Assembly: GCF_947179165.1 (NCBI RefSeq)
Contig: NC_077245.1
Coordinates: 14,912,740-14,976,739 of the forward strand
DNA length: 64,000 nt
Reading direction: 5' to 3'
Source of the DNA: Solanum dulcamara
Lineage: Eukaryota > Streptophyta > Magnoliopsida > Solanales > Solanaceae
A model generated the notes under the pieces. The model was not told the DNA's origin. It did not search any database and was given only the letters and a program-made list of their open reading frames with translations. Numbering within the stretch: the first letter of the stretch is position 1; every line of letters begins with the position of its first letter. The translations under genes and the position numbers were made by a program. Below, piece after piece: positions 1-64,000 of the stretch.

Positions 1-423
1 TATTTCAGCCACCTAACCCTCTGTCCCGCGGGGTTAAAAGTTTTACGAAATAGAGATTAAAAACCCTATTTTGGTATCGTAATTTTAAGCGAGTTGTTTG
101 AAGTTTGTGTTGCGTAATATTGAAATGGTTTACTTGTAAATAAGCTGCTGATTGTTGTTGTTGGTTGGCCTTAGTACTTGAGGATGTAATTGAAATTTCG
201 GATAGGGCAAGTTACAGGGGAAGTGCTGCCCGATTTCCGTTAACTTCTTAACTAACGAATAGACTAGTCAAGAAAAGTAAATAAGGAAATAATTCCTACG
301 GATACTTGGTTGTAGATTTGGAAGCTGGAAAGTTGGAAGTTAGTAATCTTGGTATTAATTTCATGTTAAATAGGTTGAAGGAGTAATGAAGCAAGCTTGG
401 ATGCGAGTAATCCATAACAGGTA

Positions 424-994
424 TGTAAAGCTTATCTGTTCCTTTCTTTTGGCATGTCTTCAAGTTAAGTAATGAATGATATGAGCTTGAGGGTAAATCT
501 ACTTATAAATGCCAAGCGTAATTTACAGTTCTTATGTACTTCTTGACGAAAGCACTCTTACAGTAATCGAACTAGGGCTTCTCAAGCCTTTCATACGTTA
601 GAAAGGGATGAGTATGTGAAGCTACCCTTTCTTCTCTTTTGGCATGACTTAGATGTAAGTATTATGTATATGAAATTGGGAGTTATTCCACTCTTAAAAA
701 TCTGAGTATGAGTTAAGGCTCTTGTTCACTTTCTACTGATTAGAACTCCTGTAACAAGTTGAGTCATTACTTTTTAAGTCTTCCATGTGATAGAAAGTGG
801 TATATGTAAAGCTTGTCTTTTCCTACTTCTAGAAAGACTGGACTATAGGTACTATAGAACATGGATTTGGAGATAGCTCTATTTATAGATTCTGGATGTA
901 ACTCATGACTTGTACCCACTTTTGAATGATAAGGTCCTTGAAGTAGTTGAACTACGACCCTTGAGCCTCCTATAGGTTGAATAGTGTTGGAATG
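424..994 (+). repeat. About 190-bp degenerate tandem repeat, three units, inside LTR
   Basis: Units start near 424, 617 and 804. Each opens with a 'gt(g)aagct...ctttctttt' segment, usually followed by 'ggcatg'. Each continues through a 'gaactcctg/gaactagggc'-like middle and ends in a 'gttagaaaggg/gatagaaagtgg' segment. Similarity is moderate, so this is an old duplication within the LTR. Confidence 0.55.
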
Positions 995-1102
995 TGTAAG
1001 CTCCTATACCTAGGGGCTCTTGAACATGCTTTATGGTGATATCTGAGGGATGTTTGATATGTTACAGAGTTTTACGTGCACGTATATGCATTATGATATA
1101 TA

Positions 1103-1380
1103 TGGATCGGGTCGAACGTACCTCGGCATATTTCATCATATAAGGATTGGGCCGAACGTTCCTTGGCGTATATTTCTATATATGAATCGGGTCGTACATT
1201 CCTTGACATCATTATATCACATATGGACCGGGCCGTACGTTCCTAGGCATCATGATACTATTATATGTGATATGTGGATCGGACCGTCGTACCTCGACAT
1301 TATTACACGATATGTGTATTGGGCCGTCGTTCCTCGGCATGTACTTGCTATTTACATGAATCGGGTTGTACATTCCACAG
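1103..1380 (+). repeat. About 42-bp minisatellite, six to seven units, inside LTR
   Basis: The repeated core is 'ggatcgggtcgaacgtacct' followed by 'cggcat' and an AT-rich spacer containing 'atatg'. Successive cores begin near 1103, 1145, 1186, 1225, 1275, 1317 and 1358. Alternate units read 'gggccg' or 'gggtcg'. This explains the 118-codon open frame across the region, which is not a gene. Confidence 0.75.
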
Positions 1381-1963
1381 TGCTAGTAGTATATGTATGC
1401 CTATGATGATAGAGTGATGTGCTTGTAACATCGAGTCCCACAGCGGGCTGGGTACAGTATATGAGGATGATGTACATGCCCTCATATTATAAGATGCAGG
1501 TACAGATGTTCATTTTGGAGATCCGCCAGCTTAGGATTTCTGCTCAGCTATGTTGGAAGTTCTCCACTGTTCCGAAGGCTAGTTTTTGGATACTGGTCCT
1601 CCTATGTATATATTTATTTATCCAGGGGTACATCGGGAGCCCTGTCCCGCCATATGTTGCTGTTACTATTTTTAGAGGTCTGTAGACATACGTATATGTG
1701 GATCGTTTATAAGTTGTTTCGGTTGTGCCTATACGGCATGTTGTAAATGTTTTTATGTTATGAAAGCCTTGTCGGCTTACGTGCCCTTTCATGATATGAT
1801 ACTAATGAAAGAGGCTGCATGTACATAAAAAAAAATTTAACCCATTGAGGTTTTTGTCAGTAGTATCACATTATACATAGTTCAATTTGAGTATAGCTGA
1901 TAGATACGTATGTGGGGTCCCAGGTCGGAACCCAATCACGGCCTGCGGGGTTGGGTCGTGACA

Positions 1964-2632
1964 ATAGTACTCTGATTGGATTGGATTGTATATGATTGGT
2001 CTCTGTCTAAACCTTACTCTTGCTTAAGACTTATAACATCCTGATTGAGTTTCTCATCTTTCTGATTTGGTATGTCTGAACTAATATTATTTTAGATTGA
2101 TGCATGGTTCATTCTGTCATATTACATACTCATCCATTTCACGTACTGATGTCCATTTGGACCTGCATCATTTCATCAACAGGCGCATCGTTGAGGATCT
2201 GTTCACATTCAGTTGATTGGTGAGTCATCCCCTACATTCGAAAGATATCACTTATGTTATTCTTGCTTTGAATTTAGTCTTTTCATTTTAATGTGAGGTA
2301 GCCATGAACCTGTCATTGGCACTACTTAGACAGTCGTGATAGAGGCTTCATAGACTAGATAGAGATGGGTTGATTGAGTATTTATATTCTTTGAATCGTT
2401 CTTGTCATACTATTCTTATGACATAAATTGTAGTTTGATTTGTTGGCCTATGTCCTTTCTTTCTTGCGTTAGATTGTTGATTGGAGTTTCCCGCCTATTT
2501 GTCTATTTATTTTAAGTCTTCCGCTAATTGAATGAATGAACGGGTGTGTGATCAGGCCAAGTGGTTCACTTGGGAGCCAGTAATGATTTCTAAGTGCCGG
2601 CCACGTCTAGGATATCCTCCCGGAGCGTGATA
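1964..2632 (+). mobile_element. Remnant 3' end of an LTR related to the one at 19097-22163
   Basis: From 1970 the sequence follows the last about 690 bases of the solo LTR at 19097-22163. Shared landmarks are 'gtatatgattgg', 'gaggtagccatgaac', 'cataga' and 'gtgccggccacgtctagg', and it ends in a decayed 'gcgtgata'. The LTR ending at 1963 appears to have inserted into this older copy, so the two are nested. Confidence 0.75.
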
Positions 2633-3244
2633 ATAAATAAATTAAATCCCTATTTCAATTACGCCGAAAGTTTTTCTGGTGCTAATACAATTTAATAATC
2701 AATTTATAAACATAATTTTTAAAAAATCACCCCATGCACGATATAATTTTCTAACAAAAAAAATTCAATTGATTACTGCTGAGCCAATAAAGCTTTGCCT
2801 GTACAGAGGTGTCGGGTTAATGTCCAAGCCCTGTTAGATATAAAATTGTTATGTTAGGGAGTACTTTACTCTCGACATGAAATTTCTTAGCATAAATTCA
2901 AATAAATTAATTGGCTTCATTAGTGTGAATACTTTACACCAAATTAAAAAAAAAATTGCATACCCACAATATATCTTTTTATTAACCATATGTAATTATT
3001 GTTTAGTGAAACGGATTAACTTTAAATTTGGAAGTTTCATTAGACAAGATGAGTCGAGACGGGTAAGTAGATAACTAAGGAACAAAATGTGCAATTTATC
3101 ATAAATTATTAAAATTTGATGTTTGCGCGATAGTTGTTTTTTAAGGCTTAAACAACAAACTTTGCAACCTAAGTTGTCAATTCGACGAATTAATTTTTAA
3201 TGCGATGTATTTTATGTAATGAGGCTTCAATACACATTTGTGTG
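2633..3244. other. AT-rich intergenic DNA
   Basis: No coding, RNA-gene or transposon signature is visible. It holds short A/T runs. The 65-codon open frame at 2877 has no recognisable content. Confidence 0.5.
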
Positions 3245-3253
3245 TGCCAAATA

Positions 3254-3889
3254 GTACATGAACCGGATTGGTTCGGATTTTTTACAAACCAAATTAAACT
3301 ATTTGTGTCGGGTTATTAAATTTATAAACCAAATCAAACCAATAAAAGTCGGGTTTTTCGATATCAATTTTTCTCGGACTTTTTCGGATTTTCTGGGTTT
3401 TTTCGGGTTTCTCGGGTTTTTCATAGTATCTAATAAAAAGCACAGAGCAGTGCTTCTTAAAAAGAGTTCTAGTACAAAATATCAACATATAAGATGAAAG
3501 CAGAACACTATTTAAAATTTTAACTTTATAATATAAATTTATAAGATGGGTTTTTTTTTGTATATTATTTAGATGGACTTCTCAAGTCCAAATCTAAATG
3601 TAAGAAAGAAAACAAAAACTATGAAAAAAAAAATAAAAAATATTTATAAATTACATTTTAATCAATATTTTTATGTATAACATAATTTAAAAGTAGTATA
3701 TCTATAATCGGGTCGGTTTGGGTTCGGTTTGACTTTTTTTAGTTAAAACCAAACTAATCCTATAATGGTCGGGGTTTTTTTCCAAAAACCAAATCAAGTC
3801 AAACCAAACCACTAGTCGGTTTTTTTTTTCCGATTTGATTCGATTTGTCGATTTGGTGCGATTTATCGATTTGTCCTGTACAGACCTAC
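3254..3889. mobile_element. Low-complexity foldback-like element with a 9-bp target duplication
   Basis: This 636-bp segment is flanked by identical 9-mers 'tgccaaata' at 3245-3253 and 3890-3898. Inside, both strands carry many variants of 'cggtttgg' and 'aaaccaaat', mostly near the two ends, giving inverted-repeat potential around an AT-rich middle. The 3' end reads 'tttgtcctgtacagacctac'. There is no coding capacity. Similar-looking 'cggtttggttcggttt' repeats are common in plant genomes. A 9-bp duplication would fit a Mutator-like element or an L1/SINE-like insertion; I cannot choose between them. Confidence 0.7.
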
Positions 3890-3898
3890 TGCCAAATA

Positions 3899-4352
3899 AT
3901 TAATCTTACCTAGCTGATGAATATACTACAGAATCGACTTAAACAAGCATAACAATTTTTTTTTTACTTAAACAAATATAAGTACTTGATTCTGATTAAA
4001 TAGACAGATTTTGGCTATATATACATTTTAAATTACGTATGCAAATGAACTAATCAAGAATAATTAATTAAGGTGTCATTTCACAATTATTGTACCATGT
4101 CACGAAAGATTTTATATTTTGGCAAACTAAATTGTAGGGTAAATTTCAGGTTAGATAACTATGATTTTTTCCTCACATAATTATATTTCCTAACAGAAAA
4201 TCATAAAAATTTACTATAAACACAAAAATCACTATTGCCGGAAAATTCAACTAGTGATGGATAATTTTTTTAACCCCTTTTTTTTAAATTTAATTGACCC
4301 AATAAAATACAAATTCAAATAGTGGTCCTATTTTTCTACTTGATAAAGTAAC
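3899..4352. other. AT-rich intergenic DNA
   Basis: Nothing recognisable is present between the foldback element and the MITE. Confidence 0.5.
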
Positions 4353-4355
4353 TAT

Positions 4356-4717
4356 GAGCTCGTTTGAATGAGCTTAAAAAAGTAATTTTTATGTATGAAA
4401 TGTTTTTAGAACTTTGAAGTGCTGAAAGTTATTTTTATAAATAAGCAGTTGAGTGTTTGGATAAAAGTGCTTAAATGAGGAAAATAATATAAATTTTAGG
4501 GTTAAAAGATTAAAAAAGGTAGTTTGAGAATTTTGTTAAAATATAAGGAATATAAAAGTAATTTCCATGGTCAAAGAAAATGACTTTAAGCACTTAGAAA
4601 AAAAAGAGTTAGGAATCCTAACTTTTCATTTTTGACTGACTTTAAGAATTTTATGGCTTAAAGTTAGCATTAGACAAACACGTCGAAAACCAACTTAAAG
4701 CCCATCCAAACGGGCTC
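4356..4717. mobile_element. MITE with about 20-bp terminal inverted repeats
   Basis: The left end 'gagctcgtttgaatgagctt' matches the reverse complement of the right end 'aagcccatccaaacgggctc' with three mismatches. It is flanked by a 3-bp duplication 'tat' (4353-4355 and 4718-4720). At 362 bp with no coding region, it is a non-autonomous DNA transposon. Confidence 0.8.
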
Positions 4718-4782
4718 TATATCCATGAAAAGTACGTCCTCCTGCTCTTTCTTGTATTTTCTTCCTTCATATTTCATTCCAA

Positions 4783-6927
4783 TGTAACATCCCCTAAAAT
4801 GTTGTATGTCGGTATTTCAATTCTCGACGAAAATAATACAGCCTCTGTATTTTGGGCATAACCTTTCATAGGTTGGTCCAAATTAGGTGATTCAAATTTC
4901 TGGGTAACCACAACATCCTTACCTACAACTTTTATGAAGACCATATCTTAAGATTCGGAGTATAAGTAGGTCAAATAAATTAATCTTTGCAAGATATAGT
5001 ACTGTGACGGAATTGAGTGTTTATAGAAGAAAATTCATATCTCACTGTAGGTTGCTCCAAATTGGTTGATTCTTGAACTATATGAAATTAGACTTCCATA
5101 TCTACAATCCTTATGAAGACACCAAATCATAATAAGGAATTTATCTTATTCAAACGCAGCTTCGAAAAAGAGTATTCTGTTAAAAAGAACTCATCTTACC
5201 TACCATGGAAAGATCTAGATACATTTGATATCATTCATGACATAAATTGTCCTCCATTTAACATCATCCATGACATCAATATATTCCATTAAATTTTCAG
5301 ATTTTTCTTTATAATTATTTTATTTATTGTTAGGTCACTCTTTCCCACCTATAAATACCCACCTTATTTCCTCATTTTATTCATCAAGCTTTCTTAAGCA
5401 TTTCTTCTCTCTATATACTTCTTCTCAAATATAGTTTTAGTTTTAGTAGTATAAAAATACAATTCCAATTATTCTTATACTCCGGGTAGTACACAAAATG
5501 CTCCGGCGAGAAGAAAAGGCTAGGGGTCCAAGAGTGTTCCAATTCGGAGTAAACCTTCGGATTTAAGGTATGTAAGGCTTTCATAGCATTGGATTGAGTT
5601 CGTCCATGCGCCCAATATTTAAATTCATTATAATTGAATTATAGTTGAGTTTTATCCAAATCTTGAATTCTAGATGAATTAATTCTTCTTCTATTGAGTT
5701 TGATATATTTATGCATTAATATTATTATTATTGTTATCTCTCATATTATTGGAATTATTGTTCATGGCTACTTTCCCATGAATCCTAATTGATTTGATGT
5801 TCATGAATATTTTTACATATATTTTGAGTAAAGATGTTGGCTTTTTATTATTTTCATTGATAAAAAGAAAGTTATATGAATTAATACTATATATGTATTT
5901 TATTGAGTTTTAAAAGAGCAAAAGAGTTGAGTTTGAATGAAATTGAGCAAATGATATTTTGAGCAAAATGTTTTGATGAGATGTAAATGATGTTTTTTGG
6001 AAGTATAATGATTGATGAACATGAAATGAGATGAGTTTGATGATTTAAATTAAAGTCCAATGAGACTAGATGATGAGTTTAATATGAGCGCATATTTTGG
6101 GAGTAGTATTGAGCACCGAGTTGGGTAAGAGTTTAATTGACTCAAACCCCAGAACTACGTAGCCAGCGTAGGATGGAGGCTATGCCTCTTAAGTCCCAAA
6201 AAGAGGACTTTGATGAGTGGATCCAAGATGGTGATGTCCTTTACCCTGGCAAGGTATTGGATGGATGTGGCAACGACATCGCTTCGTTGTATCATCGCTA
6301 GCTCATAAGTGATGGTTGACGGTTAGAGAAACTCCCAACTGAGTAAGCATTGCTTATTACTATTACTTTTATTATTATATTTTAAACTTGCATTACATAT
6401 TGATGTTGAGTTCTGAACTGAGTTTTATTGAGAGGAGTATCTTGATATCTGTCCTTACCTTCCTGCCATTTTACATACTCGTACATTCCAAGTACTGACG
6501 TCATTCGACCTGCATCATTTTATGATGCAGATACAGGTGTTAGAGATCCTCAACAGGCGCATCGTTGAAGATCATTTCTTTTCGGCTATTTGGTGAGTCC
6601 TTCTTGTATTCGAAGGAACTCCTTATCCTTTTATTATTGTTAAGTGTGATGTTTCTTTTGAGGTAGCCATGGACATGTCATTGGCACCATCTAAGAGTAT
6701 TAGAGGCTTCATAGATAGAGTCTAATGATGTAATCGGAGTAGTTCTCCTTAGAAACTACTTCTTCTAAGAATTATCTATTTTTCCTTTGATTATGACAAG
6801 CCCACATTAGTATTCTTAAGTCTTCTGCTGATGAATAAATAAGAAATAAGACCAAGTGGTTCTTTTGGAAGCTAGAAATGGTTTCTAAGTGCCGCCCACG
6901 CCTAGGGTACCCTCTCGGAGCGTGACA
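4783..6927 (+). mobile_element. Solo LTR 'A', 2145 bp, TSD tccaa
   Basis: It starts 'tgtaacatcccctaaaa' and ends 'ctctcggagcgtgaca', with a perfect 5-bp duplication tccaa at 4778-4782 and 6928-6932. There is no internal domain, primer site or second LTR, so it is a solo LTR left by LTR-LTR recombination. The first about 800 bases match the 5' half of the gypsy LTRs at 32292-34615 and 55198-57514. The last about 1.3 kb instead match the LTR at 19097-22163. Confidence 0.9.
5349..5357 (+). promoter_or_regulatory. Probable LTR TATA box
   Basis: 'ctataaata' lies in a segment ('cccacctataaatacccacc') that is conserved in reverse complement in the related LTRs at about 34041-34050 and 56939-56948. 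A leader of about 210 bases then runs to a conserved GTATGT. The placement fits the retroelement core promoter; this is inferred from sequence only. Confidence 0.55.
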
Positions 6928-7071
6928 TCCAATTACCAATCAAAATATCCAATTCCTTGTTAAAAATTCATCTAAATAAATTCAAATAAAAGCAATTTTG
7001 AGGAAGAAGTAAATGCATTTGGAATGGGTCTGATATCCTCCTTATCTTTGTTATTTAGAGCTAATATATAC

Positions 7072-7770
7072 CTCTATTGTTACACAAGTGACTCAAATAT
7101 ACATTTTTCCTCTATCGAAAGTGAAAAAAAATAATTTTAAATTTATTTTTTAAATTTTTTTATTAAAAAAATAATCCATATAGGGGTATATTTGATCCTT
7201 CTCACACATAATCTTTTTTTTTTGTCTTTTTTGATTCAACGACTAATTTGAATTTATTGTTTTGATGGTCAAATTTATTTTTCTCACTATTTTTCTTCTA
7301 AATTTATTATACATGAGCCAAATTTTTTCTTTTACTGATACAAAAACTAAATTACAATATAAAAAAATTAATTTTAAATTACAATATAGCCACAAAAAAA
7401 TAGTTTTAAATTTTTTCTTACTTTTTCTCTTTTTTCATTCACATTTCTTTCTTCTTATTTTTAATATTTTACACCAAAGAATGAAAGAAAAAAAAGAATA
7501 GGAAACTCAAATAATCATAATCAAAGAAGTCAAAAAATAATTCATGTGTGAAGAAGATTAAATATACCCCTAAACTTTGCTAGAAAAAAAATTCATGTAT
7601 GGGTATATTTTTTTATTTTATGTTATAACTTTCTCAACAAAAAAAAACCTACATGATTTTTTTAAAAAAAAATTTTAAAAAAAAATAATTCACTTCCTTA
7701 AGATGAAAAGAATATATGTGAGCCACTTTTGTAACAGTGTGATATATGTGAGCCACTTTTGTAACGAGAG
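7072..7770. mobile_element. Foldback (long inverted repeat) element
   Basis: The left arm carries 'gttacacaagtgactcaaat' (about 7079) and 'aggggtatatttgatc' (about 7178). Their inverted counterparts are 'gagccacttttgtaac' (about 7720 and 7750) and 'ttaaatatacccctaaa' (about 7558). The arms surround a poly-A/T loop without coding content. Near the right end a 'tgtgagccacttttgtaac' segment is directly duplicated with a 30-bp period (7717-7735, 7747-7765). The exact ends and target duplication are unclear. Confidence 0.6.
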
Positions 7771-8026
7771 ATAGATCAACTATAAATGACAAAATTGTGG
7801 GGTACATTAGAACCTTTCCCCCCCCCCCCTTTTTTTTGTATAATGAAGAATTAAATACTAAAAAATTCTAAGCTCATTCATAAGCTACATTATATAAAAT
7901 TGTTAAAAGTAAAAACTTCATTTTCTCATTGTCTTTTCTCATACTAACAAATATTCTAAGCTCATTCATAACCTTTCATTTTTTAAAAGAATTGTGCACT
8001 AGTTTATCTTTCTCCAAACGTGGGTA
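7771..8026. other. AT-rich spacer with a C-run/T-run homopolymer
   Basis: It holds a run of about ten C followed by nine T near 7818-7838 and nothing else recognisable. It is the left flank of the copia element. Confidence 0.4.
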
Positions 8027-8031
8027 ATAAT

Positions 8032-8268
8032 CATTAGGTTGAAGATACTGAGCTAAGCTACAAGATGATTGAGAGAGAGTTGGAGAATTTTCTGATTATT
8101 CTCATTCAACTAAAAAGAAGAAGCAATTGTACATACTTACTTATACTCGTCTAACAAACTCAACAAACTCTAACAACCTCTCTAATAATTAATTAGTGTG
8201 TGATCTACCAATAACTAACTCTTTAACTAATTACATCACATGTGCACAACACATGGTTACTTCCAATA
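8032..8268 (-). repeat. Copia 3' LTR
   Basis: It aligns end to end with 31595-31831 over 237 bp. On the minus strand it begins TATTGG and ends CTAATG, not the canonical TG...CA. Confidence 0.88.
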
Positions 8269-8283
8269 CTCTCCCTCAAGTTG
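8269..8283 (-). other. Copia polypurine tract
   Basis: On the minus strand the purine-rich 'caacttgagggagag' directly abuts the 3' LTR, where plus-strand DNA synthesis would be primed. Confidence 0.75.
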
Positions 8284-9482
8284 GAGGGTGAAGAACATCC
8301 AACACTGCCAACTTGTTCATCAAATACACACGTTGTTGCCTGCTCAATCCCTTTATTATCAAGTCTTCTTGTTGATTATTTGTTCCCACAAATTCAGTCA
8401 TTATTATTCCTTCTTTTATCTTGTCTCTTATAAAGTGACAATCAATCTCGATGTGCTTTGTTCTCTCATGATATACCGAATTTGCTGTCAGCTGAATTGC
8501 TGCTTTACTATCACTCCAAACTGTTACTGGTTGATGAACTACCACTCCAAGCTCCTTGAATAAGCCTAGCAACCAAGTGATTTCTTCCACAACAGCTGTC
8601 ATGCTTCTATACTCAGCTTCAGCTGACCTCTTGGATACTGTTTTTTACTTTTTGGACTTTCAAGAGATTAAGGACTCTCCAAACTTCACTGCATAACTTG
8701 TGATGGATCTCCTTGTGTTTGAGCATGCTACCCAGTCTGAGTCACACCAACATGTTAGCTCTTGTGCATGCTGTGATCTGAATATAAGGCCCTAACCTGA
8801 TGCATTATTCAGATACTTGACTATTCTAATAGTTGCCTCCCAATGTGAAACTTTAGGCTCTTGCAAAAATTGGCTTAGTATTTGGGATGCAAAACTAATG
8901 TCTGCTCTAGTGATGGTGACATATAAATGTTTACCTATCAGTCTTTGATACCTTGAAACATCCTCTAAGACCTTATCACTTTGGCCCAGTTAGTTTGTTC
9001 CCAACTTCTAGTGGTGTGGCAGCTGGCTTTGTGCTTGCTAAGCCCATTTTTGTTATAAACTCCAATATTTATTTCCTTATTAAGGAAAATACCATGTTAT
9101 GATCTCAATACCTCTATAAAAAGGAAATATTTGAATTCCCCCAAGTCTTTCACTCTGAAGTCATGATGCAAAATCTTCTTGGCCTCCTCTATAAGACTAT
9201 TTCTATCTCCAATGTTAAGCAAATCATCTACATATACAAGGATTATAACAATGTTGTCACTTGATCTCTTTGTAAAAAGTGAATTATCATAGAGACTTTG
9301 TGTGAACCCTACAGCTATCAATGCATCAGTCAACTTTATATTTCATTGTCTTGATGCCTGCTTCAAGCCATACAAAGATTTTAACAACTTGCACACCTTA
9401 GTCTCTCCCTGTCTCTTGAACCCTTGTGGTAACTCCATATACACTTCTTCATAAAGATCTCCTTGCAAGAATGCATTGTATA
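8276..9482 (-). pseudogene. Copia reverse transcriptase C-terminal half and RNase H (decayed)
   Basis: The frame at 9333-9097 carries the reverse-transcriptase catalytic motif YVDDLL followed by 'RVKDLGEFKYFL', typical of copia RT. The frame at 8602-8276 carries the RNase H signature 'WSDSKAAIQL', then 'ERTKHIEIDCHFIRDKI', and runs into the polypurine tract. Between them (about 8603-9096) the homologous reading is broken by stops and shifts. The upstream part of RT lies at 28281-28670, beyond the CACTA insertion. The interrupted codons read D-V-Y-N-A-F across the junction once the insertion is ignored. It is non-functional. Confidence 0.88.
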
Positions 9483-9485
9483 GAT

Positions 9486-9900
9486 CACTACTAAAACAAA
9501 GTAAAAAAATGACTCAAAAAAGTGAAGGATTGTGTCGTTTTTTTGGTCAAACTCGACGGAAAAGCGATGCAGTCACTTCTGTCGCTTTTTTGCTCGACGC
9601 TTTTAAAAAAGCGACGGACAGGGTCGCAAAAAGCGACGGACTGCATCACTCCTAAATTATTTTAATTAAAAAAATATAAATAAAGAAATGACGTACTCTG
9701 TTGTTTTATTTTTTTAAAAAAGTAATTATTTAATATAAAGCAACGGACTGTGTTGTTTTCTTTTTAATTTTTTTTCAGAAAAGTGAAGGACTAATGGTCT
9801 CCGTCCTTCGCTTTTGTTCTTGATGTTCTTAAAAATTTCCAGAAAAGCGATGGACTTAGGGTTCCTGTCCGTCGCTTTTCTACAATATTTTTGACAGCAG
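9486..9900. repeat. CACTA left subterminal repeats
   Basis: Multiple copies in both orientations of a 'gcgacggac'/'gtccgtcgcttt' motif occur near 9552, 9592, 9611, 9632, 9842 and 9870. In CACTA elements, subterminal repeats of this kind are binding sites for the element's own DNA-binding protein; that role here is inferred. Confidence 0.75.
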
Positions 9901-10099
9901 AAACCTGTATCTGCAATCAAAATTTAATTCACTTCATAGCAATTCAGTCCATTCAAACACAACTAACAACAAACAAAATACGCAAAATACATAATAACAA
10001 ACATAATTAAACAATTAAAACGAATAAAATCATTATTTAGAATAATTTAAAGTGTTTCAAAGTTAACAAAAAAATTCAAAATGTTCATAAACTAACATA

Positions 10100-10545
10100 G
10101 GGAACCTAAGGACTATTTGCTTTGTATTCATCACTATCGTCAGAGTCATCCAGACTGGACCCTCTTGAATAACGGGGCGAAGGCTGAAGAGCGAGGTTGA
10201 TCACTTATTCTTTAATTTGCTCAACTTGTTCATTCATAATTTTTTGCTCCTCAACCTTTCTTGCCTCAGATTCTGCCAATGCGCGTGTAAGATCTGCAAT
10301 TTACTGAGACATAGAAGCTATCTGAACTCCGTCAACGGGCTTGGCTTGACGTGACGATCCAATACCTTCTAAACCTGATTGTAGTCGTCGTACATCATTC
10401 CTAGAGCTATTCCATATATTCGACCCTTGTGACTGCCTTCAACCACTTTTTCTGTCTAAATTTGAGTGGACTGTTCAGGCGTTAGCTAGATCGAATCTCC
10501 CATCTCACGTATGTGCCGCTCATAATCTTGCTGCATATTAGAAAA
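10100..10545 (-). pseudogene. CACTA second transposase (Transposase_24/TnpA-like) C-terminal relic
   Basis: The minus-strand translation shows a 'GLEGIGSSRQAKPVDGVQIA' block, then a coiled-coil-like 'AESEARKVEEQKIMNEQVEQ' segment. This order fits the C-terminal part of plant Transposase_24-type proteins that accompany CACTA TNP2. In-frame stops after 'ASMSQ' and 'QIKE' break it. The family assignment is by recall of motif style, without a search. It lies directly downstream of the TNP2 relic on the same strand, as expected. Confidence 0.6.
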
Positions 10546-10742
10546 TATATATTAAAAATAAAAGTTAGAATCAAAATTATTATACATTATATTAAATAAC
10601 TTACATATATTGATATGTACAATTTTGATAGTTAGTAATCACTTATTACTATGTAATTTAATAATATAATTTAACACTTATTTAAGATATGGCTGAATTT
10701 CTGGACAATTAAGCAGAATATGGGTCACAACTGATTGTCTTT

Positions 10743-13337
10743 CTATAGTAGCGAAGCCTCATCTTTCAAGCTGTTTAAATCCTCGACCACTTTGATTAAA
10801 AATTGAAATCGGTGGAAACATTTGATCACTATCACCTTCATCATTGTGATTAAGCCTATTTCTCCCACATGGAGCTTCATTCCCAAAGTAATAGGAATAA
10901 AAGTTGTTAGTTTCTCTCGCAATATAAGCTTGAACAATTGATCCTTTGATCTTTCCTCTCTGTTTAATTATTTGTTTGCACCTTCCAATTTTTCTGAATG
11001 TATATATCAATATATGTTAACTAATAATTATAGTATATATAAGAAAAATAATTTAATTACTTATATAAGAAAAGCATTACCTCTTAAATGGATACATCCA
11101 CCTTATTTGAACTGGATCTCCAAGGCGGGCTTCTTTTACAAGATGAATCAAAAGATGCTCCATCACATCAAAAAAATCACATGAAAAAATATTCTCTAGC
11201 TTTGTAGTAATAACAGAAATATTTTCCTCCATCCTGTCAAAACTACTTTCTAACAACTTTTCAGAACATAAATCTCTAAAGAAAAGATTTACCTCTATGA
11301 TTGGCTTCCATATCCTGTCAGGTAGATGGCTAAAAGCGATATGAATCAAAGTTTTCATGAATACATGACAATAATGGCTTTTCATACCTATCAATTTTCC
11401 TTCATTCAGATATGCCTGCTTACCCAAATTTGAAGTATATCCCTCTAGCATTCTCAAATTTTTAACCCACTCACATATGTCACATTTCTCATCCAATGTG
11501 AATGAATAACTGGCTTTAGGCTTGACAACTTTACCATTTTGTAGTTTTTGCAACCACAATTTTTTTCTCCTACAGTATTCCTTTAAGTCCATTCTAGCTC
11601 TTGCGTTGTCTTTTGTCTTTCCCTTAATCCATCACTGTGTTAAAAAAATTATCAAAATAATTTTTCTCAAAGTGCATCACATCAAGATTATGTCGTAGGA
11701 GATTATCCTTCCAATACGGTAACTCTCAGGATATGCTCTATTTGTTCCAATTATGTTCAACACCATATCCAGGATGTCTAAATGGTGGAGTTTCTGTAAC
11801 TTTAGGTAATTGAAAAACTCTCTCCCAAATTTGATGTCCTGTCAGTGATGGAGCTGGAGGGTCATTTTCAACCCTATTTTTTTTGAATGCATGTTTCATC
11901 TTTCTAAACTCATGGTTCATTGGCAAGAACTGACGATGACAATCAAACCATGAATTTTTTCTTCCATGTTTTAAGGTGAATGCTTTACTATTTTCCATGA
12001 AATGAGGACAAGCAAGCTTTCCAACAGTCATCCAACCAAACAACATCCCATATGCAGGAAAATCATTAATAGTCCATATTAAAGAAGCACGCATAACAAA
12101 ATTCTGTTTAGTTGATATATCATAAGTCACTACACCTTCAAACCACAATTGTTTTAGCTGTAGATAGACATCAATCAAACTTTTAGGATTACGAGCACCC
12201 GAAATAATACAACTTAGAATGATGTACGGACTTGTCATGCACATTTTAGGAGGACAATTATACGGGATAAGAAATACAGGCCAATAAGAATAAGGTGAGG
12301 CAGCATTAGAGAATGGTGTGAAGTCATCTGCACACAATCCCAATCTTACATTTTTTGGTTCACTATCAAAATCAGGATACATGTTATCAAAATATTTCCA
12401 TGCTTCTCCGTCAGATGTATGAGACAAGACACTCGGCGGCCTTCTATATTCACGATGCCATCTCATATGTGGGGCAGACCTCATCAATGCATATAACCTC
12501 TTTAATCTAGGAATAATAGGTAAATAATGCATCGCCTTAATTGAGACCATCTTTCCAATAGGAGTCCTCTTATAATAAGCTTGTCCACAAAACTTAAAAT
12601 TTTCTAATTCACTATCAGTCTTGTAGAACAACATGCAACTATTAACACAACAATGAATTCTATCATGCGACAATCCTAACTTGGAAACCAATCTCTTTGC
12701 CTGATAGAAGTTCTTAGGTATGTTAAACTCAGGATTAACTAGTTCGCCCAAATGATCAACCATTGAGTCCATAGCTGCATGAGGAACACTCCAATCTAAT
12801 TTAATATTCATTAACCTAACTACAACCGAGAAAGCAGAATGCGGACTCCCTTCACATAATGGACGACTAGCCTCTTCTAATTGTTGGTAGAAGCGTCTTC
12901 TTCTTTATTAGGAGTTTCATCAAAATATTATTTGGGTTCCATCCATCTTGAACCCCAAAAGCATCATTGACCATTTCATGAAACTCTATAATGTTGAACT
13001 CTATCATGTTCAACCCTAATTTGACCATTTAAGCATATTATATTCATCTACGGGCAGCAAAATATAAAATATACTATTCAATCCATCTATTTTTTCATGA
13101 TCAATCCATACAAAATATCTAGACTTAAATTTATTACCATACAAATGAATCAAAACTATATCTAGATTAAAAAATTTCAAAACCTACATTCACGACAAGC
13201 CTAACCAATCCATTTCTCTTAAAAATATCAGGTGTCATTGCATGATTGATAAAACTTCTTACACCATCAATAAATTCAGGTTTCAATCTACCACCAACTT
13301 CATAATGCATGTTATACATCCACAAACGATGATCCAT
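10743..13337 (-). pseudogene. CACTA TNP2-type transposase (decayed)
   Basis: Pieces in minus-strand order: 13337 to about 13180, a transposase-associated N-terminal domain beginning 'MDHRLWMYN' with 'FIDGVRSFINHAM'; 12811-11738 (357 codons), the Transposase_21/TNP2 core with 'LPIIPRLKRLYALMRSA', 'MRWHREYRR', 'LGLCADDFTPFSNAASPYSYWP' type blocks (the last is the diagnostic TNP2 motif) and 'MLFGWMTVGKLACPHF'; 11592-11077, a DUF4218-like segment with 'GMKSHYCHVFMKTLI'; 11010-10759, a DUF4216-like segment with 'YSYYFGNEAPCGRNR'. Between 11738 and 11593 the family sequence continues ('LRHNLDVMHFEKN') but with stops. The order is that of En/Spm TNPD proteins, which cut and join the element ends. 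Several stops and frame breaks make it inactive. Confidence 0.9.
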
Positions 13338-13379
13338 CTATAAAATTATATATATTCAAGCTTAATTAGTTCATAAAGA

Positions 13380-13740
13380 CTACAATTCATCGAGACTACA
13401 ACTATCATTAATTCAAGTTATAATTAATTAATTCATATAATAATTAAGTTCAAGTTATAATTAATTTAAGTTATAATTAATTAATTCATATAATAATTAA
13501 GTTCAAGTTCTACTTAATTCAAGTTATAATTAATTAATTCATATAATAATCAATTCAAGTTATAATTAAGTTCAAGTTCTAATTAATTCAAGTTATAATT
13601 AAGTTCATATTCTAATTAATTCAAGTTAAAATTAATTTCATATTTTAATTAATTCAAGTTATAATTAATTTTAATTTCTAATTAATTCAAGTTATAATTA
13701 AGTTCATATTCTAATTAATTCAAGTAAACATTAAGTTCAA
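13380..13740. repeat. AT-rich tandem-like repeat in CACTA
   Basis: Many imperfect copies of 'ttcaagttataattaa' alternate with 'ttcatataataatta', with irregular spacing of about 25-45 bp. It is non-coding and lies upstream of the transposase relic. A more diverged AT-rich continuation fills 13741-14330 with nothing recognisable. Confidence 0.7.
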
Positions 13741-14379
13741 AGCTCATGACATACAAGTTGAAATTCTAAATTCAAATATCCTAAAATTCAAGTATCTAAG
13801 TTATTCAAATTAGTTATAAAGTCTAAAGAGTTCAAAATTTATACAAACCCCAAAATATTTCGAAGTTTAACTTCAAAAGTCCTAAGTTCAACTTCATGAC
13901 TTTAAATTTCTAACTCTACTTAGCTTAATTAGTTCTAAAGTCTAAAGATTTCAAAAATTATACAAACCTAAAGTTCAAAATTAGTATCTAAGTTATTCTA
14001 ATTATAAGTTCTAAATTAAAGTCTTATATTTCAAGTATCCAATTTCCAATATTTTTCTAAGTTTCAAACTTTAAAATTTCTTATATTCAAATATCTAAGT
14101 TATTCTAAAGTTCAACATTAGCTTAATTAATTCAAAAGGAAGCTTAACTTCAACAAGATTTCTAAAGCTAACAAAAAAATCAACTTCAAAGTTCTAATTA
14201 AGTTCAACTTCTAAATTTAAGTATCTTAAAATTCAAGTATCTAAATTATTCTAATTATAATCTCTAAAGTCCTAAAGCTCCCTCTAATTAAGGTCCAATA
14301 TTTTTTTCTAAGTTTCAAACTTCAAAACTTAGTGCAACGGGCTGCCCCTTCAAACTTCAAAACTTCCTAAGTTACAATC

Positions 14380-14755
14380 CAATTTATAAACAAACTAAAT
14401 GGAATAAATTAATTAGCTAACTAATAAATCACAAATTACTATCCAATTTACAATCTAATTCAAAAAACTCAAATCTAAGGCAAAGCTTAAAATCAAAACT
14501 ATAACTAGATTCACTAATTTTACAATCCAATATACAGATAAACTACAATAAACTAAATGACATAAACTAATTAACTAACTAACATCACAAATTACTAGAA
14601 AATTTACAATCTAATTCAACAATCCAAATCTAACTTAAGCCCTAAAATCAAAACTATAACTACATTCACTAATTTCACAATCCAATATACAAATGAACTA
14701 CAACAAACTAAATGTAATCAACTAATTAACAAACTAACAAATGACAAATCAACAA
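14380..14755. repeat. 156-bp direct repeat, about 2.4 units
   Basis: 'acaaattact' recurs at 14431 and 14587. Each copy is followed by 'tttacaatctaattcaa', 'aaaatcaaaactataact' and 'cacaatccaatata'-like blocks. A third partial unit runs to about 14755. Confidence 0.7.
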
Positions 14756-14851
14756 AAAATAATTTTTTTATAAGGTTTAAGTCCTAACCACTTAAAGATG
14801 AATAAATACTCCTAAAGAACCACAGAACGACGACAGCACAACGAAGGAGAC

Positions 14852-14906
14852 GGGGGACAGATGGGGGATAGTGATGGGGGTGGGGGGACGGCGGTGGGAG
14901 GTGGGG
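14852..14906 (+). other. G-run cluster (G-quadruplex candidate)
   Basis: At least five runs of four to six G occur within 55 bases, separated by loops of one to eleven bases. It lies upstream of the minus-strand transposase relic and close to the CACTA right subterminal region. Its C-rich complement gives a proline-rich open frame (14990-14784) that I do not consider a gene. Confidence 0.6.
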
Positions 14907-14989
14907 CGGCGAAGGAGGTGGTGGATTTGAGGAGAGAAGAGAGAGTTTAGAGAGTGACAAAAAAGAAAAAATATGATCTACCTCCCACA

Positions 14990-15085
14990 TATTTTAATAA
15001 AAGTGACGGACAGCGTCTCTAAGTCCGTCGTTTTTAAAAAAATATTTGACCGTCATTTTGACCAAAAAACGACGGACAAAGCGAT
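14990..15085. repeat. CACTA right subterminal repeats, proximal part
   Basis: 'gtgacggacagcgtct', 'aagtccgtcgttttt' and 'aacgacggacaaagcgat' motifs are cut at 15085 by the inserted LTR and resume at 27926. Confidence 0.75.
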
Positions 15086-16069
15086 TGTAATGACCCTCAA
15101 GATCATTTTTGGAATTTTTGTAAACTAACCATTTTACCCTTTCCTTTAGTTGCCCTGAATCGTTTTTGATTGGTACCGGGTGTTGATTTTTAGAAAATCT
15201 TATGAAAAGTTAAATTTTTAGAAATTTTGAGTTTTCATAAGCTTTAAGTACTAGAAAGTGGTATTTGGGGTCAACTGAAGCTATGAGTCTCGAAATGGAA
15301 TTCTGTTAATTCCAGCATCTCCGAAATGTCGAAATTGGCCTAGGAGAGTTTACAGAATGAGTTTTGGAGTTGTAATAAAGATTTGAGGCCTTGATTTAAG
15401 AATTTGAGGAACTTTAAGCCAAAGTTTGATTTTGGTCAACTTTTGGAGTTCCGATGCTCAGAATGGAATTCTGATGATTCCGTTGGATTCGGGAGATGGT
15501 TTTTGGTCTAGAAGAAGTGTTGGTTGAATTTTTAGAGGTCCCGAGTCTATTTTGATATTTTGAATGCCTAAGTTGGTTTAGTTGCGACTTTTCGAGTTTT
15601 GGGTCAACGAGATCTCGAATTCAAATTCTGATGGTTCCATCAGCTCCAGAATGACCAAATTAGGCTACTAGCATTATTGGAATGACTATCGAGGCAATCG
15701 ATACGAGTTTGGGCCATTTGGCGCTTGACTTTTAAACTTAGCCTATGATTGACTTTGGTCAACATTCTTGGAAAATGCGCTCGAATGAAAATTCTGACAG
15801 CACGATTAGTTCCAGAATATTTATTTTGGTCTAGCACAACCCTTCATTTGCTTTTCGAGGCTTCCAAACTAATATCGAGGCCGTTGTGAAGTGATGCTTA
15901 AAATGACTCTTGGGTGTGGGACCCACTTTTTATTAAAATGATCTCGTATGAAAATTTTGAATGTGTCATTGAGTCCGGAATATCAAATTTAATGGGGTAA
16001 CATATCTGGTTTATTTTTATCGAATTTCAAAAGAATTTCGAACACCCCGTCGAGGATTTTGATTGTTTT

Positions 16070-19000
16070 TTTCCAAAAATTGCAGCAGTGCTGCCAGCAG
16101 CCCTTTTATTTCTTTTTTTGAGAGTTTCTCCAACTTTAAAACCCCATAACTTGAGCATTAAAGCTCTAAATTGGGAGATTAAAAAGGCAAACTTGTGAGA
16201 TTTTTCATGAAAAACGCATTAGAGAGATTGAAAACTGATTTTGAGCATTCGATTCAGGTAAAAATCATGATTTTATTTACAGCAGTGTCCATTTTCGGAT
16301 TGAGTTTTTGAAGAACTTTGAGAAAATTATCTCTTGGTCTATATAAACACGATTTAGGTGATTCAAAGGTCTAAATTCAAAAGAATTTCGTGAGGAATCT
16401 CGTGAAAATCTCAGAAATGCGAGGGAAAGATTCGTTTGAGGTAAAAATGCATTTTAATTTACTGATTTATTATTTTTCGGAATCAATTTTTATTAAATTT
16501 TGGAAGAGTGTATCTTGGTCAATATAACTCCGTCTTGAGTGCTTCTTGAGGCTAGATTGTGGGTATTTCGCAAGGACGTCATGCTCCAAAAATTGCAGAA
16601 GTGCTGTCAATAGCTCTTTTATTTCTTTTCTTGAGGGAGTTTTTCCAACTTTAAAACCTCATAACTTGAGTATTAAGGCTCTAAATTGGGTGATTAAAAA
16701 GGCAACCTTGTGAGATTTTCCATGAAGAGCGCATTAGAGAGATTGAAAACTGATTTTGAGCATTCGATTCAGATAAAAATCATGATTTTATTTACAGCAG
16801 TGTCTATTTTTGGATTAAGTTTTTGAAGAACTTTGAGAAATTATTTTTCTTGGCCTATATAAACTCGATTTTGGTGATTCAAAGGTCTAAATTCAAAAGA
16901 ATTTCATGAGAAATCTCGTGAAAATCTCAGAAACGCAAGGGGAAGATTCGTTTGAGGTAAAAATGCATTTTTATTTACTGATTTAGTATTTTTCAGAATC
17001 AAATTTTGTTGAATTTTGAAAGACTGTATCTTGATCAATATAACTCCATTTTGAGTGATTTTTGAGGCTAGATTGTGGGGTATTTCGCAAGGAACGACAT
17101 GCTCTAAAAATTGCAGAACTGCTGCCAGCAGTTCTCTTATTTCTTTTCTTGGGAGAGTTTTTCCAAATTTAAAACCTCATAACTTGAGCATTAAGGCTCT
17201 AAATTGGGTGATTAAAAAGGCAAAATTGTGAGATTTTCCATTGAGAACGCATTAGAGAGATTGAAAACTGATTTTAAGCATTCGATTCAGGTAAAAATCA
17301 TGATTTTATTTATATCAGTGTCCATTTTCGGATTGAATTTTTAAAGAACTTTGAGAAATTATTTTTTTTGGCCTATATAAACCCGATTTTGGTGATTCAA
17401 GGGTCTAAATTCAAAAGAATTTCGTGAGCAATCTCGTGAAAATCTCAAAAACGCAAGGGGAAGATTCATTTGTGGTAAAAAATGCATTTTTATTTACTTA
17501 TTTAGTATTTTTTCGGAATCAAATTTTGTTAAATTTTGAAAGAGTGTATCTTGGTCAATATAACTCCGTTTTGAATGATTCTTGAGGCTAGATTGTGGGG
17601 TATTTCGCAAGGAACGTCATGCTCCAAAAATTGCAGAAGTGCTGCCAGTAGCTCTTTTATATCTTTTCTTGAGAGAGTTTTTACAACTTTAAAACTTCAT
17701 AACTTGAGTATTAAGCCTCTAAATTGGGTGATTAAAAAGGCAAACTTGTGAGATTTTTCCATTGAGAACGCATTAGAGAGATTGAAAACTGATTTTGAGC
17801 ATTCGATTCAGGTAAAATCATGATTTTATTTATACCAGTGTCCATTTTCAGATTGAAATGTTGAAGAACTTTGAGAAATTATTTCTTGGCCTATATAAAC
17901 CCGATTTTGGTGATTCAAGGGTCTAAATTCAAAAGAATTTCGTGAGGAATCTCGTGAAAATCTCAGAAACACGAGTGGAAGATTCGTTTGAGGTAAAAAT
18001 GCATTTTTATTTACTGATTTAGTATTTTTCAGAATCAAATTTTGTTGAATTTTGAAAGACTGTATCTTGATCAATATAACTCCATTTTGAGTGATTTTTG
18101 AGGCTAGATTGTGGGGTATTTCGCAAGGAACGTCATGCTCTAAAAATTGCAGAAGTGCTGCCAGCAACTCTCTTATTTCTTTTCTTGAGAGAGTTTTTCC
18201 AACTTTAAAACCTCATAACTTGAGCAGGCTCTAAATTGGATGATTAAAAGGGCAAACTTGTGAGATTTTCCATTGAGAATGTATTAGAGAGATTGAAAAC
18301 TGATTTTGAGCATTCGATTCAGGTAAAAATCATAATTTTATTTATACCAGTGTCCATTTTCGAATTGAATTTTTGAAGAACTTTGAGAAATTATTTCTTG
18401 GCCTATATAAACCCGATTTTGGTGATTCAAGGGTCTAAATTTAAAAGAATTTCGTGAGAAATCTCGTGAAAATCTCAGAAACACGAGTGGAAGATTCGTT
18501 TGAGGTAAAAATGCATTTTTATTTACTGATTTAGTATTTTTCAGAATTAAATTTTGTTGAATTTTGAAAGACTGTATCTTGATCAATATAACTCCATTTT
18601 GAGTGATTTTTGAGGCTAGATTGTGGGGTATTTCGCAAAGAACGACATGCTCTAAAAATTGCAGAACTGCTGCTAGCAGCTCTCTTATTTCTTTTCTTGG
18701 GGGAGTTTTTCCAAATTTAAAACCTCATAACTTGAGCATTAAGGCTCTAAATTGGGTGATTAAAAAGGCAAACTTATGAGATTTTCCATTGAGAACGCAT
18801 TAGAGAGATTGAAAAATGATTTTAAGCATTTGATTTAGGTAAAAATCATGATTTTATTTACAGCAGTGTCTATTTTCGGATTGAGTTTTTGAAAAACTTT
18901 GAGAAATTATTTTTTTTGGCCTATATAAACCCGATTTTGGTGATTCAAGGGTCTAAATTCAAAAGAATTTCGTGAGGAATCTCGTGAAAATCTCAAAAAC

Positions 19001-22000
19001 GCAAGGGGGAGATTCATTTGTGGTAAAAAATGCATTTTTATTTACTTATTTAGTATTTTTTCGGAATCAAATTTTGTTAAATTTTGAAAGAGTGTATGGT
19101 AATACCCCAGAATTGTTTTCACAAAGACTCGAACATTTCTTCACATGTGTGTAGACTCGAACCGAAGGACTTGTAATTTTATATATGAGTTAGGATAAAT
19201 TCTTAAGTATTTGAAGTGTGTTAGATGTGCTTAGGGGTCTTAAGGGATCTCTAACACCAAGCCGAGTCCAAAGAACTTCAATCGATTAAGTTTTCGGATG
19301 ATTTAGTATAAGGGCCAACTTCAAACGACCATATCTCTTTGAATATAACGAACTGGGTGGACCATGACCTATCAAATTATAGGTCTTTGAGTCTTCTTTC
19401 CAATGCCGCCAAGATTGTAGTTTTTTGAGTTCGGAATCAAAAGTTATGACCATTTTACTTTAGACTATCACTGCAGGGATTTTGCCAGTTTTTCAGATTT
19501 TAGATGAAGGGCAATTTGGGCATTTCCCAAATTATATATACATTAGCCTTGGGACATTTTGGACCATTATTTTCAATCTCTTCCTCTCTCTAAAAGTCCT
19601 AGAAAATCCACTCTCTTCTCCTTCAAATCCATCTCCAACAAGGATTGCCTTCAAGGACTTCAAGAATTCAAGCCTTCCATTGAAGACCTAACATCAAGGT
19701 TTCTTCAAAGTCTTCACCAAAGTATGTAAGGCTACTCAAAGCATGTGTTAATTCCACCCATGTGCCATACATCCTCCTTGAGATTGATTGTTCATAGAAA
19801 TTGAGTTTTCTTGATAGATTTATGTCCTAATGGGTTTATACATCTATTAACTTGATTTTGTTATGTTGATATTGATAAGTTGAGAAATTGATAAATTCTT
19901 CATGTTTGATATGAGTTGATTGATATGAGTTGTTATACATATTTTTTTATGTCTAAGAGTTGATTGATATGGGTTGTTATACATAGTTTGAATGTTCATA
20001 GGAATTGAGTTTTCTTGATAGATTTATGTCCTAATGAGTTTATACATCTATTAACTTGATTTTTTTATGTTGATATTGATAAGTTGAGAAATTGATAAAT
20101 GCTTCATGTTTGATATGAGTTGATTGATATAAGTTGTTATATATACTTTGTTATGTTTAAGAGTTGATTGATATGAGTTGTTAAACATATTTTTGTTATA
20201 AACTTAAATATTTGAGTATCCTAAATTGTCGAGTTAAAGTCTTGGTGAGTCATGATTTAGCCCCAAAAGATTGGCTAAATAAATGGAGAAATGATTGGAT
20301 AGAATTAAATGTTATCATAAATTGTCTTGAGTTTGAAATTGTTGGTTTTTATGTATAATAAAAACAATATTGCTTTCAAAGAAAAAAATGAGGTATTCTT
20401 CTTATATGAGTATAAATGATTGTTTGAGAAGGAATTTTAAATAAATAATTTGTGAACATTTTTGCATAAATTATTTATACACTATTTTGAGTTTAAAGAA
20501 TGATTATTTTCATCTTTAATTTAAAAAGAGTTTAAGCATGAGTTGAGTTTGAGAAGTCTTTTAATTTTCATTTTGAACATGAGTATTTTGAGTATAAATG
20601 AGTTGAATATTTTTACATAAAAATGCCTATTTTGAGATTGAGTTGAGGAATTGAAATTATGTTTTAAATGCATCTAATATTTTTTTTTGCATTCATTGAG
20701 TTGAGATGACATCAAATTCAAAAAGAAGAGTTTGATGATTGAGATGAGTTGATTGGGAATGAAGGTCCAATGAGACCAAATTGATTGAGTTGATCTGAAA
20801 GAGTCCAATGAGACTAAATGAGTTGATTTGAAAATAAGTCCTAAGAGACTAAATGAGTATTTTGAGTATTTTACTCACTTGATAGATATGAGCATATTGA
20901 GTCTTGGGAGGAGTATCGAGCACCGAATTGAGTAAGAGTATAGTCCATACTCAAACCAATAACTACGTCGCCAAACGTAGGAGAGGATTGGACCGTTACA
21001 GTCGGATGTTTCCTAAATTACTATCCTGACATGATATGACTTGATTGGTTATGGATCCATGATTGTTGATTCGTTCATACCCTGGCAAGGTATGAACGGA
21101 CGCGGCAACAACGTCGGCTTGTTGTACTATCACTCGCTCATATGGTGATAGTTGTCGATTAGAGAAACTCCCAATTGAATGGATTGTGCTTGATATGATT
21201 GGTTTGATTGTGATTGTAGATGATTGAGTTGAATTGTAAAGCATTACATAATTTAATTTGCATATTTATTTGAGTTGAGTCCTTTGAGTTGATTGTTGAG
21301 TTGATTATATATATGATTGGATCGAATTGGGTGATGTGCGATGGGTTGGATTAGACGATACGTGATAGGATTGGATTGAGTTGGATTAGACGATATGTGA
21401 TTGGATGGGATTAGATGATTTGTGATTGGATTGAATAGAATTGTAAATGATTTGATTGAACTGTGTTGTGTATGATTGGATTGTATGGTATATGATTGGC
21501 CTTTGTCTAAAATGTATTCTTACTTTAGACTTATGACACTTTGATTGAGTCTCTCTTATCTTTCTGGTTTTGAGATATTTGAACCAACGTTATTCTTCCT
21601 TGAGGTATGTTTCATTCTGTCATATTACATACTCGTACATTCCATGTACTGACGTCCATTTGGACCTGCATTGTTTTATGATGCAGAGACAGGTTTAAGA
21701 GATCGCCAATAGAAGCACCATTGAGGATCTATACACACTCAGCGTATTGGTGAGTCCTTCCCTATATTCGGAGGACACTGCTTATGTTATTCTTGCATCG
21801 AGTTAGCCCTTTCCATTTTGATTTGAGGTAGCCATGAACTTGTCATTGACACCAATTAGATAGTAGTGATAGAGGCTTCATAGACTAGATAGTGATGGGT
21901 CGATTGAATATTTTATTTCCTTGAATTATTCTTGTCAAACTATTTTAATGACAAAGATTGAAGTTTGATTTGTTGGCCCATGACCTTTCTTTCTTGAGTT

Positions 22001-25000
22001 AGATTGTTGATTTGGGATTGTCCACCAAGTATTCTCTTTATTTTAAGTCTTCCGCTGTTTGAATGAATGAACGGATGTGTGATCAGGCTATGTGGTTCGC
22101 TTGGGAGCCAAATATGGTTTCTGAGTGCCGGCCACGTCTAGGGTACCCTCCCGGGGCGTGACATGTATCTTGGTCAATATAACTCCGTCTTGAGTGATTC
22201 TTGAGGTTAGATTGTGGGTATTTCGCAAGGAACGTCATGCTCCAAAAATTGCAGAAGTGCTGCCAGCAGTTCTTTTATTTCTTTTCTTGAGAGAGTTTTT
22301 CCAACTTTAAAACCTCATAACTTGAGCATTAAGGCTCTAAATTGGGTGATTAAAAAGGCAACCTTGTGAGATTTTCCATGAAGAACACATTAGAGAGATT
22401 GAAAACTGATTTTGAGCATTCGATTCAGGTAAAAATCATGATTTTATTTACAGCAGTGTCCATTTTCGGATTGAGTTTTTGAAAAACTTTGAGAAACCCG
22501 ATTTTGGTGATTCAAAGGTCTAAATTCAAAAGAATTTCATGAGAAATCTCGTGAAAATCTCAGAAACGCGAGGGGAAGATTCGTTTGAGGAAAAAATGCA
22601 TTTTTATTTACTTATTTAGTATTATTCGGATTCAAATTTTGTTGAATTTTGAAAGAGTGTATCTTGGTCAATATAACTCCGTTTTGAGTGATTTTTGAGG
22701 CTAGATTATGGGGTATTTCGCAAGGAACGTCATGCTCCAAAAGTTGCAGAAGTACTGCCAGCAACTCTTTTATATCTTTTCTTGTGGGAGTTTTTCCAAC
22801 TTTAAAACTTCATAACTTGAGCATTAAGGCTCTAAATTGGGTGATTAAAAGGGCAAACTTGTGAGATTTTCCATTGAGAATGCATTAGAGAGATTGAAAA
22901 CTGATTTTGAGCATTCGATTCAGGTAAAAATCATAATTTTATTTATACCAGTGTCCATTTTCGAATTGAATTTTTGAAGAACTTTGAGAAATTATTTCTT
23001 GGCCTATATAAACCCGATTTTGGTGATTCAAGGGTCTAAATTCAAAAGAATTTCGTGAGGAATCTCGTGAAAATCTCAGAAACACGAGTGGAAGATTCGT
23101 TTGAGGTAAAAATGCATTTTTATTTATTGATTTAGTATTTTTCAAAATTAAATTTTGTTGAATTTTGAAAGACTGTATCTTGATCAATATAACTCCATTT
23201 TGAGTGATTTTTGAGGCTAGATTGTGAGGTATTTCGCAAAGAACGACATGCTCTAAAAATTGCAGAACTGCTGCCAGCAGCTCTCTTATTTCTTTTCTTG
23301 GGGGAGTTTTTCCAAATTTAAAACCTCATAACTTGAGCATTAAGGCTCTAAATTGGGTGATTAAAAAGGCAAACTTGTGAGATTTTCCATTGAGAACGCA
23401 TTAGAGAGATTGAAAACTGATTTTGAGCATTCGATTCAGGTAAAAATCATGATTTTATTTACAGCAGTGTCCATTTTCGGATTGAGTTTTTGAAAAACTT
23501 TGAGAAAATTAATTTTCTTGGCCTATATAAACCCGATTTTGGTGATTCAAGGGTCTAAATGCAAAAGAATTTCGTGAGGAATCTCGTGAAAATCTCAGAA
23601 ACGTGAGGGAAAGATTCGTTTGAGGTAAAAATGTAGTTTTATTTACTGATTTAGTATTTTTCGGAATCAAATTTTGTTGAATTTTGGAAGAGTATCTTGG
23701 TCAATATAACTCTGTTTTGAGTGATTTTTGAGGTTAGATTGTGGGTATTTCGCAAGAAACGTCATGCTCCAAAAATTACACAAGTGGCGCCAGCAGCTCT
23801 TTTATTTCTTTTCTTGGGAGAGTTTTTCCAACTTTAAAATCTCATAACTTGAGCATTAATGCTCTAAATTGGGTGATTAAAAAGGCAAACTTGTGAGATT
23901 TTCCATGAAGAAGGCATTAGAGAGATTGAAAACTGATTTTGAACATTCAATTCAGGTAAAAATCATGATTTTATTTACAGCAGTGTCTATTTTCGAATTG
24001 AGTTTTTGAAAAACTTTGAGAAATTATTTTTTTTGGCCTATATAAACCCGATTTTGGTGATTCAAGGGTCTAAATTCAAAAGAATTTCGTGAGGAATCTC
24101 GTGAAAATCTCAGAAACGCGATGGTGAAGATTTGTTTGAGGTAAAAAAGGCATTTTTATTTACTGATTTAGTATTTTTCGGAATCAAATTTTGTTGAATT
24201 TTGAAAGAGTGTATCTTGATCAATATAACTCCGTTTTTATTGATTCTTGAGGTTAGATTGTGAGGTAATTCGTAAAGAACGTCATGCTCCAAAAGTTGCA
24301 GAAGTGATGCCAACAACTCTTTTATTTCTTTTTTGGGGGGAATTTTCCAACTTTAAAACTTCATAACTTGAGCATTTAGGATCCAAATTGGGTGATTAAA
24401 AAGGCAAACTTGTGAGATTTTCCATGAAGAACGCATTAGAGAGATTGAAAACTGATTTTGAGCATTCGATTCAGGTAAAAATCATGATTCGATTCAGGTA
24501 AAAATCATGATTTTATTTACAGTAGTGTCCATTTTCGGATTGAGTTTTTGAAAAACTTTGAGAAAATTAATTTTTTTGGTCTATATAAACCCGATTTTGG
24601 TGATTCAAGGGTTTAAATTCAAAAGAATTTTGTGAGCAATCTCGTGAAAATCTTAGAAATGCGAGGGGAAGATTCGTTTGAGGTAAATATGCATTTTTAT
24701 TTACTGATTTAGTATTTTTCGGAATCAAATTTTGTTGAATTTTGGAAGAGTGTATCTTGATCAATATAACTCCGTTTTAAGTGATTCTTGTGGCTAGATT
24801 ATGGGGTATTTCACAAGGAACGTCATGCTCCAAAAATTGCAGAAGTGCTGCCAGCAACTTTTTTATTTCTTTTTTTGGGGGAGTTTTTTTCCAACTTTAA
24901 ACCTCATAACTTGAGCATTAAAGCTCTTAATTGGGTGATTAAAAAGGCTAACTTGTGAGATTTTCCATTGAGAACGCATTAGAGAGATTGAAAACTGATT

Positions 25001-25890
25001 TTGAACATTTGATTCAGGTAAAAATCATGATTTTATTTACAACAGTTTCCATTTTTGGATTGAGTTTTGAAGAACTTTGAGAAATTATTTCTTGGCCTAT
25101 ATAAACCCGATTTTGGTGATTCAAGGGTCTAAATTCAAAAGAATTTCGTGAGGAATCTGTGAAAATCTCAGAAACGCGAAGGAAAGATTCGTTTGAGGTA
25201 AAAAAGCATTTTTATTAACTGATTTAGTATTTTTCGAAATCAAATTTTGTTGAATTTTGGAAGAGTTATCTTGGTCAATATAACTCTATTTTGAGTGATT
25301 CTTGAGGCTAAATTCTTGGTCAGTATTTTTCGAAATCAAATTTTGTTGAATTTTGCAAGGAACGTCATGCTCTTAAAATTGCACAAGTGCTGCTAGCAGC
25401 TCTTTTATTTCTTTTCTTCGGGGTGTTTTTCCAACTTTAAAATCTCTTAACTTGAGCATTAATGCTCTAAATTGAGTGATTAAAAAGGTAAACTTATGAG
25501 ATTTTCCATGAAGAAGGCATTAGAGAGATTGAAAACTAATTTTGAACATTCGATTTAGGTAAAAATCATGATTTTATTTACAGCAGTGTCTATTTTCGAA
25601 TTGAGTTTTTGAAAAACTTTGAGAAATTATTATTTTTGGCCTATATAATCCCGATTTTGGTGATTCAAGGGTCTAAATTCAAAAGAATTTCGTGAGGAAT
25701 CTCGTGAAAATCTCAGAAACACGGTGGTGAAGATTTGTTTGAGGTAAAAAGGCATTTTTATTTACTGATTTAGTATTTTTCGGAATCAAATTTTGTTGAA
25801 TTTTGAAAGAGTGTATCTTGGTCAATATAACTCTGTTTTGAATGATTCTTGAGGGTAGATTATGGTTTTTTTACAAGGAATGTCATGGTA
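16070..25890 (+). repeat. 13-unit, about 519-bp higher-order tandem array within LTR D1
   Basis: The anchor 'agagagattg' occurs at 16221, 16736, 17254, 17775, 18286, 18802, 22392, 22887, 23403, 23919, 24438, 24981 and 25522. Spacings are 495-543 bp once the nested LTR is removed. Each unit contains three related segments of about 173 bp. They align through parallel phrases: 'cataacttgagcatt', 'tatataaacccgatttt' and 'aatataactccgttttg', then 'ctaaattgggtgatt', 'gtctaaattcaaaag' and 'gctagattgtggggt'. Unit 7 lacks about 20-25 bp. Units 11 and 12 are longer because of small local duplications. Confidence 0.92.
19097..22163 (+). mobile_element. Solo LTR 'C', 3067 bp, inserted in the array
   Basis: It starts 'tggtaataccccag' and ends 'cccggggcgtgaca'. 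The array unit reads 'gaaagagtgtatcttggtca'; here it is broken after 'gtgta' and resumes 'tgtatcttgg'. That gives a target duplication tgta (19093-19096, 22164-22167), or tgtat if one terminal T was lost. The 5' part matches the LTR at 42774-45408 and the 3' part matches LTR A at 4783-6927. There are no coding domains. It interrupts unit 6/7, so it is younger than the array. Confidence 0.9.
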
Positions 25891-26837
25891 TAATTTGTTT
25901 TGATTGAGAGATTTTTGTTTTTGAGAAATCGATGCATAAAGAGGCTGTCTTGTTTGTTTTTTTAGTTGAAAATATGGAAATTGATTATTTGATCGTCTTG
26001 CGTTATTTTTCTACCCTAAATTGTGTTATAAATTTTATTTATGAGCTTGGGTGACCTTTGAACCTATTTTGGGGGTCAAATCTAAAATTCCGTATGTGGA
26101 TCCCATATTATCCATTTTTGACTATAAAATTGATCCGTCTTCAAAAATTATGAAATTAGAGTCTAAACAACCGTATTAACGTCGTGATTTAGTTTTTTGA
26201 TAGCGTGGAAATATTCTGAGGTAGTTCAAAATGGAAAAGCTTCGACACATTGATTTGGAGTCCGCGTGTTTAGCCTATAGGTAGGCTATGGTTTTATCTT
26301 TCTTTAGATTGAGCTGGAATATGTGAAAGTATGTTGAAATAGTTGGAATTTGGGTTGGGTAGTTTGATTGTATATCTTAGGTGTTAGAAATCATGCTTTA
26401 GGCTTATTATTGAGTTTTCGGATATTTAGAAGCATGTGTATGTTGTCATTATTTGTTAGTATTATAAAGAGAGTTGAATGAGCATGTTTTTGATACTGTG
26501 GGGTATGTTGGCCTTAGTATCGGATGTAAACTTGCTTTAAATGTCCTGGCGTCGCTCCGGTAGACTTAGATCCTTGTAGAATGGTGTAGAGGGCTAGTGC
26601 CTGGTAGTTTGACCTTAGTTAGGCATTACCCTTGCTCTTAATAATATCCTCATCCATAAATCAATATAATCGTGACTTTCATGATGCGTCGGTCACACTA
26701 GATTTCGTGATCGTTGACTTTGGCTCTGGTTCCAGTTTTGGCGGCATATCGGTTGACTCATTTGAAAAAAGATTTTTGGTACTATTGTATTCTAGTTGGG
26801 AAGTAAAATATTTGGCATCATGGGATAAATTATCTGT

Positions 26838-27110
26838 GAGCATCCGGGTACCAAGTCCCGGCCTCCATTCTAAATTATCGGGGAGTATACGGGTACTCAG
26901 CCCTGGCCTTTACCGGATTGCTAGTATGACGAGCATCCGGGTACCCAGTCTCAGCCTCAATCATACCGATGTATTACGGCGAGCATCCGGGTATCCAGTC
27001 CCGGCCTCGACCGCACTTATATATTATGGCAGGCATCCGGGTACCCAGTCCCGGCCTTGGCTACTTGAACATTCGGGCGAGCATCTAGGTCCCAATTTCG
27101 GCCTCGACCC
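26838..27110 (+). repeat. 'gagcatccgggtacccagtc' minisatellite, six units, in LTR D1
   Basis: Six units of about 45-60 bp each contain 'gcatccgggtacccag', 'cccggcct' and a variable tail. They begin near 26839, 26880, 26936, 26980, 27031 and 27077. The same minisatellite is present in reverse at 37780-38070 in the sister LTR. Confidence 0.8.
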
Positions 27111-27925
27111 CTAAGTCACCCCTAGATCGATTGACTCTTGGAGATTCTGGGTTTGGAAATCATATATAATACTTTGGCTCCTAACATCGCAGATTCTTGG
27201 TTTCTAGCCTTGGTAGTTATAGCTATTTTATGTACTCAGCGGGTTTATGAGGGTTCGTTCGGGTTTTTTTTTAACTTGCGCACGAGTATCTCTGCTGGGC
27301 TTATGGGGGGCCAGTTGGGTATAGTTAGTTGTAGTTCTAATAGGTAGTACTCTTTCCCTTTTTGATGCTTATGTTGACTCCTATTTAGGCTATTCATTTT
27401 TTTCATATTGTTTTTACCTTTTCTGCTTAGTCGGCCTATGATGCCTACTGGGTACTTGTTGTCTTGGTACTCATACTACTCTGCATCTACTTTCGTGATA
27501 CAGAACTGAGCACCAGCTATCGCCGTGGATAGATCAAGCATGTTGCAGTCAGCTTCGAAGACTAGGGTAAGTACTTGGCATTTTTGGATCATTCCTGTCT
27601 CTTTCAGTATGAATGACCCATCTTTTGTCTTTTGAGACTAGTCAGTTGTTATATATATTTTCGATCCACTTTCGGGACTTGTACTCGTCTTTTGTTTTAA
27701 AGCAGCTCTGTACTTGTGACTTCTAGGTTTTGGGAGGGATCTTTAGTTGTTTATATCATATTTTGGTTTACTTCCGCTTATTCTTTCTACTTATCTTTAT
27801 AATTCATCACTCTTATTTAGTTTCTGCCCTCAAACCCATTACTTGAAGTTCCGGGTTGACGGTTGACTTACCTATTAGTGGTTTGTAGTAGGTGCCATCA
27901 TGACCTAAGGAATTGGATCGTGACA

Positions 27926-28277
27926 GTGACCTAGTCCGTCGCTATTTTAAATTTGTTGACCAATAGCGAGGAGACCATGTCCGTCGCTATGTTAAAAAAA
28001 ATAAATACTTACGATAGATGGCATCGTGATATTTAATTTATAAATAATTATTTTTTTATCAAAATATATAAAATATTTCTATAAAAATAATATTTATTTT
28101 TAGCACAAAAAATTACCAAAATAAGCGACGGACTAGGCGTCCCTATCTGTCGCTTTTAATAAAGAAATATAAAAATAAATAAAAATGACGGACAATGTCA
28201 TTTTATCCTTCACAGTTTATTTGCGATGTTGTCCATCACTTTTTGTTCTGTCGCTTTTTGGACTTTTTTTAGTAGTA
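27926..28277. repeat. CACTA right subterminal repeats and terminal inverted repeat
   Basis: It continues the motif series from 15085: 'ctagtccgtcgctatttt', 'catgtccgtcgctatg', 'aagcgacggactaggcgtcc', 'gtcgctttttggac'. It ends with 'agtagta' against copia sequence. Confidence 0.8.
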
Positions 28278-28280
28278 CAT

Positions 28281-28670
28281 CCATTTGATGAAGTTTCCAT
28301 CCTTCTGATGTTGCTATTGCAATCACTGATCTCACAGTGATCATTTTGGCTACTGGAGAGAATGTCTCATGATAGTTAAGACCTTTCTTTTGACTAACTC
28401 TTTTGCCACTAACCTTGTCTTAAATCTTTCAACATCCCCATTTGCCTTATACTTGATCTTATATACCCATTTAGATCCTACTGCATTTTTCCCATTTTGA
28501 AGATCAACAATCTTCCAAATATGATTATCTTTTAGAGCTTTGATCTTCTGTTGCATAGCTTCTATCCACTTTATATCCTTTGAAGCTTCCTTAAAGTTTT
28601 TAGGTTTAGTCAAGATAGAGAACTTAGCCAAATAATTTTTATACTTATTTGATGTTCCTGCATATAACAC
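28281..28670 (-). pseudogene. Copia reverse transcriptase N-terminal part (decayed)
   Basis: The minus-strand frame holds the copia RT entry segment: 'FKEASKDIKWIEAMQQKIKA', then a 'NHIWKIVDL' block and 'AVGSKWVYKIKYKANGDVER'. It then frameshifts close to the junction with the CACTA insertion at 28277. It is the upstream continuation of the RT/RNase H relic at 8276-9482. Confidence 0.87.
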
Positions 28671-28952
28671 ATACTTGTTTATAAGATAGATGCTACTTTC
28701 ATCATGACTAGCATTGATAATATAGTCATTTAACCATCCAGGTTGCTTGGTTATCCTAGTTGGTTTGTTGCCAGTGACAACAGGAGGAGCAACACCAAGC
28801 TACAATGGAACTTGTGCAGCTTCATCAGGTTCTGTATCATATTCTGGTGGATTAGAAACAATCTCAGGTGGTTCCAACACCTACACCACTTCTAGTTCTA
28901 CTGCATCTGTAACCTCATTGTTATGATGTGTATCAGCTCCATTGTCAAGTGA

Positions 28953-30224
28953 CTATGGACCCATTGCTAATACTGGTAGAGACTGGTAAAGATAAGCAGG
29001 AGCAGGAAATTCATATAAAGCAGGATCTGGACACATTTGAAGGAATGTGTTACTACCTGAGTCTGTAATATTTCTAAAAGGAAACTCAGCTTCTCTGAAT
29101 ACCACATCTCTGCTAACATAAAACTTATTAGTGGATAGTTCAACTACAATATATCCTTTTTGGGTCTCTAAAAAGCTCACGAATACAGCTGCTTTGGCTC
29201 TAGAAGCAAACTTATCTGATCTAGGTAATGTAGTGGCAAAACATAGACATCCAAGTATCCTTAGATGAACAAGAGAAGCCTTTTTGCGATACAAAAATTC
29301 ATAAGGAGTGTAATCCTTCAAGGCACTTGATTGCAGCATATTCATCAAATATACTGCAACTTTAACACAAAAACCCCAATACTTAGTTGGAAAATTAGCT
29401 TGAAACTTAATTGCTCTAGACATCTCCAAAATCTGCCTATACTTTCTTTCAACCACCCCATTTTGTTGAGGTGTATAAGGACAACTACTTTGATGAATTA
29501 TCCCTAAGCTATGTAACAAATCACAACTTTGAGAGTTAAAAAATTCAGTACCATTGTTAGACCTAATAGTCTTGACTTTGCAATCAAACTGAGTATTCAT
29601 AAAGGCAAGAAATTATTTCAAAACAACAATTACTTCAGTCTTTAGTTGCAACAGATAGATCCAAATATATCTGGTATGATCATCAACAATAGTGAGAAAA
29701 TAGTTCTTCTTATCAAAAGTAAGAGTTTTGTAAGAACTCCACAAATCTAAGTGAACTAGCTCAAAATGTTGATCAGCTCTAGAAAAGCTTAAAGGAAGCT
29801 ACAATCTGGTCTACTTTGCTAAGGGACAAATCTTATAATTATTATGCACATTATTTTCAATCTTATCTTTGAACTCTACCATAGTCTTTATAGTGGATTT
29901 AGAAGGATGACCTAGCCTTCTATGCCATAAGCTGCATCTTTCATCAGCGTTTGCAAGGTAAACTTGCTTTAGACTTCCTTTTTGTTCATCAGAGTCTTTA
30001 GCTGATCCTTGAAATATGTATAGTCCTCCTTGCAATCTACCAATCCCCTTCACCCTGCCACTGTATAGATACTGAAAGATATAGTGATCAAGGAGAAAGT
30101 TGACTGACAACAAATTATATTTAAAGTTAGGCACAAATAACACATTTGAAATCTTCTCCAGCCCAAATAATTTTGCACATCCTGTAAGTGTAACTAAAAC
30201 TGTACTTTTATTTGGCAAGTGCAT
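28953..30224 (-). pseudogene. Copia GAG-pre-integrase and integrase core (decayed)
   Basis: The frame 30224-29811 carries the pre-integrase motif 'CSLWHRRLGHPSKSTIKTM'. The frame 29600-28953 carries the integrase core with 'IRSNNGTEFFN' (catalytic Asp replaced by Asn in the usual SDNG motif) and 'YTPQQNGVVERKYRQILEM', which includes the catalytic Glu. A stretch around 29601-29810 joins them but has lost its frame. This enzyme would insert the element into host DNA. It is inactivated by the frame breaks and the altered Asp. Confidence 0.88.
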
Positions 30225-30416
30225 CCTTACTCCTTAATTAGCTTCTAGACTATGCATACTTTTTAGTAGTTTTTCATTTGCAGTAACATGGTGAGAAACA
30301 CCAAAATCAACTACCCATTCACATTTTTCTAACTGAGACATCAAACAAGTTATAATAACTGTCATATGAACTTGATATTCTTTAGAGTCTTTGCCATAAC
30401 CACTGTTATGCTTGTA

Positions 30417-31537
30417 CTAATCTTCTGAAGCATGGTGACCATTTTTTTCATCACCTCTCCTGCTATCATCAACATACTGACTTCTATTATCAGCCTCACT
30501 TGCATATTTCCCTTGAGTAAAGTCTGCATTATTAGCAACTGCAGCATGTGTTTTCTTTCTCCATCCTCCATTGTTATCCCTCTTGTATCCTTCTTTGTAT
30601 CTGCCCTTTCTCCATCCTTCATGATAGTTGTTGTCCTTCCTGTAACCTTCATAAGTTCCTTCAATTTTTTTGTTAGCTATGTTGTCCCTCTCTGAAGGAT
30701 ATCCAACAAATTTGTAACAATCCTTCTTTGTACGATTTCTCATGTGACAATTCTCACAATACATTGAACCTCCTTCCTTGTAGTTATTGTTTCTCTTAAC
30801 TTGAATTTCTATTGGATTGGATTTCTCAGCATTTACCTATTGACTTTCATCTTGCATTATCAAGGCATAGGCCCAATTCATAGTTGGTGCATTAGACTTC
30901 ATCAGAATTTTCTTGGCTTGATCATAACATTTGTTTAAACCACTCAAAAACTGTATTAAACTTTGTTGCTGCGGGTATTCAATGTAGTCCTTAGACTTTG
31001 GACGACCACAATTTGGATAAAGAGCTATCAAATCAGACTCAATCCATAGTTCCTTCAAATTTGAAAAATACACTGACACTGGATTGATTTCCTGTTTGAG
31101 ACTTGCAATTGTTGTGTGTACTTGGAAAATTCACACTCGATTCACCTTATCGAAGCTCTCCTTCAAATCCTCCCAAACAAGTGTGCATTTTACGCATAAA
31201 CAATACTACTAAGTAGATTCTCCGATATTGTATTCATGATCCACGAGAGGACAATTGCATTAACTATTTCCCATTATTCGTGAAGCGACTCATCAAACGA
31301 TTTCTTTATGCATGTTCCAATTACGAAACCTAGCTTCTTCTTAGCTAAAAGAGAAATTCGCATAGCTCGAATCCATACTCCATAATTTTCAGATATGATG
31401 AGTTTCACCGGTGTTAAAACATATCTCGATGTGTCTGATAGATGCACATACAAGGGATGACCATGTTCTATAACTATTCTTTCACTCGACGATTGCGAAT
31501 GTGAAAGATCAGCTGCTAAATTCTGATTATCAACCAT
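30417..31537 (-). pseudogene. Copia gag (decayed)
   Basis: Three open pieces in minus-strand order form a gag. 31537-31274 begins with Met and holds 'ENYGVWIRAMRISLLAKKKL', the N-terminal part of plant copia gag. 31079-30837 is the central capsid-like part with 'QQSLIQFLSGLNKCYDQAKK'. 30764-30417 has a zinc-knuckle relic 'CENCHMRNRTKKDCYK', in which the usual Cys-Cys-His-Cys set is incomplete. The start at 31537 lies 58 bases downstream of the 5' LTR. Breaks between pieces show the gene is dead. The protease, expected between 30416 and 30225, is not recognisable. Confidence 0.85.
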
Positions 31538-31583
31538 TTTTCTTCAACTATTCTTCAAGATTCTTCCTTCAATTTGCAACCCA

Positions 31584-31594
31584 CTCTGATACCA
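31584..31594 (-). other. Copia primer-binding site (tRNA-iMet type)
   Basis: The minus strand reads TGGTATCAGAG directly after the 5' LTR. This matches the complement of the initiator tRNA-Met 3' end used by most plant retrotransposons. Confidence 0.85.
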
Positions 31595-31831
31595 TATTAG
31601 ATTGAAGATACTGAACTAAGCTACAAGATGATTGAGAGAGAGTTGGGGAATTTTTTGATTATTCTCTTTCAACTAAAAAGAAGAAGCAACTGTACATACT
31701 TACTTATACTCGTCTAACAAACTTAACAAACTCTAACAACCTCTCTAATTACTAATTAGCGTGGTATCTATCAATAACTAACTCTTTAACTAATTACATC
31801 ACATATGCATAGGACATGGTTACTTCCAATG
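31595..31831 (-). repeat. Copia 5' LTR
   Basis: It is the partner of 8032-8268. On the minus strand it begins CATTGG and ends CTAATA, next to the primer-binding site. Confidence 0.88.
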
Positions 31832-31836
31832 ATAAT

Positions 31837-32130
31837 TGATTTGTTGTTTCCTAATAGGTATCTTCAATTTTCAATAATTGTCCTTAGAGGATGAATTTGT
31901 ATGTCATCACACTCAATAAGTAGAACCATCAATATGGGCTAAGTCGTTGAGTTGGGCAAACCCGTGATTTAATATGATTGAGTTATGATTTTTAGAGTTT
32001 ATTTGAGAAAGAAGATTTTTAGTCCAGTCCAAGTCCGTTGGCCTGTGAAGCTTGAGCTAAGTGGATTGGGCCGGTCATGGATCAAATAAAAAATTAATTA
32101 AAAATAAGATAAAATAAAGTACTAAAAATA
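31837..32130. other. Intergenic DNA right of the copia element
   Basis: Nothing recognisable. Confidence 0.4.
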
Positions 32131-34698
32131 CTTTATTTCTTTCAATTTTTTTGTCATATTTTCTTTTTAGTCGGTTTAATGAAGAATGTATCTTACCCAT
32201 TTTAGCAACTTTATTCTAACTTTTCACATAACATATTTTAGACTACAAACTAAAGAGTATTTTGGTATATTTGACATATCTTTAGTTTAAGTGTCACGAC
32301 CCAAGCCTAGGGCCTAGACGTGACATGGCGAATGAGGAACCCGAAAGTACCTCAAACAAGCCTCTTAGCATTCTTTTAGCCTTTCATAGGTAATGATGAT
32401 AAATAAACAAGCGGAAATCATAATAAATCTTCAACTTACATATGTCCAACAATACCTCTAACTATTAGATTTAACGGGACTAAGACAAGTCCCTAACTCA
32501 CCCTCAATCATAATAGAAGAAATTCCGTAGTAAAATATCTTAACATATCATAAATTAGAAAGATAAAGGAGTATTGTTCCCGGAACATGGGAACTCACCA
32601 AAAGTAGTCTTCAATGGAATATCAACTAGCCACGTGGAGGAGAATGAGGAGGAGCACTGATCCCTACATGGTGATATCATGTAGGCAAAAGAGTATGCGT
32701 TAGTACTTTGAATGTACTAAGTATGTAAGGATGCATGAACATTGAGAAAACATTAAAACATTTATGTAATATGGAACATAATTTAATGTATGCATAATAA
32801 ATCATATATATATCCTTTAAAACATTCATTTTGTGGAAAATTAACCATAACCGACATTTAAGACCATGCGAGCTATTACATGGAATCCAACATAACCCCC
32901 TACGTTGGCCGGGGAGACTACTTGCCAGGTAGAACTCCGTCAACTTCATTCATTTCTTAAACTTTAACTTTAAGGGCCATTTATGGATCCATTAGCCTAA
33001 GCCTACAAGGGCTCCTATGTTGGCACATAGTTAATGAGACAAGGGGTTGCTACTAGGATTCTCTTACCGAATCCCACCTCAATGACCCATTCGGTGCTAA
33101 GTCAATCCCACGGAATAGTTTAATACTTCAAAATAGTCATAACATATAGCTTGAGAATTCAAAATATCATATTCGGTAGAATAGCTCATTAAAACATTTG
33201 GTATTTCAAATATGCAAGAATTTTCCTTATTGCATAAAGAATCCATCTTTCATATCATTTCATCATTCTTTTATTTCATAAGACTCCCTTTTGATCATAA
33301 ATATTACTTTCATAAATATTTATTTGGAGTCAAAGCTTTCAAGTCAAACTTTATTAAAAACATAGTAAAACTAGGTGGGTTCAAATCACTTCAACTTGCA
33401 AATATGTATGTAAATAAATATACATAAATACTTTGAAATCCATTAATTAAAAATCATGCTTTAAACAACCCACCATGAATTTCAAGAACCTTTAAATAGA
33501 TAAATAAAAGAATTACTTGTAAACCATTAATTCATACATATGAAATTATGTTGCATCAAAATAGAGCGATAATCATTAGTTTAACCATGATTCATATTAT
33601 TAAGTAAAATTAAGAATTACCATAAGAAAATATTACTTGAAATCAAGAGACTTAATTGAAAGAGTTTTTGGACTACATGGGTGGAAGAACCCATGGATAA
33701 ATACCCACATAACTTAGAGTAGACCTTAGAGAAAATAAATATAATTTATCATATAATCAAAATAATTTAGACATGAGAGTGGAAGGAATACTCTCATTGA
33801 AGCCTTACATACCTGGAAACTGAAGCTTTAGTTGGTACCGGAAGACTTAATGACCACTTTTGAGTCCTAGCTTCTCTCCTTGCCGGAACGTTTTGTGTAC
33901 TACCCGGAATATATGAATTACCGGAATAGTATTTTTTCACTACTAAGAACTAAAACTATATTTGAGAATGTGTAAAGAAGTGTATAGAGAGAAGATTTGC
34001 TTGAGAAAGCTTGATGAATAAAATGAGGAAATAAGGTGGGTATTTATAGGTGGGAAAGAGGACCTAACAATAAATAAAATAATTATAAATAAAAATCTGA
34101 AAATTTAGTGGAATATATTGATGTCATGGATGATGTTAAATGGAGGACAATTTATGTCATGAGTGATGTCAAATGTATCTAGATCTTTCTATGGTAGGTG
34201 AAATGAGTTATCTTTGACAGAATACTCTTTTTGGGAGCTACGTTTGAATAAGATAAATTCCTTATTAGGATTTGGTGTCTTCATAAGAATTGTAGATATG
34301 GAAGTATAGTTTCATATCGTTCAAGAATCAACCAATTTGGATAAACCTACAGTGAGATATGATTTTTCTTCTATAAATACTCATTTCCGTCACAGCATCC
34401 TACCTTACAAAGATTAATTTATTTGACCTACTTAAACTCTGAATCTTAAAATATGGTCTTCATAAAAGTTGTAGGTAATGATCTTGTGGTTACTCAAAAA
34501 TTTGAATCACTCAATTTGGATATTCCTATGAAAAGTTATGACCAAAATACAGAGGCTGTATCATGTTTAGGCAAAAATTGAAACATCGTATACAACGTTT
34601 TTAGGGGATGTTACATTAAGATCACAAGATTTAAAACTTTTTTTACTTTTTAAAACTTCGTATCAAGTCAAACTAAGAAAAACATATTAAAACAAAGA
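32131..34698. mobile_element. MITE split by solo LTR B
   Basis: The left part (32131-32291) and right part (34616-34698) together give an element of about 240 bp. Its ends, 'ctttcaatttttttgtcata' and (reverse complement) 'ctttgttttaatatgttttt', resemble those of the intact copy at 50671-50925. The middle phrases 'acatattttagactacaaac...aagatcacaagatt' are also shared with that copy. Confidence 0.65.
32292..34615 (-). mobile_element. Solo LTR 'B', 2324 bp, TSD ttaag
   Basis: On the minus strand it runs from 'tgtaacatcccctaaaa' to 'ctaggcttgggtcgtgaca'. A perfect duplication ttaag lies at 32287-32291 and 34616-34620. It is close to, but more diverged than, the two LTRs of the gypsy element at 55198-64000, so it is an older member of that family reduced to a solo LTR. 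A TATA box is at about 34041-34050 (reverse) and a GTATGT motif at 33808-33814 (reverse). Confidence 0.93.
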
Positions 34699-35108
34699 GA
34701 TAATAAAGAGACCAAAATAGAAAGTGTACTTAAATCATTATTTGAATGAAAGGAATATTTTCATTTTCTTTTGTATTTTATTGTGATCTCTTGAAACACA
34801 ATAAAGGACATTTGTATTTATCTAGTTTTATTGTTATCTGGTAACTGTTTAGTTTGCTTATTAATTTCTCTATTTGGTTTGAGTGGTATCATGTCAAAAA
34901 TTATTTATTTTTGTAGAAACTTTATGTCCAACAAGATCATTTTCTTCTACGAATGTACCCAAGATATATGCATAAAATAATAGTAATTTCATATTGAAGT
35001 CATTAAATCAAATTTTTACTTGAAGTCAAATTAATAAGTATTACTAGAATTATTTTACTTGTTTATAAAAGTAAGTCTACTTGGGATTGGGAACCATCAG
35101 TAATAGTA
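34699..35108. other. AT-rich intergenic DNA
   Basis: Nothing recognisable. Confidence 0.4.
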
Positions 35109-36965
35109 GGTGAACCCATCAGTGGCCCCTAAAGTTGGCACCAACTTTTACTTAGAGACCTCAACTAAATTTTGTTTATTTTAGACACCTCATGTCATGT
35201 CCCGCTGTGTCATTTTGATACTTTTTGGTGACATGACATAGTGAGTGTAATACACACCTTACCGACGCGTGAAAGGCGTATTTAATCAAATTTTTGTTTA
35301 TTTTTTTTTCTTCCCCATTTTCAGCCACCATCTCCCAAAACTTAAAGTACTCCTTCCATGGAGAAATAAATTTGATGATGCAACCAACTAATAAATGAAT
35401 TTCAACACCAAGAGATTTCAGCTTCTTTCATAGTGAATCAAAAACAGGAACTAGCATTTCTTTTCCTAGCACTTTTCATCTTCGATTTCAAATCTTGGAG
35501 AAGACGATGGGTGGGGTGGGGAGGTGTGGAGTATGATGACTCAGTTGAACAATTTAAGAAATTTACATGAAATTACTCTTTTATCCCTCCTGATATTGAT
35601 CCCGGGTTATTTTTGATTGATTTGTAAATTTTTGTTTCAAGTTTTGAGTAAGAAGTTGTGAAGTGTTGAAATTTAAGAGTTTTCAAAGGTTTAAGTTGTT
35701 AAAAAATGGTTTTCAATGTCTTTTGAAATATCGGATCTCGAAATAAAATTTTATCAATTTTATTAGCCGTGGAATACCGAATTTGGTCTAGGAGATTTTT
35801 CGATTTCAAATTTGGAGTTGTTTCGTGGATGTGAGGTACTAAGTTGAAAATTATTGAGAATTTAGCCTTTGAGTTGACTCTGGGCAATATTCAAAGTTCG
35901 GATGCTCCAATTGAATTTCCAATAGTTCCACTGGATTCGGAGGATGATTTTAGGCTTAGAGGAGATCTTGGATGAATTTTCAGAGGTTTCGAGCTTGATT
36001 TGGTATTTTATGCCTTAAGTTGATTTAATTGTGACTAAATGGGTTCAGGGTCAAGTAGACCTTAGATTCGTGTTTTGATGGTTCCGTTGAGTTCGAGAAA
36101 TCGAATTTAGTAAGGCAACATATATAATTTATGTGTATGGGGATCCGAATGAATTTTGAAGGTCCATTCGGAATATGTTTGAACTTTATGGAATTGTTGT
36201 GTTCTGGTGCCTCTAACCTCGTGGTCGCGAGGGGGGGAGGTCGCTTTCACGACCTTCACTTTAGAGAAGTACCTCCATTTTTGCGAGGGGTCATCTTGGG
36301 GAGGGGTTTGCTTTCATGATAGGATCCACGACCTCCGCTTTAGCGAACACCCTTCGCTTTCGCAAAGAGGTCAGCTTAGGCGGGCATCACTTGTGATCGG
36401 GAGACGCTTTTGTGAGGGCTGCGAAAGAGAGCCTGAGCTCGCGAAAGAGAGACATGAGAATTTTTGGCCTGAACTTCGGGGTTAAACCCTATTTTTTTCA
36501 TTTATGAGTTTTGGAAAATCCTTTAAGGCGATTCTGAAGAGATTTTTTGCGGTGAATCAATTGGGTAAGTGCTTGTGATCCTAAATCTTCAATTCCCCAT
36601 TATTAATAGTGATTTAAGCATCAAACACTAGGATTTTTTATTGGCAAAATAAGAGGTTTCCAAAGTAAAATGATGATTTTGAGTTGAATTCAACTTTATT
36701 TTCGAAATGGTTTTCTCCAATGGATCCCAAATGCTTTGGGAACTTATTTATATAACAATTTTGAAATTTAAACTTATTTTTGAAAATGGGTTTTTGAGCC
36801 GAATTGACCCATTTATTCAAATTGTGTGTTGTGGGTGTTGTTGGTTCTGAAATCTTATTGTGAATGCATGTTTGACTAGATTGTATTGATTTGACTACTC
36901 TTCGAAAGGGAAAAATTCAAGTCTTGGATTGATTTATGATTGATTAAATCAAGTGAATCTCTAAG

Positions 36966-39900
36966 TGTCACGACCCAATTTCGTAGGTCATGATGGCACC
37001 TACTATAACCCTCTAGTAGGTAAGCCAACCCGTCAACCCGGAACTTCAAGTAATGTGTTTGAAGGCAAAAACTATATAAGAGCATTGAATTATAAAAGTA
37101 AACAGAATGAATAAGCGGAAGTAAACCAAAACATGTTTTAAACAACTAAAGATCCCTCCCAGAACCTGGAAGTCACAAGTACAGAGCTGCTACAAAATAA
37201 AATACGAGTACAAGTCCCGAAAGTGGACCAAAAAGATATAAAACAACTGGCTAGTCTCAAAAGGCAAAAGACGGGCCATCTATGCTGAAGGAGACAAGAA
37301 TGATCTAAAAACGCCAAGTACTCACCCTAGTCTCCGAAGTTGACTGCAACAGGCTCGATTTATCCACGGCGATAGCTGGTGCTCGGTCCTGCATCACGAA
37401 AGTAGATGCAGAGTGTAGTATGAGTACCAAGACAACAGGTACCCAGTAGGCATCATAGGCCGACTGAGCAGAAAAGGTAAAAACAATATGAAAAAGAAGA
37501 ATAGCCTAAATAGGAGTCAACATAAGCATCAAAAGGAAAAAAAAGTACTACCTATGAAAACTACAGCTAACTATACCCAACTGGGCCCCCATAAGCCCAA
37601 TCGGGACACTCGTGCGTAAGTTAAATAAAAACTCGGACGAACCCCCATAAGCCCGCCGAGTACACAGAATAGCTACAACTACCAAGGCTAGGAACCAAGA
37701 ATCTGCGATGTTAGGAGCCGAAGTATTATATCATTTCCAAACCCAGAATCTCTAAGAGTCAATCGATCTAGTGGTGACTTAGGGGTCGAGGCTGGGACTG
37801 GGACCCAGAGGCTCACCCGAATGTTCAAAGTGGTCAAGGCCAGGACTGGGTAGCCGGATGCTTGCCATAATACATAAGTACGGTCGAGGCCAGGACTGGG
37901 TACCCGGATGCTCACCGTAACACATCGATATGATCGAGGCCAGGACTGGATACCAAGATGCTCGTCATACTAGCAAGTCGGCGAAGGCCGGGGCTGGGTA
38001 CCCGGATGCTCCCCGATAATTCAGAATGGAGGCCGGGACTGGGTACCCGGATGCTCACAGATATTTTATCCTATGGTGCCGAATATTCTCCTTTCCAACT
38101 AAACAATAATAGTACCGAGAATCTCCATCCCGATGAGTCAACCCATATGCTGCCAAAACTGAAACCGGAGACCAAGTCAATGATCACGAAATCTAGTGTT
38201 GCCGACGCATCACGAAATTCATAATTATACCGAGTTATCGATGATGGTATTTTTAAGATCAAGAGTAACGCCTAGCTAAGGCCAAACTACTAGGCACTAG
38301 CCCGCTACACCATTCTACAAGGATCTAAGTCTACCGGAGCGACGCCGGGACATCTAAAGCAAGTTTACATCCTATACTAAGGCCAACATACCCCACAGTA
38401 TCAAAAACATGCTCATTCAACTCTACTTATAAAACTTAACAAATAACGACAAGATACACATGCTTCTAAATATCCGAAAACCCGATAATAAGCCTAAAGC
38501 ATGATTTCTAACACCTAAGATATACAATCAAACTACCCAACCCAAATTCCAACTATTTCAACATGCTTTCACACATTTCGGCTCAATCTAAAGAAAGGTA
38601 AACCGTAGCCTACCTGTAGGCCAAACACGCGGACTCCAAATCACTGTGCTAGAGCTTTTCCATTTTAAACTACCTCGGAACGCTGCCAAACTATCAAAAA
38701 TAGAACCACAACATCGATACGGTCGTTTAGACACTAATTTCATAACTTTTGGAGATGGACCAATTTTTGGGTTGAAAATGGGAATTGTGGGGCCCACATA
38801 CGAAATTCTGGATTTGACCCCCAAAACAGGTTCTAAACGTCACCCCAAGCTCAAAAATCAGATTTATAATACAATTCGGGGTGGGAAATTACGTAAAACG
38901 ATCAAACAATCAAAACTCATAAATTCGGACTAAAGGACCAAAAATGGCAGCATCGAAATTAGTAGATTTTGGAAATACGACACTCTTTCAACCCAAAAAA
39001 ATTGCACTATGATGATCCTTGCGAAAAACCCCACAATCTAGCCTCAAGAATCACTCAAAACGGAGTTATATTGACCAAGATACACTTTTTTCAAAATTCC
39101 ACAAAATTTCATTCCGAAAATGACTAAATCAGTAACTAAAAACGCATTTTTACCTCAAACGAAGCTTCTCCTAGCGTTTCTGAGATTACCACGAGATTCC
39201 TCACGAAATTCTATTGAATTTAGACCCTTGAATCACCAAAATCGGATTTATATTGGTCAAGATATAACTTGTCAAAGTTCTTCAAAAATCCATTCCGAAA
39301 ATGGATACTGCTGCAAATAAAATCACGATTAATACCTGAATCAAATGCTCCAAATCAATTTTCAATCTCTCCAATGCGTTCTCCATGAAAAACCTCACAA
39401 TTTTGCCTTTTGAATCACCCAATTTGGAGCTCTAGAACTCAAGAAATGAGGGTTCAAAGTTGGGGAGAAAAATCTGAAAATTTTTCTGCACTGTTGCTGC
39501 AGATTTTCTGGTTTTGCCACAATTTAAAGTCTCCGAACGAACCTTCGGAATTCGTTCGGAATCAGATAAAAATAAACCAAATATTCTACCCCACTAAATT
39601 CGACATTCCGGACTCAATGGCGCATTCAGAATTTCCATACGAGATCATTTTAATAAAAAGTGGGCCCCACACCCAAAAGTCATTTTCCACAACGGGTCTC
39701 GATATTAGCTCGGGAGCCTCGGGAAGTGAACGAAAGGTCGTCCCTGACCAAAATTGACATTACGGAACTAACCGTGCTGTCAGAATTTTTATTCGAGCGT
39801 GTTTTCCAAGAATGTTGACCAAAGTCAACTATAGGCTAAGTTTCAAAGTCAAAAGCGCCAAATGGCCCAAAACTCGTATCAATTGCCTCGATAGTCATTC

Positions 39901-40495
39901 CAACAGTGTTACTAGACTAATTTGGTCATTACGGAGCTGATGGAATCATCAAAATCTGAATCCAAGATCTCGTTGACCCAAAACTCGAAAAGTCGCAACT
40001 AAACTAACTTAGGCCTTTAAAATACCAAATTGGACTCGGGACCTCTAAAAATTCAACCAACACTTCTTCTAGACCAAAAACTATCTTCCGAATCCAACAG
40101 AGTCGTCGGAATTCCATTCCGAGCATCGGAACTCCAAAAGTTGACCAAAGTCAAACCTTGGCTTAAAGTTCCTTAAATTCTCAACTCAAGACTTCAAATC
40201 TTCGTTACAGCTCCAAAACTGATTCCGTAAAGTCTCCTAAGCCTATTTCGACAATTCGGAGCTGCTGGAATCGACGGAATTCCATTCTGAGATCCGTAGC
40301 TCCAATTGACCCCAAATACCACTTTTTAACACTTAAAGCTTATGAAACTCAAAATTTCTAAAGACTTAACTTTTCATAGGATTTTCTAAAAATCAACATC
40401 CGGTAACAATTAGAAATGACTCGAGGCATCTAAAGGGATGGGTAAAATGGTCATTTTACAAAAATTCCAAAAAAATGACCTTGAGGGTCATTACA
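36966..40495 (-). mobile_element. Solo LTR 'D2', 3530 bp, TSD ctaag
   Basis: On the minus strand it begins 'tgtaatgaccctcaaggtca' and ends 'aaattgggtcgtgaca'. A perfect duplication ctaag lies at 36961-36965 and 40496-40500. It matches LTR D1 (15086-27925) along its length but carries the amplified segment only once (about 38985-39500, reverse). It is therefore the reference state for the expansion. It contains the 'gcatccgggtacccagtc' minisatellite in reverse at 37780-38070. No coding domain is present. Confidence 0.93.
37780..38070 (-). repeat. Minisatellite in LTR D2
   Basis: About six units of a 'gaggccgggactgggtaccc'/'ggatgctc' repeat, 45-57 bp each. It is the counterpart of 26838-27110. 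Confidence 0.8.
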
Positions 40496-40799
40496 CTAAG
40501 GCTTTGCAAAGCTTGTTGAATTTTTGAACCCTCCTTGTTGTATGTGTTGGGGAATAATGGAAATGAGGTTATGGGTTGACAACTCAAAATGATTAATCTC
40601 TATTATAGAATGGGGTTAACAAAAAAGATAATGTGTTGAGAAGTGTGAATTATCATAATGTTGATATTGATGTGGTAGTTAAAGAAATGCTTTGATAGTT
40701 TGTTGTGGTTGTGAATTACTTGAACTTGTTATTCTATCATTAATGTGTGAGCATGCCCATTTGCATCAGTTATAGAACAATATGATGAGATATACTATT

Positions 40800-41010
40800 T
40801 GATGCCGAGGTTATTGCCGGCAAGTGTTACTGATGTCGAGGTCATTGTCGGCAAGTGTTACTGATGTTGAGATCATTGTCGGCGAGTGCTATTGATGCTG
40901 ACATCATTGACAATGAGTGTAATTGATGCCGAAATCATTGCCGGCGAGATATATTGAATCCGAGGTTATTGACGGCAAGTGTTATTGATGCCAAGGTTTT
41001 TACCAGCAAG
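40800..41010 (+). repeat. About 36-bp minisatellite in LTR E, about six units
   Basis: The repeated phrase 'gatgccgaggttattgccgg' is followed by 'caagtgttact'. Unit starts are near 40802, 40833, 40865, 40894, 40926, 40957 and 40988. A related array in reverse lies at 53810-53975, which links LTR E to the LTR at 53033-55197. Confidence 0.75.
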
Positions 41011-41125
41011 TATATGAAATTAAGGTTATTCCCCATGAGTTCTGTTTATGCATTGTACATAATAATCTTGCGTGTTTGATGATTCTTGATACTTGTGATT
41101 TATAAATGTGATACTTATGAATAGT

Positions 41126-42221
41126 TGTTATGTCGGAAAAATACGGTTTAAAATTAATTTCAACTTTATAGAGAAAAAACAATTTTAGAAAAGAAGAGTC
41201 GCCACTTAATTTTTTAAAGAAATTAAGAAAACTTAATTTAAAAGACCCTAACAGATTTAAGTCTTAAAAATTCAGAGAAAAAGATACGAGGTTCTTATTT
41301 CCACTTTGAGAAGGTGTTAAGCATTCAAAACGGCCGCTAATGCGCGGTTATCCGACGATTTGAAAAATTATTTGACTAACTTTAGAAAATATTAATTTAA
41401 AAGAAAACGAATACTTTAAAATTATTTTTTAGAAAAAATGATCAAACTTAAACATTGAAAATAATATACATGTATATAAAAAAAAGTAAAAGTTTACCAA
41501 ATGACTAAGTAAAGGTAGAAAATCATTTAAAGAGTAAATTAACATAAATTGATTTATCTTTAGGGGAATCTAATTAAGTTAAAACAAATTAAAATTAATA
41601 TCTAAGAAAGCATAAATAACATAAGTAAATAAATTATTACAATCGAATCAATATAAATAAATAATAAATATCACATGAAAATATGGCTCACACTTAATTT
41701 TTGTACGCCTGAACTAAGCTATTGGGTCATCTTCATTTTGGGCCTTAAGCACAATTCCACTGTATATCGCAGTTGTATATACACTGTATATCGGACTGTA
41801 TATACACTGTATACAAAATTATTTTTGTATATCAAATTGTATAAACGCTGTATACCACCTTATAACATTGTTTTCTTGCATATCAGACTATATAGATACT
41901 GAATATTAGTTTATACGACACTATTTTCCACCTATTTCCGGGCAGCGAGACTAAAGACAACGAGCGAAAGCGACTTCACCACCACCCAAGAGTTTGACGG
42001 AATTCCAATCCATAAAAAGAAAAACTGAAAATTTAGAATCAAAGATATAGTCATATAGAAATATGTATATTATACTAAAATTTATTAAAATATAAAAATA
42101 GTTAAGAATAACATGAAAATATCTTTGTTTTTATAAAAGCTAATTATTTCAAAAATGTTCAAAATTCAAAGAAACTCGATAGTTAATTTGTGTTGTGGAG
42201 GGTGAAAATTAGGTATCAACA
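41126..42221 (-). mobile_element. Solo LTR 'G', 1096 bp, TSD atagt
   Basis: On the minus strand it runs from 'tgttgatacctaattttcac' to 'tttttccgacataaca'. A perfect duplication atagt lies at 41121-41125 and 42222-42226. The sequence is unrelated to the other LTRs here. It includes the 'gaagagtcgccacttaattt' phrase seen in many plant repeats and a short array of 'tgtatatac(a)ctgtatatc' (about 41757-41905). No coding domain is present. Confidence 0.88.
41757..41905. repeat. 'tgtatatacactgtatatc' short tandem array
   Basis: Irregular copies of 'ctgtatatc' and 'ttgtatatacac', spaced about 20-40 bp, lie within LTR G. This explains the 75-codon open frame there. Confidence 0.65.
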
Positions 42222-42773
42222 ATAGTGAATTGTAGTGATTGGACTGTGAGTATGAAACTTCTGAATTGTGCATTCTGAACACTTAGATTGAGTTGATTTC
42301 TATGCAGGTTGTAGTTATGGTGGTACGGTTGGGATGAAAAGGGTTTTTGTATTCTATCTAGATTTACCTTGTTTTATTGGGTTACCTGTTGAGTACCGTG
42401 TTGTTGGTACTCACTCCTTACTTCTACACTTATGTAGGTTCCAAGCCCGGATCCGCGTGTTAGTTTTCTTTATCTTTTTTTTAGGCTTATTTAGGAGACG
42501 TTGAGAGGTAGCTGTTTGTCATCTCAGCGGACCCTCTTATTTCTTTACTTATGTTTTGTTCTATTTGAGAAACAAATACATTAGGACTTGTATTTACCTT
42601 TCAAATCTGTATTTATACTAGGGGCTTATACACGCGACAACCAAATTTTGAAGCTATTTTGAAAATGGATAAGTTTTTCTCGCTAATGTTGTTATTATTG
42701 TTTCATTTCCGCATATCTTCCATTTTTGTTGAGTTTTGCCTGACTTGTCTTGATGGAAAAATACGAGTGCTAT

Positions 42774-45408
42774 TGTAACACCCCAAAAATTTCTACGCCA
42801 AGACTCGTAGCATTTTTCATGTACGTATAGGATCGTACTCTACGACTTTGAAGTGCATTCATGAGTTAGGATCAATTCCTAAGTAATTTAAGGGTATTAT
42901 ATGTGTTTTAGGGTCATAAGGGATCCCTAAAACCAAGTCGAGTCCAAAGAATTAGTCTCGACCAAGTTTCCGAATAAGTTCGTATAAGGGTCAACTTCCA
43001 ATGACCATATCTCTTGGAATATAACGAACTGGGTATCCCATGACCTACCAAATTAAAGGTATTTGAGTCTTCTTTCCAACGCCACCGAGATTGCAATTTT
43101 TGGAGTTCGGAATCAAAGGTTATGACTATTTTACCACAGACTATCTCTGCAGAAATTTCAGGCAAACTAGCCTCAGTAGTTTGGGTGCTGGCGCGTCGCG
43201 CCAGCTATAGCGCCATCAGTGTTTTGGCCTATTTTCCAGATTTTAGGGTCATTTTAGTCATTGCTTGAGTTGTACCCAAAGTGAGGTCGTTTTGGGGACT
43301 GAATTGACCCTATCTTAAGATCCTAAACCTTCTAAACCTCTCATTTCTCACAATTAGACTCAATATACTAAACTCCTCTCCTCTCAAACTCTCCCAAGAG
43401 CTTCAAGGCAAGGTTAGGGTTTCCAATTCAAGACATTCAAGTCTCAATTCTTCCTCAAGTTCTCATAGAGATTTTATGTCCCCAAGGTATGTGGGTTTTC
43501 ATCCATGGGTTCTTCCACCCATGGAGTCCAAAAGTTTTCTCAATCTAGTATTTCCATTTTAAATGATGAAATCTTATGTTATTTTACATAATGGTTCGAA
43601 ATGCATAGATTATGGTATATTTAGATTTATTTACTCCTATTGATATATATGCATATTGACTCTTGATTTCAAGCGATAAGAAATTTTACGGATTTTCATA
43701 CAATGATTTCAAATGTATAGATTCTTGAATATTTGAAGTTTATTACCTATATTAACTTATGTTGATTCTTATTTACATGAAATAGATGGTTTATTAAGGC
43801 ACTTATATGAAGGCTTGAAAGTAGTTTTAAAGTGCATATGGTGGGTTATTTTTAAGATGTTTGATTTGATGCATTCATATCACTCTCATGCATACATGTA
43901 TTCTTTTAAATGTATTTGAAAGTTATATGAAATGAACCCACCTAGTCTTCTTATGTTGAAATGAAGTTGGATTGAAAGTTTGACTCTAAATGAAAGTTTA
44001 TGAAGCAAATGCCTATATTTAAGGGAGTCTTGTGAAATGATTGAATGATTGATTGATAAAAGGGCTTCTTAGCCAAATTAAGGTTTCAATGTGAAAGGAC
44101 AATTCTCACATTGAATCAAATGAAATGTCTTTATGAAATGCTTGATTGATAAAAGGGCTTCTTAGCCAAATTAAGGTTTCAATGTGAAAGGACAATTCTC
44201 ACATTGAATCAAATGAAATGTCTTTATGAAATGCTTGATTGATAAAAGGGCTTCTTAGCCAAATTAAGGTTTCAATGTGAAAGGACAATTCTCACATTGA
44301 ATCAAATGAAATGTTTAAGGTTATGATATGACATGTTTGACCTCCATATAAGCCGTCAATGCTTTTGAACATTTTCCCAAAATGAAAGGTCCGATTAGCA
44401 TGGTACCCGGAATGCCATCACTGATTGTAGACCTAATTTTCTTGTAAACCAAGGTTCATTAGTAGAACGGTAAATAGGGCATGGTAGTCATGATGATATT
44501 ATAAACCAAAGGTTTTAATGAGCTATTCCACCGATGATGATTTGATGTCTAAAGTCATACAATGCTTATGTTATTATGATATATAAATGTTATTCTGTGG
44601 GATTTGACCTAGCACTGAATGTAGCATGTAGATGGGGACTCGACCTAAGGGATCCTTAAGTAAAGTCTCATGTTGCATTAACTATGTGCCACCATAGGAG
44701 CCCTTGTCGGCTAGGCCTTTGTAGCCACCAAATGTTAAATAATTAAATGTAATCTGAATGGAGTTCTACCTGGCAAGTAGTCTCCCCGTGCCAATGTAGG
44801 GGCTTATGTTGGATTCCATGTAATAGCTCGCATGATCTTAAATGTCGATTATGGTCATTTCCCCACAAAAATAAATATTTTAAGGTTTCCTATGATGATG
44901 TCTAACACATTTATTCACTTATGCATATTGATTTCTCATGTCCCTCTTATGTTCTTCATTTCATAGCATACTCACATACTTAGTACATTCAAAGTACTAA
45001 CGCATACTTTTGCCTACATGATATCACCATGTAGGAACCGACGTCGCTCCTCGATCTTCTCCACGTGGCTAACTCGTATTAGTTTGAAGATTTGCTTGTG
45101 GTGAGTTTCCATGTTTTGGGAACAACATCCTTTTTATTCTAAGCTTTTGTTATGTAGAATAGTAAGACTTTTATTAAAGCTTTTCGTGGCACTTATATTG
45201 AGGGTGAGCTAGGGACATGTCTTAGCCCCCACCAAGTTTATTAGTAGAGGTATGTTTGGACATAAATGGATGAAATGTTTTTATTTCCGCTTATTATTAT
45301 TTACCATTACCAATGAAATGCTTAATAAATGCTAAGAAGCTTGGGTGAGGTACCTTCGGGTATCTCATTCGCTGTGTCACGTCTAGGCCCTAGGCTTGGG
45401 TCGTGACA
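42774..45408 (+). mobile_element. Solo LTR 'H', 2635 bp, TSD gctat
   Basis: It starts 'tgtaacaccccaaaaatttc' and ends 'ctaggcttgggtcgtgaca'. A perfect duplication gctat lies at 42769-42773 and 45409-45413. The first about 700 bases match LTR C (19097). The remainder matches the 3' half of the gypsy LTRs (32292-34615 and 55198-57514), including 'ctacctggcaagtagtctcc' and 'gttggattccatgtaatagc'. It is thus a mosaic of the two families. A 93-bp direct triplication sits in the middle. Confidence 0.92.
44051..44312 (+). repeat. 93-bp direct triplication in LTR H
   Basis: Near-identical units start at 44051, 44144 and 44237 with 'gattgataaaagggcttctt'. Each contains the imperfect palindrome 'caatgtgaaagg...ctcacattg'. 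The third unit stops short at about 44312. The near identity indicates a recent duplication. Confidence 0.92.
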
Positions 45409-45476
45409 GCTATATCGTCCATTTTTGAATTTTGACATGGAGCAGACGATATGTGTGGGGAAGGGCTTGGGGTTAG

Positions 45477-45560
45477 GGTGGAGAAGACGATGGGTGAGTG
45501 GGGGAGGGATGGAGAAGACGATTTGGGTGAGTGGGGGAGGGGGTGGAGAAGATGATCTAA
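45477..45560 (+). repeat. G-rich about 36-bp repeat
   Basis: Two to three copies of 'ggagaagacgatgggtgagt' followed by 'gggggagg'. A matching copy is at 35496-35520 on the other side of LTR E. Runs of three to five G make a G-quadruplex possible. Confidence 0.65.
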
Positions 45561-45886
45561 GGAGGGTTAGGTTAATTTTAATTTTTAAATTTTTTGGGCA
45601 AAAATTTCCACATGTCATTCAATTATTGGCCATTTTTTCTACTAAAAAATAATTATTTGAAAATTAGTTTTGATATATATATGTCACGTGTTTTTATTTT
45701 ATTTGCCACTTTGACACGTAATCGGCGAGTATATTACATACACCTTACAGATTTGACTGATTATAAAAAAAAGTGTCAAAATGACACAACGGGGCATGAC
45801 ATGAAGTGTCTAAAATGAACAAAGCATAGTTAAGATATCTAAATGAAAATTGGCGCCAATTATAGGCGACCACCAATGAATTCAGC

Positions 45887-47380
45887 TATAATAATATCAT
45901 CGAATGATTGAAGCATAGACTCAGCATGACAGTATTCATGGCAATAATTTCATCTTGTGAAATGTGATGATCACAAGTTAGACTTTATTAATACCAAAAA
46001 TGAGTAATTACAAAGCTAATCATGGCTGATCACCTCAAATTTAAAAGTGAAAACAGTCTCAATCATACAAAAAATTCTCACTACATGTTCCACTCATTCA
46101 GCAACAGGAAAAACTATTAACTATTGCGTTCCCTCTAAATAGTGACAACCACATTTGAAAAATTGCAGCTCAGAACAGCTGAGGTTGCGTTTACTCCATT
46201 TAATTAATGTCCACTTTATGATTTTTTTACAAGTTTATTCATTTCTGGAAATAATTTAGGCATACATAATTAAGGTTGAAAATTCGCGTATGAAGTGCAG
46301 GTAAGAATTTCATAAGTCTTAGGCATGTGTGTGAATTCATTTTGTTAAAAAGTCTTTTTGTTCTTCGAATTTAAACAATTCAATACTCAAATCTACTGTA
46401 AATAAGTCCAGAATTGAAACATAAGTTTCATATATCATAAAGGGTAAACTTCAATAATCAAATCAACAACAAATTTTACAGACCCATTTAGCACCCTTTT
46501 ATTTCTTTCACGTATGTTGGTTTCAACATAATTGAAACACATGTTTAAATTGGCTAAAGGTTCAGACATATGCGTCTAAAGTTTTTTGCTACAAAAAAAT
46601 TCAACTCAAATCTGCTCCAAATAAGCTCAAATTTGATACTTAAGTTTCATGTATCATCAAAAAATAAAATCCCAATCATCAATTTGTCAAATAACAAAAA
46701 ATCTAATAAAGTCATTTAGCACTCTGTAATTATTATCTTTTCATATATGTATGCTCTCAGTATGTCGTATTGGACTGAAACATATATTTAAAATGACTAA
46801 AATTTCAGACATATATATATATCTAAACGCAGAAGCAAAAACAAAAGAAGATAGTCTAAGCATGTGATATTATCTAAATTATTTAACACAAAATATTCGT
46901 GAAAGAAAAAGTAGAACGAATATTAGTTAAATGGAAACACGACCAAAATAAATCCCTCCATGAAATTTTCACGGCCAATGCTTCAAATTGAACATTAAGC
47001 AGGCCCATATACTCAAATAGGTGCTGCCTATTTGATACCAAAATTTGAGAAGCTAGAGAATTATTATGGGCAATAACGATGTTATTTTGTCTTTTCGATC
47101 ATCTAATTGGAAAATGCATGTACAGACATAATTGAAACTTATAAAGAGAAAACAGGAAATTTCAAATTGACTGGATGAGCTTTGACTGATTCAGGGATAC
47201 TTCTATTATTTATACATCATTAATTGGCTCAAATGTTTCATCCTCCAATTAATTGCAATTACAATAAACACCTTACAAAATAACTGCATCAATGAACCTC
47301 ATCACTGAAAGAAACTGCATACACATTTTCTACTGAGGGCAAAGTAGGAAGAATATATTTAAATCGCGAAATAATATAGT
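45887..47380. other. Intergenic DNA downstream of SWEET, with an about 220-bp degenerate direct repeat
   Basis: No gene is seen. Between about 46330 and 46830 a degenerate unit recurs. 'caaatctactgtaaataagt' (46387) and 'caaatctgctccaaataagc' (46606) are each followed by 'gtttcat.tatcat', 'catttagcac' and 'gaaacatat.tttaaa' phrases. The 3' UTR of the SWEET gene must lie in 47000-47380, but no clear poly(A) signal was identified. Confidence 0.5.
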
Positions 47381-50345
47381 TCATATTCTATCCTGGCTTG
47401 TTTCCATATATTTTTGTATCTCATTTTGGGGTTTCTCAAGTCTTGTTTCAATTGAACTCTCCATTTCGACATCTAATTTCTTTTTGCCATCGCGATAAAT
47501 TGCGTACAAAATCAGTTGCACACATGCTAATAGAGATCCAATTGCATTTGGTACCTACCAAAACAGTGCGAAATTTTGTGAGATTTAGTCTCCATGACTT
47601 AAGAGTTCATACCGATAATAGAGATCGTAGGAAGATACACTTTTTAAAAGAAAAGAGTATCACGTAAAAAGAAACTAAAGGAGTAATAATTTTTAACTGT
47701 GAGCCTCTACTTAATATGTGGAAATTTAGTTATGATTAATTAATGTTCCAAATAAAAGTTACTCACAATAATGAAAGGGTCCTTCCCAAGCAAGCCATAG
47801 ATTGCCCATGAGGTACTTGAGTTGAAAATAGATAGTGACAAGAAGAAGGGCATGTACTCCACACTTTTAGATTTTATCACCAACCTCTGTATACAAAAGC
47901 AGAGCCAAATAAAATAAATAAGTAGTTATATATACATAATAAAGGAGCTTTCTATAATAATTATTAACCATATAATAAGCTATCTTTTGTAATTAATTGA
48001 GCTATATATACTGATTGTGTAAAAGATGTTAAATTAATAGAGTCCGTCTAGGTTAGATTATTGTGAATAGTTGATAAGTTTAAGTGTGTGACAAGCATTT
48101 TCAAGTGCAGAAAATGATTTTATAAATAAATAGTTACATATTTGGACAAAAATGCCAAAACTAAAAATAAGTAGTTAACGTGTTTGAAAAAAAAGTTTTG
48201 ATAATATTAAAAGTACATTTCTTAAAAAATAAAAAGGAGGAACGATGGATATGAAATGAAGAAGAACTTCAGAATTTTATTTGAAAAAAATTATTTTGAG
48301 AATTTTAAAAATATAAGAATAAAATAGTTTTAAAAAAATTAGTCAAACTAAAAATGCTTATACACCAACTTACGACTGATTTTGACATATAAGTACTTAG
48401 TTGGTAGACACTTTGAATATTAACGTAAATAAGCCAAAAAAATTTCTTAAAAGTCAGTTTGATCAGCATGTAAGTTCAGTCAATCACCCGTTAGTATATA
48501 TTGTAAATAAAATTGGAAAGAGACTTACCATTACAGTAAGAGGAGCACCAAACATCATAATACAAGTAATGGCAAAAGCTAAGCCACAAAGGAGCTTCCT
48601 TTTATCTCCATGAAGTGTTAACACAGAGATTAAAGCCACAATTGAGAAAATGGAAAGGACCAAAAAGAGAATTCCAGATATCTTAAACTTCTCCTTCTTT
48701 GGTGCAAATATGAGGAAAATCAACACATAAATTGCCTCCAAGGCACCACCTATGGAAGCCAGGACTGATAACAATGTGTTGTTTGGTGACACGAAAGGCA
48801 GACCATACCTGTTTAATTCATCAAAAATATAATTAAAATCGATATTTGCCTAAAGAAAAAAATGAAAAAAAAGGTAAAAATCAATGCTACTATGAACAAA
48901 AATTGTTTTTTTTAACAAGAAAATACATAAAGTCCCTCTATATTAATATACAACAACAACAACAACAACAACCCAGTGAAATCCCACATCGTGGGTCTGG
49001 GGAGGGTAGAGTGTATGCAGACCTGACTCCTATCAATGTAGGACGGCTGTTTCCGAAAGTCCCTCGGCTCAATAAAAGCATAGAAAAAGGTCAGACAAGA
49101 ATATTAGAATAAATAAGTAGATGACGAAAACGTTCCAAACAATATTATAATCAAAGCACAAAAACAGTAGATATTATTATTGGATAATAACATAAATACC
49201 ATAAATAGCATACATCAAAGTACAAGAAATCATAGTGCGTTAATACGCCTACGAATAAGGGAGAATAAAATCATTATGTACTAGCCTTCTACCCTAATGT
49301 GTGTCCTCCACACCCTCCTATCTAGGGTCATGTCCTCGGTAAGTCGTAAATGCGCCATGTCCTGTCTGATCACCTCTCCCCAATATTTCTTCGGCCTACC
49401 CCTATTAATATCTAACTTTGAAAAAGACATTCAAACTTTACGGGAGTGCTATGACTTTACACAAGTACCCATGTCAGAGTAGTCTAATGTCATGGGTTCA
49501 ACTTTCATTGACAATCACTATTAAAAGAAAAGATAAGAAAAAGATCATAGTACTTGTTCCCCCAAAAAATAAAAAAAATTTGCTTCACATTTTAGATTTA
49601 TCTTAAGAACACCATGCAATGATATGTATGAATTAATTTAGAATCCATTCAATAACTTGAAAGGGCTAATTTCCAAAACTCATAAGCTTTAAATTTTGAC
49701 TACGCCTTTGTTGTGCATTAAGTTCTAGTTATTTTATTTTTTTCATGTTTAAATGTGATTTGGAGAAGCTTACCAAGCTGAAAACAAGCAGTTGAAGAGA
49801 CTCATTAGATATGGTACCCCTGAAAACTTCTCTGTTGATCTCTTCATAATAATCCTTTTGAATGTAATCCTATAGTGCCAAATTTTCATAATTATGATAT
49901 ATATTAGTTGTTAGTTTTAATGAGAGAAAGAATAAGAAACAAAAGACCAAATGCACATGCATACACTTATTTTTTTTAAAAAAGAAGTTAAACTTGAAAA
50001 AGACTTACATGGGCGCCAAGAAGAGTAATATGCCAAAAACATTTCCTATTCAAAAAAAAAAAAACAAATGAAGAAAAAAAGATTTAATCATATGCGCGTA
50101 TCCAACTCAAATAATCTAAAATAAGAATAAACGAGATAATTTCTCATATGGTCATTCGATTAGTAATTATTATTATTATTTCAAATAAAGGCACTCTCTT
50201 TGTTGAAAAAAGATGACTTTTTTAAAATAATAACTATTTAGTTAAGTGATCATACCAGAAATCAATTCGTGAATAAACACATGAAAATCTCACCAAAAAT
50301 TCCGAAGGTTGTGTGAAGAATTTTGATAACATGTACATGACCCAT
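47381..50345 (-). CDS. SWEET1-like: SWEET sugar transporter, clade I (SWEET1-like), six exons
   Basis: Exons on the minus strand: 50345-50294, 50045-50009, 49869-49774, 48808-48529, 47886-47767, 47554-47381 (52+37+96+280+120+174 = 759 nt, 252 residues). All introns are GT-AG, and phases join without a stop. SWEETs are seven-helix uniporters of sugars in plasma or vacuolar membranes, made of two MtN3/saliva repeats (here about residues 10-95 and 130-215). Visible marks are 'FLAPM' (Pro29), 'STEKFSGVPYLMSLFNCLFS', 'AWYGLPFV', 'VLIFLIFAPKKEKFKISGI', 'KSVEYMPFFLSL', 'TSWAIYGLLGKDPF' and 'VPNAIG'. The hydrophilic tail is short. Trp182 and Asn198 match the AtSWEET1 pocket residues Trp176 and Asn192, but the position of Asn73 is Ala79. 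The start at 50345 gives a short N-terminus of family-like length. Exon 2 (37 nt) is the small exon typical of SWEET genes. Intron 3 hosts a LINE fragment. Clade I is judged from recalled similarity to AtSWEET1. Confidence 0.93.
48062..48400. repeat. Possible MITE in SWEET intron 4
   Basis: Phrases such as 'ttttataaataaatagttac', 'gacaaaaatgcc', 'agtcaaactaaaaatgctta' and 'ttgacatataagtactt' resemble the internal part of the MITE at 4356-4717. Clear terminal repeats and a target duplication were not found. Confidence 0.3.
48950..49402 (-). mobile_element. 5'-truncated RTE-type LINE in SWEET intron 3
   Basis: A 9-bp duplication tattaatat flanks it at 48941-48949 and 49403-49411. On the minus strand it begins mid-gene and encodes the last about 40 residues of a LINE reverse transcriptase protein (49403-49281): 'RGRPKKYWGEVIRQDMAHLR', then 'LTEDMTLDRRVWR', then a stop TAG. 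The 3' UTR follows, with the widespread phrase 'gcagacctgactcc' seen here on the plus strand, and a tail of about seven TTG repeats. Short TTG tails are typical of plant RTE LINEs and of the SINEs that share their 3' ends. It is inserted in the same orientation as the host gene and does not touch an exon. Confidence 0.88.
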
Positions 50346-50440
50346 GACAGAGAATTAATTGTTAATTAAGATTTAAAGTAGGAAAACTGAAATGTGCTAG
50401 AAAAATGGTGCAGGTAGAATAAACATGATGAGTAGTTTCT

Positions 50441-50455
50441 AGGGTATATATTTGC
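50441..50455 (-). promoter_or_regulatory. Candidate TATA box of the SWEET gene
   Basis: The minus strand reads 'gcaaatatataccct' about 100 bases upstream of the start codon. It is the best TATA-like sequence in the 300 bases upstream. AT-rich DNA makes chance matches likely. Confidence 0.35.
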
Positions 50456-50670
50456 ATAATTTTGTTGATTTGCTGATGAATGATCCACTACATTTTGCTT
50501 GCTTGTTCAGCACTAGAATATTCAGTGTGGTTCAGGCCCTACAAATTAATTAACTCCACTAATTACTTACTTATGACATATCAATACAAATACTAATTAA
50601 CATAAACTATTCTCCTATTTGGAATTAGCTTGATATATATCCACACTCCATTAGACCATTCCAATACTTA

Positions 50671-50925
50671 CTTTCCGTTTCAATTTGTTTGTCATACTTT
50701 TTGTTTTAGTATGTTTTGAAAAAAAACGTTTCTTTCTTTTTTTTCAAACCTTTTTTATATCAATTTTTCACGTGACATAGTTAAGACCACAAGATTAATA
50801 AATGATATTTTGGTACATTCTATATATCTTTTAGTGTAAGTATACAAGATTCAAATTAATTTTTTTTTATTTCTTAAACTTTATGTCAGGTCAAAACCAA
50901 ACAAACAAATTAAAACGAAAAAAAA
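50671..50925. mobile_element. MITE upstream of SWEET
   Basis: The left end 'ctttccgtttcaatttgttt' matches the reverse complement of the right end ('tttcgttttaatttgtttgt') over the 'cgtttYaatttgtttgt' core. It is about 255 bp, AT-rich and non-coding. The copy at 32131-34698 is split by LTR B. It lies about 330 bp upstream of the SWEET start codon. Confidence 0.72.
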
Positions 50926-52042
50926 TATTTAATTTGCCTTCTAGGATGATTTAGATTTTCTCTATAACTAGAGGCTCTCAAAATCACATATTTAATCTTA
51001 CACTGACATACAAGTCTCAATAGATTCGTCGCAAGTAATACTGGATCTAGTATAATTAGTGTAAACAACCATAAAAAATAAATAATCTCAACTAATTAAT
51101 TGGTATCCATCACCTATATAAATCGTTTATTTCTATTTTAATTTGTTGTGCTCTTGAATAATTAAGTCTGCATTAATTCAAATTGATCGTTGTACGTTGT
51201 AATTTCTGCCCTTTTCTCTTTTTACACCATCAAATATATATATATATATATATCAATCATAATAACATTACTCCTACTGTCCTACATGGTAGTGTATATA
51301 AGGTCCACGTAGAATATGATGAAGCATTAATATTCTTAATGATCTTTCTAATTATCCTGATTGACGAGCTACTTTCGCGATTATAATATATATGGTTTAT
51401 GATTAATTCTAATCTTAGCTTGTTCATGAATCTAGTATGTTAACGTGTATATATATCGTAATAATTATCACATTTCTATGATATTCATTTTGTGAATATT
51501 GTGGACCTTAAATGCTCGTTATATTTATTCTACGTTGTTTATCCCATAATCGTTGTATAAAATGTCCTATTGCATATCGCTCCTATAGTTTTTTGTTATT
51601 TGAGCATCCTAAATTTTCTATTCCAATCAACGGACCTTTTTTCCTTATTTGTTTCTCCATAATCTCATTTAATTTCACTTGACATTAGTTCCGCTTATGT
51701 AGGTCAGTGTTTATCTTACACCTTAAATTGACTAGATTAACCATCAAATAGAAATTAAACGTACTGGATAATTAACAGGTACGCAATGGCGTCAGCTAAT
51801 TAATTGTAATCTTTGAAAATATATATTACTATGATTTATGACATGGAATCCCACTAACACATTTACTTTACATTTTATATGTATTTAAGCTAGGACAATT
51901 ATGGAACAAAAAAGAAAAGGAAGAAAGAAAGTGCTATCCTTGTAGGAAACAATGACAATATATATAGTGAGTAAAGAATATTCTACTAAAGCTATATTTT
52001 CCCACCAATAAAAACATTTGTAGCTTATACATATAACTAATA
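50926..52042. other. AT-rich intergenic DNA with a TA microsatellite
   Basis: An alternating TA run lies at about 51236-51252. No gene or transposon is recognised. Confidence 0.45.
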
Positions 52043-52236
52043 AGGACATGGTGGAATAATAAGTACTTCTTCATCCTTAATCAAAAGTCTAGAGTTCAAG
52101 TCTTGGATATGAAGTCACCATTATCAGAAGGCGAATTATCCTCAATATGGGACTTCAATAAAAATATGAATTTAATTGAATTCCAATATAAATATCAATT
52201 AAATACCATCGGGCACCCGATGGAAAACAAGAAAAC
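52043..52236 (+). mobile_element. Probable tRNA-derived SINE
   Basis: A box-A-like 'tggtggaataataagtactt' (about 52049) is followed about 40 bases later by a box-B-like 'agagttcaagtcttgg' (about 52091), the spacing of an RNA polymerase III promoter. A tRNA-unrelated body ends near 'ggcacccgatgg'. The ends and target duplication are not resolved. Confidence 0.5.
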
Positions 52237-53032
52237 CTCATCCAATATATATTAGAAGGTTTTTCTCCAATACATAACATGAGTGGGATGAGTTTCCATT
52301 TTCTTTTTCTTTTAAGAGGGGGTTGTTGGGAGATGATACATCATTTCAGAAACTAGACAAAAGGAAGAGAAGAAACAGTTGAGAAGATTGAAAATAAACT
52401 AGTATTGTTGGAAAAACTTAAAATTATGGCATACCACATTGTTGCAAAATGTATTTGTTAGAGCTGTCATTATTTTTGCGAGTTTGATAATATGTATCTA
52501 AACAGTTGCCAAGGCCACTATTCCCTTCCTTGTTCCAAATCCTACCGCTCCCTCAAAATTAGTAAAACAGAAATGAGCGACGGAAAAATTCTATAGCTAA
52601 ATAGCAAAATCTGTCATTAATTCTATTTAGTGAGAGATTAATTATCAAATAATTTTAATAGCTATGAAAAATTTAGCAATAGCTTAGCGACGAAGCTCAT
52701 AGCTAATTTTTAATTTTTTTTAGAAGCTCAATTGTACGAATTGGGTAAGTTGAAGTTTTTATCATAAGAATTGACTATATTTATTTCTTATCACATAATG
52801 GTGACATGAAAACTCGAGAACATCCAAGACTACAAAAAGGTAAAAGCACCATCTAATGTTCCAAAATCTTTTGCCTTTGGAATGAATAGGAGAATAGAAG
52901 AAGTTTCCAATTTCTTTCTTTAAAAGGTCCTCCTTTTTGTGTGTGGAAAGAGATAGAAATATATTACTAATAACTAATTAAATGCATTATAACAACATAC
53001 TTGAGACTAGATTGGGTAAAGAATATACAAAG
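52237..53032. other. Intergenic DNA
   Basis: A segment at about 52575-52720 ('gagcgacggaaaaattctat', then 'cttagcgacgaagctcatag') resembles the subterminal sequence of some plant DNA transposons, but no ends are visible. The rest is unremarkable. Confidence 0.4.
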
Positions 53033-55197
53033 TGTCACGATCAAACCCATTGAGCCGTGCAAACACCTACTCTAACGTCTAGATAGGAGAATTCTTATAG
53101 AAATATCATGCGGATGTTTAACAAAATACAAATAATAGACTAAAAGAGTTATGAAATCACTTTATATTAACTTGAAAACTCAAAGATTTATTACAAGGAA
53201 CAATCAAACACCCGCAAGGATATATATATTAGTCTAAACAGATACAAGAACTTCTAAAGATATAGAGTATAAATAAAGTAATGACACAGCTCCAACCATA
53301 AGGTAGGAAGAGTAAAAACTATTGGAGAATCATCTTCGTCTTCAGCTAAGAAACATCACTGGCCCTGCAACCAAACTATGCCAAATGGCATAGCAAGAGT
53401 AGTATCAGTACAAACAACACGTACTGCTAGGCATCGTCGGTTAACTCGATACCCACCATATAATATAAAGAAATCAACAAGAAGAAAACATGGTCTTGAG
53501 ATACTATGTCCCTCACATATCATGATACCACCTTAATCTTCTCAAACTCTACACATCGAGACATCAAATACCTCTAAACCACACAATTCATAAAGTTCAT
53601 TGGAATCTATTCTAACTGGAATCTTGTCAATTCTCATACTAGGAGGAACTTTATTCAGGTACTTACACCCAACCAATGCTATAACGAGTACATCATCCCC
53701 ATTGAATAAAGTATCTCACGAATCAAACACAAAAATCAATACACCACAATTAAGTATGCATAGGTGCTCATTCACAATTAATAATGGAGCATCAGTCACA
53801 TTCTCCGACACTGACCTCAACATCACAATCTCGTGGAAAATGACCACGGCAACACTCTCACCGACAATGACCTCGGCATCACACTCTTGCCAAAAATGAC
53901 ATCGAGATCACACTCTCACCAAAATTGACCTCGACATCATACTATCGCCGAAAATGATCGCGGCATCACACTCTCCATCTCATCACAGTGTTCAAGAACA
54001 AAATGCAATTCAGCATGTTCACACAATAATAAGGAAACGACAAGTTCAAGCAATTCACAATCACAGTGGGATTATCAAGACATGCCATAAGATTCACATC
54101 AATGTCAATATCAAGCATTTCACACTTTTCAATCACCATCATAACGACACATTGCCTTTTTATCAACCTCACTCATTTATTAAGATCAATTCATAGAATA
54201 CACTACTTATCACCTTAATCCGACAACATTACCCATATCAAATCAATAACCTTTATACCCATTATCAACTAAGTTCTAAAAACACTAGACAACCATGATC
54301 AGTCACAAACTTAAGAATTTTCCCATTATCTTAGCATAAACAAACATGCACACTACATGGATCTATTCATCACCCATGTTAAACCAATAACATCTAGATA
54401 AATGGAAACACCATTTTAGAAACAACTAAAGCATTAAGTTCCCATAAACTCAACCCAATAGTTAAAACAATTATGACAGATAGACACACAATTTAGCAAC
54501 AACTAAAACATTGAGTCCCCATAAACTCAATTCAATAGTTAAAACAATCATGATCATAAGTACAACATAGCTCGAACTCTCAGTCTCAAGTCTTGACTTA
54601 ATAAACATGAGACATCGTATTAAGGCCTTTAACATAATTTCAAGATCAACCCAAAAAATGCATAAACAACATTTCAGCATCACATTGTTTAAAATCGGTT
54701 ATGAAACATGTTAAGGAAATCTTTCATGAAAATAAATTTCGCGATTATGCAACAATGCCCTATTCTCACATGGTTCCCAATTAATCTTGACTGTCCTAAA
54801 ATCAGAATTTCTCTACAGTCATAAATCATTCTTTTTCCTTACCATCTTTACCAACGATAAGTCTATGCACAATTAAGAGTTGTATTTCCTCACATAAGCA
54901 TATCATTTAACACGTCAGATATTCTTTCATTAATCACATTGTGGTTTATCACTAGACCATTGCACGTAACCAAGTTACAACTCTCTTTCTAACCACAAAT
55001 TTACCAAAATCTGAATAATCATATCTCACATACTTTTAAACATTCAGGCAAGTACCTTTCACGCGCAGACATTTATCTCAGACAATAAAAAATTCACAAC
55101 ACATCATATTATTTGTGCAAGCATAATTTATACATCATATTATTCATATAAGTGCACTCCACACGTTGTCAATAAGGCAGACAACACTGCGTACATA
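53033..55197 (-). mobile_element. LTR 'F', interrupted by the gypsy element
   Basis: It starts (plus strand) 'tgtcacgatcaaacccattg', the reverse complement of a gypsy-type LTR end, and is cut at 55197 by the chromovirus. The other part should lie beyond the window. A minisatellite at 53810-53975 is shared in reverse with LTR E, so it belongs to the same broad family. Open frames here have no recognisable product. Confidence 0.7.
53810..53975 (-). repeat. About 36-bp minisatellite in LTR F
   Basis: Repeated 'atgacctcggcatcacactc' type units (about 53812, 53848, 53869, 53907, 53930, 53959) are the reverse complement of the LTR E minisatellite at 40800-41010. Confidence 0.7.
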
Positions 55198-57514
55198 TGT
55201 CACGACCCAAGCCTAGGGCCTAGACGTGACATAGCGAATGAGGAACCCGAAAGTACCTCAAACAAGCCTCTTAGCATTCTTTTAGCCTTTCATAGGTAAT
55301 GATGATAAATAGACAAGCGGAAATCATAATAATAAATATTCAACTTACATATGTCCAACAATACCTCTAACTATTAGATTTAATGGGGCTAAGACAAGTT
55401 CCTAGCTCACCCTCAATCATAATAGAAGAAATGCCATAATAAAATATCTTAACATATCATAAGCTAGAAAGACAAAGGAGTATTGTTCCCGGAACATGGG
55501 AACTCACCAAAAGTAGTCTTCGATGCAATATCAACTAGCCACGTGGAGGAGAACGAGGAGGAGCACCGATCCCTACATGGTGATATCATGTAGGCAAAAG
55601 AGTATGCGTTAGTACTTTGAATGTACTAAGTATGTAAGGATGCATGAACATTGAGAAAATATTATAACATTTATGTAATATGGAACATAATGTAATACAT
55701 GCATAATAAATCATATGGATATCCTTTAAAACATTCATTTTGTGGGAAGCTAACCATAACCGACATTTAAGACCATGCGAGCTATTACATGGAATCCAAC
55801 ATAATCCCCTACGTTGGCCGGGGAGACTACTTGCCGGGTAGAACTCCGTCAACTTCATTCATTTCTTTAACTTTAACTTTAAGGGCTATTTATGGATCCA
55901 TTAGCCTAAGCCTACAAGGGCTCCTATGTTGGCACATAGTTAATGAGACAAGGGGTTGCTACTAGGATTCCCTTACCGAATCCCACCTCAATGCCTCATT
56001 CGGTGCTAAGTCAATCCCACGGAATAGTTTAATACTTCAAAATATTCATAGCATATAACTTGAGAATTCAAACATCATGTTCGGTAGAATAGCTCATTAA
56101 AACATTTGATAATTCAAATATGCAAGAATTGTCCTTATTGCATAAAGAATCCATCATTCATATCATTTCATCATTCTTTCATTTCATAAGACTCCCTTTT
56201 TGATCATAGATATTGCTTTCATAAATATTTATTTGGAGTCAAAGCTTTCAAGTCAAACTTTATTAAAAACATAGTAAAACTAGGTGGGTTCAAATCACTT
56301 CAACTTGCAAATATGTATGTAAATAAATATACATAAATACTTTGAAATCCATTAATTAAAAATCATGCTTTAAACAACCCACCATGAATTTCAAGAACCT
56401 TTAAATAGATAAATAAAAGAATTACTTGTAAACCATCAATTCATACATATGAAATTATGTTGCATCAAAATAGAGCAATAATCATTAGTTTAACCATGAT
56501 TCATACTATTAAGTAAAATTAAGAATTAACATAAGAAAATATTACTTGAAATCAAGATATTTAATTGAAAGAGTTTTTGGACTACATGGGTGGAAGAACC
56601 CATGGATAAACACCCACATAACTTAGAGTAAAGCTTAAAGAAAATAAACATAATTTATCATATAATCAAAATAATTTAGACATGAGAGTGGAAGGAATAC
56701 TCTCATTGAAACCTTACATACCTGGAAACCGAAGCTTTAGTTGGTACCGGAAGACTTAATGAACACTCTTGAGTCCTAGCTTCTCTCCTTGCCGGAACGT
56801 TTTGTGTACTACCCGGAATATATGAATCACCGGAATAGTATTTCTTCACTACTAAGAACTAAAACTATATTTGAGAATGTGTATAGAGAGAAGATTTGCT
56901 TGAGAAAGCTTGATGAATAAAATGAGGAAATAAGGTGGGTATTTATAGGTGGGAAAGATGACCTAACAATAAATAAAATAATTATAAATAAAAATCTGAA
57001 AATTTAGTGGAATATATTGATGTCATGGATGATGTTAAATGGAGGACAATTTATGTCATGAGTGATGTCAAATATATCTAGATCTTTCTATGGTAGGTGA
57101 AATGAGTTATCTTTGACAGAATACTCTTTTTGGAAGCTGCGTTTGAATAAGATAAATTCCTTATTAGGATTTGGTGTCTTCATAAGAATTGTAGATATGG
57201 AAGTCTAGTTTCATATCGTTCAAGAATCAACCAATTTGGATAAATCTACAGTGAGATATGATTTTTCTTCTATAAACACTCATTTCCGTAACAGCATCCT
57301 ACCTTACAAAGATTAATTTATTTGACCTACTTAACCTCCGAATCTTAAAATATGGTCTTCATAAAAGTTGTAGGTAATGATCTTGTGGTTACTCAGAAAT
57401 TTGAATCACTCAATTTGGATATTTCTATGAAAAGTTATGACCAAAATACAGAGGCTGTATCATGTTTAGGCAAAAATTGAAACATCGTATACAACGTTTT
57501 TAGGGGATATTACA
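55198..57514 (-). repeat. Gypsy 3' LTR, 2317 bp
   Basis: On the minus strand it runs from 'tgtaatatcccctaaaaacg' to 'cttgggtcgtgaca'. A TATA box 'ctataaata' lies at about 56939-56948 (reverse) and a GTATGT motif at 56717-56723 (reverse). Confidence 0.93.
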
Positions 57515-57530
57515 TTATCTCCCCCTTGGG
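57515..57530 (-). other. Gypsy polypurine tract
   Basis: The minus strand reads 'cccaagggggagataa' directly before the 3' LTR. Confidence 0.85.
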
Positions 57531-57718
57531 AACATTCGTCCTCGAATGAGAAAAGACTTAGCTTGAGTAGAGTAGAGTATTAACAAACAACCTATCATTA
57601 ATGCAACAGTGTAATTTAAAATATCGTTTAAAAAAATATTTCATAATTTTGCAAGCATGTGACAAGAAAAGTTGAGATGTAAGGATTTCAAATAATTGAT
57701 CAAGGACAACTTAATACC

Positions 57719-60286
57719 TTAGGTTTGGGTAGAGGGGAAAAGATGAGGGTATCTCTTAATCATATCCGCTTCCGCTTCCCATGTTGCACTTTCTATTTGT
57801 TGATTCCTCCAAAGGACTTTAACAGATGCAATTTCTTTGTTCCTCAATCTCTTAACTTGCCGGTCCAAAATTTCCACAGGAACTTCTTCATAGGTCAAGT
57901 TTTCTTCAATATTCACTACTGCCATAGGTACAATGGAACTAGAATCACCCACATGTTTTTTCAACATAGACACGTGAAACACCGGATGAACCATGGCCAT
58001 TTCCAATGGTAATTCCAACTCATATGCAACCTTACCAACACGTCTCACGATTCTATAAGGCCCTACATATCTAGGGCTCAATTTCCCTTTCTTACCAAAT
58101 CGAACCACACCTTTCATGGGTGAAACCTTCAGATACACCCAATCATCCACATTAAACTCAAGATCCCTTCTTCTAGTGTCAGAATAGGACTTTTGACGAC
58201 TTTGAGCCGTCTTCAACCTTTCTCTAATGATCTTCACCTTCTCTAAAGCATCAAGTACCAAATCGGGGCCCAACAAGGTCATCTCACCTACTTCGAACCA
58301 ACCTACCGGTGATCTACATCGTCTCCCATACAAAGCCTCAAACGGTGCCATCTCAATACTTGAGTGGTACCTATTATTATAGGCAAACTCGATGAGAGGT
58401 AGATGATCATCCCAATTCCCTTTAAACTCCAACACACAAGCCCTTAACATATCCTCTAGTGTTTGAATCGTCCTTTCGGCTTGCCCATCCGTTTGAGGAT
58501 GGAATGCTGTGCTCAACTTTACCTTAGTACCGAGGCCTTTTTGAAATGATCTCCAGAAGTGAGAAGTGAATTGGGTACCACGATCCGAAATAATGGATAA
58601 TGGCACACCATGCAACCTCACCAACTCCTGAATATACAACTTGGCATAGTCTTCGGCACTATAGGAAGTTTTAACCGGTAAGAAGTGAGCTGACTTAGTC
58701 ATTCTATCAATAATTACCCAAATCGAGTCATGACGTTTCCGGGTATGAGGCAAACCCACTACAAAATCCATATTCACATTTTCCCATTTCCAAGTTGGGA
58801 TTTCAATGTCTTGGGCTAGGCCACCCGGTCTTTGATGTTCAGCCTTCACTTGTTGACAATTTGTACATTCGGACACAAACCTTGCTATGTCCTTCTTCAT
58901 GCCACCCCACCAATACAACTCCTTTAAGTCTCGGTATATTTTTGTTGAACCGGGATGAATGGAGTATCTAGAATTATGAGCCTCCATCAAGATCAAACTC
59001 CTTAGGCCATCAACATCTGGAACACATATCCGACCTTGGTAGTATAGAACCCCATCTCCCCCTTGGGAAAAGACTTCTATCTTCTTTTCCTTTACCAACT
59101 TCTTTAACTCGATAAACTTTGGGTCAAGATCTTGCTTTGATTTAACATCCACCACCAAAGAGGATTCAGAACTATTTTGAACAACCATACCCCCATCATT
59201 AGTACTACCCAACTTCACCCCTAATCTAGCCAATCGGTGAACATCTTTCACCAACTCCCTCTTCCTTTCATCCACATGGGCCACACTCTCCATAGATATT
59301 CTACTAAGTGCATCAGCAACCACATTGGCTTTACCTGGATGATAGTGCACACTCATGTCATAGTCCTTAAGGAGTTCTAGCCACCTCCTTTGCCTTAGAT
59401 TAAGGTCCTTTTGGGTAAACACATATTGAAGACTCTTATGATCAGTATAGACATCCACATGCACCCCATAAAGGTAATGCCTCCAAATCTTCAAAGCAAA
59501 AACAACAGCCGCCAATTCAAGGTCATGGGTAGGGTAGTTGCGCTCATGCACCTTTAATTGCCTAGAAGCATAGGCTATTACCTTGCCCTTTTGCATTAAG
59601 ACACAACCTAAACCAATCTTTGAAGCATCACAATAAACTACAAACCCTTCTAATCCTTCTGGGAGAGTCAAAATAGGAGCAGAGGTAAGTCGATCTTTTA
59701 AGGTCTGGAAACTCTTCTCACACTCATCTGTCCATATGAATTTGGATTTCTTTTGGGTCAATTTTGTCATAGGAGATGAGATGGAAGAAAAGCCTTTGAC
59801 GAACCGTCTATAGTACCCGGCTAGACCTAAGAAGCTCCTAATGTCTGAAGGAGATAATGGTCTAGGCCAATTTTTGACTGCCTCTATTTTCTTAGGATCA
59901 ACCTTGATTCCATCACCGGACACTACGTGACCAAGAAATGCTACCTCCTTTAACCAAAATTCACACTTACTAAATTTTGCAAATAATTGTTTATCCCTCA
60001 ATGTTTGAAGCACAACTCTCAAGTGATTTTTATGTTCTTCCTCACCCCGAGAGTAAATTAAAATATCATCAATGAAGACTACTACAAAGGTATCAAGGTA
60101 AGGTTTGAACACCCTATTCATCAAGTCCATAAACACCGCCGGTGCATTCGTCAACCCAAAACTCATCACCACAAACTCATAGTGACCATACCTTGTTCGG
60201 AAGGCTGTTTTGGGAATATCACACTCCCTTACCCGTAGTTGGTGGTAGCCGGACCGAAGGTCGATCTTGGAGAAGTGACTTGCCCC
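57719..60286 (-). CDS. Gypsy polyprotein, downstream part: RT, RNase H, integrase, chromodomain
   Basis: This continues the same frame after the stop at 60287-60289; its first Met is at 60172 (817 residues from there). Residue numbers are from that Met. RT active site 'FIDDILIYS' at 33-41. RNase H at about 178-291, from '[10 protein letters not shown]' through 'YTDHKSLQY' to 'VADALSR'. Integrase zinc finger at 398-438, with His, His, Cys, Cys seen in '[10 protein letters not shown]' and 'CTNC'. Integrase core with Asp468, Asp529 and Glu565, spaced 35 residues between the last two. A '[14 protein letters not shown]' segment follows. The C-terminal chromodomain lies at about 760-812 ('[17 protein letters not shown]' and 'ATWEAEADM'). 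The enzymes copy RNA to DNA and insert it; the chromodomain is thought to guide integration to heterochromatin. The catalytic residues look intact. Confidence 0.93.
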
Positions 60287-62281
60287 TTATAATTGATCAA
60301 ACAAGTCATCTATTCTAGGGAGTGGGTACTTGTTCTTAATGGTCATCTTATTTAATTGCCGATAGTCTATGCACATTCGAAGTGAACCATCCTTCTTTCT
60401 TACAAATAGAACGGGAGCACCCCATGGCGAAATACTTGGTCTTATGAACCCCTTCTCTAACAAGTCCTTTAATTGTTCCTTTAGCTCTTTCAATTCTGTT
60501 GGGGCCATGCGGTAAGGAGGAATAGAGATAGGTTGGGTATCGGGGAGGATATCAATACCAAAATCAACTTCCCTTTCAGGAGGGACACCGGGAAGGTCAT
60601 CAGGAAAGACATCGGGGAATTCATTGACTATAGGAACTGACTCAAGAGAAGGACTTTTGGAGTTGACATCCCTAACCCTCACAATATGGTAAATACATCC
60701 CTTAGAAATCATTTTGCGAGCCTTAAGATAAGAAATAAACTGACCCTTAACCACCGAATCACGACCCTGCCATTCAATAACAGGCTCATTTGGAAATTGG
60801 AACTTGACTCGACGATTCCTACAATCTATGGAAGCATAAGATGCATGTAACCAATCCATCCCAAGAATGACATCGAAATCTATCATATCAAGCTCAATGA
60901 GATCACAAGGAATAACTTTATGCAAGATAGACACAAGGCAACCCCTATAGACCTTTCTACCAATAACTGACTCACCAACGGGGGTAGACACCAAATAAGG
61001 CTCTAATAACATTTCAGGTAAAACATCAAATCTATTAGCAAGGAATGGAGTAACAAAAGATAAATTTGCACCCGGATCTAATAGTGCATACACATCAAAA
61101 GAAAAGACCTTTAACATACCGGTAATGACATTGGGTGCATCCTCAACCTCTTGTCTCCCATGCAAGGCATAAAAGCGGTTGGTGCGTTGGACACCTCCTT
61201 GGACTTGTTGACCATGAGCAATTTGGCCTTGAGTCCTACCACCACCATCTCTACAATCCTTAGCATGGTGGCCCAACTTGCCACACTTAAAGCATGCATT
61301 AGAGCCAGCTAAGCATTCCCCTTTGTGAGTCCTTCCACACTTCTTGCAAGCAGGGAAAGTTTGAGTAGCAACATTCTCTCTGGGAATCATTGGTTTACCA
61401 CTCTTGTCCTTGTTGAACCTTGGAGGAGGAGTATTGGTGGAACCTTGCCCCATAAATCGTTGCCCACCTTGGCCTTTGCCATTGTTACCATAATCGGACC
61501 TTTGAGGGTTAAACCCTCCACCATCCACTCTAGCCTTTTTGAACCCCCTTGATCTCTCTCTAAGCTTCTCTTCTTCAATTTGTTCTGCGTAAGTCATTAA
61601 CCGAGAGATATCCATCTCCTTGATCAACATGGCCGTTTTGCACTCCTTGGACACCAAGCTTGAGACACCAGAAATAAACTTGCTCATTCTAGCTCTTGGG
61701 TCAGAGACCATGAAGGGAGCATACTTTGACAACATAGTGAATTTGAGAGCATACTCCCTCACACTCATACTTCCTTGACGGAGGTTGATGAACTCTTGGA
61801 TTTTGGCCTCCCTTAGCTGCAATGGGAAGAAGCGGTCTAGGAAGGCACCTTTGAACTCTTCCCATCCTATCGACCCTATTTCTTCATCCCTCTCAACAAT
61901 CCATTGTTCGTACCACACTCGAGCCACACCTTTGAGTTGATAGGCCACTAGCTCGGCCTTCTCATTTGGTGGCACACCCATGATAGCCACAATCCGGTAC
62001 ACCTCATTAATGAACTCCATAGGGTCCTCATCTAGTTTAGAACCATCGAACTCGGGCGGATTTATCCTTTGGAAATCCCGAATCCTAGAGGCTGGATTTT
62101 GCATTTGGGGAGGAGGAACACCTAGATTCCCTTGGTTAGCTACGACTTGAGCTAACAAAGTAATAACACTGCGAAACTCGGCATGGGTTACCCCATCTTC
62201 ATGATGTTGGGCATTAGGAATCGGAGGAGTTTGGTCCTCATTGTCAATCCTTGCTCTTTGAGGTGGTCTTCCATGAGTCAT
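60287..62281 (-). CDS. Gypsy polyprotein, upstream part: gag, zinc knuckle, protease, start of RT (ends at in-frame stop)
   Basis: 664 residues. A retrotransposon gag domain lies at about 75-240 ('[11 protein letters not shown]', '[15 protein letters not shown]'). A CCHC zinc knuckle '[14 protein letters not shown]' is at about 330-343, preceded by '[12 protein letters not shown]'. The aspartic protease motif '[12 protein letters not shown]' is at about 400-411. RT begins near 560 ('[20 protein letters not shown]') and the frame stops in RT at TAA, 60287-60289. The same frame stays open on both sides of this stop and the RT motifs continue without shift, so it is a single nonsense change. The start at 62281 lies about 215 bases downstream of the 5' LTR. 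Gag would form particles that package element RNA. Confidence 0.93.
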
Positions 62282-62479
62282 TATCTAGAGAACACAAAAT
62301 GGGTAATTAGTTAAAGGAAAGCTTAGGACACTCTAAGGCAGGACATGAATTTGAAAGAAGTGAAAATTTTCCTAAACGCCTCATAGTCTCTTATTCATAA
62401 TTGTGGCGCGCTTCACAACCATGAACAAGACCCTAATCGACGCGGTATGTTGGACTCCAAGGATCATTCAAAACCTCGG

Positions 62480-62491
62480 GCTCTGATACCA
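62480..62491 (-). other. Gypsy primer-binding site (tRNA-iMet type)
   Basis: The minus strand reads TGGTATCAGAGC, four bases after the 5' LTR end, complementary to the initiator tRNA-Met 3' end. Confidence 0.9.
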
Positions 62492-62495
62492 AGTT

Positions 62496-64000
62496 TGTCA
62501 CGACCCAAGCCTAGGGCCTAGACGTGACATAGCGAATGAGGAACCCGAAAGTACCTCAAACAAGCCTCTTAGCATTCTTTTATCCTTTCATAGGTAATGA
62601 TGATAAATAGACAAGCGGAAATCATAATAATAAATATTCAACTTACATATGTCCAACAATACCTCTAACTATTAGATTTAATGGGGCTAAGACAAGTTCC
62701 TAGCTCACCCTCAATCATAATAGAAGAAATGCCATAATAAAATATCTTAACATATCATAAGCTAGAAAGACAAAGGAGTATTGTTTCCGGAACATGGGAA
62801 CTCACCAAAAGTAGTCTTCGATGGAATATCAACTAGCCACGTGGAGGAGAACGAGGAGGAGCACCGATCCCTACATGGTGATATCATGTAGGCAAAAGAG
62901 TATGCGTTAGTACTTTGAATGTACTAAGTATGTAAGGATGCATGAACATTGAGAAAATATTATAACATTTATGTAATATGGAACATAATGTAATACATGC
63001 ATAATAAATCATATGGATATCCTTTAAAACATTCATTTTGTGGGAAGCTAACCATAACCGACATTTAAGACCATGCGAGCTATTACATGGAATCCAACAT
63101 AACCCCCTACGTTGGCCGGGGAGACTACTTGCCGGGTAGAACTCCGTCAACTTCATTCATTTCTTTAACTTTAACTTTAAGGGCTATTTATGGATCCATT
63201 AGCCTAAGCCTACAAGGGCTCCTATGTTGGCACATAGTTAATGAGACAAGGGGTTGCTACTAGGATTCCCTTACCGAATCCCACCTCAATGCCTCATTCG
63301 GTGCTAAGTCAATCCCACGGAATAGTTTAATACTTCAAAATATTCATAGCATATAACTTGAGAATTCAAACATCACGTTCGGTAGAATAGCTCATTAAAA
63401 TATTTGATAATTCAAATATGCAAGAATTGTCCTTATTGCATAAAGAATCCATCATTCATATCATTTCATCATTCTTTCATTTCATAAGACTCCCTTTTTG
63501 ATCATAGATATTGCTTTCATAAATATTTATTTGGAGTCAAAGCTTTCAAGTCAAACTTTATTAAAAACATAGTAAAACTAGGTGGGTTCAAATCACTTCA
63601 ACTTGCAAATATGTATGTAAATAAATATACATAAATACTTTGAAATCCATTAATTAAAAATCATGCTTTAAACAACCCACCATGAATTTCAAGAACCTTT
63701 AAATAGATAAATAAAAGAATTACTTGTAAACCATCAATTCATACATATGAAATTATGTTGCATCAAAATAGAGCAATAATCATTAGTTTAACCATGATTC
63801 ATACTATTAAGTAAAATTAAGAATTAACATAAGAAAATATTACTTGAAATCAAGATATTTAATTGAAAGAGTTTTTGGACTACATGGGTGGAAGAACCCA
63901 TGGATAAACACCCACATAACTTAGAGTAAAGCTTAAAGAAAATAAACATAATTTATCATATAATCAAAATAATTTAGACATGAGAGTGGAAGGAATACTC
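62496..64000 (-). repeat. Gypsy 5' LTR, partial
   Basis: It aligns base for base with 55198-56702. The remaining about 810 bp would lie beyond the window. Confidence 0.93.

Follow-up and report, generated by a model that had tools for sequence, protein, structure and literature searches.

Satellite repeats that derive from segments of long terminal repeats (LTRs) are already well known, also in the relatives of potato. In wild potato, the satellite Sobo is related to the LTR of Sore1 (Tek 2005, as cited in PMC9659126, PMC3648361 and PMC12628747), and the section of PMC3648361 that covers it gives a 4.7-kb monomer in an array of about 360 kb. St3-58, St3-238, St3-294 and St18 are LTR-derived centromere satellites of potato (Gong 2012, as cited in PMC9659126); such potato satellites are summarised in PMC3648361 as long arrays whose monomers range from 979 bp to 5.4 kb. 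The same summary has CRM1TR of maize come from an LTR-UTR segment and describes recombinant monomers and conversion for it. For the Ogre-derived satellites of Lathyrus sativus, the relevant part of PMC7004042 reports that a pre-existing short tandem tract in the retrotransposon expands at some copies. Hop SaazCEN sits in the LTR of SaazCRM1 (PMC12371157), TR-like structures of jujube formed from LTR segments (PMC12596083), and tandem LTR-retrotransposons repeat whole elements that share LTRs (PMC11899658). The origins of satellites are usually inferred from large arrays that are already homogenised.

Here we describe a tandem array of 13 units inside a solo LTR, D1, in a 64,000-nucleotide stretch of Solanum dulcamara DNA (the window). 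The array still lies between its own LTR flanks, single-copy relatives exist in the same genome and the unit boundaries are readable, so that its growth steps can partly be ordered and the formation of satellite DNA can be followed directly at an early, local step. Our account, to which we give a probability of roughly 0.8, is a single insertion followed by duplication within this copy and unequal exchange up to 13 units. It is backed by the single-copy state of the sampled relatives, a unit junction found only at D1, the common ancestry of the units, their similarity at a distance of three units (lag 3) and their mosaic composition.

The expanded solo LTR and its insertion site

D1 (15086..27925, + strand; 12,840 bp) aligns to an LTR family of the Ty3/gypsy type and ends in TGTAATGACC...GTGACA, the same TG...CA termini as those of its sister LTR in the window (36966..40495, - strand; 3,530 bp), which has a perfect target-site duplication (TSD), CTTAG. 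The 5-bp target duplication of D1 is imperfect: the left copy reads GCGAT (15081..15085) and the right copy GTGAC (27926..27930), with two C/T differences. When the joined flanks were used as a genome query, 45 matches were obtained, two of them D1's own flanks, and 10 were fetched as paralogous empty sites. In all 10 the sequence is uninterrupted at the D1 point and the five bases are present once, with C in eight and T in two at the second base, and C in five and T in five at the fifth. As the empty copies are single there and C/T-variable at both differing bases, the flanks represent one insertion site whose five-base duplication has since changed. They belong to a high-copy host element, and no LTR-element interior lies alongside; together with the termini and the target duplication this bears out the first-pass annotation, which had taken D1 for a solo LTR.

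The host element carries GTCCGTCGCTATTTT-type sub-repeats, is present in high copy and was seen at 14985-15085 and 27926-28030; a Transposase_21 (tnp2) piece lies near D1 at 11738-12904 (-). Both may belong to CACTA-type elements.

A probable full-length member of the family is formed by two LTRs that pair in the flank tree (L046 and L016; 1.000) and lie 8.7 kb apart in one orientation, enclosing L047. The L047 interior matches the Pfam families RVP_2 (protease) and RNase H; neither the RT-like nor the integrase-like pieces matched Pfam, and a Chromo match is weak (23.8 bits, below the 25.1 cut-off). L046 is followed by TGGTATCAGAGCC, which we take to be the tRNA primer site (PBS). The family is of the Ty3/gypsy type and probably a chromovirus. 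On contigs C2, C3, C4 and C5, nine pairs of matches to the junction query described below lie 7.2-8.7 kb apart in the same orientation, a spacing that fits the two LTRs of full-length members.

Several other repeats share the window. Another Ty3/gypsy element (55198-57517, 57719-62284 and 62496-64000) has gag and pol in long open frames, and its LTR parts are 99.6% identical over 1,505 bp, as in a young insertion; an LTR at 32292-34618 is related to it (96%). Among the 120 listed of 7,966 matches to the pol of an element in the window other than D1's, many are Solanum proteins, which points to a solanaceous host. Broken Ty1/copia-type pieces occupy 28350-30233 (-), with RVT_2, SH3_retrovirus, gag_pre-integrs and Pol_BBD. 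A third D-type LTR piece, from the 5' part and about 67% similar, lies at 35658-36085, and 44044-44314 holds a tandem repeat of its own with a 93-bp unit (2.9 copies, 99% matches).

Structure of the array

The anchor AGAGAGATTG occurs 13 times, always on the + strand, between 16221 and 25531 and nowhere else in the window; in 100 shuffled controls the mean was 0.19 and the largest count 2. The spacings are 495-543 bp, save one step of 3,590 bp across a nested insertion. Cutting 150 bp upstream of each anchor gives units of 495-543 bp which, with that insertion as the one exception, adjoin directly head-to-tail, all on the + strand. U1 (16071..16585), the first to split from the other units in the tree, is followed by U2 (16586..17103), U3 (17104..17624), U4 (17625..18135), U5 (18136..18651) and the first part of U6 (18652..19097). 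The second part of U6 (22169..22241) leads on to U7 (22242..22736), the shortest unit at 495 bp, then to U8 (22737..23252), U9 (23253..23768) and U10 (23769..24287). U11 (24288..24830) has a perfect 23-bp internal duplication and U12 (24831..25371) an internal duplication close to its end; the length of U13 (25372..25890), 519 bp, was set by the script. By eye, a gap of about 24 columns in U7 removes a TATATAA-like CTATATAA motif present in the other 12 units.

U6 is broken by a solo-LTR-like insertion (19098..22163, +; 3,066 bp) with the TSD TGTAT on both sides (19093-19097 and 22164-22168). Since only this unit is interrupted, the nested LTR entered later than the nearby units were formed. 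Relatives of the insertion are found in the window as fragments at 1973-2630 and 42765-43158.

The single-copy parts of D1 extend over 15086..16070 (+), which has degenerate ~166-bp repeats of its own, and 25891..27925 (+; compared with the sister from 25894). U1 to U12 sum to 6,230 bp (mean 519), and if these and the nested insertion with its duplication are taken from D1, 12,840 - 3,071 - 6,230 = 3,539 bp are left, against 3,530 bp for the sister. The first-pass annotation had given the same anchor count and spacings and a remainder of about 3541 bp, and its statement that the sister carries the segment once also holds: in a self-comparison of the window the segment is single there, and the LTR flanks of D1 continue on both sides of the array. 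A tandem LTR retrotransposon, in which whole elements share LTRs, was rejected as a description of D1, as only an inner segment of ~516 bp is repeated.

Tandem arrays are difficult to assemble, and the array might thus be an artefact of assembly. Judged from the letters of the assembly, we hold this to be highly improbable because divergence between the units runs from 2.9 to 11.7%, no exact repeat within the array is longer than 159 bp and 96% of its 101-mers are unique; the nested insertion and private indels serve as further landmarks within the array.

Single-copy relatives and the unit junction

The searched genome comprises 942 Mb in 32 contigs, with the window on contig C9 and D1 at C9:14927825-14940664. 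A query made of unit 1 and the start of unit 2 gave 51 matches from the 40 places scored among 2,253 candidates, 13 of them at D1 and 38 elsewhere. These relatives were chosen by best match to unit 1, not randomly. In every one of the 38 other scored family LTRs, all of which were fetched, the segment is single, and in 36 both LTR flanks adjoin it (L038 is without the left flank, and in L042 the left flank is displaced); weak second matches within L013 and L043 are an internal sub-repeat. One of the 40 LTRs with counted units (D1, the sister and the 38 fetched) is expanded.

A 121-bp query across the unit junction was scored at 40 of 1,258 candidate places. The junction is crossed at 11 of them, all within D1, and the other 29 matches end at query position 63-64, roughly the site of the junction. 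Its sensitivity is incomplete, as U10/U11, one of the 12 known array junctions, was missed. Among these 40 places no array of the unit was found outside D1, and neither was the independent satellite that the first-pass annotation had named as evidence against its own reading. A scan of viral contigs for a conserved 22-mer of the unit gave no match, as expected of plant sequence.

Common ancestry and timing

The divergence of the sister LTR from D1 is 23-27% in the windows beside the array and 6-17% elsewhere, and alignment of the two is difficult at and around both unit borders. Whole units are 16.7-19.9% from the sister, a distance that is inflated because the first ~60 bp of the units hardly align; in the well-aligned core the mean is 14.3%, against 13.6-14.2% for the flanks. 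In the flank tree the sister falls into a subclade other than that of D1, which groups with L012 (0.76) and L009 (0.85) within a clade of six copies (1.00). L009, on contig C23, is the closest single-copy relative of the units, and relatives of this kind align across the unit borders. Divergence of 23-27% makes the sister a poor proxy for the ancestor at the array borders. The suggestion that the window holds the states before and after expansion side by side has to be amended: the sister is a cousin, and better 'before' states are L009 and its clade elsewhere in the genome.

In a tree of the 13 units and 39 single segments (the 38 fetched relatives and the sister; 527 columns), the units group in a single clade (UFBoot 100), whose stem measures 0.021 and whose crown has a mean depth of 0.074. 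The nearest sequence of every unit is another unit, also in either half of the alignment. These results bear on the idea that an independent satellite invaded the LTR, or that a circular multimer was reinserted into it. PMC3648361 presents rolling-circle products of extrachromosomal circles as a proposed route to the amplification of satellites, but at D1 the units nest inside the tree of LTR segments, are collinear with the LTR flanks on both sides and, in the alignable core, are as diverged from the sister as those flanks are; nor does the array appear elsewhere among the 40 junction-query places scored of 1,258. We regard such an invasion as very improbable, and the array most likely arose within the D1 copy.

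For the timing, derived states were counted with ten relatives as reference (480 columns used, 37 ambiguous ones dropped). Six changes are common to all units, as against a mean of about 39.7 derived sites per unit, which implies that growth began early in D1's branch, after roughly 15-22% of it, and then continued. The terminal branch of D1 in the flank tree is 0.078. One could suppose that the array grew before insertion, in the LTR of a parent element, for instance through strand transfer in the course of reverse transcription, and that D1 is the sole surviving copy. Abnormal strand transfer in element replication has been put forward as the source of 3' UTR tandem repeats in plant LTR retrotransposons (Macas 2009, cited in PMC7004042), and the short stem, which places the start of growth early in D1's own branch, speaks for it. 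Against it, no other place crosses the junction (40 scored of 1,258) and all 38 sampled relatives are single-copy; the unit distances of 2.9-11.7% indicate growth spread over much of the branch and not one event; and the internal branches of the star-like flank tree are short, which leaves little time before insertion. Growth in a parent element thus seems unlikely to us, and growth after the insertion of D1 is the likely course. From these data we infer that the units multiplied at the D1 locus rather than in a parent copy that has vanished, by exchange and with the timing given here. The earlier claim that one LTR was expanded in place is upheld by the single-copy relatives and by a junction confined to D1 in the scored places, with growth after insertion likely rather than proved.

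Growth pattern and mutation

Units three apart are the closest pairs (6.4%, where permutations average 8.2%; p 0.0001), as with U5 and U8 (2.9%), U3 and U6 (3.7%) and U10 and U13 (7.0%), an older pair. The strongest local similarity links units 3.45-3.9 and most of 5.1-6.3 with the places three units on. The lag-3 pattern is not clean: units 4 and 7 differ by 6.5%, and parts of them are nearer to other units. Informative sites at most 100 bp apart are more compatible with each other than in all 1000 shuffles, so the units are mosaics. Divergence is higher toward the array ends (Spearman 0.62, p 0.024) and highest in U13. Lag-3 similarity, mosaics and diverged ends are the expected marks of unequal exchange together with conversion, and on them we infer that exchange took place.

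Where a unit departs from the majority of the units, the change is mostly G>A or C>T (166 of 263 differences). In the D1 flanks compared with the sister, such states number 69:36 and 127:64, an excess of about twofold, such as an older silent copy would be expected to show. When the sister serves as reference, deamination-type states make up 38 of 52 in two to six units, 1 of 9 in 7-12 units and 28 of 69 among private ones. C>T/G>A states in two to six units cluster at lag 3 (36 vs 19.9, p 0.0024), as do the other derived changes in two to six units (14 vs 4.4, p 0.0016); for non-C>T/G>A changes, a test of the single most shared pair was borderline (p 0.053). Among C>T/G>A states present in some but not all units, however, 36 of 49 are also found in at least three of the 39 single-copy rows; many of them may therefore be recurrent or inherited and not copied. 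This weakens shared deaminations alone as proof of growth after silencing, and their clustering at lag 3 supports growth in silent DNA only moderately.

An older repeat tier within the segment

Old and degenerate repeats, offset by about 155-180 bp, may make up much of the first 1.5 kb of the LTR, and the ~515-bp segment would cover the last 2.6 of them. In the sister the single segment contains a degenerate tandem repeat of ~180 bp with about 2.6 copies (39016..39481, -). Aligned to itself, the sister segment matches at offset 179 with 63% identity (E 3e-23, 98.3 bits), against at most 28.3 bits in 20 shuffled LTRs. Further 5' in the LTR, self-alignments occur at offsets of 154-172 and 325. 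A repeat at offset 178-184 lies within the segment of all 38 single-copy relatives, from which it follows that the array started from an already worn tandem tract.

A first duplication by homology between the ~181-bp sub-repeats is disfavoured, as the ~516-bp period does not amount to a whole number of 181-bp repeats and the junction falls outside the tract that matches. By eye the first junction has no clear microhomology, and an illegitimate first junction is preferred over a homologous one. We speculate, with slightly less than even confidence, that the 5' part of the LTR might be a standing nursery of tandem repeats: the ~515-bp segment would have become tandem in one silent solo LTR and blocks of three units would then have started to duplicate, so that nested tiers of ~181 bp, 516 bp and 1.55 kb would stand at one locus, all after insertion.

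In the preferred account, D1 would have integrated once into a high-copy element with sub-repeats, duplicating 5 bp of the target. The ~515-bp stretch with the degenerate ~181-bp repeats would have been duplicated head to tail, at an early point in the separate history of D1, through a junction without clear homology. Out-of-register homologous exchange, partly in steps of three units (~1.55 kb), and conversion between units may then have brought the number to 13, while the units decayed, chiefly through changes of C to T, and a further LTR element entered unit 6. No function would be required of the array, which could be a by-product of recombination in silent repeat DNA.

Comparison with known systems

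The array consists of head-to-tail monomers that bear signs of concerted evolution and are homologous to part of the LTR in an element family, as in the LTR-derived tandem repeats of the Sobo, St3 and CRM1TR type. With 13 units at one locus, and no crossing of the junction elsewhere among the 40 places scored, it has neither the high copy number nor the long arrays of a satellite; it is satellite-like and not an established satellite. Among the publications consulted we recognised none on the D1 locus or on exactly such a situation, which does not prove that there is none. D1 makes it possible to test whether arrays grow in silent solo LTRs, whether a pre-existing repeat tract is needed and what the step size is.

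Sobo and the D1 array are both solanaceous tandem repeats similar to the LTRs of gypsy elements; unlike Sobo, D1 repeats a ~516-bp piece in 13 units inside one LTR that keeps its ends and target duplication. St3 and St18 are likewise LTR-derived, but they form long centromeric arrays, whereas that of D1 is short and confined to a single locus. CRM1TR and CRM4TR occupy pericentromeric loci and stem from an LTR-UTR segment according to the part of PMC3648361 that treats them, in contrast to an array within one LTR. The tract that expands in Ogre is placed by the corresponding part of PMC7004042 in the 3' UTR, and that of D1 lies in the LTR. SaazCEN and the jujube repeats share the seat in or the origin from an LTR but are centromeric and multi-copy, against the single expanded LTR of D1. 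Tandem LTR-retrotransposons, in the corresponding description, resemble D1 in having a tandem structure at the locus of an LTR element, but what D1 repeats is about 15% of the LTR length. Set beside these systems, D1 is an unusually clean early intermediate, remarkable for how complete a record one small locus has kept.
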